64,000 nt of DNA, taken from the NCBI RefSeq assembly GCF_040529065.1, contig NZ_CP132343.1, positions 3,472,001 through 3,536,000 of the forward strand. Reading direction: 5' to 3'. Source of the DNA: Xanthomonas sacchari. Its GTDB lineage: Bacteria > Pseudomonadota > Gammaproteobacteria > Xanthomonadales > Xanthomonadaceae. Made by a program: the position numbers and the translations under genes. The notes beneath the pieces were generated by a model, which saw only the letters and a list, made by a program, of their open reading frames with translations, did not search any database and was not told where the DNA came from. Shown here piece after piece: positions 1-64,000 of the stretch (position 1 is its first letter; every line of letters begins with the position of its first letter).

Positions 1-445
1 GGTGCAACTCGGTGCGATGATCGAGGTACCGGCGGCGGCGCTCGCCCTGGACACTTTCATCGACGTCATCGACTTCCTGTCGATCGGCACCAACGACCTG
101 GTGCAATACCTGCTTGCCGCCGACCGCAACAACGAGGCGGTGGCCGAGCTGTATTCGCCGCTGCATCCGGCGGTGCTGCGCCTGATCGCGCAGGTGATCG
201 CCACCGGCCAAGCCCACGGCAAACCGGTGGCGGTGTGCGGCGAGATCGCCGGCGACCCGGCGCTGACGCCGATGCTGCTGGCGCTGGGATTGCGCGAGTT
301 CAGCCTGCACCCGGCGACGATGCTGGAAGTGCGCCAGGTGATCCGCGACACCGACCTGCAGGCCCTGCGCCAGCGCGGCGCCAAACTGCTGCAGGCCCGC
401 GACCGCAAGGGCATCGAGCGTTGGCTGGGCTGCGCGATCGGGTAG
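1..445 (+). CDS. ptsI: PTS enzyme I (phosphoenolpyruvate-protein phosphotransferase), C-terminal part
   Basis: Partial gene, cut by the left edge; 147 residues remain and end in TAG. Enzyme I takes phosphate from phosphoenolpyruvate and passes it to HPr in the cytoplasm. The fragment is the end of the PEP-binding TIM barrel: it carries the family signature DFLSIGTNDLVQY, where the Asn-Asp pair contacts PEP and magnesium, and VCGEIAGD, whose Cys is the acid/base residue of the family. The His-domain lies outside the window, so whether this is a simple enzyme I or part of a fused EIIA-HPr-EI protein cannot be seen. A downstream mgtE in the same direction fits the Xanthomonas ptsHI-mgtE arrangement as I know it. 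Confidence 0.93.
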   Translation, partial: VQLGAMIEVPAAALALDTFIDVIDFLSIGTNDLVQYLLAADRNNEAVAELYSPLHPAVLRLIAQVIATGQAHGKPVAVCGEIAGDPALTPMLLALGLREFSLHPATMLEVRQVIRDTDLQALRQRGAKLLQARDRKGIERWLGCAIG

Positions 446-473
446 TTCCCGTGCGTGCGCTGCGTTGGCTCTC

Positions 474-538
474 GTAGGAGCGGCTTCAGCCGCGACAAAC
501 CTGATCGGTACCGCCGTCGCGGCTGAAGCCGCTCCTAC
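474..538. repeat. Family A palindromic repeat
   Basis: Inverted repeat with arms GTAGGAGCGGCTTCAGCC and its complement, separated by about 20 bases. It lies between ptsI and mgtE. The same element recurs at 17991, 23624, 39734, 57010 and 58740, and in turned-round form at 5695. It resembles the REP-type palindromes scattered between genes in Xanthomonadaceae. Confidence 0.9.
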
Positions 539-590
539 AGAAAACCGGCCCGCCGCGCGCGCAGGCCGGGGCCAATCAACGTTGCCACCT

Positions 591-656
591 TGTGGGAGGG
601 ACTTCAGTCCCGACGCCCGAACCCTTATCGCGTCGGGACTGAAGTCCCTCCCACAA
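591..656. repeat. Family B palindromic repeat
   Basis: Inverted repeat with arms GGGAGGGACTTCAGTCCC and its complement, followed by a run of A on the plus strand. A second full copy is at 3409; half copies are at 5907 and 39863. The A run is on the wrong side for a plus-strand terminator, so I treat it as a dispersed repeat. Confidence 0.88.
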
Positions 657-1042
657 AAAAACCGTCGCCCGCGTGCCGGCGTAGATGCGTCACTCCCATC
701 GACATTCCTCTCCCTGGCTTTCTGCCTTCTTTTTTCCTGGCTTCTGCACTGCTCTCTGCTTCCTTCTCGGTGCTACCTATTCCCCTGCTCCCCTGTTCCT
801 GCCCCCTGCCCTTTGCCTCTCGCCCGCTTCCCCAAGAGCAGTTTTTCGCTTGCTACCCCCGTCGCTTCTCTCCGAGCGCACTGCCCCGGCTCCGCTCTGC
901 ACTTGCGATTCCCGATTCCCAATTCCCCACTCCCGGCTCCACCAACACTGTGCTTCCCGCAACATGCAGGCGATAATGTTGGGATGAACATCTGACCGAC
1001 CGCGTTTCTCCGGAGCGCGGCCTCACCCGAAGGGAGCAGCGC
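657..1042. other. Intergenic stretch, pyrimidine-rich, upstream of mgtE
   Basis: No convincing gene. Roughly 685-960 is strongly biased to C and T on the plus strand, with several TTCCC/CCCTG-type words, and ends in tandem TTCCCGATTCCC-like copies near 909-935 that resemble the repeats between pilT and pilU. The mgtE ribosome binding site AAGGGAG lies near 1029-1035. I could not recognise a magnesium-sensing leader, though mgtE genes sometimes have one. Confidence 0.6.
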
Positions 1043-2401
1043 ATGGCCGACGCCGTCCGCCACGACAAGACCGCGCGGCAGCTGCGCATGCTGTCCGACG
1101 CGCTGGACAGCGGGCGCCTCGGCCCGGTGCGGCGCCTGGTCAATACGCTGGCGCCGGCCGAGATCGGCAACCTGCTGGAGTCGTTGCCGCCGGGCAAGCG
1201 CGAGGTGGTGTGGGGGCTGGTCGATCCGGAGGACGACGGCGAGGTGCTGGTCCACGTCGGCGAGGAAGTGCGCGAGAGCCTGCTCGCGGACATGGACCCG
1301 GACGAAATCGTCGCCGCGGTCGAAGACCTGGACATCGACGACCTCGCCAACCTGGTCGAGGACCTGCCGGACACGGTCATCGACGAAGTGCTCAAGTCGA
1401 TGGACCGCGAGAACCGCGAGCGGCTCGAGCAGGTGCTGTCGTATCCCGAGGACAGCGCCGGGCGCCTGATGAACCCGGACGTGGTCACCGTGCGCGCCGA
1501 TGTCAATGTCGACGTGGTGCTGCGCTACCTGCGCCTGCGCGGCGAATTGCCGGACCACACCGACCACCTGTTCGTGGTCAGCCGCCGCCACCAGTATCTG
1601 GGGCGGGTGTCGCTGGCGGCACTGGTCACCCACGAGGACTCCACCCCGATCAACCGGCTGATCGACGACGAGCAGCCGGCCATCGACGTCGGCGAAGGCG
1701 CCGACGAGGTCGCGCGGCAGTTCTCCGACCACGACTGGATCTCCGCGCCGGTGGTGGACGACAACAACATCCTGCTCGGCCGCATCACCATCGACGACGT
1801 GGTCGACATCATCCGCGACCAGGCCGAGCACCAGGCGATGAGCGCGGCCGGCCTGGACGAGGACGAAGACCTGTTCAGCCCGGTGCGGCGCGCGTTCCGG
1901 CGCCGCCTGCTGTGGCTGACGATCAACCTCGGCACTGCCTTCATCGCCTCCAGCGTGGTCGGCCAGTTCGAAGGCACCATCGCCAAGCTGGTGGCGCTGG
2001 CCGCGTTGATGCCGATCGTGGCCGGCATGGGCGGCAACGCCGGCACCCAGGTGCTGGCGCTGATGGTGCGCGGCCTGGCCCTGGGCCAGATCGGCGCCTC
2101 CAACGTGATCGTGCTGCTGCGCAAGGAGCTGTCGGTGGCGCTGATCAACGGCCTGGCGCTGGGCATCGGCCTGGGCCTGATCGTGCTGCTGTGGTTCAAG
2201 CAGCCGCTGCTGTCACTGGTGATCGGCTCGGCCCTGACCATCAACCTGCTCACCGCCGCGCTGGGCGGCGTGCTGGTGCCCCTGACGCTCAAGCGCCTGG
2301 GCTTCGACCCGGCCCTGGCCGGCGGGGTGATCCTGACCACGCTGACCGACGTGATGGGCTTCCTCAGCTTCCTCGGCCTGGCCACCCTGGTTCTGCTGTA
2401 G
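1043..2401 (+). CDS. mgtE: Magnesium transporter MgtE
   Basis: A 452-residue inner-membrane magnesium channel. The order of domains matches the family: an acidic N-domain (about 1-125), a pair of CBS domains (about 130-255, with the HLFVVSRRHQYLGRVSL stretch) that sense cytoplasmic magnesium, a connecting helix, then about five membrane segments from residue 285 to the end. The pore motif PIVAGMGGNAGTQ is intact. Length is normal for MgtE (about 450). The ATG at 1043 is preceded by a good AAGGGAG site. The neighbouring ptsI ends 600 bases upstream with repeats between, so mgtE probably has its own promoter. Confidence 0.96.
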   Translation: MADAVRHDKTARQLRMLSDALDSGRLGPVRRLVNTLAPAEIGNLLESLPPGKREVVWGLVDPEDDGEVLVHVGEEVRESLLADMDPDEIVAAVEDLDIDDLANLVEDLPDTVIDEVLKSMDRENRERLEQVLSYPEDSAGRLMNPDVVTVRADVNVDVVLRYLRLRGELPDHTDHLFVVSRRHQYLGRVSLAALVTHEDSTPINRLIDDEQPAIDVGEGADEVARQFSDHDWISAPVVDDNNILLGRITIDDVVDIIRDQAEHQAMSAAGLDEDEDLFSPVRRAFRRRLLWLTINLGTAFIASSVVGQFEGTIAKLVALAALMPIVAGMGGNAGTQVLALMVRGLALGQIGASNVIVLLRKELSVALINGLALGIGLGLIVLLWFKQPLLSLVIGSALTINLLTAALGGVLVPLTLKRLGFDPALAGGVILTTLTDVMGFLSFLGLATLVLL

Positions 2402-2578
2402 AACGTGCGCGTGCGCGGCGACTGCACGCGTCGCCGCAACCACCCCGGCACGACGCGCACGACGCGCCGGCACGCGCCTTGGCCGCCGGCTGACTGGCGC
2501 ATGTCCGCCGCCGCTGCCCGGGTTGTCGGAAAGACGCCAAGGCCACGATACTGCGGGCTCACCACCCGAGGGCCAGCC

Positions 2579-3397
2579 ATGTCGATGCGTTCGTTGCTGC
2601 TTCTGCTGTGCCTGTCGATGGTCGGCTGCAGCAGTTTGCCCAGCGACCCGGCCACCGGCCACTTCGTCAGCCGCCAGCTCACCCTCGATGGACGCATCTA
2701 CCGCTACCAGGTGTTCGTGCCGGCGCCGGCGCATCGCCAGGGCCCGGTGCCGGTCGTGCTGTTCCTGCACGGCTCTGGCGAGCGCGGCGACGACGGCCGC
2801 GACCAGACCACGTCCGGCCTGGGCCCCTACCTGCGCCGCCACCTGGCCGATTTCCCGGCCCTGGTGGTGATGCCGCAGGCGCCCGACGGCGAGGAATGGA
2901 ACGGCGCCAACGCGACCATGGCGCTGCAGGCGCTGGACGACAGCAGCGCCGAGTTCAACGGCGACCCGCAACGCACCTATCTGACCGGCATGTCGATGGG
3001 TGGCTACGGCACCTGGGAGATTGCCCTGAAGCAGCCGCAGCGCTTCGCCGCGCTGGTGCCGATCTGCGGCGCGATCCTGTCCCCGCACGAGGACCGCGAA
3101 TACCTGGTGGTGACGCCGGTGGCCTATCTGGCCGATCCCTACAGCGCGCTGGCGCAGCGCCTGCGGCACGTGCCGGTGTGGATCTTCCACGGCGCCCAGG
3201 ACGACGTGGTGCTGCCGCACGACGACCGCAAGATCGTGCGTGCGTTCAAGAACCTCGACGCCGACGTGCGCTACACCGAATACCCGCAGGGCAACCACAA
3301 CGCTTGGGATGCCACCTACCGCGATCCGAAGATGTGGCAGTGGCTGTTCGCGCAGAAGCGCAGCGACGCCGGCAACGAGACCACCGCCGAGAAGTAA
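2579..3397 (+). CDS. Alpha/beta-hydrolase lipoprotein (dienelactone hydrolase / esterase type)
   Basis: A predicted envelope-anchored serine hydrolase of 272 residues. The open frame runs further upstream, but the ATG at 2579 gives a clean lipoprotein signal: Met-Ser-Met-Arg, a run of leucines, and lipobox MVGC with Cys17. The nucleophile elbow GMSMGG places the catalytic serine near residue 139; the HGSGERG stretch after a hydrophobic strand supplies the oxyanion region, and Asp and His candidates lie in GAQDDVV and GNHNAW near the C-terminus. Members of this group are often annotated as phospholipase/carboxylesterase or prolyl-oligopeptidase-like. The substrate cannot be told. It sits alone between mgtE and a family B repeat. 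Confidence 0.85.
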   Translation: MSMRSLLLLLCLSMVGCSSLPSDPATGHFVSRQLTLDGRIYRYQVFVPAPAHRQGPVPVVLFLHGSGERGDDGRDQTTSGLGPYLRRHLADFPALVVMPQAPDGEEWNGANATMALQALDDSSAEFNGDPQRTYLTGMSMGGYGTWEIALKQPQRFAALVPICGAILSPHEDREYLVVTPVAYLADPYSALAQRLRHVPVWIFHGAQDDVVLPHDDRKIVRAFKNLDADVRYTEYPQGNHNAWDATYRDPKMWQWLFAQKRSDAGNETTAEK

Positions 3398-3408
3398 GCC
3401 GTCTCCAG

Positions 3409-3470
3409 GAAGGAACTTCAGTCCCGACGCCCCACCCTCACCGCGTCGGGACTGAAGTCCCTCCCACAAA
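3409..3470. repeat. Family B palindromic repeat
   Basis: Second full copy of the element at 591, beginning 12 bases after the esterase stop codon. The left arm has one departure (GGAAGGAACTTCAGTCC), the right arm is standard and again followed by an A run. Confidence 0.88.
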
Positions 3471-3664
3471 AAAGCCCATCGAGCGCGGCGTGCGACACGG
3501 CGTGGGCCCGACGCCAGGCTGCGCGAGCTGGGCCGCACCGACGCCAGGCTCAGCGTTCGCCGACAGGGGCCTCCACGGCGATCCGCGCCGACGCGTTGTC
3601 GCTGCCTGCGCAGCGCCCAGCCAAACCGCGTACAGTCCGCGCTTTCGTCGCGCATAGGTTAGGC

Positions 3665-4114
3665 ATGGTCGCCGCCCTTTCCTCATCACAGACCGCGTTC
3701 CAGGCCCGCCTGCGCGGCCTGGACCCGAGCGTGGCGGCGATCGCCGGCACGGTGATTCCACCGCTGCTGGTGCCGGCATGCGACGCCCCCTCGGCCCTGC
3801 AGCTCAGCGACAGCGGACGCTGGCTGTTGCAGGTGCTGGACGCACTGGACGCCCTGCACCAGGCCGCGCAGGCCAGCCGCCTGTCCGCCGATGCGCTGCG
3901 TCGCGACCAGAAGTTCGCCCCGCCCGGGCGGCCGTCGCTGCACCTGGTGCAGTTGCGCCAGCAGCAGGCGGCCGCGCAGCAGGCCGTGCGTCGCGCCAAC
4001 CAGTCACTGGCCCAGGCCGCCACCGGCTTCGTGCGCAGCGCCGGGCTGACGCCGCCGCCACGGACCGGACCGGTGGCGTTCGTGCAAGGGTGGATCGCAC
4101 GCCATCTGGGGTAG
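3665..4114 (+). CDS. Conserved-looking hypothetical protein
   Basis: I do not recognise this 149-residue protein. It has no signal peptide or clear membrane segment. Residues 1-60 mix hydrophobic and polar residues, followed by Ala/Gln-rich helical stretches (QLRQQQAAAQQAVRRANQSLAQAA) and a short C-terminal WIARHLG. The frame is open further upstream to 3596; I chose ATG 3665 because the extra N-terminus looks like untranslated DNA. GC-rich third positions support coding. It is flanked by a family B repeat upstream and the ArsB-like gene downstream in the same direction. Confidence 0.6.
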   Translation: MVAALSSSQTAFQARLRGLDPSVAAIAGTVIPPLLVPACDAPSALQLSDSGRWLLQVLDALDALHQAAQASRLSADALRRDQKFAPPGRPSLHLVQLRQQQAAAQQAVRRANQSLAQAATGFVRSAGLTPPPRTGPVAFVQGWIARHLG

Positions 4115-4373
4115 CGGCACCGCGGTGCCGCGCGGCCCTGGCGTGCAGGGATGTGCGGGCAGCCCCGCGACGCGTGTCTACGCAAACTAAACCGCGGGCG
4201 CCGGAGCGCCCATGTCGGCCCGGCCTGCACCTGCCCCGCTGCTATCCTGCACGCCCCTCGGACTGCGCTGCCCGCCGCCCCATGCCCGTGCCCTCCACCA
4301 TCGCCCTCCCCTGCCTCGTTCCAGCGGCCTCTTCGCGCGCGTGCCTCGGCGCCCGTGCCACGGCAGCGGCGGC

Positions 4374-5642
4374 ATGAGCATGCCCGTCGCGCATACGGCC
4401 AATCTCGCCACCTGGAGCATCTGCGCGCTGGCCACCGCCGGCGTGATCGCGCGGCCGTTCAAGCTGCCCGAGGCGTGCTGGGCGGTGGGCGGCGCGCTGC
4501 TGCTGATGGTGCTGGGGCTGATGCCCGGCGGCGAGGCGTGGCAGGCGGTACTCAAGGGCCTGGACGTGTACCTGTTCCTGATCGGCATGATGCTGCTGTC
4601 GGAGACCGCACGCGCCGAAGGCCTGTTCGACTGGGTGGCGATGCATGCGGTGAACCTGGCCAAGGGCTCGACCCAGCGCCTGTTCGCATTGGTGTTCGGC
4701 GTCGGCATCGTGGTCACCGCGTTCCTGTCCAACGACGCCACCGCGGTGGTGCTGACCCCGGCGGTGTACGCGGCCGCGCGCAAGGCCGGCGCCAAGCCGC
4801 TGCCGCTGCTGTTCGCCTGCGCGCTGATCGCCAACGCCGCCAGCTTCGTGCTGCCGATCTCCAACCCCGCCAACCTGGTGCTGTACGGCGGCAAGATGCC
4901 GACCCTGGGCGCGTGGATGGCCGCGTTCGCGCTGCCGTCGCTGCTGGCGATCGGGGTGACCTTCGTGATGCTGCGCTGGGCCGAGCGCAAGGACCTGACC
5001 GGCCATTGCGCCGCGCGCGTGGACACGGTGCCGCTGACCCGCGGCGGCACCTTCGCCCTGGTCGGCATCCTCGCCACCGCGGTGCTGCTGGTCGGCGTCT
5101 CCGCGCTGGGCCTGGACCTGGGCCTGCCGACCTGCCTGGCCGGCCTGGCGACGCTGGGCGTGGTCTGCCTGGGCGGCCGGCAGTCGCCGCTGCCGATGGC
5201 CAAGGCGGTGTCGTGGTCGGTGCTGCCGTTGGTGGCCGGCCTGTTCGTGCTGGTGGAGGCGCTGTCGCGCACCGGCGTGATCGGCCTGCTCGCGCGCACC
5301 CTGGCCGACGCTGCCGCGCACTCGCCGCAGGCCACCGCCGGCGTCGCCGGCACCCTGCTGGCGTTCGGCTCCAACCTGATGAACAACCTGCCGGCCGGCC
5401 TGATCGCCAGCACCACCGTCGCTCAGGCGCAGCCGCCGCAGCTGGTGGTGGACGCGCTGCTGATCGGCGTGGATCTGGGGCCGAACCTGTCGATCACCGG
5501 CTCGCTGGCGACCATCCTGTGGCTGACCGCGATCCGCCGCGAAGGCGAGGACGTGGGCTTCTGGCGCTTCCTCAAGGTCGGCGCGCTGGTGATGCCGCCG
5601 GCGCTGCTGTGCGCCCTGGGCGCACGCCTGCTGCTGGGCTGA
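4374..5642 (+). CDS. ArsB/NhaD-superfamily arsenite/anion permease
   Basis: A 422-residue inner-membrane transporter with about 11-12 membrane segments, close to the usual 429 of ArsB. Recognisable parts are the first half ending in VVTAFLSNDATAVVLTP and the matching NAASFVLPISNPANLVLYGG, the conserved Asn/Asp-rich re-entrant motifs of the ion-transporter superfamily; the second half repeats the pattern (LLAFGSNLMNNLPAGL). ArsB pumps arsenite or antimonite out, alone or with ArsA. No arsR, arsC or arsA is near, so the true substrate is open. The start at ATG 4374 (MSMP) is preferred over the long upstream extension, which lacks membrane character. Confidence 0.85.
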   Translation: MSMPVAHTANLATWSICALATAGVIARPFKLPEACWAVGGALLLMVLGLMPGGEAWQAVLKGLDVYLFLIGMMLLSETARAEGLFDWVAMHAVNLAKGSTQRLFALVFGVGIVVTAFLSNDATAVVLTPAVYAAARKAGAKPLPLLFACALIANAASFVLPISNPANLVLYGGKMPTLGAWMAAFALPSLLAIGVTFVMLRWAERKDLTGHCAARVDTVPLTRGGTFALVGILATAVLLVGVSALGLDLGLPTCLAGLATLGVVCLGGRQSPLPMAKAVSWSVLPLVAGLFVLVEALSRTGVIGLLARTLADAAAHSPQATAGVAGTLLAFGSNLMNNLPAGLIASTTVAQAQPPQLVVDALLIGVDLGPNLSITGSLATILWLTAIRREGEDVGFWRFLKVGALVMPPALLCALGARLLLG

Positions 5643-5694
5643 GCGGCGCGCGTGCACGTCGTGGATTCGGCCGCGGTGGTTTCCATCGCAACGC

Positions 5695-5772
5695 GTCGCG
5701 GCTGAAGCCGCTCCTACAAGAGGCAGGTCCGCGAGCTGTCGGTGCCGTCGCAGGAGCGGCTTCAGCCGCGAC
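5695..5772. repeat. Family A repeat, arms in reversed order
   Basis: Arms GTCGCGGCTGAAGCCGC (5695-5717) and GGAGCGGCTTCAGCCGC (5747-5772) occur in the opposite order from the other family A copies. It lies between the convergent arsB-like and permease genes. The whole gap 5643-5965 holds only this, the half B repeat and no gene. Confidence 0.82.
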
Positions 5773-5906
5773 AGGCCTTGCCGCGACACCTGTCGCGGTT
5801 GCTCCATGAAAAGCAACACGCGCGACCGCTGCGGCGACACACATGACGCGCGCAAAGCGCTGTCATGCAGCCGCGACGAACGAAGCAAACGCCGTCCGAT
5901 ACCCTC

Positions 5907-5936
5907 ACGCGTCGAAACTGAAGTCCCTCCCACAAC
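5907..5936. repeat. Half copy of family B repeat
   Basis: Right arm only (CTGAAGTCCCTCCCACAA) with a slightly altered start. It sits about 30 bases past the 3' end of the minus-strand permease. Confidence 0.75.
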
Positions 5937-5965
5937 GGCATGCCGCCACCGCTGGAGCGCGCGCC

Positions 5966-7372
5966 CTACCCCGCGCGCAGCCGCCGCGCCACGCCGCTGA
6001 CCACGGCGATCACCGCGGTCAGCGCCGCCATCGACAGGAACTGCGTGCGGGTGTCCGGCGAGGCCACCAGCAGGCCGAAGATCAGCGCCAGGATCGCCAG
6101 CGCCAGCACGGTGAGCAGCGGATAGCCGCGCATGCGGAACGGCAGGCGGGTGCCGGCGCGGTCGGCGCGCGCGCGCAGGATCAGTTGCGACAGCAGCGAG
6201 ATCGTCCACACCAGCAGGCAGGTGGCGCCGACGATGTTCAGCAGCACCGGCAGCACCCGGTTGGGATACAGCAGCTCCAGCACCGCAGCGACGAAGCCGA
6301 ACAGCACGCTGGCCAGCACCGCCAGCCACGGCACCTGCTGGCGGCTGGACGCGGCCAGCGCGCGCGGCGCTTCGCCGCGCTGGGCCAGCGAGAAGATCAT
6401 CCGCGAAGCGCCGTACAGATTGGCGTTGAGCGCCGACAGCAACGCGATCACCGCGATCAGGGTGATGCCGGTGGCGGCGCCGGGGATGTTGGCCACCTGC
6501 AGCACCGCGGCGAACGGCGAACTCAGCGCCTTGCTCTGCCATGGCACCACCGCGATGATCACGCTCAGCGAGCCGATGTAGAACACCAGGATGCGCCAGG
6601 CGACGGTACGGATGGCACGGGCGATGCTGCGCTCCGGATCGGCGGTCTCGGCCGCGGCCACCGCCACGATCTCGGTACCGCCGAAGGCGAACACCACCAC
6701 CAGCAGCGCCGCGCCGATGCCGGCCAGGCCCTTCGGCGCGAAGCCGCCGTTGCCGGTGACGTTGGACAGGCCCGGCGAGGGGACACCAGGCAGCCAGCCG
6801 GCCAGCAAGGCGATGCCGACCAGGATGAAACCGACGATCGCCGCTACCTTGAGGATGGCGAACCAGAACTCGAACTCGCCGAAGTTGCGCACGCCCAGCA
6901 GGTTGATCGCGGTGAACGCGGCCATGAACGCGATCGCGGCCGCCGGCACCGGCAAGCCCGGCCACACCGTCGCCAGCAGGCCGGCCGCGCCCACCGCCTC
7001 GGCGGCGATCACGATCACCAGTTGCAGCCACCACAGCCAGCCCACGGTGGCGCCGGCGGTCGGCCCCATCGCGTCGGTGGCATAGACCGAGAACGCGCCG
7101 CTGGCCGGCTTGGCCGCCGCCATCTCGCCCAGCGCGTTCATCACGATGATCACCAGCGCGCCGGCGACCAGGTAGGAGATCAACACCGCCGGCCCTGCCG
7201 CGTGCACGCCGACGCCGGAGCCCAGGAACAGGCCGGCGCCGATCGCGCTGCCCAAGCCCATCATGATCAGTTGCCGTGGTTTCAGCGCGTGGCGCAGGGC
7301 GGGAGCGGCGGCGGACGGGACAGGCGCGGACGGATGCGGCATCGGCTCGGTCGGGTGCGGAAAACGCGACAC
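5966..7372 (-). CDS. Amino-acid permease (APC superfamily, AAT family)
   Basis: A 468-residue proton-coupled amino-acid uptake protein of the inner membrane with 12 predicted segments after a Pro-rich cytoplasmic tail of about 30 residues. The N-terminal signature LKPRQLIMMGLGSAIGAGLFLGSG is the conserved substrate-binding helix 1 of the GabP/CycA/ProY group, and FAFGGTEIVAVAAAE is the conserved helix 6 motif with the Glu found in that group. Substrate cannot be decided between GABA, D-serine/alanine/glycine and others. It is convergent with the arsB-like gene and divergent from the small secreted protein at 7844. An alternative start at the second Met (PMPHPSAP) is possible. Confidence 0.88.
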   Translation of the reverse strand: MSRFPHPTEPMPHPSAPVPSAAAPALRHALKPRQLIMMGLGSAIGAGLFLGSGVGVHAAGPAVLISYLVAGALVIIVMNALGEMAAAKPASGAFSVYATDAMGPTAGATVGWLWWLQLVIVIAAEAVGAAGLLATVWPGLPVPAAAIAFMAAFTAINLLGVRNFGEFEFWFAILKVAAIVGFILVGIALLAGWLPGVPSPGLSNVTGNGGFAPKGLAGIGAALLVVVFAFGGTEIVAVAAAETADPERSIARAIRTVAWRILVFYIGSLSVIIAVVPWQSKALSSPFAAVLQVANIPGAATGITLIAVIALLSALNANLYGASRMIFSLAQRGEAPRALAASSRQQVPWLAVLASVLFGFVAAVLELLYPNRVLPVLLNIVGATCLLVWTISLLSQLILRARADRAGTRLPFRMRGYPLLTVLALAILALIFGLLVASPDTRTQFLSMAALTAVIAVVSGVARRLRAG

Positions 7373-7629
7373 GATACAGGCTGAAGGCCGAGAGGTGCGG
7401 CTGCACGCGTGTTTGGCCGCTTGCTAGCGCGGATCGGCGCGCCGCAGCGGGGTGGCTGCTGCAACGCAGCGCGGATCCGCGCACGCGGTTGCCAGCGACA
7501 CCGCGCGGGATGCCGACGGCCGCCTTTCGCTGCAAACGACACGGCGGAACGGCCCAACCCTGCCAATGTACGGTATCTCCTTACATCAGACACCAACGCC
7601 ATTTTCGCTTACATGGTTGATTCTGCTTG

Positions 7630-7658
7630 TTGACAGCGCTACTAACGTCAGAAATACT
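7630..7658 (+). promoter_or_regulatory. Probable sigma-70 promoter for the 7844 gene
   Basis: TTGACA at 7630-7635, a 17-base spacer and AATACT at 7653-7658, in a locally AT-rich stretch (about 7560-7690). The predicted transcript would start near 7665 and have a leader of about 180 bases. The rest of the 7373-7843 gap shows no gene. Confidence 0.6.
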
Positions 7659-7843
7659 GAACTCGACGCCTGCAAAGTCTCCTATTTCCGCACCAGCCGA
7701 TGAGGGCGAACGCGGAGCCGGGAGGACCGCAGGCGACGACGGACCGGGAGACGGCCCGTTGCGGGCGCCCCGGCCGGAAAGGACCACGGCTGTCGCTCGT
7801 CCCATGGCGTACAGGTCCGTACATCCAGACAAGGAGAGACACC

Positions 7844-8326
7844 ATGATCAAACCGCTGCTGACCCTCACCATGCTGGCGGCCGCGCTGGCCGCGCCCTGC
7901 CTGCAGGCCGCCCAGCGCGCGCCGCTCAACGCCGCCGACGCGATCCAGGGCATGGGCGAACGCCTGCCCATCGGCAAGCAGAACGTCAGCCTGTCGCCGC
8001 TGTTCAAGGTCTACACGTTCGAGAAGGCCGGCCTGCGCTTCGTGCAGATCAACTCGCTGCAGGACGAGGTCATCACCGTGCTCAGCGCCACGCCCGGCAC
8101 CGACACGCGGCTGCCGATCGGCAGCGCCGCCGAGGAGCAGATGATCGCGGTCAACGACGCGAAGAACCAGCCGCTGGGCATGGTCACCGCCGCGGCCAGC
8201 TGCCCGTGCAACGCCACCGTGGTCTACCGCGACGCCACCACCACCATCGTGGTGGTCTACGGCTCCAACGGCGAGTACATCACCTCGTACGTGATCAAGA
8301 CCCCGCAGACCAAGCCGCCGCAGTAA
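7844..8326 (+). CDS. Small secreted (periplasmic) protein of unknown function
   Basis: A 160-residue protein with a standard Sec signal (MIKPLLTLTMLAAALAAPCLQA, cleavage probably after QAA). The start at 7844 has an AAGGAG site 8 bases upstream; the longer open frame from 7700 is untranslated leader. The mature part is short strands, with KVYTFEKAGLRFVQIN and VVYRDATTTIVVVYGSNGEYITSYVIK, and two cysteines in SCPCNATV separated by one residue. It looks like a compact beta protein. I do not recognise the family. It is a single gene with its own promoter and a strong hairpin 11 bases after the stop. Confidence 0.78.
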   Translation: MIKPLLTLTMLAAALAAPCLQAAQRAPLNAADAIQGMGERLPIGKQNVSLSPLFKVYTFEKAGLRFVQINSLQDEVITVLSATPGTDTRLPIGSAAEEQMIAVNDAKNQPLGMVTAAASCPCNATVVYRDATTTIVVVYGSNGEYITSYVIKTPQTKPPQ

Positions 8327-8337
8327 GTGCCGCTTAC

Positions 8338-8368
8338 GCGCTGCGGCCGCCCACTGCGGCCGCAGCGC
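8338..8368 (+). terminator. Strong stem-loop after the 7844 gene
   Basis: GCGCTGCGGCCGC and its exact complement form a 13-base-pair stem with loop CCACT, followed by GATTTGACTGTG. The T tract is short, but the stem is perfect and well placed. Confidence 0.65.
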
Positions 8369-8589
8369 GATTTGACTGTGGCCGTCGATGACCTGGCCGC
8401 CCGATCAGGACCGGCACTGCAGCGCCCGGCGAGGGCGATGCCTTCTGCATTCGCGCTGCTCCCTCTTGCGCAGGGGGACATTGGCCACGGGCGAGCCGAA
8501 GCTTCGCCCCACACGTCTCCGCACCAGCCGCCGCCTGCTCGCACACAGCAGCCGAATCGCGCACATCGCGCAGCGATGCACAAACGCAA

Positions 8590-8645
8590 GCGGCCGCCTT
8601 CCGAGGAAGACGGCCGCACACCAGCGGTCCGGGACACCGGACCGC
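8590..8645 (-). terminator. Two stem-loops after the first chemoreceptor
   Basis: Read on the minus strand, the nearest hairpin has arms GCGGTCC/GGACCGC (8624-8645); the second has arms GCGGCCGTCTTCC and GGAAGGCGGCCGC (8590-8617) followed by TTGCGTTTGTG. They begin 6 bases beyond the stop codon and probably end the chemoreceptor transcript. Confidence 0.6.
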
Positions 8646-8651
8646 GTCGGC

Positions 8652-10907
8652 TCAGAACTCCTGCCAGTCCTTGTCCAGCGCCACCGCCGCGGCGAACGCC
8701 GGCGCGCGTCGTGCCGGTGCGGCCGCGGCCAGCGGGCGCGGGCTGCGCACGGCCGTCGGCACGGCAGTCCTGGCACGCGCCTGCACCGGTGCTGGCGACG
8801 GCGCGGCAACGGGTGCGCCGTCCAGCTTGAACAGCGCCACCGCCTGGGTCAGCTCCACCGATTGCTGCTCCATCGAACGCGCGGCCGCGGTGGCTTCTTC
8901 CACCAGCGCCGCATTCTGCTGCGTGCTTTCGTCCATCTGGGTGACGGTCTGGTTGACCTGCTCGATGCCGGCCGACTGCTCCTGCGAGGCCGCGGAGATC
9001 TCGCCCATGATGTCAGTGACGCGCTGCACCGAGGCGACGATCTCCTGCATGGTGCTGCCGGCGCGATCGACCAGCGCCGAGCCCTCGGCAACGCGGGTCA
9101 CCGAGTCGTCGATCAGCGTCTTGATCTCCTTGGCGGCGTTGGCCGAACGCTGCGCCAGGGTGCGCACTTCGCTGGCGACCACCGCGAAACCGCGGCCCTG
9201 CTCGCCGGCACGTGCCGCTTCCACTGCGGCGTTGAGCGCCAGGATATTGGTCTGGAACGCGATGCCGTCGATGACGCCGATGATGTCGGCGATCTTCTTC
9301 GAGGACGCCTCGATCCCGCTCATGGTCTCGACCACCTGGCCCACCACCACGCCGCCCTGCGAGGCGACCGACGCCGCGCCGCTGGCGAGCTGGTTGGCCT
9401 GACGCGCGTGTTCGGCGTTCTGCTTGACGGTGGAGGTCAACTCTTCCATCGAGGCTGCAGTCTCTTCGAGGCTGGCAGCCTGCTGCTCGGTGCGACGCGA
9501 CAGATCGTCGTTGCCGGTGGCGATCTCGGTGGCCGCGGCATTGATGCTGACCGCCGCGGTCTGGATGCGGCCGACGATGCCGGTCAACTGGTCGGCGGTG
9601 GCGTTGGCGTCGTCGCGCATCCGCGCGAACACCCCCTGGAACTCGCCGTGCATGCGCGCGGTGAGATCGCCGGCGGCGATGGCCTGCAGCAGCGCCGACA
9701 GTTTGCCGAGATTGCGATCGCTGACCTCCATCATCGCGTTGAGGTCCTGCACCATCAGCCGGAAGTCGTGCTGGAAACTGGCCGCATCGCCGCGGGCACT
9801 GAAGTCGCCGGCCGCGGCCGCCGCCGCCAGACGCTTGATCTCGGTATTGATCGCCAGCAGGCTGGCCTTGGCCGCGTCCATCGACTCGTGCAGCACCGCA
9901 CGGCTGCCGGGCAGGCGACGCGCGTCGCGGCGCAAGTCGCCGTTGGCGTACTCGTTGAGGATCTCCACCGCCTCGACGATGGCATCCAGGTGCTCGAACA
10001 TCATGGTGTTGATGCCCTTGCTCAGCTCGCCGTACACGCCCGGGAAGTCCTGCGGCATGCGGTGGCTGATGTCCTTGTCCGCATGCAGTTCGATCATCAA
10101 CGCGGTTTCGCGGGAGAAGCGCTGCAACTGCATCTGCATCCCGTTCATCGCCAGCAGCAGGCGGCCAGGTTCGTCGCGCGCGTCGGTGGCCACGTCGTTG
10201 TCCAGGTGGCCGGCTGCGATGGCCTCGGCGGCAAGGGTGGCGCGATTCAGCGGCACGGTCAGGCTGCGGGTGATCAGCCAGGCCAGCACGCTGCTGACCA
10301 GCACCACCGCCAGGCCGCCGGCGATGAGCATGGCGCGCCCACGCGCCATCGCCGCCGTCGCCGCCGCATAGGCCTCGTTGCTGCGGGTAGCCTGCAGATC
10401 GGCGTAGCGGGCGATCGCATCCTGCCATTTCTGTGTCAGCGGGGCAGACTTCCCCATCAGCAGGGCCAGCGCCTCATCCGGCTTGTAGTGCATGCCCAGG
10501 TCGATGACGCGGTTGTTGACGTCCACGGTCAGCGCGCGGGCGCGATCGACCTCCTCCAGCACGGCCTGGCTCTGCGCACCGCTGGGAATGGCGCCCGCCC
10601 GCTTGCGCGCCTCCTGGTAGCGCGCGCGCTGCTCGGTGATGACCTTGGCGAAGCGGATGTTGTCTTCCTGGGAGGTCGGCAACACGATGTTGCGGACATT
10701 GATCGCCACGGCAGAGCTCGCGTTGAGCATCTCGCTGGAAGCACGGATCGCGGCGATGTTGCGCTGGACGATGCCGTCCAGCCGCTCGCGTGCCTGGAAC
10801 AGGGTGAACAGCCCGGCGACGACCAGCGCCGAGGACAACAGGATGAGGAGGCCAAACGCGGTGGCGAGCCGGGCACCGACGTTGTAGCGCTGAAGGAATG
10901 CAATCAT
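8652..10907 (-). CDS. Methyl-accepting chemotaxis protein
   Basis: A 751-residue transmembrane chemoreceptor. First membrane helix about 10-30, a periplasmic four-helix-bundle ligand domain about 32-190, second helix about 192-212, then HAMP and two further HAMP-like units (GDFSARGD and [11 protein letters not shown] regions), and the signalling hairpin with the conserved tip sequence ([20 protein letters not shown] nearby). The start at 10907 gives [11 protein letters not shown], identical in layout to the neighbouring receptor; the 29 extra upstream residues look untranslated. The protein ends DWQEF, matching the WxxF form of the CheR/CheB tether pentapeptide (NWETF in E. coli Tsr). Its ligand is unknown. 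Confidence 0.95.
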
Positions 10908-11688
10908 GGAATGGCCTGTCTGGGGGAATGAAAGAGGCGACGGATCGCCCCGGATCACGCACGACGACGCAATGGCCGTCGTGTGCGCCCGCATCGAGCA
11001 AGGGATGAAGAAATCGTGAAAAATCGTTTCGAATCAAACGCTTGATGACGCATCCCGCTCAATGTGCGGGCGATGTAACGGCCCCCCGTAGCCGGACTTG
11101 AGAGGCGATTGCAGACAATTTATTGAACACCCTCAGGCATATGACAGGGGTGTGGAGAGCCCATGCGCGCGACGCGCGGACCGGCAGTTTTGCGTGAAAG
11201 GCGCGTGCATTTCTTGTTGCAACAAGCGGCATGACGTTTGCATGCAGCACACACGCGCGGCCAATGGAAAATGGAGCGATCCGATGGCGCACGCCCCCAT
11301 CCGGATGCGCGGCACAGGCGAAGAATGCGATCGCGTTCGCATTGCCGCACCAGTCGGAGACGATGAGTTGCGCGACGGCGCTCAGCGCGTGCGCGACATG
11401 GAGGCACGTCGACGGTGACACGCGATGGATGCACGGATGAGGGCGACGCATGAGCAGGCTGCGCGCGCACTTGCACAGGGCGCAACGTGACGGCGATGCA
11501 CGGCGCAGAGGCACGCGGTGGGGATGCCCTCCGGCCAGTCGCCGCATCGACCAGGGTGCGGTCGCTCGGCTGCCGCACGCGGCGCCCGGATCGACTGGAT
11601 ACGACGCCGGCGGCACCAGGGCCGCCGGCATTCGACAGAGCGAGCGGCGCGCACTGCGCCCCCCGCCCGATGACACACCTCGTGCGGC
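10908..11688. other. Intergenic stretch between the two chemoreceptors
   Basis: About 780 bases without a convincing gene: the open frames here overlap each other on both strands and resemble no family I know. It holds the promoter region of the first receptor. A perfect 14-base palindrome, CTTGTTGCAACAAG, lies at 11213-11226. No consensus FliA or sigma-54 promoter could be identified by eye. Confidence 0.5.
11213..11226. promoter_or_regulatory. Perfect 14-base palindrome, possible operator
   Basis: CTTGTTGCAACAAG, about 300 bases upstream of the first receptor gene's start. A perfect dyad of this kind can bind a dimeric regulator, but nothing else supports it. Confidence 0.25.
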
Positions 11689-13947
11689 TCAGAACTCCTG
11701 CCAGTCCTTGTCCAGCGCCATCGCCGCTGCCGGCTGTGCCGCACGTCGTGCCGGCAAGGCCTTCACGACTGCCGGACCGACGCTGCGCTTGCCTGCGGGC
11801 GCCGGGGCGGCGTGCTGACGCGGCGCCTGGACCACCGGCGTGGCTGCCGAGGCGTCCAGCTTGAACAGCGCCACGGCCTGGCTCAGTTCCACCGCCTGCT
11901 GCTCCATCGAGCGCGCCGCCGCACTGGCCTCTTCCACCAATGCCGCGTTCTGCTGGGTGCTCTCGTCCATCTGCGTCACGGTCTGGTTGACCTGCTCGAT
12001 GCCGGCGGATTGCTCCTGCGAAGCCGCGGAAATCTCGCCCATGATGTCGGTGACGCGCTGCACCGAGCTCACGATCTCGGTCATGGTCTTGCCGGCCTGG
12101 TCGACCAGCGCCGAGCCCTCCGCGACACGGCTCACCGAGTCGTCGATCAGGCCCTTGATCTCCTTGGCAGCGCTGGCCGAGCGTTGCGCCAGGGTGCGCA
12201 CCTCGCTGGCCACGACGGCGAAGCCGCGGCCCTGGTCGCCGGCGCGCGCCGCTTCCACCGCAGCGTTCAAGGCCAGGATATTGGTCTGGAAGGCGATGCC
12301 GTCGATCACCGAGATGATGTCGGCGATGCGCCGCGATGCATCCTCGATCCCGCTCATGGTGGTCACCACCTGGCCGACCACCGCTCCGCCCTGCGAGGCG
12401 ACCGAGGCGGCGCCCACCGCCAGTTGATTGGCCTGGCGGGCATGCTCGGCGTTCTGGCGCACGGTGGAGGTCAACTCCTCCATGGAGGCAGCGGTTTCTT
12501 CCAGGCTGGCGGCCTGCTGTTCGGTGCGGCGCGACAGGTCGTCGTTGCCGGCGGCGATCTCGGTGGCCGCGGCATTGATCGACACCGCCGAATGCTTGAT
12601 GCGGCCGACGATGCCGGCCAGTTGTTCGGCGGTGGCGTTGGCGTCGTCGCGCATCTGCGCGAACACGCCGCGGAAGTCGCCGTGCATGCGCGCGGTCAGG
12701 TCGCCCGCGGCGATCGCCTGCAGCAGCGTCGACAGCGCCTGCAGATTGCCGTCGGCGGTAGCCATCAGCTGGTTCAGGCTCTCCACCATCACCCGGAAGT
12801 CGTACTGGAAGCGCTCGGCGTCGCCGCGCGCGCTGAAATCGCCGTCCGCGGCGGAGGTGGCGAGTTGCTTGATCTGCCCGTTCATCGCCGACAGGTTGGC
12901 CTTGACCTCGTCCATGGTCTGGCTCAGCACCGCTTCTTCGCCCGGCAGGCGGTCCATGTCCTGCGACAGGTCGCCGATCGCGTAGCGGCCCATGATCTGC
13001 GCCAGGCGCGTCTTCACCGCCAAGTGCGAGGCGACCAGCGCGTTGGTCTCGGCGGCCATGCGGCCGTAGTCGCCAGGGAAGGCCTGCGCTTCGATGCGAT
13101 GGCTGACTTCGCCCGCGTCGTGGCGCTTGGCCATCTCCAGCTGCGCGCCGATCAGGTTGCTGACCTGCTGCTGCATGCCTTGCATCGCGACCAGCAGGCG
13201 CCCGGTCTCGTCGCGGGCATCGGTGCGCACGTCGTTGTCCAGCTTGCCGCTGGCGATGGCCTCGGCGACGCGCGTGGCACGGGTCAGCGGCACGGTCAGG
13301 CTGCGGGTGATCAGCCACGCCAGCAGGCCGCTGGCCAGCACCACCAGCACGCCACCGGCCACCAGCAGGCTGCGGCCGCGGTCCATTGCCACGTTGGCGC
13401 TGGCGTAGGCCTGCGCGCCGCGCGTGCGCTGGCGGTTGGCATAGGTATTGATCGCCTCCTGCCACTGCTGGGTCGCCGGCCCGGCCTCCGTCATCAGCAC
13501 TTTCAATGCCTCATCGGCCTTGTTGGCCATGCCCAGGTCCAGGACCTTCTGGTTGGCGAGGCGGGTCCGTTCGTAGGCGTCGTCGATGGCCTTGCGCATC
13601 TGCGCGCCGGTGGCGTCGCTGACCGGAATCGCGTAGAGCTTGTCGTGGATCTCGCCGTAGTAGCGGCGCTGCTGGTCGACGACCTTGGCGAACTGCTCGT
13701 TCTCTTCCTGCGTGGTCGGCAGCACGATGTTGCGCAGATTGACCGCCACCTGCGCGCTGGCGTTACGCATTTCGCCGGTGTAATCGAGGATCTGCATGCG
13801 CCGATTGACGATGGTATCCATCATTGCGCGTGCCTGTTTCAACGTCAGCAAGCCGGCGACCACGAGCGCACAGGACAGCAGGATGAGGACGCCGAAGGCG
13901 GACGCGAGCCGCGTCCCGACGTTGTAGCGCTGAAGGAATCCGATCAT
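11689..13947 (-). CDS. Methyl-accepting chemotaxis protein (paralogue of the previous receptor)
   Basis: A 752-residue chemoreceptor with the same plan: start [19 protein letters not shown], membrane helix, periplasmic four-helix domain (about 32-190, including [14 protein letters not shown]), second helix, several HAMP units and the cytoplasmic hairpin. The signalling part is nearly the same as in the 8652 receptor, while the periplasmic domain is much more diverged, as expected for duplicated receptors with different ligands. It also ends KDWQEF, so both should recruit CheR. Start 13947 was chosen by alignment with its neighbour. No che genes are within the window. Confidence 0.95.
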
Positions 13948-14368
13948 GAGGGGCCACCAAGTAAGGAAAGGAGAGGAGCCCGCGCCACGACCGGGATCGC
14001 GCAAGACAGCGGCAGGCCTGTGGCCCGACGCAATGCGACGGAGAGGAAGACGAAACCACTTCCAGCCCCGACCGCATCGGGGATGTCACCTGCGGGTACT
14101 CGTTTCAAATAACGGCGGCGGCGTGCCGTTCTTGATGCGTAACTAAGCACACTCTTCAGGACCTCCTCAGCATCGTGACCATGGCGTGCACGATGCTGCG
14201 CGCGCACAGCGAAAGCCGCTGATCGCGTCAAACTCATGTGAAACAACGATAAATTTGGCGCCTTCCGGTGCAACCGCCCCACAACCACGCACCAATTTGG
14301 GGATTTCGGTTAGAAGCATAAGATGCTGCAAACGGCACAAATACGACATCTTCATGACGCGTCCAGCG
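13948..14368. other. Intergenic stretch upstream of the second chemoreceptor
   Basis: No gene seen. The part 14225-14345 is noticeably AT-richer than its surroundings and probably holds the receptor's promoter; GATAAATTT and TTTGGGGATTTC words occur, but no clear -35/-10 pair could be fixed. Confidence 0.5.
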
Positions 14369-14402
14369 ACGGCCTCCGCTCGCTACGGCAAGCGGAGGCC
14401 GT
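14369..14402 (-). terminator. Stem-loop after pectate lyase
   Basis: Perfect 12-base-pair stem (ACGGCCTCCGCT with AGCGGAGGCCGT) around a 10-base loop, beginning 5 bases past the pectate lyase stop. No U tract follows on the minus strand, so it may stabilise the 3' end or act with Rho. Confidence 0.55.
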
Positions 14403-14407
14403 GTGTT

Positions 14408-15472
14408 TCACTCGGCCAGATTGGTGCCGGCACCGGCGGTGGCGATGACCTTGGCCTTGACCTGCGCGGCGGGAATCGCCGTGTACAGATAGCCCAGCGG
14501 CTCCGGGTAGGTCTTGGACGAAATCCAGGTGGTGGCGTTGGCGTAGGGCTTGCTGGTGCTCTCCGGCACGGTCCAGGTGATGCCGCTGCCGACGTAGTTG
14601 TTGATCAGGTCCCAGTAGCCGATTTCGCTGCTGTCGCGCGAGGTGACCGGGTTCTTGATGTTCTCGAAGTAGTTGGCCTCGATCAGCGCCACGCCGCCCA
14701 TGCGCACGTTGATGCCGGAGGTGAAGACGTTGTTGAAGTAGTTGTTGTAGATGTGGCTCAAGCCGCGCCGCTGCAGCGGCAGGCGCGATTCCACGTTCTC
14801 GAAGCGGTTGTGGTGATAGGTGGTGCGCGCGGCGGCGTTCTGGGTGTCGCTGTCGCTGTAGCCGTTGAGCGCGACCTTCTGGTAATCGTGGATGTAGTTG
14901 TAGGACACGGTGACGTGGTTGACGCCCTTCTTCATGTCGATGCCGCCGTCGAAGGAGGCGTCGCCGGCGCCTGCGCACTTGGTCAGCGAGGCGAAGATGG
15001 TGTTGTGGTCCACCCAGATGTTGGACGGCTGGCCGCTGGAATTGCCTTCCAGCGCGATCGAATCGGCATCCTCGCCGCCGGGCAGCAGGCCGATGGTCAT
15101 GTTGCGGATGATGACGTTGTGCGCGTTGCCGACCACGCGCACGCCGAAGTTCGCCGACGAGCCATTCGCGCCCTTGATGGTGATGTCGCGCTTGTTCTTG
15201 ATCTGCACGGTCTTGGCCGGCAGCTTCCATTGCGTGCACACGTCGGTGATGCTGGCGAAGTTGAAGCTGCCGGTGTAGTTGAGCACCAGGCCGCCGGAGC
15301 CGGCGTAGTTGTCGATCGCCGCCTGCATCGCTTCCATCGTGGCGACGTTGACCGGGATGGCACTGCCGCCGCCGGTGGTGTTGGCCCCATAACCGACCGG
15401 GCCGGCGAAGGCCGGAGCGGCGCACAAGGCCAGAGCGAGCGCCAATGCGCCCTTGCGGAACTGCTGCTGCAT
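14408..15472 (-). CDS. Secreted pectate lyase (polysaccharide lyase family 1)
   Basis: A 354-residue extracellular enzyme that cleaves polygalacturonate of plant cell walls by calcium-dependent beta-elimination. The Sec signal ends around AFA (residue 23). Family 1 features are present: IWVDHNTIF (the vWiDH motif), DGGIDMKKGVNHVTVSYN with the calcium-binding aspartates, and RLPLQR matching the catalytic RxPxxR. Length is typical of the Xanthomonas/Erwinia enzymes. The ATG at 15472 has a GGGAGAG site. The same frame stays open upstream to 16816, but only as a shadow of the M1 peptidase. It is monocistronic, with a hairpin just after the stop. Confidence 0.95.
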   Translation of the reverse strand: MQQQFRKGALALALALCAAPAFAGPVGYGANTTGGGSAIPVNVATMEAMQAAIDNYAGSGGLVLNYTGSFNFASITDVCTQWKLPAKTVQIKNKRDITIKGANGSSANFGVRVVGNAHNVIIRNMTIGLLPGGEDADSIALEGNSSGQPSNIWVDHNTIFASLTKCAGAGDASFDGGIDMKKGVNHVTVSYNYIHDYQKVALNGYSDSDTQNAAARTTYHHNRFENVESRLPLQRRGLSHIYNNYFNNVFTSGINVRMGGVALIEANYFENIKNPVTSRDSSEIGYWDLINNYVGSGITWTVPESTSKPYANATTWISSKTYPEPLGYLYTAIPAAQVKAKVIATAGAGTNLAE

Positions 15473-15851
15473 GATCTCTCTCCCATCTGTCGCAATGAGT
15501 GCAGGCCGCATGGCAGTGCGCGCATGCGCCGGCACGGGGGCGTGGGGGCCGGCGCATTCTTGGAATGCGCGCGGCGGCCCACGCAATCGCCGCGACGCCG
15601 AACTGGAATCCCACGCTCCGTTCGCCGCACAGGACAGGACAAGCGGACACGCACGGTCCGCAGGAGACAGACAGCGACAGGCGGAGACAGGCCGTCTGCA
15701 CGCGCGCCACGGTGGGCGCCGGCCGCCGGCAACGACGGCGAACGCACGCGCATCGCACGCGCCGCCAACACCAACGGCGCGGCGAACAGGGACAGGCGCG
15801 CGCCGATGGCGGGCGGCCGCGAATGTTGCGGCCGCAGCACGTTTGCGCGGG
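15473..15851. other. Intergenic stretch upstream of pectate lyase
   Basis: About 380 bases with no gene that I can support. It must contain the pectate lyase promoter. No CRP-like site (TGTGA-N6-TCACA, the Clp target in Xanthomonas) was found by eye. Confidence 0.5.
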
Positions 15852-15876
15852 CGCGGCGGTACTGCGGACCGCCGCG
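15852..15876 (-). terminator. Possible stem-loop after the M1 peptidase
   Basis: Nine-base-pair stem CGCGGCGGT/ACCGCCGCG with a 7-base loop, 6 bases past the peptidase stop. There is no U tract, so this is weak. Confidence 0.35.
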
Positions 15877-15882
15877 CGCGGC

Positions 15883-17889
15883 TCAGCTCACCGTATCGAG
15901 GCGGTTGTCGCTGCGGTCGGCGTCGGGCAGCACGTGGTCCGGATCCAGGGTCACGTGCAGCACCTTCTGCGTGCTCGGCACGCGGATCTGCGGCTGGGTC
16001 TGCTGCATCCAGGTCTCCACCGGCACGCGCTGGTCCAGGTGGCTGCCGTCGGCGAAGTCGATGCGCAGGGTCGCCGGCATCACCAGCTTCTGGCGGCTGC
16101 GCAGGGTCACCAGCAGGCCCTTGGCCGGGTCGTGGTCGACGTAGGCGGCCGCGCGCACGCCCATGTCCAGCTGCCAGTTGTTGAAATACCAGCCGCGCCA
16201 CCACCAGCTCAGGTCCTCGCCCGATTCGCTCTCCATCAGCCGGAAGAAGTCCGACGGCGTCGGGTGCTTGTAGGCCCAGGTGGCGATGTACTTGCGGAAC
16301 GCCGGATCGAAGCGCGCCGGCCCGAGGATCTGTTCGCGCAGCAGCACCAGGCCCAGCGCGCCCTTGAAGTAGGTCAGCGGATGCCGGTAGGTCTCGCTGG
16401 TGGCGTCGGCGCGATCGAGCAGGGTCGGCGCTTTCGCGTCGGCCAGCAGCGGCAGGATCTCGTCCACCGGGTTGCCGCCGCCGGGCGCGTACTCGCCGTC
16501 GCGCTTGGGCGCGAATTCGCCGTGATTGATCGCGTCGGAGGCGTAGACGTCGATGAAGGTGTTGAAGCCCTCGTCCATGAACGCATGCCGGCGCTCGTTG
16601 GAGCCGACGATCATCGGGAACCAGCCGTGGCCCAGTTCGTGCGCGGTGATCCAGAACAGTTGCTTGCCGCCGTCCTCCATGTCGTCGAAGACGATGCCCG
16701 GGTACTCCATGCCGGCGCCGTGGCCGCCCAGGTTCACCGCCGCCGGCCACGGGTACGGATACCACTGCGAGAAGTGCTCGATCGAGGCCTTCACGAACTC
16801 GGTGGAGCGGCCCCACTTGGCGCTGCCGACCGCGCTGCGCGGATACACCGACATCGCCAGCGCATGCTTGCCTTCGGGCAGGTTGATCCGCGCCGCATCC
16901 CAGACGAAGGCCGGCGAGGCGGCGAAGGCGACGTCGCGGGTGTGGTCCATGTGGAAGCGCCAGGTCTGGGTGCCGCTGGCGCTGGGCCGGCTGGCCGGCG
17001 TACCCACCTCATCGGCGCCGCGGATGGTCACGGTGCTGTCGCTGGCGGCCGCCTGCGCCAGGCGCTGGCGCTGGGTGGCGGTGAGCACCTGCGCCGGATT
17101 CGCCAGTTCGCCGGACCCGGCGACCAGGTAGTCCCACGGCACCGTCACCGCGTAGTCGAAATCGCCGTACTCCAGGTAGAACTCCGCGCCCAGATAGGGC
17201 TGCGTGTCCCAGCCGCGCAGGTCGTCGTACACCGCCATGCGCGGATACCACTGCGCGATCTCGTAGATGTCGCCATCGGCGGTGGGCGTGACCGCGGTCC
17301 GGCCGCCCCAGGTACCGGGCACGGTGTAGGCGTAGTCGATGTGCAGCTTCAGCGCCTTGCCGCTGGCCAGCGGCTGCGGCAGGTCCACGCGCATGCGCGT
17401 GTCGTCGATCAGGAAGGTGGCCGGCACGCGCTTGCCGCCCTGCTCCAGTTCGACCTTGGCGATGCGGTAGCCGTCGGTCGTTGGCGGTGCAGGCCGGTCG
17501 GCACGCGCGGCGCGCAGGGTGCGAGCGCGCGCGTCGGCGCGGTACAGGTTCTGGTCCAGCTGCAGCCACAGCACGTCCAGCGTGTCCGGGCTGCGGTTGC
17601 TGTAGGTGATGGTCTCCTGGCCGCGCAGCGTGTGCGTGGCCGGTTCCAGGGTGGCGTGCAGGTCGTAGTCGGCGCGGTTCTGCCAGTACTGCGGGCCGGG
17701 CACGCCGCCGCCGCTGCGGTAGGCGTTGGCCGGCTGCGGCAACTGCAGCGGTGCGAACAGCGCCTGCGGATCGTAGGTGCCGGCACTGTCCGCGGCAGCC
17801 GTAGCAGCAGTGGCGGCGTCGGCCTGGGCGGCGACGACAAGGGAAACACAGGCCGCGGCGAACGCAGCACGGCGCAGGACAAGGATCAT
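15883..17889 (-). CDS. M1-family zinc metallopeptidase, exported
   Basis: A 668-residue aminopeptidase-type enzyme. The zinc site is intact: HELGH at residues 417-421 with the third ligand Glu440 in FMDEGFN, 18 residues later, and the M1 exopeptidase loop is represented by GHGAGMEYPGIV (GAMEN counterpart). The N-terminal beta domain runs from about 45 to 300, the catalytic domain to about 560, then a short C-terminal beta domain. Start 17889 gives a Sec signal (RRAAFAAACVSLVVAAQADA); a start 24 codons upstream is open but adds non-signal residues. Probably periplasmic. It follows pyrB on the same strand but is separated by a family A repeat, so it is likely a separate unit. Confidence 0.92.
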   Translation of the reverse strand: MILVLRRAAFAAACVSLVVAAQADAATAATAAADSAGTYDPQALFAPLQLPQPANAYRSGGGVPGPQYWQNRADYDLHATLEPATHTLRGQETITYSNRSPDTLDVLWLQLDQNLYRADARARTLRAARADRPAPPTTDGYRIAKVELEQGGKRVPATFLIDDTRMRVDLPQPLASGKALKLHIDYAYTVPGTWGGRTAVTPTADGDIYEIAQWYPRMAVYDDLRGWDTQPYLGAEFYLEYGDFDYAVTVPWDYLVAGSGELANPAQVLTATQRQRLAQAAASDSTVTIRGADEVGTPASRPSASGTQTWRFHMDHTRDVAFAASPAFVWDAARINLPEGKHALAMSVYPRSAVGSAKWGRSTEFVKASIEHFSQWYPYPWPAAVNLGGHGAGMEYPGIVFDDMEDGGKQLFWITAHELGHGWFPMIVGSNERRHAFMDEGFNTFIDVYASDAINHGEFAPKRDGEYAPGGGNPVDEILPLLADAKAPTLLDRADATSETYRHPLTYFKGALGLVLLREQILGPARFDPAFRKYIATWAYKHPTPSDFFRLMESESGEDLSWWWRGWYFNNWQLDMGVRAAAYVDHDPAKGLLVTLRSRQKLVMPATLRIDFADGSHLDQRVPVETWMQQTQPQIRVPSTQKVLHVTLDPDHVLPDADRSDNRLDTVS

Positions 17890-17990
17890 GGTGGCGTCCG
17901 TGGGGAGGATCGCTACCGATGGTAGGCCGAATCGGGATGGCGCGGATGTGCCGATCGCCATCTTCGGCAGCGGATACCTGGCGGGACGGG

Positions 17991-18056
17991 GTAGGAGCGG
18001 CTTCAGCCGCGATGGGCATTCCCGGTAAAGCCCGTCGCGGCTGAAGCCGCTCCTAC
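17991..18056. repeat. Family A palindromic repeat
   Basis: Full copy between pyrB and the M1 peptidase. The spacer GGGCATTCCCGGTAAAGCCC shares the TCCCGGTAAAGCCC-like core seen in other copies. Confidence 0.9.
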
Positions 18057-18083
18057 GACGGCAGGGAGACGCGCGCGCCGGGC

Positions 18084-19031
18084 TCAGCCCAGCAGCGTCT
18101 CCAGCACCGCCATGCGCACCGCCACGCCGTTGGCGACCTGGCGCAGGATGCACGACTGCGCGCCGTCGGCGACTTCGTCGGTGATCTCCACGCCACGGTT
18201 GATCGGGCCCGGATGCAGCACCACCGCGTCCTTCGACGCACGGCGCAGCCGCTCGGCGGTGAGGCCGTACTGGCCGTGGTAGTCCTCCAGCGAGGACACC
18301 AGGCCTTCCTCCATGCGCTCGCGCTGCAGGCGCAGCATCATCACCGCGTCCACGCCGTCGAGCATGGCGTCGAAGTCCTCGCCGACCACGCAGCCGTCCA
18401 GGGTGCCGTCGTCGGGCAGCAGCGCACGCGGGCCGCAGACGCGCACTTCGCCGGCACCGAGGGTACGCAGCGCGTGCAGGTCCGAACGCGCCACCCGCGA
18501 GTGCTTGACGTCGCCGACGATAACCAGCTTGAGCTTGGAGAAATCGCCGCCCTTGGCGTGGCGCAGGGTCAGCATGTCGAGCAGACCCTGGGTGGGATGT
18601 GCGCTGCGGCCGTCGCCGGCGTTGATCAGCGCGGTGCCCTCGCCCGCCGCCTCGGCCAGGCGCTCCACCGCGCCGTCCTCGGGGTGACGCACGACGAAGC
18701 CGCGCACGCCCATCGCTTCCAGGTTCTTCAGCGTGTCGCGCGCGGTCTCGCCCTTGCGCGTGGACGAGGTGGAAGCGTCGAAGTTCAGCACGTCGGCGCC
18801 GAGCCGCTGCGCGGCCAAGTGGAACGAGCTGCGGGTGCGCGTGGACGGCTCGAAGAACAGCGTGCACACCGCGGTGCCGGCCAGCACGTTGCGCTTGCCG
18901 ACCCGGCCCACCGCCGCGTCGCGGATCTGCCCGGCGCGGTCCAGCAGTTGCAGCAGGGTCGCCCGCGGCAGCCCTTCCAGGGTCAGCAGGTGGCGCAGGC
19001 GCCCGTTCGAATCGAGTTGCGGATCAGTCAT
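18084..19031 (-). CDS. pyrB: Aspartate carbamoyltransferase catalytic subunit
   Basis: A 315-residue cytoplasmic enzyme joining carbamoyl phosphate and aspartate in pyrimidine synthesis. The carbamoyl-phosphate loop FEPSTRTRSSF is near residue 60, and RKGETARDT contributes the mobile Lys loop. HPGPINRG near the C-terminus matches the conserved aspartate-site loop. It is the last gene of algH-ruvX-pyrB, with 19 bases after ruvX. Neither pyrR nor an inactive pyrC-like partner is seen here, unlike the Pseudomonas arrangement. Confidence 0.97.
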   Translation of the reverse strand: MTDPQLDSNGRLRHLLTLEGLPRATLLQLLDRAGQIRDAAVGRVGKRNVLAGTAVCTLFFEPSTRTRSSFHLAAQRLGADVLNFDASTSSTRKGETARDTLKNLEAMGVRGFVVRHPEDGAVERLAEAAGEGTALINAGDGRSAHPTQGLLDMLTLRHAKGGDFSKLKLVIVGDVKHSRVARSDLHALRTLGAGEVRVCGPRALLPDDGTLDGCVVGEDFDAMLDGVDAVMMLRLQRERMEEGLVSSLEDYHGQYGLTAERLRRASKDAVVLHPGPINRGVEITDEVADGAQSCILRQVANGVAVRMAVLETLLG

Positions 19032-19050
19032 GGCGGGTCCGGGCTATGGA

Positions 19051-19548
19051 TCAGGAAAGGGGAATGGCGTCGTCGGGCGCGGCCAGCCAGCGCTCCACGA
19101 TCACCGCGGCGGCCACCGCGTCCAGCGCGGCGGCGTCGCGGCGGCGCTTGCGGCCGGCGGCGCGGTCCACCGCGAAGCGTTGCGCGGCCTCGACCGAACT
19201 GGAGCGTTCGTCGACCAGCACCACCGGCAGGCGGTAGCGCGTGCCGAGCTCGCGGGCGAAGGCGTGCGCACGCTTGCGGTTGGGCTGGTCGGCGCCGTCG
19301 AGGGTGAGCGGGTCGCCGACCACCAGGCCGTGCGGCCGCCATTCGGCGTGCAGGCGGTCCAGTGCCGGCCAGTCCGGCCCCTGCGCGTGCACGTCGATCA
19401 CCGCCAGCGCGCGCGCGCCGGTGCCGAACGGGCTGCCGACCGCCACGCCGATGCGGCGGTGGCCGACGTCGAAACCGAGCACTGTGCCGTCGCGGCGGAT
19501 CGTCGCGGGCGCCGGCGCACCAGGCTCAGGCAGGCCGGACTCAGGCAT
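19051..19548 (-). CDS. ruvX: Putative Holliday junction resolvase / pre-16S rRNA nuclease YqgF
   Basis: A 165-residue RNase H-fold nuclease. The first conserved acidic strand is [15 protein letters not shown]; the others are GDPL and [13 protein letters not shown] and the final [14 protein letters not shown]. In E. coli the protein acts in 5' maturation of 16S rRNA. Start 19548 makes an 8-base overlap (ATGCCTGA) with algH; the longer frame to 19647 only reads through algH. The N-terminus carries an unusual Pro/Ala-rich 15-residue extension before the fold. Confidence 0.94.
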
Positions 19549-20107
19549 GCCCGCTGTAGTCGGTGAGGCGGAACAGGTCCACGCCGATGCGCCCGGCCGC
19601 GGTCTGCCAGCGCCGCTCCAGCGGCAGCTCGAACAGCAGTTCGGCATCGGCCGGTGCGGTCAGCCAGCTGTTCTCGCCCAGTTCGTACTCCAGTTGGCCG
19701 GCGCCCCAGCCGGCGCAGCCCAGCGCGACCACCGCGTTGCGCGGGCCCTCGCCGCGCGCCATCGCCTCGAGCACGTCGCGCGAGGTGGTCAGGTACAGGC
19801 CGTCGGCGAACGCCAGGCTGGAATCCCAGCCGTGCGCGCCGTCGTGGATGACGAAGCCGCGCTCCGGATGCACCGGGCCGCCGCTGAGCACCACCTGCTC
19901 ACGCAGCGTGGCGTCGATGGTCTCGATGCCCATCTGCTCCAGCACTTCGCCCAGTGTGTATTCGGAGGCGCGGTTGACCACCACGCCCATCGCGCCGTTT
20001 TCGTCGTGCTGACAGATCAGCGCCACGCTGCGGGCGAAGTTGGGATCGGACAGCGCCGGCAGCGCGATCAGCAGTTGGTTGGCCAGAGGCGTGGGCAAAG
20101 CGGACAT
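19541..20107 (-). CDS. algH: YqgE/AlgH family protein
   Basis: A 188-residue cytoplasmic protein of the AlgH family, whose biochemical role is unsettled (linked to alginate regulation in Pseudomonas). Family features are the N-terminal [12 protein letters not shown] and [24 protein letters not shown], and the later [15 protein letters not shown] and [20 protein letters not shown]. It heads the algH-ruvX-pyrB operon. There is no ribosome binding site before its ATG; a TAGAAT hexamer ends exactly six bases upstream, so the mRNA may be leaderless. Confidence 0.96.
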
Positions 20108-20113
20108 GGCCCC

Positions 20114-20119
20114 ATTCTA
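20114..20119 (-). promoter_or_regulatory. -10 hexamer for algH, six bases before ATG
   Basis: TAGAAT on the minus strand, followed by GGGGCC and the algH ATG at 20107. Transcription would be expected to start at or next to the A of ATG. The -35 region is weak. Confidence 0.5.
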
Positions 20120-20212
20120 TCGTCCCTCCCGCGTGCGCGCTGCCCGGGCGACGGCGGGCTGCCATAATCCGCCCGACCGCGGCCGCGACCGGTCGCTCAG
20201 GAGCTCGCACGC

Positions 20213-22006
20213 ATGGACACGCCCCCCGACCTGCCACGCCAGACCCGCGCCTTCATCGTGCTGGTGGCCCTGCTGCAGGGCGCGCTGCTGTACCTGGCGC
20301 AGCGCGGCGCCGAGAGCGGCCTGTGGCCGTTCGGCTCGCTGGGCGGACAGGTGTGCTGGTACACCCTGGTGCTGACCGTGCCGACCATGACCCTGCTGTC
20401 GGTGCGGCACCTGGGCGCGCTGCGCCTGTGGCAGCACACCATCGCAGTGGCGGTGCTGGTGGCGGCCCTGTCCGCCTGGGCGGTGTGGAACGCCACCGGC
20501 GCGCCCGGCCTGCGCGCCAGCGAGGTGCTGGGCCCGTTCGGCGCGACCCTGGCGCTGGCGATGTTCGTGCTGCTGCCGTGGCTGCAGTGCCGGCTGCAGC
20601 ACGGGCGCTGGCAGGCGCCGTACCGCGACCTGTTCGAGCACGCCTGGCAGAACGCGCTGACCCTGGCGCTGGCGCTGCTGTTCTTGGGGATCTGCTGGCT
20701 GGTGCTGTGGCTGTGGGGCGCGCTGTTCACGCTGGTCAAGCTGACCCTGTTCCGCGACCTGTTTCGGCAGACCGCCTTCGTCTATCTGGCCACCGGCACC
20801 ATGTTCGGCCTGGGCATCCTGATCGGCCGCACCCAGCAGCGCGCGGTGCAGGTGATGCGGCAGATCCTGTTCGCGATCTGCACCGGGCTGCTGCCGCTGC
20901 TGGCATTCGTGGCGGTGCTGTTCGCGCTGAGCCTGCCGTTCACCGGCCTGCAGCCGCTGTGGGAAACCCGTGCGGCAGCCAGCATCCTGGCCGCCGTAGT
21001 GGTCACGCTGGTGGTGTTCGTCAATGCGGTGTACCAGGACGGCACCGCCGACGCGCCCTACCCGGCCTGGCTGCAACGGGTGATCGACGCCGGGCTGTTG
21101 AGCCTGCCGCTGTACGCGGGGCTCGCGCTGTACGCGCTGTGGCTGCGCATCGCGCAGTACGGCTGGAGTATCGAGCGCTTTGCCGGCGTGCTGGTCGCGG
21201 TGGTCGCCTGCGGCTACGCATGCGGTTATGCCTGGGCGGTGCTGCGCCCGGGCGCACGCTGGCTGCAGCCGCTGGCGCCGGTGAACCGGGTGTTGTCGTG
21301 GGTGGTGATCGGCCTGGCGCTGGCGACCAGTTCGCCGCTGCTGGACCCCTACCGCCTGGTCGTCGGCGACCAACTGCAGCGCCTGGCCGATGGCCGCACC
21401 AGCGCCGCGCAACTGGACCTGGCCTACCTGCGCTTCGACAGCGGCCGCCGTGGCTACCGCGCGGTGCAGGCGCTGCGCGAGGTGCCCGCGTTTGCCGACG
21501 ATCCGGTGCAGCGCGAGCGCCTGCAGCGGATGCTGCAGCGCCAGAAGCGCTGGGGCGACGAGGACGACGAAACGCCGCGCAGCGACGATCCGCTGCAGGT
21601 GCGCCAGCGCATCGTGCTGGCCGCCGGCAGCGCGGATCCCGACGCCGCATGGTGGCAGGCGCTGCTGGCCGGGCGCATCGAGGACGCCAACTGTCGGCGC
21701 GCGTACGCGCACTGCGTGGCGCTACGCCGCGACCTGGACGGCGATGGACACGAGGACGTGCTGCTGTGCAATGCCAGCGTCGGCTATGGCGTCGAATGCC
21801 GCATCCACACCGACCCGGGCAGCGGCTGGCGCGACGTGGCGCGGACCCATTTCTTCCCGCGTCATGGCGACAACGCCGAGGCGCTGTACCAGGCGCTGCG
21901 CGACGGCAAGCTGCAGGTGCTGCCGCGGCGCTGGCCCGACCTGCAACTTCCCGGCACCCAGCGGACCGAGCTGTACCCCGCCGACCCCAACGACCAGACC
22001 GACTGA
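20213..22006 (+). CDS. DUF4153-type polytopic membrane protein
   Basis: A 597-residue protein of unknown function. The first 380 residues hold about 12 membrane segments, in line with the DUF4153 family. The last 200 are soluble: an Arg-rich linker with DEDDETPRSDD, then DLDGDGHEDVLL, a D-x-D-x-D loop typical of calcium-binding or FG-GAP-like repeats. The ATG at 20213 has AGGAG 10 bases upstream, and CATAAT at 20163 may be its -10. It is divergent from algH. The tag gene follows after 14 bases, so the two are probably co-transcribed. Confidence 0.85.
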   Translation: MDTPPDLPRQTRAFIVLVALLQGALLYLAQRGAESGLWPFGSLGGQVCWYTLVLTVPTMTLLSVRHLGALRLWQHTIAVAVLVAALSAWAVWNATGAPGLRASEVLGPFGATLALAMFVLLPWLQCRLQHGRWQAPYRDLFEHAWQNALTLALALLFLGICWLVLWLWGALFTLVKLTLFRDLFRQTAFVYLATGTMFGLGILIGRTQQRAVQVMRQILFAICTGLLPLLAFVAVLFALSLPFTGLQPLWETRAAASILAAVVVTLVVFVNAVYQDGTADAPYPAWLQRVIDAGLLSLPLYAGLALYALWLRIAQYGWSIERFAGVLVAVVACGYACGYAWAVLRPGARWLQPLAPVNRVLSWVVIGLALATSSPLLDPYRLVVGDQLQRLADGRTSAAQLDLAYLRFDSGRRGYRAVQALREVPAFADDPVQRERLQRMLQRQKRWGDEDDETPRSDDPLQVRQRIVLAAGSADPDAAWWQALLAGRIEDANCRRAYAHCVALRRDLDGDGHEDVLLCNASVGYGVECRIHTDPGSGWRDVARTHFFPRHGDNAEALYQALRDGKLQVLPRRWPDLQLPGTQRTELYPADPNDQTD

Positions 22007-22020
22007 CGGACACCCGCCGC

Positions 22021-22560
22021 ATGAGCAGCTATTGCGATATCGCCCCTGGCCATCCGGTGCATGGCCACTACCACGACCACGAGTATGGCGTGCCGCAACG
22101 CACCGAAGCCGACCTGTTCGAGCGGCTGGTGCTGGAGATCAACCAGGCCGGGCTGAGCTGGGAGCTGATGCTGAAGAAGCGCGCGGGTTTCCGCGCCGCC
22201 TACGCCGGCTTCGACGTGGACACGGTGGCGGCCTTCGGCGAGGCCGACGTGCTGCGCCTGCTCGGCGATGCCGGCATCATCCGCAACCGGCTCAAGGTGC
22301 AGGCGGCGATCCACAACGCGCAGGTGATCCAGGGGCTGCGGGCCAGCCACGGCAGCTTCGCCGCGTGGCTGGACGCTCAGCATCCGCGCAGCAAGGCGGA
22401 GTGGATCAAGCTGTTCAAGCGCACCTTCCGCTTCACCGGCGGCGAGATCACCGGCGAGTTCCTGATGAGCCTGGGCTACCTGCCCGGCGCGCACCGCGAA
22501 GACTGTCCGGCGTTCGCGCGCATCGCGCAGTTGGATCCGCCGTGGATGCGCGCCGGCTGA
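22021..22560 (+). CDS. tag: DNA-3-methyladenine glycosylase I
   Basis: A 179-residue base-excision repair enzyme that removes 3-methyladenine from alkylated DNA. It aligns well by eye with E. coli Tag: YHDHEYGVPQ, the catalytic region LEINQAGLSWELMLKKR with Glu before the Q-A-G-L-S-W run, DAGIIRNRLKVQA, and FLMSLGYLPGAHREDC. The zinc site is conserved: Cys5, a His of the HYHDHEYG stretch, and the C-terminal His and Cys spaced four apart (HREDC). It follows the DUF4153 gene by 14 bases. No adaptive-response genes are beside it. Confidence 0.95.
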   Translation: MSSYCDIAPGHPVHGHYHDHEYGVPQRTEADLFERLVLEINQAGLSWELMLKKRAGFRAAYAGFDVDTVAAFGEADVLRLLGDAGIIRNRLKVQAAIHNAQVIQGLRASHGSFAAWLDAQHPRSKAEWIKLFKRTFRFTGGEITGEFLMSLGYLPGAHREDCPAFARIAQLDPPWMRAG

Positions 22561-22645
22561 GGCCGACGGCACGCGAGAGTCGGCACGACGCCGCCTTGGC
22601 GCGGCCTGCACGAGAACTGCACGACAGCGACGGCATGGTCGGCGC

Positions 22646-23566
22646 ATGGCTTTGCGCATCGGCATTTCCGGCTGGCGCTACCCGCGCTGGCGCGGCGTCT
22701 TCTACCCGTCCGAGCTGACCCAGCGGCGGGAGCTGGAATATGCCGCGCGATGCTTCCGCTCGGTGGAACTCAACGGCTCGTTCTATTCGCTGCAGACCCC
22801 GAAGAGCTACACCGCCTGGCATGACGCCACGCCACGCGGCTTCGTGTTCGCGGTCAAGGGGCCGCGCTTCGTCACCCACCTGAAGCGGCTGCGCGACTGC
22901 GAGCAGCCGCTGGCCAATTTCTTCGCCTCCGGCCTGCTCGCATTGGGCCCGAAGCTGGGTCCGCTGCTGTGGCAACTGCCGCCGTCGCTGGCCTTCGATC
23001 ACGACCTGCTGGATGCCTTCCTGACGCTGCTGCCGCGCACCAGCGAGGCCGCCCTGGCGCTGGCGCGCAAGCGCGACACTGCGCGCATGCGCGAACGCAG
23101 CGTGCTGCGGATCGACCGCAACCGGCGCCTGCGCCATGCGCTGGAAGTGCGCCACCCCAGCTTCGCCACGCCGGAGGCGGTGGCCTTGCTTCGGAAACAT
23201 CGGGTGGCGCTGGTGCAGGCCGACACCGCCGGCAAGTGGCCGTATCTGGAAGACGTGACCGCCGATTTCCTGTACCTGCGCCTGCACGGCGATGCGCAAC
23301 TCTATGCCAGCGGCTACGACGACAAGGCGCTCGACGCCTGGGCCAGGCGCATCGACGCCTGGCACCGCGGCGGCGAGCCGGCCGACGCACAGCGAGTCGG
23401 TCCTCGCGCCCCGACGCGGGTGCGCCGCGACGTGTACTGCTATTTCGACAACGACATGAAGGTACACGCGCCGTTCGACGCGCGGCGCCTGGCGCAACGG
23501 CTGGGCGTGCCGACGCCGTGCCCGGCGCGCGGCGACAGCGACAGCGACAGCGACAGCGAGGATTGA
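22646..23566 (+). CDS. DUF72 (YecE-like) TIM-barrel protein with Asp-Ser tail
   Basis: A 306-residue cytoplasmic protein of the DUF72 family, predicted TIM barrel, function unknown. Family parts visible are the N-terminal IGISGWRYPRWRGVFYP, the VELNGSFYSLQTPKSY strand, and YLRLHGDAQLYASGYDDKAL plus YCYFDNDM near the end. It departs from its family in a C-terminal tail of alternating Asp and Ser (residues about 296-306), encoded by a hexamer repeat. It is 85 bases after tag, so may share its transcript. Confidence 0.88.
   Translation: MALRIGISGWRYPRWRGVFYPSELTQRRELEYAARCFRSVELNGSFYSLQTPKSYTAWHDATPRGFVFAVKGPRFVTHLKRLRDCEQPLANFFASGLLALGPKLGPLLWQLPPSLAFDHDLLDAFLTLLPRTSEAALALARKRDTARMRERSVLRIDRNRRLRHALEVRHPSFATPEAVALLRKHRVALVQADTAGKWPYLEDVTADFLYLRLHGDAQLYASGYDDKALDAWARRIDAWHRGGEPADAQRVGPRAPTRVRRDVYCYFDNDMKVHAPFDARRLAQRLGVPTPCPARGDSDSDSDSED
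23534..23557 (+). repeat. GACAGC hexamer repeat, four copies
   Basis: Four perfect tandem copies within the end of the DUF72 gene, encoding Asp-Ser pairs. Changes in copy number would keep the frame. Confidence 0.9.
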
Positions 23567-23623
23567 GCGGCCCGCTGTGTCGGAACTGCACGTCACGCCA
23601 GGGCGCTGTCCGACCGCTATCGC

Positions 23624-23690
23624 GTAGGAGCGGCTTCAGCCGCGACGCGGTGTTACCGGCCGTGCCCGTCGCGGCTGAAGCCGCTCCTGC
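23624..23690. repeat. Family A palindromic repeat
   Basis: Full copy between the convergent DUF72 and LodB-like genes. The right arm ends CTCCTGC instead of CTCCTAC. The rest of the gap to 23820 holds no gene. Confidence 0.9.
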
Positions 23691-23819
23691 GCACTGCCTT
23701 TCGTCGTGATGAAAGAATCGCGGACGTCACGCCTGCACGTGCCTGCCTCTTCCATCGTGTTCAAAGACGCGCTGCCGACGCACTGGGCGGGCCAGGCGCC
23801 GTGCTCCAGTGCCGCCGCA

Positions 23820-24956
23820 TCAGCCCGCCAGCCGCGCCTGCCAGAACGGCGCCTGCGCCCAGCGCCGCTCGCGCGCGTACAAGGCCCCGCGTTCGCGCAG
23901 GTAGGCGCGGAAGCGCGCGAACACGCCGTCCTGGTACGCCGCCAGCGGTGCCGGGCCAGCGCCTTGCAGATGCGCCGCCAGCGCATGCGCGGCCGCCTCG
24001 CCGTCCTGCAAGGCCTTGACGATGCCGTGGGCGGTCAGCGGATCGTAGGCGCTGGCCGCGTCGCCCACCGCCAGCCAGTCGGCGCCCACCACGCGACTGA
24101 GAATCGCCGACGGCCCCAGCGCCGCGATCAGGCCATCAGCCTCGGGCGCGCGCGCCGCGCCCTGCGCCAACCACTGCGCGACATGCCGGGTCTGCTGCGC
24201 CGCCGCCAGCCACACGTCGCGGTCCAGGAAGTGCCGTTGCCGGCGCGGCTCCAGCGCCAGGGCCAGCATCAGCCGCTGGTCCGGCAACTTCGCCGCATAC
24301 CACCAGCCGTCGGCGCAGGCCTCCAGCAAGGCCTGCGACGGAATCGCCTCGGCCTGCTCCAGCGCGAACACGCCGGCGACGAAGGCCAGGCAGTCCACCT
24401 CGTTGCGGGCAACGCCCAGCCGCCGCACGGCTGCGGCGGCGATACCGCTGGCATCCACCAGGAACCCGGCGCGCAGTCGGCGCACGTCGCCCTGCTCGCC
24501 TTGCAGCTCCAGCACGTGATCGCCATCGGCGGCGCGGCCGACCGCGCCCAGGCGCAGGCCGCGCAACAGCCTGCCGCCCTGCGCTGGCACCGCCGCGGCC
24601 AGCATCGCGTCGAAGGCGGCGCGGTCCACGTGCCAGCCCTTGCCCTGGCCGGCGACGATGAAATCGTTGTAGCCCAACTCCGGCCGGCCCCAACTGGCGC
24701 AACTGCCGGCCGAGGCCAGCGGCCGCTGCGCCAGGAACGCCTCCCACACGCCCAGCCGCTGCAGCGCCGCGCTGGCGGTCGGCGCCAGCGCCTCGCCCAG
24801 CCGCCAGCCCGCCGCGCGACCCATGTCCACCACGACCACGTCCTCGACCCCGCGCGCGGCCAGCGCCAGCGCGGTGGCGCAGCCGGCGGCGCCGCCGCCG
24901 ACGATCACCACGGCGTGGCGAGCGTCGCCGGCAACCGCGTCACCCGGACGAAGCAA
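23820..24956 (-). CDS. LodB-like FAD-dependent maturation flavoprotein
   Basis: A 378-residue flavoprotein related to tryptophan halogenase-type monooxygenases. The dinucleotide motif VIVGGGAAGCATALALAARG begins at residue 17 and the second FAD motif is GDAASAYDPLTAHGIVKAL near residue 295. In Marinomonas, LodB is required to form the cysteine tryptophylquinone cofactor of LodA. The gene starts with TTG at 24956 inside the end of the LodA-like gene (17-base overlap), which suggests translational coupling; a GTG 15 codons later is an alternative. Halogenase is less likely because of the LodA-like partner and because no KxWxWxIP-type motif is seen. Confidence 0.87.
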   Translation of the reverse strand: MLRPGDAVAGDARHAVVIVGGGAAGCATALALAARGVEDVVVVDMGRAAGWRLGEALAPTASAALQRLGVWEAFLAQRPLASAGSCASWGRPELGYNDFIVAGQGKGWHVDRAAFDAMLAAAVPAQGGRLLRGLRLGAVGRAADGDHVLELQGEQGDVRRLRAGFLVDASGIAAAAVRRLGVARNEVDCLAFVAGVFALEQAEAIPSQALLEACADGWWYAAKLPDQRLMLALALEPRRQRHFLDRDVWLAAAQQTRHVAQWLAQGAARAPEADGLIAALGPSAILSRVVGADWLAVGDAASAYDPLTAHGIVKALQDGEAAAHALAAHLQGAGPAPLAAYQDGVFARFRAYLRERGALYARERRWAQAPFWQARLAG

Positions 24957-27060
24957 GCCCTTCGGCCTCGGTACTGGGGCACTTCGGCTTCGCCGCGGAC
25001 GTGAAGGCGGGTACGTCCGCCATCGGCCAGGGCGCCACGAATTCCTTGCCCGGGTCGAACCCGCTCGCCACTTCCAGGAACATATCCGGCGGATAGTCGG
25101 GCATGCCGTTCGGTGCGGCGATCTGGTTGCCGCTGATCAGGAAGCCGACCTTGGCCCAGTTGGCGACGAAATCCTCGTAGCACTGGAAGCGCCCGGCCTG
25201 CGCCGGATAGTCGCTGTCGGTGCCGGCGCCGCGCACCGAGTAGACCTGTGACCCCAGGTACCAGGTGTCGTCGTCCGGATCGACCTGGCACAGCGCCGCC
25301 GGGTACACGGCGAATGGCCGCTCCGCCGGCCACGACCAGAACAGGGTATTGTTCGGATTGACCGTCTGCTGCCCGGGATTGGGATCGGGCAGATGGGTGG
25401 CGCAGGAGTTGTAGTCGGTATGCCAGGGCACCGACATGAATTTGGACAGATCGCCCGGCTCCACCGGATGCGTTTGCAGCGGCACATAGCCGAAGCTCAG
25501 GAACGCGCTGTCCTTGCTCGCCTTGCCGTAGTCCAGCGGCGCCTGGTTGATGCGGAACGGACCACAGTCCTTGGCCTGCCAGTCCTGCACGTAGAGGTTG
25601 ACGTCGCGGATCGGGAACGACACCTCGATGCCGGGGCTGTAGCGGCCGCCCAGGCAGTTCTGCAGCGTGGCGCGATCCAGCGCTTCGCCCGGCCCCAGCG
25701 TCGGCGCGCCCACCTGCACGTAGTTGTTGCCGTGCCACTGGCTCAGCAGGAAGTACTGGGTGGAACTGACGCTGAGGAAACTCTTCTGCGCATCGCCCAG
25801 CGACAGCGGCATCATCGGCGAGCCGGTCTCGGTGTCCGCAGCGGAAGCCGGATCGCGGATCAGCGTCTTCAGGTTGGGAATCTTGGCGCCCGGATCGTCG
25901 GTGGGCTGGATCTGCCCGATCGTGTCGTGGCCCTTGATCGCCCCCGACGGCAGATTGGTGTTCCACCGCTGCAGCATCGCCGCGTGGAAGATCGGCTGGA
26001 TGTCGTCGCTGAAGGACGGCTTATAGGTCGGCAGGAACCCGCCGTTGGCGTACAGCGACGGCACCAGGCCCAGTGTACGTACCCACACGTCGTAGACGTC
26101 GTCCCAGGTGGACACCACGTTGCGGGTCTGCGGCGCATAGCCCGGATCGCCGGTGACATACCACGCGCCCTGCACGCTGGCGGTGCTGCCGTCGGTGAAG
26201 AGCAACACGGCATTGACCGGGCCATCGGCGGCATCGTCGTACCACAGGCCGTTCTCGGTCGGGTCGCCCAACTCCGGATACTTGCCGTCGGCCCCGATCA
26301 CCGCCGAGGTCCGGGCGAAGCCGCCGGCCACGATCAGCGCGCCGTTGGCCTCCACGCGCATGTCGCCCAACGAATCGAGCTTGCCGAGCGGTTCGTGCAG
26401 CGTATGGAACATCGAGGGGAAGCTGACCGGATAGGCCGGCTGCTGCTGGATCGTGCCGCCGGCATCGGCGTAGCTGGCGGTGGTGGTCATGTCGAAGGCG
26501 ACCACGCTGCTGCCCGCGGCGGCGGCGCTGAGTGCGCGCGGGCCAGCATCGATCACCAACTGCCGCAACCGCGTCGGATCGTTGGGATCGGCCGGATTGG
26601 CCGCATCGGGATAGTTCGGGTTGCGCAGTTCCAGCAAGCCGGGCTCCTCGTAGGCACCGATGCCGCGGAACTGGCCGCCCTGGCTCACCGTCGAATAGTT
26701 GTTGAGCTTCTTGTTGGCCAGGTGCACGGTCCAGACGATGTCCTTGACCGTCTTGCCGTCGATCGTGCTGCCCACGTCCACGCGCACGCCGCCGCCGTTG
26801 GGATAGGTGCCGGAACTGCCGCTGGGGTAGGCGTAGATGTGGAAGCGCGCGGCCTGGCGCTTGACGTTGCCGTCGGCGTCGCGGAATTGCGCGGCGGTGA
26901 TCGGCGTGGATTCGGTCTCCGGCTGCACCGGCAGTCCGCCGAACCGGCCGTCGGCATCGCGGGTACCGGCCGCGGTGACCGGCGCGAGATAGAACTCCTG
27001 GCTGTCGCCGACGCGGCCGATGCCGATCGCCGGATGCACGCGAAACACGTTGCTGGTCAT
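24940..27060 (-). CDS. LodA/GoxA-like quinoprotein amino-acid oxidase
   Basis: A 706-residue member of the LodA family, whose studied members (lysine epsilon-oxidase, glycine oxidase) use a cysteine tryptophylquinone made from their own residues. The N-terminus MTSNVFRVHPAIGIGRVGDS and the core CLGGRYSPGIEVSFPIRD are typical. The cofactor region reads VPWHTDYNSCA, with Cys553 as probable cross-linked cysteine and Asp549 four residues before it, the same spacing as Asp512/Cys516 of LodA as I recall it. The Trp partner should be in FWSWPAERP (Trp575 or Trp577). No signal peptide is visible. ATG 27060 has an AGGAG site. The substrate is not predictable by eye. Confidence 0.88.
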   Translation of the reverse strand: MTSNVFRVHPAIGIGRVGDSQEFYLAPVTAAGTRDADGRFGGLPVQPETESTPITAAQFRDADGNVKRQAARFHIYAYPSGSSGTYPNGGGVRVDVGSTIDGKTVKDIVWTVHLANKKLNNYSTVSQGGQFRGIGAYEEPGLLELRNPNYPDAANPADPNDPTRLRQLVIDAGPRALSAAAAGSSVVAFDMTTTASYADAGGTIQQQPAYPVSFPSMFHTLHEPLGKLDSLGDMRVEANGALIVAGGFARTSAVIGADGKYPELGDPTENGLWYDDAADGPVNAVLLFTDGSTASVQGAWYVTGDPGYAPQTRNVVSTWDDVYDVWVRTLGLVPSLYANGGFLPTYKPSFSDDIQPIFHAAMLQRWNTNLPSGAIKGHDTIGQIQPTDDPGAKIPNLKTLIRDPASAADTETGSPMMPLSLGDAQKSFLSVSSTQYFLLSQWHGNNYVQVGAPTLGPGEALDRATLQNCLGGRYSPGIEVSFPIRDVNLYVQDWQAKDCGPFRINQAPLDYGKASKDSAFLSFGYVPLQTHPVEPGDLSKFMSVPWHTDYNSCATHLPDPNPGQQTVNPNNTLFWSWPAERPFAVYPAALCQVDPDDDTWYLGSQVYSVRGAGTDSDYPAQAGRFQCYEDFVANWAKVGFLISGNQIAAPNGMPDYPPDMFLEVASGFDPGKEFVAPWPMADVPAFTSAAKPKCPSTEAEGLASSG

Positions 27061-27097
27061 GGTGACTTGCTCCTGATCCGGGTGAGAGGGACGCGCC

Positions 27098-28549
27098 TCA
27101 GCGCGGCGTGGCCGGCCGCGCCGCCGGCGGTGCCTTCTGCGGCAACTGCGCCTGGAAGTAGTCGTTGATCACCACGTGGCTGATGTTGACGTTCAGCCCC
27201 GGCAACGACTGCGCGCGCGGATCGGGCGAGATCACCTGGGTGGTGTTGTGGCAGGCGAAGCAGTTGTTCTGCGTACTCTGCACCTGGGTGAAGGTCTCGA
27301 TGGTGGAGTTGGACAGCTTGATCGAGCCGGTGAGCAGCGGCGGCGCACCTGCGGGTGTCGGCGTGGGAATGCATTCCAGGGCCGAACCCGGTTGGAACGT
27401 GCAGTTGGGCGCCAAGGCATCCTCGGCGACGAACCAGATCGCGCCGACCTCGAAGTAGTTCTTCCACACGTCGTTCAACTGGCCCTGCACCGACGCGTTG
27501 ATCGACTGGATGTTGGCGATGTTGCAGTCCTGACCGCTCGGGCACGGCTTCTGCCCGCCAAACGGCACCATGCGGCACACCTGCGTGACCGGGCTCAGGG
27601 TCTGCGTCTGCGCGTTCAAGGTCAGCGCACCGGCACCGGCCGCGTTGACGTTGCATTGCTTCATCGGCGTGCCTGCCTGGTAGAACGTCCAGTCCTTTGC
27701 GGAAACGACGTCGTTGGGCAGCATTTCCTCCGCCGGCTTCGGCAGGTCCGGCGCGTTGTCCTGGTGCTCGAACGTGGCCCAGATCATCTCCGGATGGCCG
27801 TTGACCGTACCGCCGATGTGGAAGCCGACCAGCGCCACGGTCTGGGTCTCGGTATCGCTGGTGGCGACGATCTTGCCCTTGCGCATGCCCAGCTTGGCGA
27901 TCGTGGCCTGTCGGGTATAGAACGTGGACACGTCCTCGCCCGGCTGCACCACCTTCCATGCCGCCTTCAGGGTCATGCTGCCGACCGGGAAGGGCGTCTT
28001 CGGATCGAAGGCACGCAACGCCTTGGGATCCTGCAGGTGATTGCTGGCCATGAACTGGCCGAACACGTCGTTGGAATGGATCGAGTAATAGACCGCGCGC
28101 CCATGCCGGTCCACCAGCACGCCATCCGGGCCTGCCTGATCGATCAGCTCCACCGTGCGCGCCTGCTGCGAGCGACCGATCAGCGGATCGAGCACGCCGT
28201 TGGCGACGCCGCCGATGCCGTCGCTGGGCATGGTCAGGAAACGCGGCTGCCCGCCCACGTCCTGGGTCAACCACAGGAAAGCGTTCCACGACCACTGATG
28301 GAAGGCGCAGTTGCTGCTGGACTGGAAGCCCGCCGAATCCGGTGCCGGCGTCTGCGCATGTGGAAACCATGATGGCGCTGGCGCCGCCGGTGGCGCGCAC
28401 GCCGCTGCGCTCGGCGCCGGCCCTGGCGCGGGCCCCGGCGTGGGCGTACCGACACCGCTGCCGGGCTTCGGCCCGGACCCCGGATTCACGGCAGAACATG
28501 CCGCGACCACCACACAGACCAATGCCGCGAATCCCATCGCACGTTTCAT
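27098..28549 (-). CDS. c-type heme lipoprotein upstream of the quinoprotein
   Basis: A 483-residue protein with a lipoprotein signal (lipobox VAAC, Cys18), then a Pro/Gly/Ala-rich linker to about residue 65. A single heme attachment site CFACH is at 430-434, only about 50 residues from the end. No Met follows it; His in NISHVVIND is a candidate second ligand. The large middle part, with FHQWSWNAFLWLTQ near the start, matches no cytochrome fold I know. ATG 28549 has a GAGGA site and gives the clean signal. The quinoprotein gene follows after 37 bases, so it is probably in the same mRNA, and may be the electron acceptor or membrane partner. Confidence 0.8.
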   Translation of the reverse strand: MKRAMGFAALVCVVVAACSAVNPGSGPKPGSGVGTPTPGPAPGPAPSAAACAPPAAPAPSWFPHAQTPAPDSAGFQSSSNCAFHQWSWNAFLWLTQDVGGQPRFLTMPSDGIGGVANGVLDPLIGRSQQARTVELIDQAGPDGVLVDRHGRAVYYSIHSNDVFGQFMASNHLQDPKALRAFDPKTPFPVGSMTLKAAWKVVQPGEDVSTFYTRQATIAKLGMRKGKIVATSDTETQTVALVGFHIGGTVNGHPEMIWATFEHQDNAPDLPKPAEEMLPNDVVSAKDWTFYQAGTPMKQCNVNAAGAGALTLNAQTQTLSPVTQVCRMVPFGGQKPCPSGQDCNIANIQSINASVQGQLNDVWKNYFEVGAIWFVAEDALAPNCTFQPGSALECIPTPTPAGAPPLLTGSIKLSNSTIETFTQVQSTQNNCFACHNTTQVISPDPRAQSLPGLNVNISHVVINDYFQAQLPQKAPPAARPATPR

Positions 28550-28990
28550 CGCACTGTCCTCGTTCCGTGGAAAAGCTGTAGGCGCCGGCATCCGCCGCAG
28601 TGCACCGGACAGGCGGCACCGCGCCGCCGCGCAGGCGCGGCGTCGAACATCGTGGTCATGTCGTGCAGGTGGATCGCGCTCCCCGCGATCGCATGCGCCG
28701 TCTGTGCGCACTCACCCTTTCTTCGACATCAGCATGCGCTGCGTCACACTTGGACAGCAAGACAATTCCGTAGACACCGCGGAGATTCCGTAGACAGTTG
28801 CCGTGCTGCGCGGCGACTGTCGCGCGCAGCAAGGCGCGACGGTGCGTCGTTGGCCTGCAGCCAGTGCATGCAGGTCATGCGTAACCAGATGCGGTGCGTG
28901 CAGATCGCGAGACGTTCGCGCCTCCGTGAGGAACACCTGCGTGCGGCGATGCGCACGTCGCCGATCGCGCGACGGCGACCGGCCGTGGAC
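28550..28990. other. Intergenic stretch upstream of the quinoprotein operon
   Basis: About 440 bases without a convincing gene between the heme lipoprotein and the 3' end of the YitT-family gene. It should contain the operon's promoter. The only striking element is the direct repeat at 28765-28796. Confidence 0.5.
28765..28796. repeat. Two direct copies of ATTCCGTAGACA, 20 bases apart
   Basis: ATTCCGTAGACA at 28765-28776 and 28785-28796, about 220-250 bases upstream of the heme lipoprotein gene. The 20-base period would place them on one face of DNA. Possible tandem operator; its reverse, TGTCTAC, also occurs at 36965 upstream of the secreted-protein gene. Confidence 0.4.
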
Positions 28991-29713
28991 TCACACGCCC
29001 ATGTAGCGCCCGGCGCGATGGTTGAACATCAGCACCAGGCTCAGCACCACCGCGCCGATCGCCGAGTACAGCACCTGTTGCGGCGCCAGCAGCCAGAACG
29101 CCACCGCCATCAGCGCCGCGTCGAAGCTCATCTGCACCTTGCCCGCGCTCCAGCCGCGGCTGCGCTGCAGGTAGACCGCAAGGATGCCGACGCCGCCCAG
29201 GCTGGCGCGGTGGCGGATGAAGAACAGGATGCCGAGCCCGACCAGCGCGCCGCCGACCAGCGCCGAGAACAGCGGCGTCATCCTCGCCCACTGCGCCCAG
29301 CGCGGCAGCAGATCGGTCAGCAGGCCGCAGGCGGCGACCGCGACGAAGGTCTTGAGGGTGAATTCCCAGCCCATGCGCCGCACCGCCAGCCAATAGAACG
29401 GCAGGTTGACCAGCACGAACATCAGGCCGAAGTTCCAGCCCAGCGCGTAGTGCAGCAGGAAGGCCACGCCGGCCATGCCGCCGATCATCAGGCCGCCATG
29501 GGCGAACACCGCCAGCCCCAGCGAGGCCACCAGGGTCGCCAGCACCATCCCCTGCACGTCCTCAGCCACGCTGTGGCGCAGCGCGCGCGCATCCTGCACG
29601 GTGCCGGCCGAATCCGGCGGCGGCGTCAGCGGTCCAGCGGTGACGACGGTGCCGTCGTCGGGCAATGGGTCCAAGTCCAAGTCCGGACGCAGATCGGAAT
29701 CGGGAAGGCTCAC
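28991..29713 (-). CDS. YitT-family membrane protein
   Basis: A 240-residue protein with five to six membrane segments after a 55-residue Asp/Pro-rich cytoplasmic tail. The membrane part matches the YitT/DUF161 group: LAVFAHGGLMIGGMAGVAFLLHY in the first segments and IRHRASLGGVGILAVYLQ later. It lacks the C-terminal DUF2179 domain of the longer Bacillus YitT proteins. It starts with GTG at 29713. The function of the family is not established. It is read toward the quinoprotein operon but about 440 bases away. Confidence 0.8.
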   Translation of the reverse strand: MSLPDSDLRPDLDLDPLPDDGTVVTAGPLTPPPDSAGTVQDARALRHSVAEDVQGMVLATLVASLGLAVFAHGGLMIGGMAGVAFLLHYALGWNFGLMFVLVNLPFYWLAVRRMGWEFTLKTFVAVAACGLLTDLLPRWAQWARMTPLFSALVGGALVGLGILFFIRHRASLGGVGILAVYLQRSRGWSAGKVQMSFDAALMAVAFWLLAPQQVLYSAIGAVVLSLVLMFNHRAGRYMGV

Positions 29714-29848
29714 GGGAGGGGCACAGCGTGGGGGGCGGTATTAGACACCAGCCAGGCAGTGGTTGCACATGAAACTTTGATGGCGACCTGCACGACTGCA
29801 GAGGAATGGACGAACGCGCAGCCAGCCCTCGCCGGGCCCACTGCCGTC

Positions 29849-30457
29849 CTAGCGAGCCGGCAAGTCGACCTCGATGTGATGCGGCGACCCCACGATCGCC
29901 ATCACCATTCCCACCACCACCAGCAGCGCCACCGGCCCGGCGATGGCCAGCCACGTCCACGTCCAGGCAGTGAAGCGTTCGGCGGCGCTGCGCGGCAGGC
30001 CGCGCGCCTGCTTGAACCGCGCCAGGCGCTGGTTGACCAGCAGGAGCGGCGTCCACGTCAGCAGCGTCAACAGCGACAGCGCCGACGGCCACGCGCCCAG
30101 CAGGCTCAGGCAGACATAGGCCAACGCTGGCCCGAGCCAGCCGACCAGCACGCCGCGCTGCGCGCCGATGGTGCGTTCAAGCCCGCGAAAGCAGGCGAAC
30201 ACCCAGATCAACGAGAACACCGAACGCCACACCGGCGAGATGCGCCGGCGCCCGGACAGCAGGCGCAAGGCGCGCCAGTTGCGGTAGAACCAGTACAGCG
30301 CATACCAGCCGAAGCTGGTCGCGCACAGCAACGCCAGCTTGGCCGTCGAAGGCGCGAACAGCATGGACAGAGGGTCGGCGGTCGCCGCAGCGCTCTCGGT
30401 GTCGGGCAGCGTGGCGACGGGAGCGGCGTAGGGGTTGTCTGTTTGCATGGATGACAT
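29849..30457 (-). CDS. Hypothetical inner-membrane protein
   Basis: A 202-residue protein with about four predicted membrane segments: residues 38-55 (LALLCATSFGWYALYWFY), a weak pair around 80-120, 122-142 and 170-192. The N-terminus has NPYAAP, a short motif common at the start of small membrane proteins of this sort. Basic loops follow the first helix. I do not recognise a functional family. The start may be the Met at 30457 or the one three codons later (MQTDNPY). It is followed upstream by the 139-bp tandem repeat. Confidence 0.7.
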   Translation of the reverse strand: MSSMQTDNPYAAPVATLPDTESAAATADPLSMLFAPSTAKLALLCATSFGWYALYWFYRNWRALRLLSGRRRISPVWRSVFSLIWVFACFRGLERTIGAQRGVLVGWLGPALAYVCLSLLGAWPSALSLLTLLTWTPLLLVNQRLARFKQARGLPRSAAERFTAWTWTWLAIAGPVALLVVVGMVMAIVGSPHHIEVDLPAR

Positions 30458-30470
30458 TCTGGCTCACCGT

Positions 30471-30937
30471 ACCCTCATCCGCCCCTTCGGGGCACCTTCT
30501 CCCGAGGGGAGAAGGAACGGCAAAGCCCCTCTCCCCTCGGGAGAGGGGTTGGGGTGAGGGTACGGCGCGAAGCGTCTCGCAGCGCCAGGACGCACGAGGC
30601 TTCGCCCGCACCCTCATCCGCCCCTTCGGGGCACCTTCTCCCGGCGGGAGAAGGAACGGCTAAAGCCCCTCTCCCCTCGGGAGAGGGGTTGGGGTGAGGG
30701 TAAGGCGCGAAGCGTCTCGCAGCGCCAGGACGCACGAGGCTCCGCCCGTACCCTCATCGGCCCCTTTGGGGCACCTTCTCCCGAGGGGAGAAGGAACGGC
30801 TAAAGCCCCTCTCCCCTCGGGAGAAGGGTTGGGGTGAGGGTACGGCGCGAAGCGTCCCGCCGAACCAAGACCACGAGGCTCCGCCCCACCCCTCATCCGC
30901 CCTGCCGGGGCACCTTCTCCAGACGGGACAAGCGGAA
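30471..30937. repeat. Tandem array of a ~139-bp unit, three copies plus a partial
   Basis: Units begin at 30471, 30610, 30750 and 30888 with ACCCTCATCCGCCCC; the fourth stops after about 50 bases. Each unit contains two hairpin halves (CTTCTCCCGAGGGGAGAAG and CCCTCTCCCGAGGGGAGAG type) and a link with GCGCGAAGCGTCTCGCAG. Copies are nearly identical; the third and fourth have more changes. It lies between a membrane protein gene and the end of the GGDEF gene. Confidence 0.92.
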
Positions 30938-30940
30938 CCG

Positions 30941-32440
30941 TCAGCGCACCGCCACGGCGCGGCGCTGCCGCTTGTCCGCGTACATCTCCGCATCCGCGCG
31001 GGCGAGCAGTTCCTCCAGCGCTTCCGCATCCAGATCCCGCAGGCTGCACAGCGCCAGGCCGAAGCTGGCCGACAGGGCGGTGGCGAAGCCGTCGTCGTCG
31101 CCGGGTTTGGCCAGCGCCCCACGCAACGCGTCGATCAGCGCGTCCGCCCGCTCCGGCGTGGTCAGCGGCAGGTACAGCGCGAATTCGTCGCCCCCGCGGC
31201 GCCCCAGCAACTGGCCCGGCCGCAGGCAGCGCCGGCAGCGTTTGACGAAGGCGCGCAGGGCGGCATCGCCGGCGGCATGTCCGAACTGGTCGTTGATCGC
31301 CTTGAGGTTGTCCATGTCGGCGACGATCACCGCCAGCGGACGCGGGTCCTGCGCGGCCACTTGCAGATCGTTGAGTACCTGCTCCAGGAATCCGGTCCGC
31401 GACAGCGCCCCGGTCACCGGATCGCGTACCAGCGCATGGCGCAGCCGCGTGTTGTCGGCGTAGAGCCCCGGGACCGCGAGTCCGAAGTAGCTGTTCGCCG
31501 CCAGGCTGATCATGGCGAACTGCAGCGCCAGCGCCTGCGCCTCAAGCCGCAGCAAGGGCGTGGCCAGGGCGATCAGCAGGCTGAAGGCGGCGATCGCCAC
31601 CAGCGCCTGCAGCATCCCGTGGGTATGCACGATCCACAACTGGATCACCACCACCACGAACAGCGCGAACACCACCGCCGGCTGCCGCGGCAACGCGGCG
31701 GCCAACCCCATCACCGCCAGGGTGACGCCGAGCAGCAGCGCCAGCTTGACCAGATAGCCCGACACGCTGCCGGTGGGCGCGATCATCCCCGAGAAGCGCG
31801 GGATGCCCGGCTGCGGCACGATCCGCAGCGCCTCGGCCAGGCGCAGCACCGCGACGATCGCCAGCGGGCCGAGCGCCAGCAGGCCGGCGTAGTCGCCGAT
31901 CGCCCATGGGATCGACTGGGCAAGCAGGGTCGGCAGATCGATGGCGCCGGTGACGGCCAGCCCGGCCCCGCCCAGGCAGGCGGACAGCAGCGCGGCCACG
32001 CCGCCACCCAGGATGAAGGAGGTGACCACGCGCGGCAGGCTGGTCGAGGACACGCCACGGCCGACCCGGCGCAGCAGCCAGGCCAGCCCACCCCAGATGC
32101 AGAACTGTTGCGCGGTGAACAGCAGCGCATAGGCCAGCACCGCACGGTCGGGGACGGCCGCGTGGTCGCTCGCACGATAGAAACTGAGCAGCGTAGCCAG
32201 CACGCAGGCCGTGGCGATCGCCGGCGCGCCGCGCCAGCCCAACACCATGAACGTGGCCAGCGTCACCGCGACCGGCGGGAACCACAGGCTGGTGTGCGGC
32301 TGATAACCCAGCACCCGCGCCAGGTCGAAGACCGCCAGCCACGCCACCACCAGCACCGCCGACAGCAGCACCAGCGCGCCAGGGCGGCGCGGCGCCGCGG
32401 CGCGCGTGCGAAACGGCGCCTCGGCGTCCCTGCCTGTCAT
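30941..32440 (-). CDS. MASE1-type membrane diguanylate cyclase (GGDEF)
   Basis: A 499-residue protein expected to make cyclic di-GMP from GTP. Residues about 20-305 hold eight or more membrane segments in MASE1 style (HTSLWFPPVAVTLATFM, IPWAIGDYAGLLALGPLAI). The GGDEF domain runs from about 335, with DPVTGALSRTGFL, the metal-site DMDNLKAINDQFGH and the active-site GGDEF at 416-420, all intact. No RxxD inhibitory site precedes the motif. The start ATG overlaps the propeller gene's stop by four bases (ATGA), which implies coupled translation. Confidence 0.9.
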   Translation of the reverse strand: MTGRDAEAPFRTRAAAPRRPGALVLLSAVLVVAWLAVFDLARVLGYQPHTSLWFPPVAVTLATFMVLGWRGAPAIATACVLATLLSFYRASDHAAVPDRAVLAYALLFTAQQFCIWGGLAWLLRRVGRGVSSTSLPRVVTSFILGGGVAALLSACLGGAGLAVTGAIDLPTLLAQSIPWAIGDYAGLLALGPLAIVAVLRLAEALRIVPQPGIPRFSGMIAPTGSVSGYLVKLALLLGVTLAVMGLAAALPRQPAVVFALFVVVVIQLWIVHTHGMLQALVAIAAFSLLIALATPLLRLEAQALALQFAMISLAANSYFGLAVPGLYADNTRLRHALVRDPVTGALSRTGFLEQVLNDLQVAAQDPRPLAVIVADMDNLKAINDQFGHAAGDAALRAFVKRCRRCLRPGQLLGRRGGDEFALYLPLTTPERADALIDALRGALAKPGDDDGFATALSASFGLALCSLRDLDAEALEELLARADAEMYADKRQRRAVAVR

Positions 32441-33717
32441 CCATCCGACTCCGCGCGGCCACGGCCGATGGCCGAACCGGGGCCAACGAAGGCGGTGACC
32501 GTGCTGTCGTCGCTGCCGCCCACCACCACCGTGGCACCGCTGTTCAGACGGATCGGCCAGCTCATGTCGTCCGTGCCATAGGACCATTGCTGGGTGCCGT
32601 CGCCCGCGTTCCAGAGCGTGAACGCGCCGGGCGTGCCGTCGGGATGGCCATCGGCCAGCCCCAGCCACTGTCCGTCCGGGTCGAACGCCAGGTCGTTGGG
32701 CGAGTGCGCGCTGTGCGCGGTCCACTGCAGCGTCGCGGCGGTGCCGGCATCGGCGTACACGGCGACGATGCCACCGCCGCTGAGATTGCCGGCGATCGCG
32801 ACCTTGTCGCCGGCACGATCGCAGGCCACCCCGTAGATGGTCGTGGCGCCTTCGGGCACCGTCTGGGTCCAGGCCGGCCCAGGGGTTTTCTGGAACGCCG
32901 CCACGTCGAACGCGTACAGCGTGCCGTCGCTGGCACCGGCGTAGGCCCGGCGCCCATCGCTCGACAGCGCCGCGGCATGCACGCGGGCCTGCTTGGGCAA
33001 CTGCCAGCGCGTCAGCGTCCCCGGTTGTCCCGCGGCGATCGGGAACAGGATGATCTCGCCCTGCGCGCTGGCCACCAGCCCGATCGTGCCATCGGCGGCG
33101 ATGCCGGTGGCGATGACGCTGTCGGCGCTGTCGCCGGTGCCCCCGGCGGTCAGCGCGATGCACGCGGGCGTGGCGGAGAACACCGCATCGCCCTCGCGGT
33201 AGAACAGATAGCCCTGCTCGGCGCCGGCCAGCAAGGTCCGCCCGCCCGCGTCCAGCGCCACCATGTTGCCGCGGACGGGGAGCGCAAAGGACAGCAGCTC
33301 GTCGCCGCCGGGAACCGCCCAGGCACCGACGAAGCCCGCATACGGCGACTGGCTCTTCCAGCCGCAGCTGGCCATGGTGCCGCCGTCCGCCGCCACGTCG
33401 ACCCAGTACACGCCCTGCCAGCCGTCGAACTCCTTCGTCAGCAGACGGTTGCCGGCGCGGTCCCAGGCATAGGTGCCGAAGCAGCCCTGCTGGTTGCCGC
33501 CCACGTCGCTGCGCGTGGCCGCAGGCGCGATGCGCTCGAAGATCTTGCGCTGCTCGACCGGCACCGCCTCCAGCCCGGGAATCTGCGACACGCTGCCGTA
33601 CTGGTGGAAAAAGGTGCCGGCGACGATGACATTGCCATCGTCGGACACCGCCACCGAGTTGATGTAGTAGCCGGCATGCGGCTGGGTCGACCAGAGCAGT
33701 TCAGGCACGTCGTTCAT
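32437..33717 (-). CDS. Beta-propeller (WD40/PQQ-like repeat) protein
   Basis: A 426-residue protein made almost wholly of propeller-like repeats, each ending with a strand such as NVIVAGTFF, GTMASCGWKS, RRAYAGASDGTLYAFDV, KVAIAGNLSGGGIVAVY and QWLGLADGHPDG. No signal peptide or membrane helix was seen, so it is probably cytoplasmic. I do not recognise a more exact family. Start 33717 has AAGGGAG upstream; the frame is open further, to 33786. It overlaps the GGDEF gene by ATGA, so it may be the sensor or scaffold for the cyclase, but this is inference. pilU ends 120 bases upstream in the same direction. Confidence 0.78.
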   Translation of the reverse strand: MNDVPELLWSTQPHAGYYINSVAVSDDGNVIVAGTFFHQYGSVSQIPGLEAVPVEQRKIFERIAPAATRSDVGGNQQGCFGTYAWDRAGNRLLTKEFDGWQGVYWVDVAADGGTMASCGWKSQSPYAGFVGAWAVPGGDELLSFALPVRGNMVALDAGGRTLLAGAEQGYLFYREGDAVFSATPACIALTAGGTGDSADSVIATGIAADGTIGLVASAQGEIILFPIAAGQPGTLTRWQLPKQARVHAAALSSDGRRAYAGASDGTLYAFDVAAFQKTPGPAWTQTVPEGATTIYGVACDRAGDKVAIAGNLSGGGIVAVYADAGTAATLQWTAHSAHSPNDLAFDPDGQWLGLADGHPDGTPGAFTLWNAGDGTQQWSYGTDDMSWPIRLNSGATVVVGGSDDSTVTAFVGPGSAIGRGRAESDG

Positions 33718-33837
33718 CGCGGCTTTCTCCCTTCGGCTGAAGCGTCCGTCCTCCATCGACGGAAAGCAGACGCTGGACTGAAACACGACACCCGTGACCG
33801 ACGCCGAGCGCCCGCTTGCGCGCGCCTGCCGGACGGC

Positions 33838-34968
33838 TCAGCGCACCTCGGCGATCTCGACCCCGTCCAGGCCCTGCGCCAGGGTGCGCGCGTCGCCGCC
33901 CTGGGCCAGCTTGATGCGCAGGCGCACCTCGTTCTGCGAATCGGCGTGGCGCAGCGCATCCTCGTAGCTGATCTCGCCGGCCTGGTACAGCTCGAACAGG
34001 CTCTGGTCGAAGGTCTTCATGCCCAGGTTGGTGGACTCCTTCATCACGTCCTTGAGCTTGTGGATCTCGCCCTCGCGGATGTAGTCCTGCACCAGCGGCG
34101 TGCCGAGCATGATCTCCATGGCCACGCGGCGGCCCTTGCCGTCCGGGGTCGGGATCAGCTGCTGCGCGACCACGCCGCGCAGGTTCAGCGACAGATCCAT
34201 CAGCAACTGGCTGCGGCGGTCTTCGGGGAAGAAGTTGATCACGCGGTCCATCGCCTGGTTGGCGTTGTTGGCGTGCAGGGTGCACAGCACCAGGTGGCCG
34301 GTCTCGGCGAAGGAGATGGCGTGGTCCATGCCCTCGCGGGTGCGCACCTCGCCGATCATGATCACGTCCGGCGCCTGGCGCAGGGTGTTCTTCAGCGCGT
34401 TCTCCCAGCTGTCGGTGTCGATGCCGACCTCGCGCTGGGTGATGATGCAGCCCTCGTGCTTGTGCACGAACTCGATCGGGTCCTCGATGGTGATGATGTG
34501 CCCGGTGGAGTTCTGGTTGCGGTAGCCGATCATCGCCGCCAGCGAGGTCGACTTGCCGGTGCCGGTGGCGCCGACGAAGATGATGATGCCGCGCTTGGTC
34601 ATCGCCAAAGTCTTGATGACCGGCGGCAGGTTCAGCTCGTCCACGCTGGGAATGCGCGTCTCGATCCGGCGCAGCACCATGCCGACCTGGTTGCGCTGGT
34701 AGAAGCAACTGACGCGGAAGCGCCCGACCCCGGCCACGCCGATGGCGAAGTTGCACTCGTGGGTCTTCTCGAACTCCTCGCGCTGCGCCGGCGTCATCAC
34801 GTTCAGCACCAGGTCGCGGCTCTGCTGCGGCGTCAGCGGCGTCTGCGTGATCGGCGTGATCTTGCCGTGCACCTTGATTGCCGGCGGCATGCCCGAGGTG
34901 ATGAACAGGTCCGACGCCTTCTGGTGCGCCATCAGTTTCAGGAAGGAGGTGAAGTCGATGGTGCTCAT
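33838..34968 (-). CDS. pilU: Type IV pilus retraction-associated ATPase PilU
   Basis: A 376-residue hexameric ATPase of the PilT group, cytoplasmic, at the pilus base. Walker A is GATGTGKST, followed by the Asp box (HIITIEDPIEFVHKH), Walker B (DVIMIGEVRTREGMD) and the His box (TGHLVLCTLHANNA). The longer C-terminus and the sequence FTSFLKLMAHQKASDLFIT identify PilU rather than PilT. ATG 34968 has AAGGAG close by; the upstream extension is spurious. It follows pilT in the same direction with repeat DNA between. Confidence 0.96.
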   Translation of the reverse strand: MSTIDFTSFLKLMAHQKASDLFITSGMPPAIKVHGKITPITQTPLTPQQSRDLVLNVMTPAQREEFEKTHECNFAIGVAGVGRFRVSCFYQRNQVGMVLRRIETRIPSVDELNLPPVIKTLAMTKRGIIIFVGATGTGKSTSLAAMIGYRNQNSTGHIITIEDPIEFVHKHEGCIITQREVGIDTDSWENALKNTLRQAPDVIMIGEVRTREGMDHAISFAETGHLVLCTLHANNANQAMDRVINFFPEDRRSQLLMDLSLNLRGVVAQQLIPTPDGKGRRVAMEIMLGTPLVQDYIREGEIHKLKDVMKESTNLGMKTFDQSLFELYQAGEISYEDALRHADSQNEVRLRIKLAQGGDARTLAQGLDGVEIAEVR

Positions 34969-34987
34969 GGTCGGCTCCTTCGGAGCT

Positions 34988-35092
34988 GAGAATCGGGAAT
35001 GGAGAATCGGGAATCGCAACAGCGGGCATCCGGAAGCGGGAAGGATGGGGCCGTTGCTCTTCCCATTCCCGATTCCCTATTCCCGATTCCCG
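34988..35092. repeat. Inverted GGGAAT/ATTCCC repeat between pilT and pilU
   Basis: Left arm at 34988-35016 with tandem GAATCGGGAATGGAGAATCGGGAA-like copies; right arm at 35060-35092 with TTCCCGATTCCCTATTCCC-like copies. Together they could form a long imperfect hairpin in the pilT-pilU mRNA. Similar words occur near 910 and 58675. Confidence 0.75.
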
Positions 35093-35095
35093 GCC

Positions 35096-36133
35096 TCACT
35101 CGAACAACCGCTTGTCCTTGGCGTATTCGCGGGCCTGGTTGCGGGTGATCAGGCTGCGCTTGACCAGGTCCTGCAGGTGCTGGTCCAGGGTCTGCATGCC
35201 GTTCTGCTGGCCGGTCTGGATCGCCGAGTACATCTGCGCCACCTTGTCCTCGCGGATCAGGTTGCGGATGGCGGGGGTGCCGACCATGATTTCCCAGGCC
35301 GCGGTGCGGCCGCCGCCGACCTTCTTCAGCAGCGCCTGCGAGATCACCGCGCGCAGCGATTCGGACAGCATCGAGCGCACCATCGGCTTTTCGCCGGCGG
35401 GGAACACGTCGATGATGCGGTCGATGGTCTTGGCCGCCGAACTGGTGTGCAGGGTGCCGAACACCAGGTGGCCGGTCTCCGCCGCGGTCAGCGCCAGCCG
35501 GATGGTTTCCAGGTCGCGCAATTCGCCGACCAGGATGATGTCCGGGTCTTCGCGCAGCGCCGAACGCAGCGCCTCGTTGAAGCCGTGGGTGTCGCGGTGC
35601 ACCTCGCGCTGGTTGATCAGGCACTTCTGCGAGGTGTGCACGAATTCGATCGGATCCTCGACGGTGAGGATGTGGCCGTATTCGTTCTTGTTGATGTAGT
35701 CGATCATGCCGGCGAGCGTGGTCGACTTGCCCGAGCCGGTCGGCCCGGTGACCAGGATCAGGCCCTGCGGCTGGTCGATCAGCTGGCGGAAGATCGGCGG
35801 GCAGCCGAGGTCTTCCAGGGTCAGCACTTCCGAGGGAATGGTGCGGAACACCGCGCCGGCGCCGCGGTTCTGGTTGAACGCGTTGACGCGGAAGCGCGCC
35901 AGGCTGGGAATCTCGAAGGAGAAGTCGACCTCGAGGAATTCCTCGTAGTCGCGGCGTTGTTTGTCCGACATGATGTCGTAGACAAGCGCGTGCACCTGCT
36001 TGTGGTCCAGCGCCGGAATGTTGATGCGGCGGACGTCGCCATCGACCCGGATCATCGGCGGCAGGCCCGCGGACAGGTGCAGGTCGGACGCCTTGTTCTT
36101 GACCGAGAACGCCAATAGTTCAGCGATATCCAT
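35096..36133 (-). CDS. pilT: Type IV pilus retraction ATPase PilT
   Basis: A 345-residue ATPase, the standard length, that powers pilus retraction and twitching. Visible motifs are the N-terminal MDIAELLAFSVKNKASDLHLSAG, Walker A GPTGSGKST, the Asp box HILTVEDPIEFVH, Walker B DIILVGELRDLETI, the His box TGHLVFGTLHTSSA and the C-terminal AIRNLIRE motif needed for retraction. Start 36133 is clear. Its mRNA probably begins after TATACT at 36185-36190. It is divergent from yggS, a common arrangement in gammaproteobacteria. Confidence 0.97.
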   Translation of the reverse strand: MDIAELLAFSVKNKASDLHLSAGLPPMIRVDGDVRRINIPALDHKQVHALVYDIMSDKQRRDYEEFLEVDFSFEIPSLARFRVNAFNQNRGAGAVFRTIPSEVLTLEDLGCPPIFRQLIDQPQGLILVTGPTGSGKSTTLAGMIDYINKNEYGHILTVEDPIEFVHTSQKCLINQREVHRDTHGFNEALRSALREDPDIILVGELRDLETIRLALTAAETGHLVFGTLHTSSAAKTIDRIIDVFPAGEKPMVRSMLSESLRAVISQALLKKVGGGRTAAWEIMVGTPAIRNLIREDKVAQMYSAIQTGQQNGMQTLDQHLQDLVKRSLITRNQAREYAKDKRLFE

Positions 36134-36184
36134 ACGCTGCTTTTCCCCTTGGGCTGCGACTGGAAGGATGAATCCCCGGCCGGC

Positions 36185-36190
36185 AGTATA
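36185..36190 (-). promoter_or_regulatory. -10 hexamer for pilT
   Basis: TATACT on the minus strand, about 50 bases upstream of the pilT start. It gives a short leader with AGGGGAAAAG as the ribosome site. Confidence 0.5.
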
Positions 36191-36219
36191 GCGCCCTTCC
36201 CTTTGCCGGAACGCCGCCT

Positions 36220-36912
36220 GTGCCCCTCTCGCCGCTGCAACAGATCCGCCTGGACATGGACCGCGCCGCCGACGCCGCAGGGCGCCCGCACGCGCGCTTG
36301 CTGGCGGTGTCCAAGACCCAGCCGGCCGAGGCCGTGGCGGCGCTGGCCGCACAGGGGCAGCGCGCCTTCGGCGAGAACTACGTGCAGGAAGCGGCGGCCA
36401 AGATCGCCGCGCTGGCCGAGGCCGGACTGGAGTGGCATCTGATCGGGCACCTGCAGTCGAACAAGGCCGAACAGGCGGCGACGCTGTTCGACTGGGTGCA
36501 GACGGTGGACCGGCCCAAGCTGATCGCCGCCCTGGCCAAGGGCCGTGCGGCTGCGCCGGCGCGCGCGCCGCTGAACGTGTTGATCCAGGTCAACATCGAC
36601 GACGAGGCCAGCAAGCATGGCTGCCAGCCCGACGCCGTGGACGCCCTGGCCGCGGCCATCGCCGCACAGCCAGCGCTGGCCCTGCGCGGGCTGATGGCCA
36701 TTCCCGCGCCGTGGCCGGAGGCCGAGCGCCGCATCGACGCATTCGCGCGCATGCATGCGCTGTTCGTGCGGCTGCGCGACGCGCATCCGCAGGTCGACAC
36801 CTTGTCGATGGGCATGAGCGGCGACTTCGCCGACGCCATCGCCGCCGGCGCCACCATGGTGCGGGTCGGTACGGCCTTGTTCGGCGCACGCGGCCCGCGC
36901 GTTTCCGGCTGA
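36220..36912 (+). CDS. yggS: YggS-family pyridoxal phosphate homeostasis protein
   Basis: A 230-residue PLP-binding protein of the PLPBP/COG0325 family that buffers free pyridoxal phosphate. The cofactor lysine is Lys32 in LLAVSKTQP; FGENYVQEA, WHLIGHLQSNK and the phosphate-loop region LSMGMSGDFADAIAAGATMVRVGTALFG are intact. It starts with GTG at 36220. It is divergent from pilT. proC, its usual neighbour, is displaced by the secreted-protein gene at 37212. Confidence 0.95.
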   Translation: MPLSPLQQIRLDMDRAADAAGRPHARLLAVSKTQPAEAVAALAAQGQRAFGENYVQEAAAKIAALAEAGLEWHLIGHLQSNKAEQAATLFDWVQTVDRPKLIAALAKGRAAAPARAPLNVLIQVNIDDEASKHGCQPDAVDALAAAIAAQPALALRGLMAIPAPWPEAERRIDAFARMHALFVRLRDAHPQVDTLSMGMSGDFADAIAAGATMVRVGTALFGARGPRVSG

Positions 36913-36967
36913 ACCGGCTGCTGCCGCGCCGCATTACCGCATCGCCCGTGACATCGTGATGATTTGT

Positions 36968-37015
36968 CTACGACACCTTCAAAAACGATTCACCAACATC
37001 GGAATTCTGTCGTAG
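36968..37015. promoter_or_regulatory. Separated inverted repeat CTACGACA...TGTCGTAG
   Basis: Eight-base arms at 36968-36975 and 37008-37015 with a 32-base AT-richer spacer. It lies in the 300-base gap (36913-37211) upstream of the secreted-protein gene, which otherwise shows no gene. Possible operator or stem; no regulator is known. Confidence 0.3.
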
Positions 37016-37211
37016 CCGATCTGCTTGAAAAGCATAGAGTTTCAGGATGAATGAAAGGTTCGCGCCGACAGTGCTTCCTGAACCATGCGACACGGTTGCG
37101 AACCGTTAATTCAGTCACGTTTCAGACGTAGGCGCTTCGCTTCACATGGCGGCCGACCGCGGGTCCTCCGCAGTCCATCGCCGAATGCGCTCGGCTCGAA
37201 CGAGGTCACAG

Positions 37212-38258
37212 ATGCAAGCATCCACCCGATTGCTGTTCGCTTCCTGCTTCATCGGTCTGCTGCACGTCCCCGCGGCCATGGCCGCGCCGACGGCGACGCC
37301 GGCCTGGACCAACGAAGAAGCGATGATGTCGCCGGCGGAAGTCCAGGCGCGCACCGCCTGGCGCGAAACCATGGCGCATCAACCGACGCCGGCGGAAGGC
37401 TGCTTCCATGCCAGCTACCCCGATACGCAGTGGCAAACGGACGTCTGCAAAACCCTGACCCGCCACCTGCATCCGGTGCCGCACAAGATCCGCTTCGGCG
37501 CCACCGAAACCACCGGCAACGGCTACGACTACGCGCTGCGCTCCAGCACCCTGATCAGCAAGGCCGTGGGCAGCTTCCCGCAGGTCACCGGCGTGACGTC
37601 GGAGAAAGGCGTCGGCGTGGCGGCCTTCGGCGGCGGCGGCATCCTCGGCCCGAACGAGTATTCGCTGCAGATCAACTCCAACTACGACGCCACCACCAGC
37701 GTCTGCGGCGGCCGCTCCGGCTGCACCGTGTGGCAGCAGTTCGTCTACGCCACCGACTACGAGACCCAGGGCCAGGCCGCGGTGTTCATGCAGTACTGGC
37801 TGATCGGCTACGGCAGCAGCTGCCCGAGCGGCTGGATGAGCGGCGGCGGCTCGGACTGCTACCGCAACAGCAACGCGGTCAGCGCGCCGGACGTGCCGGC
37901 CACGCAGCTGGCCAACCTCAAGCTGACCGGTTCGGCCACCGCCAACGGCAACGACACCATCACCTTCACCAACAACGGCACCGCCTACAGCGTCAGCGCC
38001 AAGGACAGCGTGGTCAAGCTGGCCACGGTGTGGAAGGACGCCGAGTTCAACGTGGTCGGCAACGCCGGCGGTTCCAGCGCCAACTTCAACTCCGGCTCGT
38101 CGATCACGGTGAAGGTGGCCGCCACCAACGGCTCCACCGCCGCCCCGACCTGCGCGGCCAACGCCGGCAGCACCGGCGAGACCAACAACCTCAACCTGGG
38201 CAGCTGCTCGACGGCCGGCGGCAGCACGCCGTCGATCACCTTCACCGAGTCCAACTGA
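37212..38258 (+). CDS. Secreted cysteine-rich protein of unknown function
   Basis: A 348-residue protein with a Sec signal (cleavage about AMA, residue 25). The mature part has eight cysteines (EGCFH, TDVCKT, SVCGGRSGC, SSCPSG, SDCYR, PTCAA, GSCST), so up to four disulfides. The middle is rich in Gly, Ser and aromatic residues (FVYATDYETQGQAAVFMQYWLIGYG), and the last 90 residues look like a beta-sandwich (NTSG-rich strands, ITVKVAATNG). I do not recognise an enzyme motif. ATG 37212 has GAGGT upstream; the frame is open to 37146. It is a single gene with a hairpin after it, placed where yggS and proC would normally be adjacent. Confidence 0.82.
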   Translation: MQASTRLLFASCFIGLLHVPAAMAAPTATPAWTNEEAMMSPAEVQARTAWRETMAHQPTPAEGCFHASYPDTQWQTDVCKTLTRHLHPVPHKIRFGATETTGNGYDYALRSSTLISKAVGSFPQVTGVTSEKGVGVAAFGGGGILGPNEYSLQINSNYDATTSVCGGRSGCTVWQQFVYATDYETQGQAAVFMQYWLIGYGSSCPSGWMSGGGSDCYRNSNAVSAPDVPATQLANLKLTGSATANGNDTITFTNNGTAYSVSAKDSVVKLATVWKDAEFNVVGNAGGSSANFNSGSSITVKVAATNGSTAAPTCAANAGSTGETNNLNLGSCSTAGGSTPSITFTESN

Positions 38259-38263
38259 GTCGT

Positions 38264-38291
38264 CGCGCCGGTCCGCATGGCGGCCGGCGCG
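38264..38291 (+). terminator. Stem-loop after the secreted-protein gene
   Basis: Stem CGCGCCGG/CCGGCGCG around a 12-base loop, beginning 5 bases after the stop and followed by TTCTTCC. Confidence 0.6.
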
Positions 38292-38385
38292 TTCTTCCGC
38301 AGCGTGATCCGGGCCGCGCCGCACCGCAGCAACGCGGCGCGGCGCAGCCGCTACCATGGCGCTCCCTCTTCGCGACGGTGCGCAC

Positions 38386-39231
38386 ATGGCTTCCGCTTCT
38401 CCCGATTCCCACGCGGCCGATATCGCCTTCATCGGCGGCGGCAACATGGCGCGCAGCCTGATCGCCGGGCTGGTCCGGCAAGGCACCGATCCGCACCGCA
38501 TCCGCGTGGCCGAGCCGGTGGCGGCGCTGCGCGAGGCGCTGGTCGCCGACTACGGCGTCCACGCGGTCGCCTCCGCGGCCGAGGCCGCCGACGGCGCGGC
38601 GCTGTGGATGTTCGCGGTCAAGCCGCAGGTGCTGCGCGGTGTCTGCAACGAACTGGCCGCGTTGGCGCAGGCGCAGCGGCCACTGCTGGTGTCCATCGCC
38701 GCCGGCATCACCACCGCGCAACTGGACCGCTGGCTCGGCGGCGGCCACGCCCTGGTCCGCGCGATGCCCAATACCCCTGCCCTGCTCGGCGCCGGCGTCA
38801 CCGGCCTGTTGGCCAGCGCCGGCGTCGATGCCGGCCAACGCGCCCACGCCGAGCGCGTGCTGGCCGCCGCCGGCGTCACCGTGTGGGTCGAGGACGAGGC
38901 GCTGATCGATGCGGTCACCGCGGTCTCCGGCAGCGGCCCCGCCTACGTGTTCCTGCTCGCCGAGGCGATGGAAGCGGCGGGCATCGCCCAGGGCCTGCCC
39001 GCCGACACCGCGCGCACCCTGACCCTGCAGACCGTGCTCGGCGCGGCGCGCATGCTCACCGAGTCCGGCGAGGCGCCGAGCGAACTGCGCCGCCGCGTGA
39101 CCTCGCCCAACGGCACCACCCAGGCCGCGATCGAGACCTTCCAGCACGGCGGCTTCGAGGCGCTGACCGCCGCCGCGATCGCTGCGGCGGCCGCGCGCGG
39201 CCGTGCCCTGTCCGCCGCCAACGACGACTGA
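38386..39231 (+). CDS. proC: Pyrroline-5-carboxylate reductase
   Basis: A 281-residue cytoplasmic enzyme for the last step of proline synthesis. The NAD(P) motif is IAFIGGGNMARSL near the N-terminus; the C-terminal dimerisation domain has the family signature AVSGSGPAYVFLLAEAM, followed by RRRVTSPNGTTQAAIETF. The frame is open ten codons further to 38356, but TACCAT at 38352-38357 looks like a -10 element, which would place the transcript start between the two and favours ATG 38386. The DUF4426 gene follows after 14 bases; yggT, usual after proC in Pseudomonas, is missing. Confidence 0.95.
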   Translation: MASASPDSHAADIAFIGGGNMARSLIAGLVRQGTDPHRIRVAEPVAALREALVADYGVHAVASAAEAADGAALWMFAVKPQVLRGVCNELAALAQAQRPLLVSIAAGITTAQLDRWLGGGHALVRAMPNTPALLGAGVTGLLASAGVDAGQRAHAERVLAAAGVTVWVEDEALIDAVTAVSGSGPAYVFLLAEAMEAAGIAQGLPADTARTLTLQTVLGAARMLTESGEAPSELRRRVTSPNGTTQAAIETFQHGGFEALTAAAIAAAAARGRALSAANDD

Positions 39232-39245
39232 TCCGGAGAACGCCG

Positions 39246-39698
39246 ATGCGTGTCCTGCCCGCTGCGCTGCTGTGCCTGGCCCTGGCCGCCTGCTCGGACC
39301 AGGACACCCCACGTCCGGCGACACTGCTCGCCGCCACCCCGGCGCAGGCCGATTTCGGCGCGCTGCGCGTGCACTACAACGCCTTGCCCACATTGGCGAT
39401 GAGCGACGACGTGGCGCGCCGCTACGGCATCGCCCGCGAAGCCGACACCGCCCTGGTGATGATCGCGCTGCGTACGCTGCACGGTGGCGAGGAAGCGCCG
39501 GCGGTGGGCACGGTGGAGGCGGTGGCGACCGACCTCAGCGGCCAGCGCCAGCCGGTGGCGCTGCGCGCGGTCCGCACCGACGCCTACACCGACTACGTCG
39601 GCACCGTGCGCAGCAGCGCCCACGACCAGTTGCGCTTCGTGGTGCAGGTGCGCAGCGCCGACGGCAGCGGCACGGTGCGCTTCACCCGTAATTTCTAG
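39246..39698 (+). CDS. DUF4426 lipoprotein
   Basis: A 150-residue predicted lipoprotein (lipobox LAAC, Cys16) of the DUF4426 group, function unknown. The mature domain begins DFGALRVHYNALPTLAMSDDVARRYGI and continues as beta strands to HDQLRFVVQVRSADGSGTVRFTRNF. In Pseudomonas a related gene lies just past proC-yggT, so the position supports the assignment. It starts 14 bases after proC and is probably co-transcribed. Confidence 0.85.
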   Translation: MRVLPAALLCLALAACSDQDTPRPATLLAATPAQADFGALRVHYNALPTLAMSDDVARRYGIAREADTALVMIALRTLHGGEEAPAVGTVEAVATDLSGQRQPVALRAVRTDAYTDYVGTVRSSAHDQLRFVVQVRSADGSGTVRFTRNF

Positions 39699-39733
39699 CG
39701 CGCGCCCACGCTGCGCAGGCAACACAAACCGCC

Positions 39734-39818
39734 GTAGGAGCGGCTCTTGTCCCCCGTTTGGGATCAGCCGCGACCTGGCGTTATCGGGAAAGCCCGTCGC
39801 GGCTGAAGCCGCTCCTAC
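39734..39818. repeat. Family A palindromic repeat with an internal 18-base insertion
   Basis: The left arm is broken after GTAGGAGCGGCT by CTTGTCCCCCGTTTGGGA, then continues TCAGCCGCGAC. The insert itself has TCCC...GGGA complementarity. The right arm is intact. Confidence 0.85.
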
Positions 39819-39862
39819 GGAAAGCTGGACAGACCGACCGGCGCACAGCGAGCGCGGTCCAT

Positions 39863-39889
39863 TGTGGGAGGGACTTCAGTCCCGACGCG
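39863..39889. repeat. Half copy of family B repeat
   Basis: Left arm only (TGTGGGAGGGACTTCAGTC...). It sits between the family A repeat and the soxR stop, 54 bases away. Confidence 0.78.
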
Positions 39890-39942
39890 GTAACGGTGGA
39901 CGTGGCGGCATTGCACGCGGCTGCTGCGCGCGGACACAGCGC

Positions 39943-40380
39943 TCACTCCTCCGCCCAGCGCTGCGGGCCGTCGCCGTGCGCGGCCAGGGTGTCGGCCGGG
40001 TTGCTCAGCCGGCAGCGGCGCAGCGACAGGCAGCCGCAGCCGATGCAGTCGGTGAGCTGGTGGCGCAGGCGGGTCAGCTGCAGGATGCGTGCGTCCAGTT
40101 CCTCGCGCCACACCGCCGACATCCGTGCCCACTCGGCGCGGGTGGGCGTGCGCGCGTCGGGCAACTGCGCGAAGGCGGCCTTGACGCTGTCCAGCGGCAC
40201 GCCGACGCGTTGCGCCACGCGGATCACCGCCAGCCGGCGCAGCACGTCTCGCGTATAGCGGCGCTGGTTGCCGGCGGTGCGCATGCTGCGGATCAGGCCC
40301 TTGCTCTCGTAGAAATGCAGCGCCGACACGGCCACGCCGCTGCGCGCGGCGACCTGCCCCACGCTCAGTTCTTCCTGCAT
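39943..40380 (-). CDS. soxR: Redox-sensing MerR-family regulator SoxR
   Basis: A 145-residue dimeric activator that senses redox-cycling compounds with a [2Fe-2S] cluster. The HTH is at about 5-45 (VGQVAARSGVAVSALHFYESKGLI, NQRRYTRDVLRRL), then a dimer helix, then the cluster cysteines Cys112, Cys115, Cys117 and Cys123 (CIGCGC...C), the exact SoxR pattern. Start 40380 has GAGGT upstream. Its ribosome site overlaps the SoxR box, so soxR is probably self-regulated. No soxS is present, as usual outside enteric bacteria, where SoxR acts directly on exporters and oxidoreductases. Confidence 0.96.
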   Translation of the reverse strand: MQEELSVGQVAARSGVAVSALHFYESKGLIRSMRTAGNQRRYTRDVLRRLAVIRVAQRVGVPLDSVKAAFAQLPDARTPTRAEWARMSAVWREELDARILQLTRLRHQLTDCIGCGCLSLRRCRLSNPADTLAAHGDGPQRWAEE

Positions 40381-40387
40381 CGCTTGA

Positions 40388-40405
40388 CCTCGAGTCCGGT
40401 TGAGG
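40388..40405. promoter_or_regulatory. SoxR box between soxR and the MFS gene
   Basis: CCTCGAGTCCGGTTGAGG matches the 18-base E. coli soxS operator CCTCAAGTTAACTTGAGG at 13 positions, including both outer CCTC/GAGG arms. On the plus strand TTGACC (40384-40389) and CATGCT (40409-40414) flank it with a 19-base spacer, the stretched spacing typical of MerR-type promoters. Confidence 0.82.
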
Positions 40406-40481
40406 TTGCATGCTGCATGGCCTGCAGGCGCCCACGCAAGTCGCCACCGGCAGCCGTCCAACCGCTTTTCCAGGTATCCCG

Positions 40482-41867
40482 ATGCAAGACCACGCCACCG
40501 CCGCCGCTGCCCCGCCCGCCCCTGTCACTGCCGGCTCCGTGCTGGCGCCGGCTTATCGCGCCACCACCATCGGCATGGTCGCGCTGGTGTCGTTGATCGC
40601 CTTCGAAGCGCTGGCGGTGGCCGCGGCGATGCCGACCGTGGCGCGCGAACTGGATGGCCTGCGGCTGTACGCGCTGGCCTTCGGCGGCACTCTGGCCACC
40701 AGTGTGATCGGCATGACCGTGGCCGGGCGCTGGAGCGACCTGCACGGGCCGGCGGCGCCGCTCTGGGCCGGCCTGGCCTGCTTCGTCTGCGGCCTGCTGC
40801 TGGCCGGCTTCGCTCCGTCGATGGACGTCCTGCTGGCCGGCCGGCTGGTGCAGGGCCTGGGCGCCGGTGCGATCTCGGTGGTGCTGTACGTGCTGGTCGC
40901 GCGGCTGTATCCGCAGGCGATCCGCCCGCGCATGTTCGCCGCGTTCTCCGCCGGCTGGGTGGTGCCGTCGCTGATCGGCCCCAGCATCAGCGGGCTGATC
41001 GTCGAACACGTCGGCTGGCGCTGGGTGTTCCTGGCGGTGCCGCTGCTGGCGCTGCCGGCGGCGGCGCTGCTGTGGCCGGCATTGCGGCGCCTGCCGCCCG
41101 CCGCCAGCGCGGACGGCAGCAGCGGCGCGTCGCGGCTGTGGTCGCTGGGCGCGGCGGCCGGTGTCTGTCTGCTCTACCTGGGTGGCCAGCAACGCGGGCT
41201 GTGGGCGGCACTGCTGTTGCCATCGGCATTGGCGCTGCTGGTGCTGTGCACCTGGCGGCTGCTGCCTGCGGGCACTCTACGCGCCGCGCGCGGCCTGCCC
41301 AGCGTGATCGCGCTGCGTGGCGTCGCCGGGTCGGCGTTCTTCGGCTGCGAGGCGTTCCTGCCGCTGCTGCTGTCGCGCGAACGCGGGCTGTCGCCGGTGT
41401 GGGCGGGCGTGGCGCTGAGCGCCGGCGCGCTGGGCTGGTTCGCCGGCTCCTGGTACCAGGGCCACTACGGCCGCGACGCGACCCGGCTGCGGCGGCTGCG
41501 CCTGGGCTGCACGCTGATGGCGCTGGGCATCGCGACCACCACGCTGGCACTGCTGCCAGCGGTGCCCGCCGCGCTGGCGATCGGCGGCTGGACCGCTACC
41601 GGCCTGGGCATGGGACTGATCTATCCGTCCCTGGCGGTGCTGACCCTGACCCTGTCGCCGCCGGCGCGGCAGGGCCGCAACAGTTCGGCGCTGCAGTTGA
41701 GCGAGGCGATCGCGGTGGCGACCACGCTGGCGGTCGGCGGTTCGCTGTTCGCCGCGCTGCTGGCGTACTCGGCCAATGCGGCTTACCTGTCGACCTTCGC
41801 CGTCGCCGCGCTCATGGCGCTGCTCGGCCTGGGCATCGCCGGCCGTACCCAGCCCACGCCTGGCTAA
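40482..41867 (+). CDS. MFS transporter, probably SoxR-regulated
   Basis: A 461-residue inner-membrane transporter of the major facilitator superfamily, drug:proton antiporter type, with 12-14 predicted segments. The N-terminal half has VAAAMPTVARELDG after helix 1 and the loop-2 motif GRWSDLHGPAAP; GRLVQGLGAGAISVVLYVLVARLYP contains the conserved helix 4 arginine, and helix 5 follows with SLIGPSISGLIVEHVGWRWVFL. Start 40482 is preferred over the frame opening at 40410, which lies inside the promoter. The divergent soxR and the box between them suggest export of redox-active compounds, but substrate is unknown. Confidence 0.88.
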   Translation: MQDHATAAAAPPAPVTAGSVLAPAYRATTIGMVALVSLIAFEALAVAAAMPTVARELDGLRLYALAFGGTLATSVIGMTVAGRWSDLHGPAAPLWAGLACFVCGLLLAGFAPSMDVLLAGRLVQGLGAGAISVVLYVLVARLYPQAIRPRMFAAFSAGWVVPSLIGPSISGLIVEHVGWRWVFLAVPLLALPAAALLWPALRRLPPAASADGSSGASRLWSLGAAAGVCLLYLGGQQRGLWAALLLPSALALLVLCTWRLLPAGTLRAARGLPSVIALRGVAGSAFFGCEAFLPLLLSRERGLSPVWAGVALSAGALGWFAGSWYQGHYGRDATRLRRLRLGCTLMALGIATTTLALLPAVPAALAIGGWTATGLGMGLIYPSLAVLTLTLSPPARQGRNSSALQLSEAIAVATTLAVGGSLFAALLAYSANAAYLSTFAVAALMALLGLGIAGRTQPTPG

Positions 41868-41942
41868 CGGAATCGCCGCGTGTGGCGCCTGCCGCGGCGT
41901 GGTGGCGTGCGCGACAAGAAGGATCGCGGAAGTGGCGATCCG

Positions 41943-41972
41943 TCCATGGCCGCACGATGACGCGGCCATGGA
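41943..41972. terminator. Stem-loop between convergent MFS and BtuF-like genes
   Basis: Perfect 11-base-pair stem TCCATGGCCGC/GCGGCCATGGA with an 8-base loop. No T tract on either side, so it may work with Rho or be incidental. Confidence 0.45.
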
Positions 41973-42014
41973 TGCGCGTTGCGCCCGTTCGGATGGTGGC
42001 CTGGCAGCCCCGCC

Positions 42015-42815
42015 CTAGCGCGCGCCCACGCCCCTGGCCCATGCCTGGATGATGTCGGCGATGGCGCGCACGCCGTCGGTGAGCGCGGCCGGCCCCGGCT
42101 GCAGGATCAGCGGCGACTTGATCTCGAACAGTTGCCCGTCGCGCACCGCCGGAATCGCCGACCAGCCAGGCCGCGCGGCGACGCGCTCGGGGCGGAAGCG
42201 CTTGCCGCACCAGGAGCCGAGGATGATGTCCGGCGCGCGCCGCACCACCTCGTCGCCATTGGCCATGATCCGCGCCTTGGCCAGCGGCTGCACCGACAGT
42301 TCCGGGAACACGTCCTCGCCGCCGGCGATGCCCACCAGTTCGGCCACCCAGCGGATGCCGGTGATGATCGGCTCGTCCCACTCCTCCAGGTACACGCGCG
42401 GCCGCCGCGGCAAGGTGGCGGCCTGTGCGGCGATGGCGTCGAGGCCGCGCTGCAACTCGTCGGCGTAGGCATCAGCGCGCGGCCCGGCGCCGACCAGCGC
42501 GCCGAGCCGGCGCACGTAGTCGAGGATGCCGTCGACGCTGCGATGGTTGGCGATCCACACCTCCACGCCGTGCCGCACCAGGTCGGCGGCGATATCGGCC
42601 TGGATGTCGGAGAAGCCGATCGCCAGGTCCGGCTGCAGCTTCAGGATCTCGCCGATCTTGGCGCTGGTGAAGGCGCTGACCTTGGGCTTGTCGCGGCGCG
42701 CCTGCGGCGGGCGCACGGTGAAGCCGCTGATGCCGACGATGCGCTGCTGCTCGCCGAGCGCGTACAGCGTTTCGGTCGGCTCTTCGGTCAGGCAGACGAT
42801 GCGCCGCGGGCCCAT
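42015..42815 (-). CDS. BtuF/FhuD-type periplasmic-binding-fold protein without signal peptide
   Basis: A 266-residue protein of the metal-chelate binding-protein family (cobalamin, siderophore). It has the two-lobed fold: [28 protein letters not shown] at the N-terminus, [28 protein letters not shown], a long backbone helix, and [27 protein letters not shown] in the second lobe. The fold begins almost at the start codon, with no room for a signal peptide; the GTG eight codons upstream does not provide one. So it is either cytoplasmic or exported by another route. No permease or ATPase gene is adjacent. Often annotated cobalamin-binding protein; ligand uncertain. Confidence 0.78.
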
Positions 42816-42885
42816 GCTCACCGCGCCCCGTGCGGGCACGGGTCGACCGCGGCGGCAGCGCCGCGGCAGGCCGGGCCGGCACCGC

Positions 42886-43485
42886 TCACGGGAACAGCAT
42901 CCGCTTGCTCCAGTGGCCGGCGGGGTCGGCTTCGTAGCGCCAGCGCTCGTGCAGGCGGTACTTGGCGCCGTACCAGAACTCGAAACTGCGCGGCACCACG
43001 CGGAACCCGCCCCAGCCGTCCGGGCGCGGCACCTCGCGGCCCTCGAAGGTGGCCTCGGCCTTGGCCACGCGTTCCTCGAATTCCTCGCGCGAGGCCAGCG
43101 TGCGCGACTGCGCCGAGGCCCAGGCGCCGATCTGGCTCATGCGCGGGCGCGAGGCGAAATAGGCGTCGGCCTCGGCCGCGGCGACCAGCTGCACCTCACC
43201 GTCGATGCGCACCTGCACCCCGTCCTCGCGCATGCGCCGCCACAAGAACAGCAGCGAGGCCTGCGGATTGGCCTGCAGCTCGCGGCCCTTCTGGCTGTCC
43301 AGGTGGGTGTAGAACACGAAACCGCGCGCGTCGTATGCCTTCAGCAGCACCACCCGCGACGACGGGCGCGCCTCCAGCGTGGCCGAGGACACGACCATGG
43401 CGTTGTATTCGGCCTCGTCGCTGGTGCGCGCCTCGGCGAACAGGTCGGCGAACGTGGACAGGGCTTCGGCGTAGAGATCGGGCAT
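42886..43485 (-). CDS. pdxH: Pyridoxamine 5'-phosphate oxidase
   Basis: A 199-residue FMN enzyme that makes pyridoxal 5'-phosphate. Family parts are [41 protein letters not shown] (FMN phosphate and ring contacts), [18 protein letters not shown] and [27 protein letters not shown] (substrate site). The final residues are RMLFP instead of the common RLAP. Start MPDLYAEAL at 43485 is chosen; the longer frame is not typical. It is divergent from aroK and, with yggS, the second vitamin B6 gene in the window. Confidence 0.95.
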
Positions 43486-43606
43486 GGCGACAGGCACTCG
43501 GCGGACGATGCGCCATTGTCGCGCCATGCACCGCGCGACGCACGCTTCGCCGCGCAAGGCCGCGCGCACGCGCCTGCGCGGCGCGCGGGGCGGCGTCGGT
43601 GTCTGC

Positions 43607-43612
43607 TAGCAT
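43607..43612 (+). promoter_or_regulatory. -10-like hexamer for aroK, six bases before ATG
   Basis: TAGCAT, then CGGCGG, then the aroK ATG. No ribosome binding site precedes the start, so the mRNA may be leaderless, as for algH. Confidence 0.4.
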
Positions 43613-43618
43613 CGGCGG

Positions 43619-44161
43619 ATGAATCCCGCCCCCAACCTGGTGCTGGTCGGCCCGATGGGCGCCGGCAAGAGCGTCATCGGTCGCCGCCTGGCCGAGCGCT
43701 TCGGCCTGGTCTTCGTCGACAGCGACCAGACCATCGTCGAGCGCACCGGCGCCAGCATCGCCTCGCTGTTCGAGCACGCCGGCGAGGCCGGTTTCCGCGA
43801 GCACGAGCGCGCGGTGCTGGAAAGCATCCTGAGCACGCCCGGCCACCTGATCTCCACCGGCGGCGGCGCCGTGCTCAACGCCGACAGCCGCCGCGAGATG
43901 CGCGAGCACGGCTTCGTGGTGTACCTGCGGGTCGGCGTGGCCGCGCAACTGCAGCGCCTGCACCGCGACCGCAGCCGCCCGCTGCTGCAGCGTGGCGACC
44001 GCGAGCAGGTCCTGCGCGACCTGCACGCGGTGCGCGAACCGCTGTACCGCGAGGTCGCCGACCTGATCCTGGACACCGACCACCTCACCCCGGCCGAGGC
44101 CACCGCGCAACTGGTCGTGCGCCTGGCCGCGTCGTGGAAACTTCCGGAACCCACTGCATGA
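43619..44161 (+). CDS. aroK: Shikimate kinase
   Basis: A 180-residue cytoplasmic kinase phosphorylating shikimate in the aromatic amino-acid pathway. Walker A is GPMGAGKS (near residue 12), DSDQTI holds the magnesium/shikimate Asp, FREHERAVL and STGGGAVL are the shikimate-binding Arg/Gly parts, and RDRSRPLLQ is the lid. It overlaps aroB by ATGA at 44158-44161, the usual coupled aroK-aroB pair. Confidence 0.97.
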
Positions 44162-45270
44162 CCGCAACATCGCGCACGGTCGAGGTCGCTGGCGACCCGG
44201 CCTACACCATCCGCATCGGCCCCGGCCTGCTCGACGACGGCACCGCCCTCGCCGCGCAGGTGCGCGGCCGCCACGTGCTGCTGCTCAGCGACAGTCAGGT
44301 GGCGCCGCTGTACGCCGCGCAGGTCCGCAGCGCGCTGCTGGCGGCACGCCCGGAATTGCAGATCGGCGCGTTCGTGATTCCCGCCGGCGAGGCCTCCAAG
44401 ACCCTGGACAACTTCGCCGCGGCGATCGCCGCGCTGGCGGCGCTGGGCGCCACCCGCGACGCCTGCGTGCTGGCCCTGGGCGGCGGCGTGGTCGGCGACC
44501 TGGCCGGGTTTGCCGCCGCCTGCTGGATGCGCGGCGTGGACTGCGTGCAACTGCCGACCACGCTGCTGGCGATGGTCGATTCCTCGGTCGGCGGCAAGAC
44601 CGCGGTGGACATCCCGCAGGGCAAGAACCTGGTCGGCGCCTTCCATCCGCCGCGCGCGGTGCTGGCCGACACCGCCACGCTGCGCAGCCTGCCGCCGCGC
44701 GAACTGCGCGCCGGCCTGGCCGAGGTGATCAAGTACGGCGCCATTCGCGACCCGCTGTTCTTCGAATGGCTGCACGCCGAACGCCGCGCGCTGCTGGCCG
44801 GCGAGCCGGCGGCGCTGGCGCAGGCGATCGCGCGCAGTTGCGAGCACAAGGCCGAGATCGTCGCCCGCGACCCACTGGAGAAAGGCGAGCGCGCCCTGCT
44901 CAACCTCGGCCACACCTTCGGCCACGCCATCGAGACCGAACAGGGCTACGGCGCTCCGGACAACGCCAACCTCAACCACGGCGAAGCGGTAGCGGTGGGC
45001 ATGGTGCTGGCCGCGGAACTGTCGGCCCGGCTGGGCATGGCCAGCGCGCAGGACACGGAGAAACTGCGCGCGCTGCTGCAGGACTTCGGCCTGCCCACCG
45101 CGCTGCCGGCCGGGCTGGCGCCGGAGGCGCTGCTGGCGCGCATGCGCCTGGACAAGAAGAATCTGGCCGGACGTCTGCGGCTGGTGCTGTGGCGCGGCAT
45201 CGGCCACGCCGAGATCGTGCCCGACGTGGACGAGGCCGAAGTGCTGGCGGTGCTGGCCGCCGCCGGCTGA
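44158..45270 (+). CDS. aroB: 3-dehydroquinate synthase
   Basis: A 370-residue enzyme making 3-dehydroquinate from DAHP, using NAD and a metal. The NAD-binding run [32 protein letters not shown], the metal His in [11 protein letters not shown] and [10 protein letters not shown] are all intact, and [13 protein letters not shown] is near the end. It starts at ATG 44158 overlapping aroK. No aroE or dam-like gene follows. Confidence 0.97.
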
Positions 45271-45328
45271 GCGAGCAGGCCGCCGAGCGCGTGTCCGCGC
45301 GCGCCCGGCCACCCGCGACTGCACCCGC

Positions 45329-46147
45329 TCAGCGTGCCTGCCGCCACGCGCGCGGGCTCTGCCCGACCTGCGCCTTGAACACACGCGACACCGCGGCCTC
45401 GCTGCCATAACCCACCTCGTCGGCAAGCTGCTTCAGCGGCCGTCCTTCGCGCAGGCCGCGCTGCACCAGGGCGATGCGCCAGTCCTGCAGGTACTGGCCC
45501 GGGGTGCAGCCGAGCGTCTCGCGAAAACTGCGCGCGAACGCGCTGCGCGACATGCCGGCACACGCGGCCAGGCTCTCCAGCGTCCACGGCTGCGCCGGGG
45601 CGTCGTGGATACCGGTCAATGCCAGCCGCAGCCGCGCATCGGCCATGCCGGCGAGCATGCCGCCGTCGGCGAGCCCCTGCTCCATCAGTTCGCGGATCAC
45701 GTGCACCAGCACCACCTCGAACAAGCGGTTCAACACCGCCTGGCGCCCGCAATGCTGCGCGAACGCTTCCTCGAACAGCAGTTGCAGCAGCGTCTCCCCC
45801 TGGCGCAGCGCGTCCAGCGGCAGGCAGATGCAGGCCGGCAAGGCGCGCACCAGCGGATTGGCCGCACCGCCACCGAAGCGCAGGTGCGCGCAGGCGAAAT
45901 CCGCGCCGCGTTGCGCATCGGTCTCGAAGCGGTGCGGCATGGCCTGCGGGTACAGCAGCAGGCTCGGCCGGTCGATCCGCAGCACGGTCCCGTCACCGTT
46001 GTGGACGACCACGCTGCCCTGGCGCAGCAGGTGCAGTTGCCCGCGGTCGCCGTCGTCGAGCCGGTGCAGCCCGCACAGCGTGCCAGCGTGGAAGACCTCG
46101 GCGCTGACCGAGAAGTGGGTCAGCAAGGCGGCCAAGCGGTCGGCCAT
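45329..46147 (-). CDS. AraC-family transcriptional regulator (AraC_binding cupin type)
   Basis: A 272-residue regulator. The N-terminal half is a cupin-like sensing domain (HLLRQGSVVVHNGDGTVLRIDRPSLLLYPQAMPHRFE); the C-terminal 100 residues hold two HTHs, ESLAACAGMSRSAFARSFRETLGCTPGQYLQDWRI and KQLADEVGYGSEAAVSRVFKAQVGQSPRAWR, the XylS/AraC signature. It is divergent from the exported hydrolase at 46259 with only 111 bases between, so it most likely controls that gene. The inducer is unknown. Confidence 0.92.
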   Translation of the reverse strand: MADRLAALLTHFSVSAEVFHAGTLCGLHRLDDGDRGQLHLLRQGSVVVHNGDGTVLRIDRPSLLLYPQAMPHRFETDAQRGADFACAHLRFGGGAANPLVRALPACICLPLDALRQGETLLQLLFEEAFAQHCGRQAVLNRLFEVVLVHVIRELMEQGLADGGMLAGMADARLRLALTGIHDAPAQPWTLESLAACAGMSRSAFARSFRETLGCTPGQYLQDWRIALVQRGLREGRPLKQLADEVGYGSEAAVSRVFKAQVGQSPRAWRQAR

Positions 46148-46258
46148 TTAGGACTCCAGGGAAAGTTTTATGGACGATTCGCCACCTATCGTATCGCCTT
46201 GACGCGCAAAGTCACTCCTGTCGCCGGCACACCGCCCGGCATGCCCCAGGAAACCGCC

Positions 46259-47284
46259 ATGAAGACCCTGCTTCCCTTGCTCGCCACCTCGCTGCTGGCC
46301 GGTGCGATCGGCACCGCCACCGCAGCGACGCCGGCCGACCAGCCCGCGCCGCTGCGCCCGGTCGCGACGTTCCTCGCCGCGCTCAACGGCAGCGGCGGCA
46401 AGCCGATCGAGCAGCTCACGCCGGCGCAGGCGCGGCAGGTGCTGCGCGATGCCCAGGCCAATACGCCATTGCCGCCGGCCGAGGTCAGCCGCACCACCAT
46501 CCAGGCCGACGGCAAGCCGCTGAACCTGGTGATCGTGCGGCCACCGCACACGGACGGCCAGGTGTTGCCGGCCTTCATGTTCTTCCACGGCGGCGGCTGG
46601 GTGCTGGGCGACTTCCCGACCCACGAACGCCTGATCCGCGACCTGGTCAACGCCTCCGGCGCGGTGGCCGTCTATGTGGACTACACGCCGTCGCCGGAAG
46701 CGCAGTATCCGGTCGCCATCCACCAGGCCTACGCCGCCACCCGCTGGGTCGCCGAGCACGGCGCGCAGATCGGCGTTGACGGCAAGCGCCTGGCGCTGGC
46801 GGGCAACAGCGTCGGCGGCAACATGGTCGCGGCCGTGGCGCTGCAGGCCAAGGCCGCGGGGACACCGGCGCTGCGCTACGACCTGATGCTGTGGCCGGTG
46901 ACCGACGCCCGCTTCGACGATGGCTCGTACCAGCAGTTCCAGAGCGGCTACTTCCTCACCCGCAACATGATGACCTGGTTCTGGGACAACTACACCACCG
47001 ACCCCAAGGCCCGCGCCGAGATCACCGCCTCGCCGCTGCGCGCCACCCCGGCGCAACTGGCCGGCCTGCCGCCGACGCTCATCCAGACCGCGGAACTGGA
47101 CGTGCTGCGCGACGAGGGCGAAGCCTTCGGCCGCAAGCTGGACCAGGCAGGGGTGACGGTCACGGTGACCCGCTACAACGGGCTGATCCATGACTTCGGC
47201 CTGCTCAATGCCCTGCGCGACGTGCCTGCGGTGCGGACCGCCATCCAGCAGGCGGGCGACGGCCTGCGCGAGCACCTGAAGTAA
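46259..47284 (+). CDS. Exported alpha/beta hydrolase (hormone-sensitive lipase family)
   Basis: A 341-residue serine hydrolase with a Sec signal (TLLPLLATSLLAGAIGTATA). The HSL-type oxyanion motif HGGG is at 110-113, and the nucleophile Ser184 is in GNSVGG, a variant of the usual GDSAGG. LDVLRDEG supplies the Asp and YNGLIHDFG the His. Probably an esterase acting in the periplasm or outside. ATG 46259 has an AGGAA site and the long upstream frame is a shadow of the divergent AraC gene. Confidence 0.9.
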   Translation: MKTLLPLLATSLLAGAIGTATAATPADQPAPLRPVATFLAALNGSGGKPIEQLTPAQARQVLRDAQANTPLPPAEVSRTTIQADGKPLNLVIVRPPHTDGQVLPAFMFFHGGGWVLGDFPTHERLIRDLVNASGAVAVYVDYTPSPEAQYPVAIHQAYAATRWVAEHGAQIGVDGKRLALAGNSVGGNMVAAVALQAKAAGTPALRYDLMLWPVTDARFDDGSYQQFQSGYFLTRNMMTWFWDNYTTDPKARAEITASPLRATPAQLAGLPPTLIQTAELDVLRDEGEAFGRKLDQAGVTVTVTRYNGLIHDFGLLNALRDVPAVRTAIQQAGDGLREHLK

Positions 47285-47293
47285 GCGCACATT

Positions 47294-47336
47294 GGGCGGC
47301 ACGCCCTGCAGCGCTCCCGGCTGCAGCGTGCCGCCC
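47294..47336. terminator. Bidirectional stem-loop between hydrolase and efflux operon
   Basis: GGGCGGCACGC and its complement form an 11-base-pair stem enclosing a second CTGCAG-based pairing. It lies between two convergent stop codons (47284 and 47354). No long T run. Confidence 0.6.
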
Positions 47337-47353
47337 ACCCGCGCCGAGCGCAC

Positions 47354-48799
47354 TCAGGGCTGGGCCACCTCCAGCGACGCATCCCCGCCCAAGGTGCGGT
47401 ACAGCGCCACCCGATTGGTGGCCGCGGTCAGTTCCACCGCCACCAGACTGCGCTGCGCGGCGTAGTAGCTGCGCTGCGCATCCAGGTTGGACAGCGCGCT
47501 TTCCACACCCTCGCGATAGCGCTGCGCGCTGGCGTCGTAGGTGTTGGCGGCATCGGCGAGGAGCGCGCGCTGCGCCTGCAGCTGCGCATCGATGGTGCCG
47601 CGCCGGGCCAGGGCATCGGCCACTTCACTGAAGGCGGTCTGCACGGTCTTTTCGTAGCCGGCCAGCGCGGCATCGCGCTGCGCCTCGGTGTAGCGCACAT
47701 TGGCGCGCGCCGCGCCGCCATCGAACACGGTGTAGGCGACGCCGGCGCCCACCGACGCGGTGCGCGCGTCGTGGGTGAACAGCTGCGACAGCGCGGTGCT
47801 GTTCAGGCCCAGCAGGCCGCTCAGGCTGATGCTGGGAAACAACGCGGCGCGCGCCGCACCGATCTGGGCGTTGACCGCGCGCAATTCGTATTCGGCCTGC
47901 ACCACGTCGGGCCGCCGCAACAGCACGCTGGTGTCCAGGCCGGCCGGCGGATCGCCGATGCTGGCCGCGACCTCCTTGATCGAACCCGGCAACAGTGCCG
48001 GATCGACCGGAGCGCCCACCAGCAACTGCAGCGCATTGACGTCCTGCGCCAGCGCCGTGGTCTGCGTGGCCAGGTCGGCCTGCGCGGCATGCAGCACCTG
48101 GTTGGCCTGGTCCAGATCCGAATGCGGCACGATGCCGCCATCCACCCGCTGTGCGGTCAGCGCCACGCTGGCGCCGGCGCTGCGCACGGTGTCCTGCGCG
48201 AGCGTCAGCAGGCTGCGGTCGCTGGCGTAGGTCAGCCAGGTCGTGGCGATGTCGCCGACCAGGGTCAGGCGCGTGGCCCGGGCCGCGGCTTCCTGTTCCA
48301 GGTAGCGCTGCTGCGCGGCCGTGCTCAGCGCGCGCAGCCGGCCGAACAAGTCGAGTTCGAAGGCGGTGACGCCTAAGCCCAGGTCGTAGTTGCTGGCATA
48401 ACCGGCAGCCGGAGCAGCCGCTGCGTTGCCGCCCTGGGTCGTGTCGTTGCCCGGGGCCGCGCCCTTGCCGCGATAGGAGCGCGTGTAGGTCGCGCTGGTC
48501 CCCACCTCCGGCAGCAGGGCCGCGCGCTGGATCCGGTACTGCGCCCGCGCCTGAGCGATATCGGCGAGGGCGATCCGCAGGTCGCGATTATGGTCCAGCG
48601 CCTGCGCGACGAGCGCCTGCAGCCGCGGGTCGCCGAACACCTGCCGGTAGCTCAGCGACGGCAGCGTGGCCTCGTGCTGCGCCAGATAGGCGTCGCCCAC
48701 CGGCCACGACGGCGGGATCGGTGCGGTGGGACGCACGTAGGCCGGCGTCAAGCTGCACGCCGACAGCAGGCACACGGCGCCGAACGTGAGCGCGCGCAT
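47354..48799 (-). CDS. RND efflux outer-membrane factor (NodT/OprM family lipoprotein)
   Basis: A 481-residue outer-membrane channel subunit. It has a lipoprotein signal (LLSAC, Cys15), then two outer-membrane-factor repeats (start of the first: DPRLQALVAQALDHNRDLRIALADIAQARAQYRIQRA; of the second: RRPDVVQAEYELRAVNAQIGAARAALFPSISL). It forms the exit duct for a tripartite pump. The start at 48799 shares one base with the permease stop (TGATG), so it is the last gene of the three-gene operon. Confidence 0.95.
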   Translation of the reverse strand: MRALTFGAVCLLSACSLTPAYVRPTAPIPPSWPVGDAYLAQHEATLPSLSYRQVFGDPRLQALVAQALDHNRDLRIALADIAQARAQYRIQRAALLPEVGTSATYTRSYRGKGAAPGNDTTQGGNAAAAPAAGYASNYDLGLGVTAFELDLFGRLRALSTAAQQRYLEQEAAARATRLTLVGDIATTWLTYASDRSLLTLAQDTVRSAGASVALTAQRVDGGIVPHSDLDQANQVLHAAQADLATQTTALAQDVNALQLLVGAPVDPALLPGSIKEVAASIGDPPAGLDTSVLLRRPDVVQAEYELRAVNAQIGAARAALFPSISLSGLLGLNSTALSQLFTHDARTASVGAGVAYTVFDGGAARANVRYTEAQRDAALAGYEKTVQTAFSEVADALARRGTIDAQLQAQRALLADAANTYDASAQRYREGVESALSNLDAQRSYYAAQRSLVAVELTAATNRVALYRTLGGDASLEVAQP

Positions 48800-51700
48800 C
48801 AGGCCGGCTCCGGCAGCGTCGGCGCCGACGGCGGCGCGGCGCCGTTGCGACGTGCGCGGCGGCGCGCCAGCCACTCGGCCACCGCGATGTGGAAGGCCGG
48901 CGTCAGGTACAGGGTCAACGCCTGCGAGAACAGCAGGCCGCCGACCACGGCGATGCCGAGCGGGCGCCGTGCCTCGGCGCCGGCGCCGAACCCCAGCGCG
49001 ATCGGCAACGACCCCAGCACCGCTGCCAGGGTGGTCATCATGATCGGGCGGAAGCGCACCGTGGCCGCTTCCAGCATCGCCGCACGCGGCTGCTGCCAGC
49101 GTTCCTCGCCCGAGCGCTCCAGGTCCAGCGCGTAGTCCACCATCATGATGCCGTTCTTCTTGACAAGCCCGACCAGCAGGATCAGGCCGACGAAACTGAA
49201 GAGATTGAGCTCCTGGCGGAACAGCACCAGCATCAGGATGGCGCCGAACCCGGCCAGCGGCAGCGAGGTCAGGATGGTGATCGGGTGCAGCGCGTTCTCG
49301 TACAGGATCGCCAGCACGCCATAGATCAGCAGCACGGTGATCAGCAGCAGCATCGGCAGCGTCTTCATCGAATTCTCGAAGGCCTGCGCCGAGCCGGCGA
49401 ACTGGCCGCTGATGGCGCGGGCGTCGTCCTTGCCCAGGGTCTGCGCCATCAGGTTGCCGATGCCGGCGGCGGCCTCGCCCAGCGACACGCCCGGCGCCAG
49501 GTTCATCGACAGGGTCACCGCCGGCAGGCCGGCGTAATGGTTGATCGCCACCGGCCCCACGCCCATGCGCACGTCGGCCACCGCGCGCAGCGGCACCATC
49601 GGGCCGCCGGCGGCGGTCAGCACCGCGCTGGTGCCGGAGCTGCTGTTGGAGGTCTGCGTGCCGATCGCGGTGATGCCGGGATTCTGGTTGCCGTTGAACG
49701 ACAGCGCATCCAGGCCGTTGAGGTCGGCCTGCGCCGCGGGATCGACCTGCAGCAGCACTTCGTACTGATCGGTGTCGCCGTAGATGGTGCTGATCTTGCG
49801 GCCGCCGTAGGCGCTGGCCAGGGTGTCCTGCAGGCCGGCGGCGGTGACGCCCAGCGCGGCGGCCTGCTCGCGGTGCAGCACCACCTCGATCTCCGGGTTC
49901 TTGAGCTGCAGGTCGCTCTGCGGATCCTGCACGTCGCGCAGTTGCCGCAGGCGCTGCAGGATGGTGTCGGACTGGGCGTACAGCGCCTTCTGGTCGGTGG
50001 ACTGCAGCACGTACTGCAGCGATCCGTTCGAGGCGGTCGGCCCCATGTCGATCGCCGGCGGATTGCGCATGTTGAGGGTGATGCCCTGGATTGCGGCGAC
50101 CTGCTTGCGCACGTCCTGGATCACCTCCTCGGCGCTGCCGCTGCGCTCGGACAGCGGCTTGAGCCCGATCAGCAGGCGCCCGCTGTTGCTGAGCGAGTTG
50201 TCCGAACCGATCACCGATTCGACGTTGGCCACGTTGGGATTGCGCTGGATGATCTTCACCACCGCCGCCTGCTTGGCGACGAAGTCGGCGAAGGCGGTGC
50301 CCTCCGGCACGCGGGTGTCGCCGTCGATCTTTCCCGAATCCACCTGCGGGATGAAGCCCTTCTCGACCACGGCATAGACGCCGGCGGTGCCGACCAGGGT
50401 GGCCACGCCGATGACGCACATCAGACCGATGCGCTCGGTCGCCCAGGCCAGCGAGCGCGCGTAGCCGCGTTCGCTGGCGTCGACCAGCCGGTCGAAGCGC
50501 TCGAACACCCAGCCCGTGCTCTTCTTCGGGTCCAGCCAGCGGCTGGCGAGCATCGGGGTGAGGGTCAGCGAGACGATGCCGGACAGGATCACCGCGATCG
50601 CGATCACCATGCCGAACTCGGAGAACAGCCGCCCCACCAGCCCGCCCATGAACACGATCGGCAGGAACACCGCCGACAGCGACACCGTCATCGACAGCAC
50701 GGTGAAGCCGATCTCGCGCGAGGCGGCGATGGCCGCGTCCATCCGACTGGCGCCCTGCTCGGCATGCCGGACGATGTTCTCGATCACCACGATGGCGTCG
50801 TCGACGACGAAGCCGACCGACAGGGTCAGCGCCAGCATCGAGATGTTGTCCAGGCTGAAGTGCAGCAGGCGCATCACCGCGAAGGTGCCGATCAGCGAGG
50901 TCGGCAGCACCAGCGCCACGATCAGGGTCGCCATCCAGCTGCGCAGGAACAGCAGGATCACCACGATCACCAGCACCAGCGAGCCGACCAGGGTCCACTC
51001 CACGTCCTCCACCGATGCGCCGATGTAGTCGCCGCGGTCGTAGAGCACGTCGAGCTGGGCGTCGCCGGGCAACTGCGCGCGAATCCCCGGCAGCGCCGAC
51101 TGGATGCCCTGGGTCACCGACAGCGTGTTGGCGCCCGGCTGGCGGTGGATGTTGATCTCGATCGCGCGCTGGCCGTTGAGCGAGGCCGCGGTCTGCAGGT
51201 TCTCGACGCTGTCCTCGGCATGGCCGACGTCGCGCAGGCGCACCGGCGCACCGTCCGCATAGCTCAGCACCATGGCATCGAAATCGGCCGCGCGCTTGAG
51301 CTGCCCGTCGGCACGCACGGTGTAGGACCGCGCGCGCCCCATCAGCGTGCCGGCCGGCGCATTGCTGTTGCCCGCCTGCACTGCCGACACCACCTGGTCG
51401 AAACCCAGGTGGCGGGCGGCGAGCAGGTGCGGATTGACGAACAGGCGCACCGCGTACTTCTGCGCGCCGTTGACGTCGATCTGGCCGGCGCCCGGCACCG
51501 AGGCCAGGCGCAGCGCCACGCGGTCCTTGGCGAACTGGTTGAGCAGCGGCAGCGCGATGGTCTTGGAGCGCAGGATCAGGTGCATGATCGGCGCGGCGCT
51601 GGGATCCTCCTTCTGGATCTGCGCCGGATTGATCTCGCGCGGCAACAGGCCGGCCGCCTGCGACACCGCGTTCTGCACGTCCTGCGCCGCGGCATCGACA

Positions 51701-51999
51701 TTGCGGCTCAACGCGAACTGCAACACGATGCGGGTGCTGCCGACGCTGCTGGTCGAGCTCATCGTGTCCAGCCCGGGCAGACCGCTGAACTGGCGCTCCA
51801 GCGGCGTCGCCACCGCCGCGGCCATGGTCTCGGGATTGGCGCCGGGCAGCGACATGTTGACGGTGATGGTCGGGAAGCTGACATCGGGCAGCTCGCTCAC
51901 CGGCAGCGCGAAGTAGGCCATGCCGCCGGCCAACACCAGCCCGATCATCAGCACCGAGGTCATCACCGCGCGGCGGATGAACAGCGCCGACAGGTTCAC
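48799..51999 (-). CDS. RND multidrug efflux permease (MdtB/MdtC-AcrB type)
   Basis: A 1066-residue inner-membrane proton antiporter with 12 segments and two large periplasmic domains. Typical are the first helix VMTSVLMIGLVLAGGMAYFALPVSELPDVSFPTITV, the GANPETMAAAVATPLE region, and helix 4 LTLSVGFVVDDAIVVIENI with the proton-relay Asp pair. HAE-1 type rather than metal-type CusA. It begins with GTG at 51999 overlapping the adaptor stop (GTGA). Of the multidrug type; the substrate cannot be fixed from sequence. Confidence 0.95.
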   Translation of the reverse strand: MNLSALFIRRAVMTSVLMIGLVLAGGMAYFALPVSELPDVSFPTITVNMSLPGANPETMAAAVATPLERQFSGLPGLDTMSSTSSVGSTRIVLQFALSRNVDAAAQDVQNAVSQAAGLLPREINPAQIQKEDPSAAPIMHLILRSKTIALPLLNQFAKDRVALRLASVPGAGQIDVNGAQKYAVRLFVNPHLLAARHLGFDQVVSAVQAGNSNAPAGTLMGRARSYTVRADGQLKRAADFDAMVLSYADGAPVRLRDVGHAEDSVENLQTAASLNGQRAIEINIHRQPGANTLSVTQGIQSALPGIRAQLPGDAQLDVLYDRGDYIGASVEDVEWTLVGSLVLVIVVILLFLRSWMATLIVALVLPTSLIGTFAVMRLLHFSLDNISMLALTLSVGFVVDDAIVVIENIVRHAEQGASRMDAAIAASREIGFTVLSMTVSLSAVFLPIVFMGGLVGRLFSEFGMVIAIAVILSGIVSLTLTPMLASRWLDPKKSTGWVFERFDRLVDASERGYARSLAWATERIGLMCVIGVATLVGTAGVYAVVEKGFIPQVDSGKIDGDTRVPEGTAFADFVAKQAAVVKIIQRNPNVANVESVIGSDNSLSNSGRLLIGLKPLSERSGSAEEVIQDVRKQVAAIQGITLNMRNPPAIDMGPTASNGSLQYVLQSTDQKALYAQSDTILQRLRQLRDVQDPQSDLQLKNPEIEVVLHREQAAALGVTAAGLQDTLASAYGGRKISTIYGDTDQYEVLLQVDPAAQADLNGLDALSFNGNQNPGITAIGTQTSNSSSGTSAVLTAAGGPMVPLRAVADVRMGVGPVAINHYAGLPAVTLSMNLAPGVSLGEAAAGIGNLMAQTLGKDDARAISGQFAGSAQAFENSMKTLPMLLLITVLLIYGVLAILYENALHPITILTSLPLAGFGAILMLVLFRQELNLFSFVGLILLVGLVKKNGIMMVDYALDLERSGEERWQQPRAAMLEAATVRFRPIMMTTLAAVLGSLPIALGFGAGAEARRPLGIAVVGGLLFSQALTLYLTPAFHIAVAEWLARRRARRNGAAPPSAPTLPEPA

Positions 52000-53171
52000 G
52001 CAGGCCGTCCGGTCGCCGCCGCGTTTGGCGTGGCGTGCTGGTTGCCGGATTGCACGGCGCTGCCGTCGCGCAGTTCGTTGGGCACGGTGAGGATGACGCG
52101 GTCGCCCGCGCGCAGGCCCTTGGCGATCACCGCCTGCCCGTCGACCATCCGCGCCACCGTGAGCGGCCGAGCCGCGGCGTGGCCATCGACCACGCAGTAC
52201 ACGTACGGCCCCTGCTGTCCCTGCTGCAGGGCGCTCTCGGGGACCGACAGCGCCTGCGGGTCCTCTGCCAGGATCACCCGCACGGTGACGAACTGCCCAG
52301 GCCACAGCGTGGCGCCGGCGTTGGCGAAGCGTGCGCGCAGCTCCAGCGTGCCGCTGCTGGTGTCGAAGGCGTTGTCGAGGAACGCCACCTCGCCGCGCTC
52401 GAGCAGCGTGCCGCTCACCGCATCCAGCGCCAGCACCGGCAGCCCCAGGCCCTGGTGCCCCAGCGGCGCGGCGCGCACGGCATCGACCTGTACATGCGCC
52501 AGCGCGAAACGCACTTCGATCGGGGTGCTGACGTTGAGCGTGACCAGCGCGGTGCTGGACCCGCTGGACACCAGGTTGCCCGGCTTGACCGCGATGGCGC
52601 CGGCGCGGCCGTCGATGGGCGCACGGACCTGGGTGTAGGCCAGCGACAGCAGGGTCTGCTCGACCTGCGCCTGGTCGGCGGCGACGGTGCCGCGCAGCGA
52701 GCGCAGCGTGTCGGCCGCCGTGGTGTAGGTCTTGGGATCGACCGCGCCGGTCCTGGACAGCTTGGCGTAGCGCGCCTCGGTATCGGCCGCATCCGCGGCT
52801 AGTGCCTGGTCGCGGGCCAGGGTGGCGCGCGCCTGCGCCAACGCCGCGCGCAGCGGCCGCGGGTCGATGGTGAACAGCAGTTGCCCGGCGTGGACCTGTT
52901 CTCCGTCATGGATCAGCACCGACTGCAGCACCCCGTCGGCCTGCGCGCGCACCTCCACGGTCTGCGGCGACAGCAGGGTGCCGGAGGTCTCGATGATGTC
53001 CGGCACCCGGTGCGGCGCGACCGTCATGGTCTGCACGCGCAAGGGTTCGGGCGCCGGCGCGGGCTGCTGGCGATGTGCGCGCCAGACCCACACGCCGAGG
53101 ATCAGCAGGCTGAGCGCGGCCAGTCCGGCCAGCAGCGCCACCCGGCCCATGCCGCGCGCAGTCTGTGGCAT
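51996..53171 (-). CDS. RND efflux periplasmic adaptor (membrane fusion protein)
   Basis: A 391-residue adaptor, first gene of the operon. One N-terminal membrane anchor (about 8-28: VALLAGLAALSLLILGVWVW), then lipoyl half-motif (VEVRAQADGVLQSVLIHDGEQVHAGQLLFTID), helical hairpin (about 90-150), second half-motif (TQVRAPIDGRAGAIAVKPGNLV) and beta barrel to about 340. Start 53171 is chosen because it places the anchor at the N-terminus; the frame is open to 53396. No dedicated regulator gene adjoins. Confidence 0.93.
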   Translation of the reverse strand: MPQTARGMGRVALLAGLAALSLLILGVWVWRAHRQQPAPAPEPLRVQTMTVAPHRVPDIIETSGTLLSPQTVEVRAQADGVLQSVLIHDGEQVHAGQLLFTIDPRPLRAALAQARATLARDQALAADAADTEARYAKLSRTGAVDPKTYTTAADTLRSLRGTVAADQAQVEQTLLSLAYTQVRAPIDGRAGAIAVKPGNLVSSGSSTALVTLNVSTPIEVRFALAHVQVDAVRAAPLGHQGLGLPVLALDAVSGTLLERGEVAFLDNAFDTSSGTLELRARFANAGATLWPGQFVTVRVILAEDPQALSVPESALQQGQQGPYVYCVVDGHAAARPLTVARMVDGQAVIAKGLRAGDRVILTVPNELRDGSAVQSGNQHATPNAAATGRPA

Positions 53172-53551
53172 CGCATACCCCACCCAGCGCCGGCGTGTTG
53201 TGCGCGGCGCCGCACTGTCATCATGGATGGCAACGTGGCGCGCGGCGTGATCGCGTTCCGCGCCGACCTTTGGGTGCTGCCCAGGGAACCGCCCATCGCT
53301 CTGGCTTCGCATGCCGGCCGCGTCCGCACTCGTGGTGATTGGCGATGCCGTGACACCAGGATCTCTGTGCGCACGCTGCGGCATAGCCTGTTCCAATGAC
53401 GCCAGATCGACAGTGATGGCTCCGTGATAGAACGCACATGCTTAGGTGCGGTGTGCGCCGCGCTGTGCACACGTCATCGACGGACCCATGTCTCCGCCCA
53501 CCGCGTGGGCGAGGACGGTGGCGCAGGCCGGCCAGCGGTGCGCCCGAACGC
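53172..53551. other. Intergenic stretch upstream of the efflux operon
   Basis: About 380 bases with no supported gene, between the adaptor and the cupin gene. It must contain the efflux promoter; no clear operator or -35/-10 pair was found. Confidence 0.5.
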
Positions 53552-53875
53552 TCACGGACTGCCGTCGCACTCCACCACCAGCACCCGCGTCGCGCCCTGC
53601 GGGTGCGCCACGTGCTCGGTGCCCTCCGGCGCATGGAACACGTCGCCGGCCTGCAGCAGCGCCGCCTGCTCGGTGCCGTGCACGCGCCAGCGCATCTGCA
53701 CCTGCCCGTCCAGCACCACGAATACTTCCGCCCCGTCGTTGACGTGCCAAACGTATGGCTGATCAGTCCAGTGGATGCGCACGCCGATCCCGTCCAGCAA
53801 CGCCACCGGCAGCGCCTCCCAGGCACGGCTGCCGGTGAACTCGCGCGCACGCAGCACCCGCGGCACGCCGCTCAT
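53552..53875 (-). CDS. Small cupin-domain protein
   Basis: A 107-residue single-domain cupin. The two cupin motifs appear as WHVNDGAEVFVVLDGQVQMRW (metal His and Glu) and LLQAGDVFHAPEGTEHVAHP (second His region). Such proteins are often metal-dependent enzymes or sugar/ligand binders; this one is not assignable. Its ATG overlaps the isochorismatase stop by four bases (ATGA), so the two are translated together. Confidence 0.85.
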   Translation of the reverse strand: MSGVPRVLRAREFTGSRAWEALPVALLDGIGVRIHWTDQPYVWHVNDGAEVFVVLDGQVQMRWRVHGTEQAALLQAGDVFHAPEGTEHVAHPQGATRVLVVECDGSP

Positions 53876-54495
53876 GCCAGGCCCCGCGCGCGGCGGTTGG
53901 ACTGCAGCACGTTGTCGCGCGGCAGCGGCTGCCCTGCCTGCACTGCCGCGATCCACTGCGCGGTGTCGGCGACCGCGGCGAAGTTGCTGTGGAACACCAC
54001 CCCGAACACCCGGTGGATCTCCTCGGCGCTGGCCTGGCCGGCGGCGTTGGCATACGGCAGCGCGCCGCTGGCGTCGCCCAGCACTTCCACCGCCAGCCCG
54101 CGGTGGAACGCCTCGTACACGGTGGAGGCATTGCAGTTGTGGGTCATGTAGCCGGCCACGGTCAGCGTGTCGATCGCGTGCTGCTGCAGCCAGTCGGCCA
54201 GCTCGGTATCGGCGAACACGCTCGGCCGGGCCTTGCGCAGCAGACGCGCATGCGGCCGCGCGGCGACCTGCGGGTGCAGTGCCCAACCGGCGCTGCCATC
54301 GGCGAACACCGGTGACTGCGCCGGCGCGGTGTGCTGCACCACCAGCACCGGCACGCCGTGCGCCTGCGCCGCGTCCATCGCCTGCAGGATGTTGGGCAGC
54401 GACTGCGCCACCGGCGGATGGGCGATGGGCAGCGCGCCATCGAAATACTCGTTCTGGACATCGATGACCAGCAGGGCGCGGCGGGGAGAGGACAT
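53872..54495 (-). CDS. Isochorismatase-family cysteine hydrolase
   Basis: A 207-residue hydrolase. The catalytic triad of the family is visible: Asp in LLVIDVQNEYFDG, Lys in LLRKARPSVFADT and Cys in VAGYMTHNCNASTVYEAFHRG. Substrates in the family include nicotinamide, isochorismate, ureides and other amides; no local gene decides. It is first in a pair with the cupin gene and is divergent from the GlxA-type regulator, its likely controller. Confidence 0.9.
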   Translation of the reverse strand: MSSPRRALLVIDVQNEYFDGALPIAHPPVAQSLPNILQAMDAAQAHGVPVLVVQHTAPAQSPVFADGSAGWALHPQVAARPHARLLRKARPSVFADTELADWLQQHAIDTLTVAGYMTHNCNASTVYEAFHRGLAVEVLGDASGALPYANAAGQASAEEIHRVFGVVFHSNFAAVADTAQWIAAVQAGQPLPRDNVLQSNRRARGLA

Positions 54496-54552
54496 GCGGT
54501 GGCTCCGAGGCGAGGGGCAGCCAGTGTCGGTGGCCGCACCCGCGCCGACGAG

Positions 54553-54587
54553 TGGCCCGAAACACCGTTTTCGCTAAAATCGGGCCA
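54553..54587. promoter_or_regulatory. Inverted repeat TGGCCCGA...TCGGGCCA over the regulator promoter
   Basis: Arms at 54553-54560 and 54580-54587 with a 19-base spacer; the right arm overlaps the regulator's start codon. TAAAAT at 54575-54580 is a good -10 ending six bases before ATG. A protein bound here would block the promoter. Confidence 0.5.
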
Positions 54588-55540
54588 TGTCGCCGCATCG
54601 CATCGCCGTGGTCGCCTTCGACCGCATCAGCCCCTTCCACCTGGCGGTGCCCTGCCAGGTGTTCGAAGCGCGGCCCGACCCCGACCTGCCGGCCTTCGAC
54701 CTGCGGGTCTGTGCGGTCGACCCGGGCCCATTGCGCACCGACGCCGGCTTCGCCATCCACGTGCAGCACAGCCTGAAGGCGCTGGAGGGCGCCGACACGG
54801 TGATCGTGCCGTCCTGGCGCGATGCTGCCGAGCCGGCACCGGAGGTGCTGTGCCAGGCGCTGCGCCGCGCCCACGCCGCCGGCGCGCAGGTGGTCGGGCT
54901 GTGCCTGGGCACCTTCGTGCTGGCCGATGCCGGCCTGCTCGACGGCCGCCCCGCCACCACCCACTGGGCGGCGCTGGCGCGCTTCGCGCAGCGCCATCCG
55001 CAGGTGCGGCTGCAACCGGACGTGCTGTACGTGGACGACGGCGACGTGCTGACCTCGGCCGGCACCGTGGCCGGCATCGATTGCTGCCTGCACCTGGTGC
55101 GGCGCCGCCACGGCGCCGACGTCGCCAACCGCATCGCCCGGCGCCTGGTGGTGGCGCCGCACCGCCAGGGCGGGCAGGCGCAGTACATCGAACAACCGTT
55201 GCCGGTCAGCCGCCGCGACGCCCAGCTCGGCCCGACCCTGGACTGGATGCTGCAGCGCCTGGACCAGCCCCAACGGCTGGATGCGCTGGCCGCGCACGCG
55301 CGGATGAGCCGGCGCAGCTTCACCCGGCAGTTCCGCCAGGTGACCGGGACCACCGTGGTGCAGTGGCTGGCGCACCAGCGGCTGGTGCGCGCCCAGCAGT
55401 TGCTGGAGCGCACCGACCTGGCGCTGGAGCGCATCGCGGCCGACTGCGGCTTCGGCAGCGCCGGCGCGCTGCGCCTGCAGTTCACGCGCGACCTGGGGTT
55501 GCCGCCGTCGGCGTATCGCCGCGGCTTCCGTGCCGGCTGA
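54587..55540 (+). CDS. GlxA-type AraC-family regulator (DJ-1/PfpI + HTH)
   Basis: A 317-residue regulator. Residues about 5-170 are the DJ-1/PfpI amidotransferase-like domain (VVAFDRISPFHLAVPCQVFEAR, GLCLGTFVLADAGLLDGRPATTHW), used for ligand sensing. Residues about 215-315 are the AraC DNA-binding domain (LAAHARMSRRSFTRQFRQVTGTT, ERIAADCGFGSAGALRLQFTRDLGLPPSAYRR). It is divergent from the isochorismatase/cupin pair with 91 bases between. No ribosome site is visible, and the -10 placement suggests a leaderless mRNA. Confidence 0.93.
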   Translation: MSPHRIAVVAFDRISPFHLAVPCQVFEARPDPDLPAFDLRVCAVDPGPLRTDAGFAIHVQHSLKALEGADTVIVPSWRDAAEPAPEVLCQALRRAHAAGAQVVGLCLGTFVLADAGLLDGRPATTHWAALARFAQRHPQVRLQPDVLYVDDGDVLTSAGTVAGIDCCLHLVRRRHGADVANRIARRLVVAPHRQGGQAQYIEQPLPVSRRDAQLGPTLDWMLQRLDQPQRLDALAAHARMSRRSFTRQFRQVTGTTVVQWLAHQRLVRAQQLLERTDLALERIAADCGFGSAGALRLQFTRDLGLPPSAYRRGFRAG

Positions 55541-55591
55541 GCGGCCGCAGCGTTCCGCCGACCGGGCCACGTCGCCTGCACCGGCACCCGC

Positions 55592-55597
55592 TACAAT
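55592..55597 (+). promoter_or_regulatory. -10 hexamer for the WGR gene, six bases before ATG
   Basis: TACAAT, then CGGCGC, then ATG at 55604. Same arrangement as at algH, aroK and the GlxA-type regulator. Confidence 0.5.
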
Positions 55598-55603
55598 CGG
55601 CGC

Positions 55604-55858
55604 ATGCGCGTCTTCCTCCAGCAACGCCCCGACGGCAACGAGCCGCCACGCTACCTGCAGCTGACCCTGCAGCCGGACCTGCTCGGCGGCTGGGAACTGT
55701 TGCGCGAGAGCGGCCAGATCGGTGGCCGTGCGCAGCTGCGGCGCGAGCTCTACCTGCAGCAGGAAGACGCCAACGCCGCCTTCGAGAAAGCCCGCGACGC
55801 CCAGCTCAAGCGCGGCTTCCAGGTCATGTTCACCCGTGGCGCCGACGCGCCGCGCTAA
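55604..55858 (+). CDS. WGR-domain small protein
   Basis: An 84-residue protein that is a single WGR-like domain: RYLQLTLQPDLLGGWELLRESGQIGGRAQLRRELY, where ESGQIG stands in for the Trp-Gly-Arg of the name, then a helix EDANAAFEKARDAQLKRGFQV. WGR domains occur with nucleic-acid proteins, including PARPs and MolR. The role of the free-standing form is unknown. It precedes hemE by 9 bases and is very likely in its mRNA. Confidence 0.85.
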   Translation: MRVFLQQRPDGNEPPRYLQLTLQPDLLGGWELLRESGQIGGRAQLRRELYLQQEDANAAFEKARDAQLKRGFQVMFTRGADAPR

Positions 55859-55867
55859 GGAATCCCC

Positions 55868-56935
55868 ATGCTCAAGAACGACCGCCTGCTGCGCGCGCTG
55901 CGCCGCCAGCCCGTGGACCAGACCCCCGTGTGGCTGATGCGCCAGGCCGGGCGCTACCTGCCCGAGTACCGCGCCACCCGCGCCCGCGCCGGCAGCTTCC
56001 TGGCCATGGCCAAGACCCCGGAACTGGCCTGCGAGGTGACCCTGCAGCCGCTGGCGCGGTTCCCGCTGGACGCGGCGATCCTGTTCTCGGACATCCTCAC
56101 CATTCCCGATGCGATGGGCCTGGAGTTGTACTTCGTCGAAGGCGAAGGCCCCAAGTTCCGCCACCCCGTGCGCGATGCCGCGGCGATCGCCAGGCTCGGC
56201 GTGCCGGACATGGAGACCGAGCTGCGCTACGTGATGGACGCGGTGCGGGTGATCCGCCGCGAACTGGACGGCAGCGTGCCGCTGATCGGCTTCTCCGGCA
56301 GCCCCTGGACCCTGGCCTGCTACATGGTCGAGGGCGGCGGCAGCGACAACTACGCGCGGATCAAGGCGCTGGCGCTGAACGACCCCGCGGCGCTGCACAC
56401 GCTGCTGTCGGTCAACACCGACGCGGTGATCGCCTACCTGGCGGCGCAGCGCGCGGCCGGCGCGCAGGCGCTGCAGGTGTTCGACACCTGGGGCGGCGTG
56501 CTGAGCCCGGCGATGTACCGCGAGTTCTCCCTGCCCTACCTGCAGCGCATCGCCCGCGAACTGGCGCGCGGCGACGGCGCCGAGCGCACCCCGCTGATCC
56601 TGTTCGGCAAGGGCAATGCGCCCTACCTGGAAGAGCTGGCCGGCTCCGGTGCGGAAGGCGTGGGCGTGGACTGGACCATCGACCTGGCCGACGCCGCGCG
56701 CCGCACCGGCGGCCGCGTCGCCCTGCAGGGCAACCTGGACCCGGCGATGCTGTACGGCGCGCCGGAGGCGATCGACCGCGAAGTGCAGCGCGTGCTGCGC
56801 AGCTATGCCGACGGCAACGGCGGCTCGCTGGACGGCCACGTGTTCAACCTCGGCCACGGCCTGTCGCCGGACATGCAGCCCGAGCATGTCGGCGCGCTGG
56901 TGGAGGCGGTGCAGCGGCATAGTCGGCGTGGTTGA
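55868..56935 (+). CDS. hemE: Uroporphyrinogen decarboxylase
   Basis: A 355-residue cytoplasmic enzyme turning uroporphyrinogen III into coproporphyrinogen III in heme synthesis. Both family signatures are present: [16 protein letters not shown] near residue 20 and the [18 protein letters not shown] region at about 140. [15 protein letters not shown] contains the catalytic Asp. A clear AAGGA site lies between the WGR stop and the ATG. No other hem genes are adjacent. Confidence 0.97.
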
Positions 56936-57009
56936 ACGCCGGGATTCGGGATTGCAGTCTCGCGCACGGTCGGCGATCTGACCGTGCGCTCGATCTTCTG
57001 CGCTTTTGC

Positions 57010-57075
57010 GTAGGAGCGGCTTCAGCCGCGACAGGACGTTTTGGGAATGCCCGTCGCGGCTGAAGCCGCTCCTAC
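57010..57075. repeat. Family A palindromic repeat
   Basis: Full copy between hemE and the MFS gene, spacer AGGACGTTTTGGGAATGCCC. No gene in the surrounding 290-base gap. Confidence 0.9.
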
Positions 57076-57227
57076 GTGGGCGCCTGCAAGGCGCCGTCCA
57101 CCCCTGCGTTGACAGCGCTGATCGCTGAGCGCGCGCTGCATCGCAAGCGCGCAACGCGCGCGACTGCACGACACGGCGACGCGATCTGCGCGATCCTAGT
57201 GCTCCCCCCGCGTCACCCTGCGTGCCG

Positions 57228-58658
57228 ATGTCCGCGCCCTCCTCCGATCCGATCGCCGTTCCCAACGCGCGCAGTTTCCGTCCGCTGCTGTGGCTGGTCT
57301 CGCTGGCCATCTTCATGCAGATGCTCGATGCCACCATCGTCAACACCGCGTTGCCGGCGATGGCGCGCAGCCTGGGCGAGAGCCCGCTGCAGATGCAGTC
57401 GGTGGTCTTCAGCTATGCGCTGGCGGTGGCGATGTTCATCCCCGCCTCCGGCTGGATCGCTGACCGCTACGGCACGCGCCGCACCTTCCTGACCGCGATC
57501 GTGCTGTTCACCCTCGGCTCGCTGCTGTGCGCGGCGGCGCCGCGGCTGCCGTATCTGGTGGCCGCGCGGGTGCTGCAGGGCATCGGCGGCGCGATGCTGC
57601 TGCCGGTGGGCCGGCTGGCGGTGATGCGCTCGGTGTCGCGCGCGCAGTTCCTCAGCGCGATGAGCTTCATCGCCATCCCCGCGCTGATCGGGCCGCTGGT
57701 CGGACCGACCCTGGGCGGCTGGCTGGTGCAGGTGGCGTCCTGGCACTGGGTGTTCCTGATCAACCTGCCGATCGGTGCGATCGGCTTCGCCGCCGCGCTG
57801 AAGATCATGCCGGACTTCTACGGCGAGCAGCGCACCCGCTTCGACCTGATCGGCTACGCGATGCTTGCCTTCGGCATGGTCGCGCTGTCGCTGGCGCTGG
57901 ACGGCATCTCCGAGCTGGGCCTGCGCCACGCCTTCGTGATGCTGCTGGCGATCGCCGGGCTGGCGGCACTGATCGGCTACTGGCTGCACGCGGCCAACGC
58001 GGCGGCGCCGCTGTTCCCGCTGCATCTGTTCAAGGTCACCAGCTTCCGCATCGGCATCCTCGGCAATCTGTTCTCGCGCGTGGGCAGCGGCAGCATGCCG
58101 TTCCTGATCCCGCTGCTGCTGCAGGTGGGCCTGGGCATGAGTCCGATGAACGCCGGGCTGATGATGATCCCGGTGGCGCTGGCCGGCATGGCCTCCAAGC
58201 GCGCGGCGGTGAAACTGGTGGAGCGCTTCGGCTACCGCCGCGTACTGATGACCAACACCGTGCTGGTCGGCACGGCGATGGCCAGCTTCCTGCTGTTCGA
58301 CGCCGGCCAGCCACTGGGCTGGCGGCTGCTGCAGCTGGCCCTGTTCGGCGCGGTCAACTCGCTGCAGTTCACCGTCATGAACACCGTGACCCTGCGCGAC
58401 CTGGACCGCGACCAGGCCAGCGCGGGCAACAGCCTGCTGTCGATGGTGATGATGCTGGCCACCGGCTTCGGCGCCGCGGCCGCGGGCAGCCTGCTGGCCG
58501 CGTTCAACACCCACCTCGGCGATACCCACGGGGCCACCGCGGCGCTGCATGCGACCTTCGTCTGCGTCGGCGCGATCACCCTGACCTCGACCCTGATCTT
58601 CTGGCAGTTGCCGGACACCCGGCCGTCGCCGAAGCAGGTAGAGGAAGTGGCGGAGTAG
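57228..58658 (+). CDS. MFS multidrug exporter, DHA2 family (MdtD/EmrB-like)
   Basis: A 476-residue inner-membrane transporter with 14 predicted segments. DHA2 marks are LDATIVNTALPAMARSLG after the first helix, GWIADRYGTRRTF in loop 2, RVLQGIGGAMLLPVGRLAVMR and FIAIPALIGPLVGPTLGGWLVQVASWHWVFLINLP. Start may be GTG 57222 or ATG 57228; the ATG is preferred. No EmrA-type adaptor or regulator is beside it, so it probably works alone. Substrate unknown. Confidence 0.9.
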   Translation: MSAPSSDPIAVPNARSFRPLLWLVSLAIFMQMLDATIVNTALPAMARSLGESPLQMQSVVFSYALAVAMFIPASGWIADRYGTRRTFLTAIVLFTLGSLLCAAAPRLPYLVAARVLQGIGGAMLLPVGRLAVMRSVSRAQFLSAMSFIAIPALIGPLVGPTLGGWLVQVASWHWVFLINLPIGAIGFAAALKIMPDFYGEQRTRFDLIGYAMLAFGMVALSLALDGISELGLRHAFVMLLAIAGLAALIGYWLHAANAAAPLFPLHLFKVTSFRIGILGNLFSRVGSGSMPFLIPLLLQVGLGMSPMNAGLMMIPVALAGMASKRAAVKLVERFGYRRVLMTNTVLVGTAMASFLLFDAGQPLGWRLLQLALFGAVNSLQFTVMNTVTLRDLDRDQASAGNSLLSMVMMLATGFGAAAAGSLLAAFNTHLGDTHGATAALHATFVCVGAITLTSTLIFWQLPDTRPSPKQVEEVAE

Positions 58659-58739
58659 CCGAAAAGCAGGGATTGGGGAGCCGGGATTGGGGATTCGCAA
58701 CGGCGGCGATATCGCGGCCTGCCGGATCCGTTGAAACGC

Positions 58740-58807
58740 GTGGGAGCGGCTTCAGCCGCGACCGGATGTTCTCGGCAATGCCCGGTCGCGGCTGAAGCCG
58801 CTCCTAC
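58740..58807. repeat. Family A palindromic repeat
   Basis: Full copy between the convergent MFS and histidine kinase genes; first arm starts GTGGGAG rather than GTAGGAG. Just upstream, 58667-58698, are GGGATTGGGG-type repeats. Confidence 0.9.
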
Positions 58808-58834
58808 GACGGTGGCAGTGGCGGGGCGAACGCG

Positions 58835-61800
58835 CTAAGGGCGATCGTCGCTGCCGTGCTTCCCCGGTTGCGGTGTTTCTTCCGGGCCCGGCTCACCCTC
58901 CACCGCCCTCGCCAACATCTCGCCCGTCACCGGCTTGCGCAGGAATCCGCTGAAACCGGCGGCACGCGCCTGCGGTTCGGCGTCGGCGTCGGCACGGGCG
59001 GTGACTGCGATCAGCGGCATGACGTAGCCGAAGGCGCGCAACTGCCGCGCCAGCGCCAGGCCGTCCAGGCCGGGCAGATCCAGGTCCAGCAGGGCGATGT
59101 CGAAGGGGCCGGCCGCCGCTTCGGTCAGCGCGGCCAGCGCGTGCGCGGCGTGGGTGACGTGGTGGCCGCGCGCGCGCAGCAGGCCGCCGACCACCTCGGC
59201 CACGGTCGGGTCGTCTTCGACCAGCAGGATCCGCCGCGGCGCTGCGGCGCCGGCGGACGCGCTGGCGTCGCGCGGTGCCTGCGGCAGCGGCACCGGCGCC
59301 CACGGCAACGGCAGGTCGACCACGAAGCGCGTGCCGGCACCAAGCCGGCTGCTCAGGTCGATGCGCCCGCCCATCGCCACCGCCAGTTCCTGGCTGATCG
59401 CCAGGCCCAGGCCGCTGCCGCCGTAGCGCGCGGCGGTGCGCGGCCCGTCGGCCTGCTCGAAGCGCTGGAACAATCGCGCCTGCTGTTCGGCATTGATGCC
59501 CGGCCCGGTATCGGCGACCTCGAAACGCACGCCCTGCTGCGGCTGCAACGGCGCCACCCGCAATTGCACGCTGCCGTGCTCGGTGAACTTGATGGCGTTG
59601 TTGAGCAGGTTCAGCAGGATCTGCCGCACCCGCGTGGCGTCGCCGCGCGCGGTGACCTGCGGCGGCATGGCGTTGTCCAGGGCGAAGAGCAGCCCGCGGC
59701 TGCGCGCCATCGGCCCCATCATCGCCTCCAGTTCGGCGATCAGCCGGCCCAGGTCGAACGGCTGCTGCTCCAGTTCCAGGCGCCCGGCCTCGATCCGCGC
59801 CAGGTCCAGCGCATCGTTGACCAGACGCAGTAGGTGCGAGCCGGCGTCGTGGATCGACTCGGTGTAACGGCGCTGCTTGGCATCCAGCGAGGTGGCCAGC
59901 AGCAGTTCGCTCATGCCCAACACGCCGGTCATCGGCGTGCGCACCTCGTGGCCGAGCGTGGCCAGGAAGCGGGTCTTGGCCAGCGAGGCCTGCTCGGCCA
60001 CCTCCTGCTTGTGCACGGCCAGTTGCCAGGCAGCGCGGCGGCGCAAACGCCGCCGGTACAGGTAGGCGAGCAGCCACAGCGCCAGGGCGGCCAGCGCCGC
60101 CAGCCCGGCCAGGCCCCAGGGGCTGCGCCACCACGGCGGCAGCACGCGGAAGCGCAGCGTCACCACCTTCGACCACACCTTGTCGGCAGTACGCGCCTGC
60201 ATCTCCAGGGTGTAGTGGCCCGACGGCAGCCGCGAGAACAGGCGCTCGCCGCTGGCGCCCACGTCGACCCAGTCCGGGTCGTAGCCGCTGAGGCGGAAGC
60301 GGTAGGTGTTGGCGTCGGTGTCGGAGAACGACAGCAGGCGCGCGACCACATGCAGATCGCGGTCGCCTTCCTGCAGCACGATGTGGTCGGCGTGCAACAG
60401 ATCCAGCCCACGCTCGCCGCGGCGCACGCCGATGTGCTCGATCACCAGCGGCGGCTGCCGCTGCGACGGCACCACCTGCGACGGCTCGAACAGCACCACC
60501 CCGTCCGGGGTGCCGCCGAGGATCTGCCCGCTGCGCGCCTGCACCAGGCTGCGGGTCTGGAACTCCTGGTTGGGCAGGCCGTCGTGCACGCCATAGGAAC
60601 GGATCGCCTTGCTCGCCGGATCGACCCGGATCAGGCCGCGCATGCTGCTCAGCCAGGCCACGCCGCTGGCATCGACCACCAGGCCGTTCGGCGCCAGCGC
60701 CGGGAACTCCTGCTCGGCATCGATGCGGTCGAGCAGGCTCAGCCGGCTGCCATCCCACAGATAACGCTCCAGGCAGCCGACGCTGGCCAGCCAGACCACG
60801 TTGCCGTCGCTGATCGCCAGCGCGCTCAGCGGGCGCTGCGGTGCGCCAGGCACCGCTTCGAATCGCGCGCGCTCCGGGCTCCAGGCGAGCAGCCCGTGCT
60901 GCCCCAGCAACCAGGGCTGGCCCTGCGGCCCGAGGCTGGCCTCCTGCACGGTCAGATCCGCAGGCAGGCCGGCGTTTCCCGGCGCCATGGTGCGCAGCAC
61001 GTGGCCATCGAGGTCGCGCACCTGCACGCCGCTGATGTCGCTGAAGATCCAGAGGTGGCGGTCGCTGCTGAAGACGATCCGGTCCACCTGCTCCATCATC
61101 GGCGCATCGGCACCGGCGTCCTTGCCCCAGCGCCGGACCTCGCCGCTGGCCGGGTCGTAGCGCAACACGCCTCCGGCGGCCGCCGCCCACAGCCGGCCCT
61201 GCGGGTCCTCGGCGATCGCCCGCGTCCAGTCCAGACCGAACAGCGCGCGCATGTGCCGACGCACGGCACCGGTGGCCGGGTCGAGCTTGTCCAGCACCCC
61301 GCGCGTGCCCGCCAGCCACACGCCGCCGTCGCGGGAAGCGGCGGTGGCCAGCACGTAGGGATTGCCCATCGACTCCGGGTCGTCCACCCGGTAGGACAGC
61401 ACCGAGAACTGCTGCCAGTTGGCCGGCAAGTGCCACAGGCCGGCATTGCCGCTGGCGAACCACAGGCCGCCCTCGCGGTCCTCGAAGGCCAGCGACCAGT
61501 TCGGCTTGACCAATCCGTGCGCGGAGTTGCTGTACAGCGGCACGTTGCGGATCACGCCGGACTCGCTTTCGCGGCCCAGCCCGTCCATGGTGTCGAACCA
61601 GCGCGTGCCGTGGCGGTCGTGGACCAGCATGCCCAGCACGCTGTCGCTGGGCATGTTGCGCCAGTACGGCTCCACCACGCTGGCGTCGGCGCGCACCAGG
61701 CGCGCCCCGCCGGTGGTGGCGACCCACACCGTGCCATCGCGTTCGGGGGTCAGCCCCTGCACCTCCGGCCGCGGCAGCGCGGCAGCATCGAGTCGCTGGA

Positions 61801-62407
61801 AATCGTGCCCGGTCCAGCGCGCCAGACCACCGCGGGTGCCCACCCACAGGGTGCCGTCCGGCGTGGTCGCCAGATGGGTGACGCTGGCCGAAGGCAGGCT
61901 GTGCGCGTCGCCGGGGATCGGCATGAAGCGGCGCAGGCGGCCGTCCGGCTGCAACTGGTGCAGGCCACCAGCGGCGGTCCCGAACCAGACGCTGCCGTCC
62001 GGCGTGGACGCGATGGCCCACACGGTGGTGGAGCCGATCTGCGGATAGGTGCTGCGATCGTAGTAGCGGAACTGGCGGCGATCGGCGGAGAGCGTGCCCA
62101 GGCCGGCACCGTCGGTACCGAACCAGACCCGGTTCTGCGCATCGACGTGCACCGACCAGATCTTGTTGGCGTGCAGGCCGTCCTCGATCCGCCAGATGCG
62201 GTAGCCGCGTCCGTCGAAGCGCGCCAGGCCGTCACCGCTGGCCAGCCACAGATAGCCGAGCTTATCCTCGGCGAAGCCATTGATGCTGTTGGACGGCAGG
62301 CCGTCGGCCACGGTCAGCTGGCGCGGCTGCGGCGTCGGCGGCACTGCCGCGCCGGCGACCGCGGACCACGCCAGCAGCAGCCATCCCAAGATCCGTCTCG
62401 ACCGCAT
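58835..62407 (-). CDS. Hybrid histidine kinase/response regulator with propeller sensor
   Basis: A 1190-residue one-piece two-component protein. After a Sec signal (LGWLLLAWSAVAGA), a periplasmic two-bladed propeller sensor of Reg_prop repeats (many copies of D-G-x-x-W-x-G-T/x-x-G-L-x-R type, such as LGYLWLASGDGLARFDG) runs to about 690, followed by a Y_Y_Y domain to 755 and a membrane helix at about 765-785. The kinase core has His820 in LGHEVRTPMTG, then N, G1 and G2 boxes (NLLNNAIKF, DTGPGI, GSGLGLAIS) and a receiver domain with DIALLDLDLPGLDG. It resembles Bacteroides-type glycan sensors and Xanthomonas relatives. Its ligand is unknown. Confidence 0.95.
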   Translation of the reverse strand: MRSRRILGWLLLAWSAVAGAAVPPTPQPRQLTVADGLPSNSINGFAEDKLGYLWLASGDGLARFDGRGYRIWRIEDGLHANKIWSVHVDAQNRVWFGTDGAGLGTLSADRRQFRYYDRSTYPQIGSTTVWAIASTPDGSVWFGTAAGGLHQLQPDGRLRRFMPIPGDAHSLPSASVTHLATTPDGTLWVGTRGGLARWTGHDFQRLDAAALPRPEVQGLTPERDGTVWVATTGGARLVRADASVVEPYWRNMPSDSVLGMLVHDRHGTRWFDTMDGLGRESESGVIRNVPLYSNSAHGLVKPNWSLAFEDREGGLWFASGNAGLWHLPANWQQFSVLSYRVDDPESMGNPYVLATAASRDGGVWLAGTRGVLDKLDPATGAVRRHMRALFGLDWTRAIAEDPQGRLWAAAAGGVLRYDPASGEVRRWGKDAGADAPMMEQVDRIVFSSDRHLWIFSDISGVQVRDLDGHVLRTMAPGNAGLPADLTVQEASLGPQGQPWLLGQHGLLAWSPERARFEAVPGAPQRPLSALAISDGNVVWLASVGCLERYLWDGSRLSLLDRIDAEQEFPALAPNGLVVDASGVAWLSSMRGLIRVDPASKAIRSYGVHDGLPNQEFQTRSLVQARSGQILGGTPDGVVLFEPSQVVPSQRQPPLVIEHIGVRRGERGLDLLHADHIVLQEGDRDLHVVARLLSFSDTDANTYRFRLSGYDPDWVDVGASGERLFSRLPSGHYTLEMQARTADKVWSKVVTLRFRVLPPWWRSPWGLAGLAALAALALWLLAYLYRRRLRRRAAWQLAVHKQEVAEQASLAKTRFLATLGHEVRTPMTGVLGMSELLLATSLDAKQRRYTESIHDAGSHLLRLVNDALDLARIEAGRLELEQQPFDLGRLIAELEAMMGPMARSRGLLFALDNAMPPQVTARGDATRVRQILLNLLNNAIKFTEHGSVQLRVAPLQPQQGVRFEVADTGPGINAEQQARLFQRFEQADGPRTAARYGGSGLGLAISQELAVAMGGRIDLSSRLGAGTRFVVDLPLPWAPVPLPQAPRDASASAGAAAPRRILLVEDDPTVAEVVGGLLRARGHHVTHAAHALAALTEAAAGPFDIALLDLDLPGLDGLALARQLRAFGYVMPLIAVTARADADAEPQARAAGFSGFLRKPVTGEMLARAVEGEPGPEETPQPGKHGSDDRP

Positions 62408-62501
62408 CGCCTCTGTCTCCCCCCGACGGGCATCCGTCCCGCGTCACCGGCGCCATCGTCGGCGATAAACGCCAGCGCTGGCAACCGCGGCATGCATCGG
62501 C

Positions 62502-64000
62502 TCAGACCGGCGGTGGCGCGCCGTCCAGCACCGCGTCGATGGCCGCTTCCAGCATCTGCCCGGTGACCGGCTTGCGCACGAATCCGGCGAATCCGGCAGC
62601 GCGCGCGGCGGCCTCGGCCTCACCGTCGGAGCGCGCAGTCACCGCCACCAGCGGGAAGCCATGGCCCAGCGCACGCAACTGCCGCGCCAGCGCCAGGCCG
62701 TCGAGCGCCGGCAGGTCCAGGTCGAGCAAGCCGATGTCGAAGCTGCCCTGGCTGGCTTCGGTGAGCGCTTCCAGGCCGTGCGCGGCCCAGGCCACTTGGT
62801 GGCCGCGGCCCCGCAGCAACTCGATCATCACCTGCGCCACGGTCGGTTCGTCCTCGACCAGCAGGATGCGCAGCGCAGTGCGCGCCCGCGGCGCCACCGC
62901 CGGCGCCGCCGGCTCCTGCGCCAGGCGCCAGCGCAGCGGCAGGCCCACGCGGAAACGCGCGCCATGCCCGAGCCGGCTCTCGACCTGGATGCGCCCGCCC
63001 ATCGCCATCGCCAGTTCCTGGCTGATCGCCAGGCCCAGGCCGCTACCGCCCTGGCGCACCGCGGTGCGCGGCCCGTCGCCCTGCTCGAAGCGCTGGAACA
63101 GCCGCGCCTGTTGTTCGACGCCGATGCCCGGGCCGGTGTCGGCGACCTCGATGCACAGCCCGTGGCCGTCCTGCGTCGGCGCGACCGTCAGCGCAACCGA
63201 ACCGCTGCTGGTGAACTTGATCGCGTTGCCGAGCAGGTTCAGCAGGATCTGCCGCACCCGCAGCGCATCGCCCTCCACCGTGGTCGGGCCGGGCATGGCG
63301 TCGTGCAGATCGAAGCGCAGCCCGCGCGCCTGCGCCAGCGGCGCCATCAGGTTGACCACTTCGGCGATCAGCGCCTGCAATGCGAACGGCTGCGACTCCA
63401 GGCGCAGGCGCCCGGCCTCGATCCGCGCCAGGTCCAGCGCGTCGTTGACCAGGTGCAGCAGGTGCGTGCCGGCGCGGCGGATCGACTCGGTGTAGCCGCG
63501 CTGCTTGGGGTCCAGCGGCGTGGCCAGCAGCAGTTCGCTCATGCCCAGCACCCCGGTCAGCGGCGTGCGCACCTCGTGGCCCAGCGTGGCCAGGAAGCGG
63601 GTCTTGGCCAGCGAGGCCTGTTCGGCCAGTTCCTGCTTGTGCAGGGCCAGTTCCCAGGCGTGCTGGCGGCCCAGGCGGCGCCGGTAGGCGCGCAGCGACA
63701 CCAGCAGCAGCAGGCCGGCCGCGGCGAGCAACCCGACGATGCCCCAGACGCTGCGCCACCACGGCGGCTGCACCTGGAACGGCAGGCGCAGCGTCGGCGA
63801 CCACGCGCCATTGCGGGTGCGCGCCTGGATCTCCAGCACCTGCGCGCCGTCGGGCAGTTGCGGCAGGGTGCGTTCGCCGCTGGCGCCGGTGCTGACCCAG
63901 TCGCGGTCGTAGCCCGGCAGGCGGAACCGGTAGACGATGTGTTCGGGATCGATGTACGACAGCAACCGCACCGCCACGCGCAGGTCGCGATCGTCCGAGC
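62502..64000 (-). CDS. Second hybrid histidine kinase/response regulator, N-terminus outside window
   Basis: Partial gene; the 5' end lies beyond position 64000. The visible 490 or so residues start in a Y_Y_Y domain (VYRFRLPGYDRDWVSTGASGERTLPQLPDGAQVLEIQAR), followed by one membrane helix, HisKA (LATLGHEVRTPLTG), HATPase with NLLGNAIKF, DTGPGIG and GSGLGLAIS, and a C-terminal receiver (ILLVEDEPTVAQ, DIGLLDLDLPALDG). It is a close paralogue of the downstream kinase, 94 bases away, and probably has the same propeller sensor. Both are on the minus strand, so this one is transcribed first. Confidence 0.93.
   Translation of the reverse strand, partial: SDDRDLRVAVRLLSYIDPEHIVYRFRLPGYDRDWVSTGASGERTLPQLPDGAQVLEIQARTRNGAWSPTLRLPFQVQPPWWRSVWGIVGLLAAAGLLLLVSLRAYRRRLGRQHAWELALHKQELAEQASLAKTRFLATLGHEVRTPLTGVLGMSELLLATPLDPKQRGYTESIRRAGTHLLHLVNDALDLARIEAGRLRLESQPFALQALIAEVVNLMAPLAQARGLRFDLHDAMPGPTTVEGDALRVRQILLNLLGNAIKFTSSGSVALTVAPTQDGHGLCIEVADTGPGIGVEQQARLFQRFEQGDGPRTAVRQGGSGLGLAISQELAMAMGGRIQVESRLGHGARFRVGLPLRWRLAQEPAAPAVAPRARTALRILLVEDEPTVAQVMIELLRGRGHQVAWAAHGLEALTEASQGSFDIGLLDLDLPALDGLALARQLRALGHGFPLVAVTARSDGEAEAAARAAGFAGFVRKPVTGQMLEAAIDAVLDGAPPPV

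Follow-up and report, generated by a model that had tools for sequence, protein, structure and literature searches.

The usual view of a LodA-like quinoprotein is that of an oxidase served by a single helper. According to the available sections of PMC4417212, the lod and gox operons function with two genes, and LodA relatives produce H2O2 and release ammonium. In 2015 that paper already recorded PF12902 proteins encoded beside fungal LodA, tyrosinase genes next to LodA, and LodA proteins fused to catalase-type or PF14518 domains; the same sections mention no c-heme neighbour of LodA. In the open-licence literature searched, we found no account of a trio of heme protein, LodA and LodB. Here we describe such a trio in Xanthomonas sacchari, located in a window of 64,000 nucleotides, by which we mean the whole stretch of DNA that was analysed. 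By computation we established family relationships, conserved gene order, synteny and a predicted fold, as well as a swap of partner genes, which we regard as the most useful of these results.

The locus and its LodA- and LodB-like proteins

The X. sacchari genome consists of one contig of 4.96 Mb, and the window carries on its minus strand, from upstream to downstream, the genes for a heme lipoprotein (P0001, 483 amino acids, 27098-28549), a LodA-like quinoprotein (P0002, 706 amino acids, 24940-27060) and a LodB/GoxB-like FAD protein (P0003, 378 amino acids, 23820-24956), the last being the presumed maturase of cysteine tryptophylquinone (CTQ). The heme gene has an ATG start with AGGA upstream and is separated from the LodA gene by 37 bases (27061-27097, minus strand), in which an AGGAG motif resembling a ribosome site precedes the LodA start, and the LodA and LodB genes overlap by 17 bases (24940-24956), provided that the TTG within the end of the LodA gene is the LodB start. 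The ORF coordinates thereby confirmed the spacing given in the original prediction. An X. sacchari record contains the trio in the same arrangement, annotated as 'hypothetical protein', 'LodA/GoxA family CTQ-dependent oxidase' and 'FAD-dependent monooxygenase'. The promoter and terminator scan returned 0 and 0 hits, and the tRNA and Rfam scans returned none. A wider operon was rejected, since no extra family recurs around the trio except overlapping reading frames. In addition, an intergenic segment at 30467-30947 contains a GC-rich unit of about 140 bases repeated three to four times in tandem; a related Xanthomonas locus (L046) matches several of the copies in shifted register, so that their number seems to vary.

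P0002 scored above the Pfam cut-offs for LodA_N (145.9 bits, cut-off 26.3) and LodA_C (119.6 bits, cut-off 25) and below the NCBIfam equivalog cut-offs for lysine 6-oxidase LodA (213 bits against 600) and glycine oxidase GoxA (126 bits against 750). Judged by these scores, it is a member of the LodA family, yet is neither of the characterised enzymes, lysine oxidase or glycine oxidase. Residues D549, C553, W575 and W577 were invariant in all 12 aligned subfamily proteins, and in a profile alignment D549, C553 and W577 fell opposite D678, C682 and W697 of the Pseudoalteromonas glycine oxidase GoxA, whose cofactor is formed by C682 and W697. Asp678 is the conserved Asp of that enzyme (PMC7876137, available sections). 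We infer a CTQ cofactor in P0002, with D549, C553 and W577 as its candidate positions. The family assignment, the Asp549/Cys553 pair and the Trp candidate that had been proposed at the outset thus held up, and comparison with the LodA groups, which had been recommended, placed the protein in a separate clade. In a LodA tree of 57 chosen rows made by a quick method, the P0002 subfamily formed one clade of 30 rows with an SH-aLRT of 100.

P0003 scored 212 bits for both LodB and GoxB, in each case under the cut-off of 400, and the proposal of a LodB-type FAD protein beside LodA is supported. No N-terminal signal peptide was seen in P0002. Export without a signal has a precedent, because Marinomonas LodA is secreted while LodB stays inside (PMC2855505, available sections) and in the 726-residue chain of LodA the family motif already begins at residue 3; P0002 is built alike and may be exported in the same way.

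Distribution of the trio and exchange of its iron partner

A search seeded with the heme gene yielded 28 loci, in 14 of which (L014-L027; titled Gamma-, Beta- and Alphaproteobacteria, plus one Chitinophagales MAG) the next gene on the same strand was LodA. Ten of these 14 also showed LodB, and in the other four (L016, L018, L020 and L024) the stretch ends within or at LodA before LodB is reached. The remaining 14 loci (L028-L041) were without LodA in the fetched stretch, and one genome with a heme-family gene (G769) had no LodA match at all. LodA-seeded searches were added to lessen the bias of heme seeding. Within the genus, LodA was present in 13 of 20 Xanthomonas genomes (the window's own included) and the heme gene in 11, always beside LodA. 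Outside it, samples of 369 and 398 genomes gave 18 distinct LodA loci, of which only L059 belonged to the P0002 subfamily and only L059 had the heme gene; the other 17 belonged to other LodA groups and were without it in the fetched stretch. Likewise, the subfamily LodA was the only copy with a heme gene beside it in Saccharospirillum, Eilatimonas and one Chromobacterium genome; the fetched stretches around their other LodA copies had none.

Among 24 LodA-seeded subfamily members, 17 had the heme gene directly upstream of LodA. In six, including L042 and L043 from Xanthomonas, a PF12902 ferritin-like gene replaced it, and in the remaining one (L173) LodA and a PF14518 iron redox domain formed a single fused protein. 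A LodB gene was present in 23 of the 24, the exception being L173, which is cut by the contig end, its fusion frame (3-3929, minus strand) running off the contig. The original prediction had named a lack of conservation beside the pair as evidence against it; what we found instead was a heme gene adjoining the LodA/LodB pair far beyond the genus. No locus with both heme and ferritin-like genes beside a subfamily LodA was seen, several flanks being short, and weak ferritin-like matches lay at least 4 kb away in L020 and L082. PF12902 had no match in the window's genome, and across 14 control genomes PF18417 and PF12902 each matched only in Caulobacter vibrioides. In other LodA groups the upstream genes were distant ferritin-like or tyrosinase genes, or nothing was detected by the profiles used.

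Subfamily membership was defined as a score of at least 700 bits with the A3 LodA profile, which was built from 11 heme-type proteins and one ferritin-type protein and therefore retains some bias, as do three of the surveys, which were centred on trio-carrying genomes; scores between 345 and 700 bits were confined to L016, which is cut by its contig, and L160, a fragment of G1890. The 24 members comprise 13 genus genomes (11 heme, two ferritin-like), L059, L082 and nine others (heme in G1494, G1428, G1209 and G1536; ferritin-like in G912, G1160, G1203 and G1731; the fusion in G1890), and G766, G767, G768 and G770 were omitted because they were reached through the heme gene. An automatic tally gave 16 heme, five ferritin-like and three without a partner, differing from 17, six and one because it measured stop-free reading frames; L051 and L165, where the LodA frame extends back over the neighbouring gene, were assigned by match positions. 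PF12902 was confirmed by Pfam in four of the six ferritin-type loci (L042, L165, L168 and L172), and L043 and L169 were assigned by a ferritin-like profile that was itself built from five of the six loci it scores.

The partnership of heme protein and LodA is not strictly tied to one subfamily, because divergent heme-family genes also occurred beside other LodA groups, together with tyrosinase, in L178 and L179, and about 3 kb from LodA in L182. In L178 (5489-12618) and L179 (4131-11772), one cluster combines tyrosinase, LodA and LodB with a heme-family CxxCH protein that is very divergent. Separately, L016 has two heme-family genes in tandem before LodA (2889-4379 and 4568-6073), and in L032 roughly 2.3 kb separates a PF12902 ferritin-like gene from a heme-family gene (4559-5605 and 7959-9485), in a fetched stretch without LodA. 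Heme-family genes were further found on conjugative-typed plasmids of Rhizobium, Bradyrhizobium and Vibrio (L184, L186 and L187), where the gene tables, which are incomplete, list no LodA for about 7-8 kb around.

Synteny of the trio extended from the window to 10 more Xanthomonas genomes (L044-L053; L014, which looks like the same record as L044, was counted once), and recent acquisition by Xanthomonas was rejected on this ground. Across the 55 pairs of 11 Xanthomonas copies, the median dN/dS was 0.31 for the heme gene, 0.29 for LodA and 0.22 for LodB, and purifying selection acts on each of them in the genus. This selection, with the shared position in 10 further genomes, makes the trio more than a chance arrangement. 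Heme and LodA distances correlated at 0.945 over 20 trio loci (190 pairs), and the two pairings with LodB at 0.873 and 0.875; shared descent contributes to these correlations and to the dN/dS values. In the LodA tree, two ferritin-type lineages fell inside the subfamily clade (support of 82 at the fork placing them), and in a heme tree of 42 chosen rows, made by the same quick method, the LodA-linked heme genes formed one clade (25 rows, SH-aLRT 95).

A partner gene that directly precedes LodA and tracks it could encode an iron protein that helps to make the quinone, for example in the initial hydroxylation of Trp or the last oxidation step, much as the di-heme enzyme MauG does for tryptophan tryptophylquinone (PMC7876137, available sections). 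We regard this as distinctly unlikely, given that the two-gene lod and gox operons work (PMC4417212), that the first hydroxylation is thought to be autocatalytic (PMC7876137), that the heme protein is exported whereas Marinomonas LodB remains in the cell (PMC2855505), each as far as the sections available go, and that heme-family members occur without LodA.

The heme lipoprotein and its possible roles

As originally predicted, P0001 is a lipoprotein with a CxxCH site: its N-terminal signal ends in a VAAC lipobox, and its one CxxCH lies at residues 430-434. A chance motif was rejected, with exactly one CxxCH in 40 of 42 heme-family rows, the two exceptions being a sequence cut by a contig end (L038) and a match split across two reading frames (L041). 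CcmE, which is required for c-heme attachment, is encoded in the X. sacchari genome. The protein is scarcely annotated; its match is labelled 'hypothetical protein' in each of five plasmid records examined, the NCBIfam search gave no match, and the nearest named relative among the matches found was from Xanthomonas bonasiae (83%).

The predicted structure of P0001, which contains long insertions at low confidence, came nearest to the P460/c'-beta superfamily, which is marked by a five-stranded antiparallel beta fold bearing its c-heme at the C-terminal end. The first 17 VIA rows (six different proteins plus variants) were all P460/c'-beta at a modest score, the next row being at 3.3, and Foldseek placed P460/c'-beta at ranks 1, 3 and 5. 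By sequence, the Pfam P460 family PF16694 gave P0001 19.9 bits, under its gathering score of 27; it was nevertheless the Pfam family matched by most heme-family members, if weakly (5 of 25, E up to 1), and no P460 entry was among the matches listed in PDB searches with the protein, its profile or its core. Within the heme family, K195 was conserved in 30 of 30 sequences, E254 in 29 of 30, Y365 in 30 of 30 and CxxCH in 30 of 30. Cytochrome P460 in the strict sense has a heme-Lys cross-link and absorbs at 460 nm, and K195 is a putative counterpart of the linking Lys.

In the available sections of PMC11928373, P460/c'-beta hemes are ligand-binding, with a single His ligand, an open site and wild-type potentials of -205 to -424 mV, and their pockets differ, supporting hydroxylamine oxidation, NO binding, or peroxidase-like activity via ferryl. 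P460 enzymes depend on a Lys and on a carboxylate at the distal side, and members of the superfamily carry a Tyr close to the proximal His (PMC11928373). The predicted fold and the three conserved residues K195, E254 and Y365 could accordingly be read as those of a P460-type hydroxylamine oxidase or a protein binding NO or other gases, serving nitrogen-oxide chemistry or protection beside LodA. The register of these residues to P460 is only putative, however, LodA relatives release ammonium, and only the trio genes recur in the flanks; we consider this role very improbable.

The original prediction had suggested that LodA could pass electrons to a cytochrome and act as a dehydrogenase; on this view the heme protein would take them from the reduced LodA quinone, and LodA would feed a respiratory chain, as in quinohemoprotein amine dehydrogenase (QHNDH). 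A CTQ-type enzyme and a c-heme protein do share a conserved operon, and QHNDH joins CTQ with two c-hemes (PMC7876137, available sections). Several lines of evidence argue against an acceptor: the superfamily that the predicted fold resembles has low potentials, while those of tryptophylquinones lie near or above +100 mV; other respiratory genes do not recur around the trio; the heme gene is replaced by PF12902 or PF14518 iron proteins, neither of which is a cytochrome; and half of the heme-seeded loci are without LodA in the fetched stretch, as is the whole of the G769 genome. The conserved heme partner beside the pair therefore stands, while its role as acceptor, with LodA as a dehydrogenase, is less likely than had been proposed, and we now hold it to be unlikely.

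A proposed module and its relation to known systems

We tentatively favour, as a possibility that falls somewhat short of probable, a single co-inherited module in which LodA is an oxidase and its iron partner uses or removes the peroxide. LodB would help to convert Cys553 and Trp577 of the LodA-like protein to CTQ; the enzyme would oxidise an amine or amino acid and pass electrons to O2, as characterised relatives do, so that H2O2 forms together with a carbonyl or an imine. The exported heme protein, probably lipid-anchored in this lineage, would hold a single c-heme, its iron site open, inside an expanded P460/c'-beta-like domain. It would use or remove the H2O2 and might act on the LodA product as a peroxidase or peroxygenase. 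An oxidase with a peroxide-handling iron partner is the simplest reading because P460/c'-beta hemes have open sites, LodA relatives make H2O2 and the iron proteins are exchanged; action on the product would parallel that of VioB, which follows a flavin oxidase. Nitrosomonas c'-beta forms ferryl with H2O2 and shows peroxidase-like activity, and the heme-Lys bond of P460 itself forms with peroxide (PMC11928373, available sections). The H2O2 reported for Chromobacterium violaceum (PMC4417212, available sections) was set aside as evidence for the P0002 subfamily, because eight of 10 Chromobacterium LodA matches score about 300 bits and have a distant ferritin-like gene upstream.

The chief difficulties for the peroxide reading are where LodA resides, a fold score that is modest, and a lysine that is invariant, since the cross-linking lysine of Nitrosomonas P460, if equivalent, prevents peroxidase-like activity (PMC11928373, available sections). 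A bolder and quite improbable version is a two-step oxidative module, in which the self-modifying CTQ oxidase supplies H2O2 and an imine or carbonyl, the exported, enlarged P460-like protein uses the H2O2 on that product, perhaps after maturing its own heme-Lys bond with the same peroxide, and the iron partners are interchangeable; one subfamily would then have recruited three unrelated iron scaffolds (heme, ferritin-like and PF14518) for one job. More generally, a swappable, conserved iron partner suggests that many LodA-like quinoproteins act in a pair, and it offers a direct handle on their substrates and products. Such a partner would further bring in a P460-like branch that is large and unannotated, with a testable case of such a heme meeting peroxide.

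The locus resembles the LodA/LodB (lysine 6-oxidase) and GoxA/GoxB (glycine oxidase) operons in placing an oxidase gene before that of a flavoprotein maturase, and P0002 shares with LodA and GoxA the LodA_N and LodA_C domains and the conserved Asp, Cys and Trp; it differs in its third, upstream c-heme gene and in a quinoprotein far under both equivalog cut-offs and in a separate clade. P0001 resembles the P460/c'-beta superfamily in its predicted core fold and single C-terminal CxxCH, with the invariant Lys and Tyr as candidate counterparts, and is unlike it in length (483 residues against chains of about 135-160), in its long low-confidence insertions, in its lipid anchor in this lineage and in a Pfam score under the cut-off. 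The VioA/VioB-type pair, a flavoprotein amino-acid oxidase followed by an imine-coupling iron protein, offers an analogy only: two of six PF12902 proteins from LodA loci match VioB weakly, the two subfamily ferritin-like proteins tested do not, and VioA is a flavoprotein, unlike the LodA-like quinoproteins. QHNDH likewise has CTQ (here predicted) and c-heme within one system (PMC7876137, available sections), whereas the present proteins belong to LodA-type fold families, P0001 has one CxxCH where a di-heme subunit would need more, and P0003 reaches 212 bits for LodB but 142 for QhpG; QHNDH systems also include a QhpC-type small subunit and the radical-SAM enzyme QhpD. A further parallel is with the LodA operons and fusions involving PF12902, tyrosinase, catalase-type and PF14518 proteins (PMC4417212, available sections), in which a metal-redox partner is also linked to LodA; unlike in those systems, a c-heme protein fills the partner slot here.
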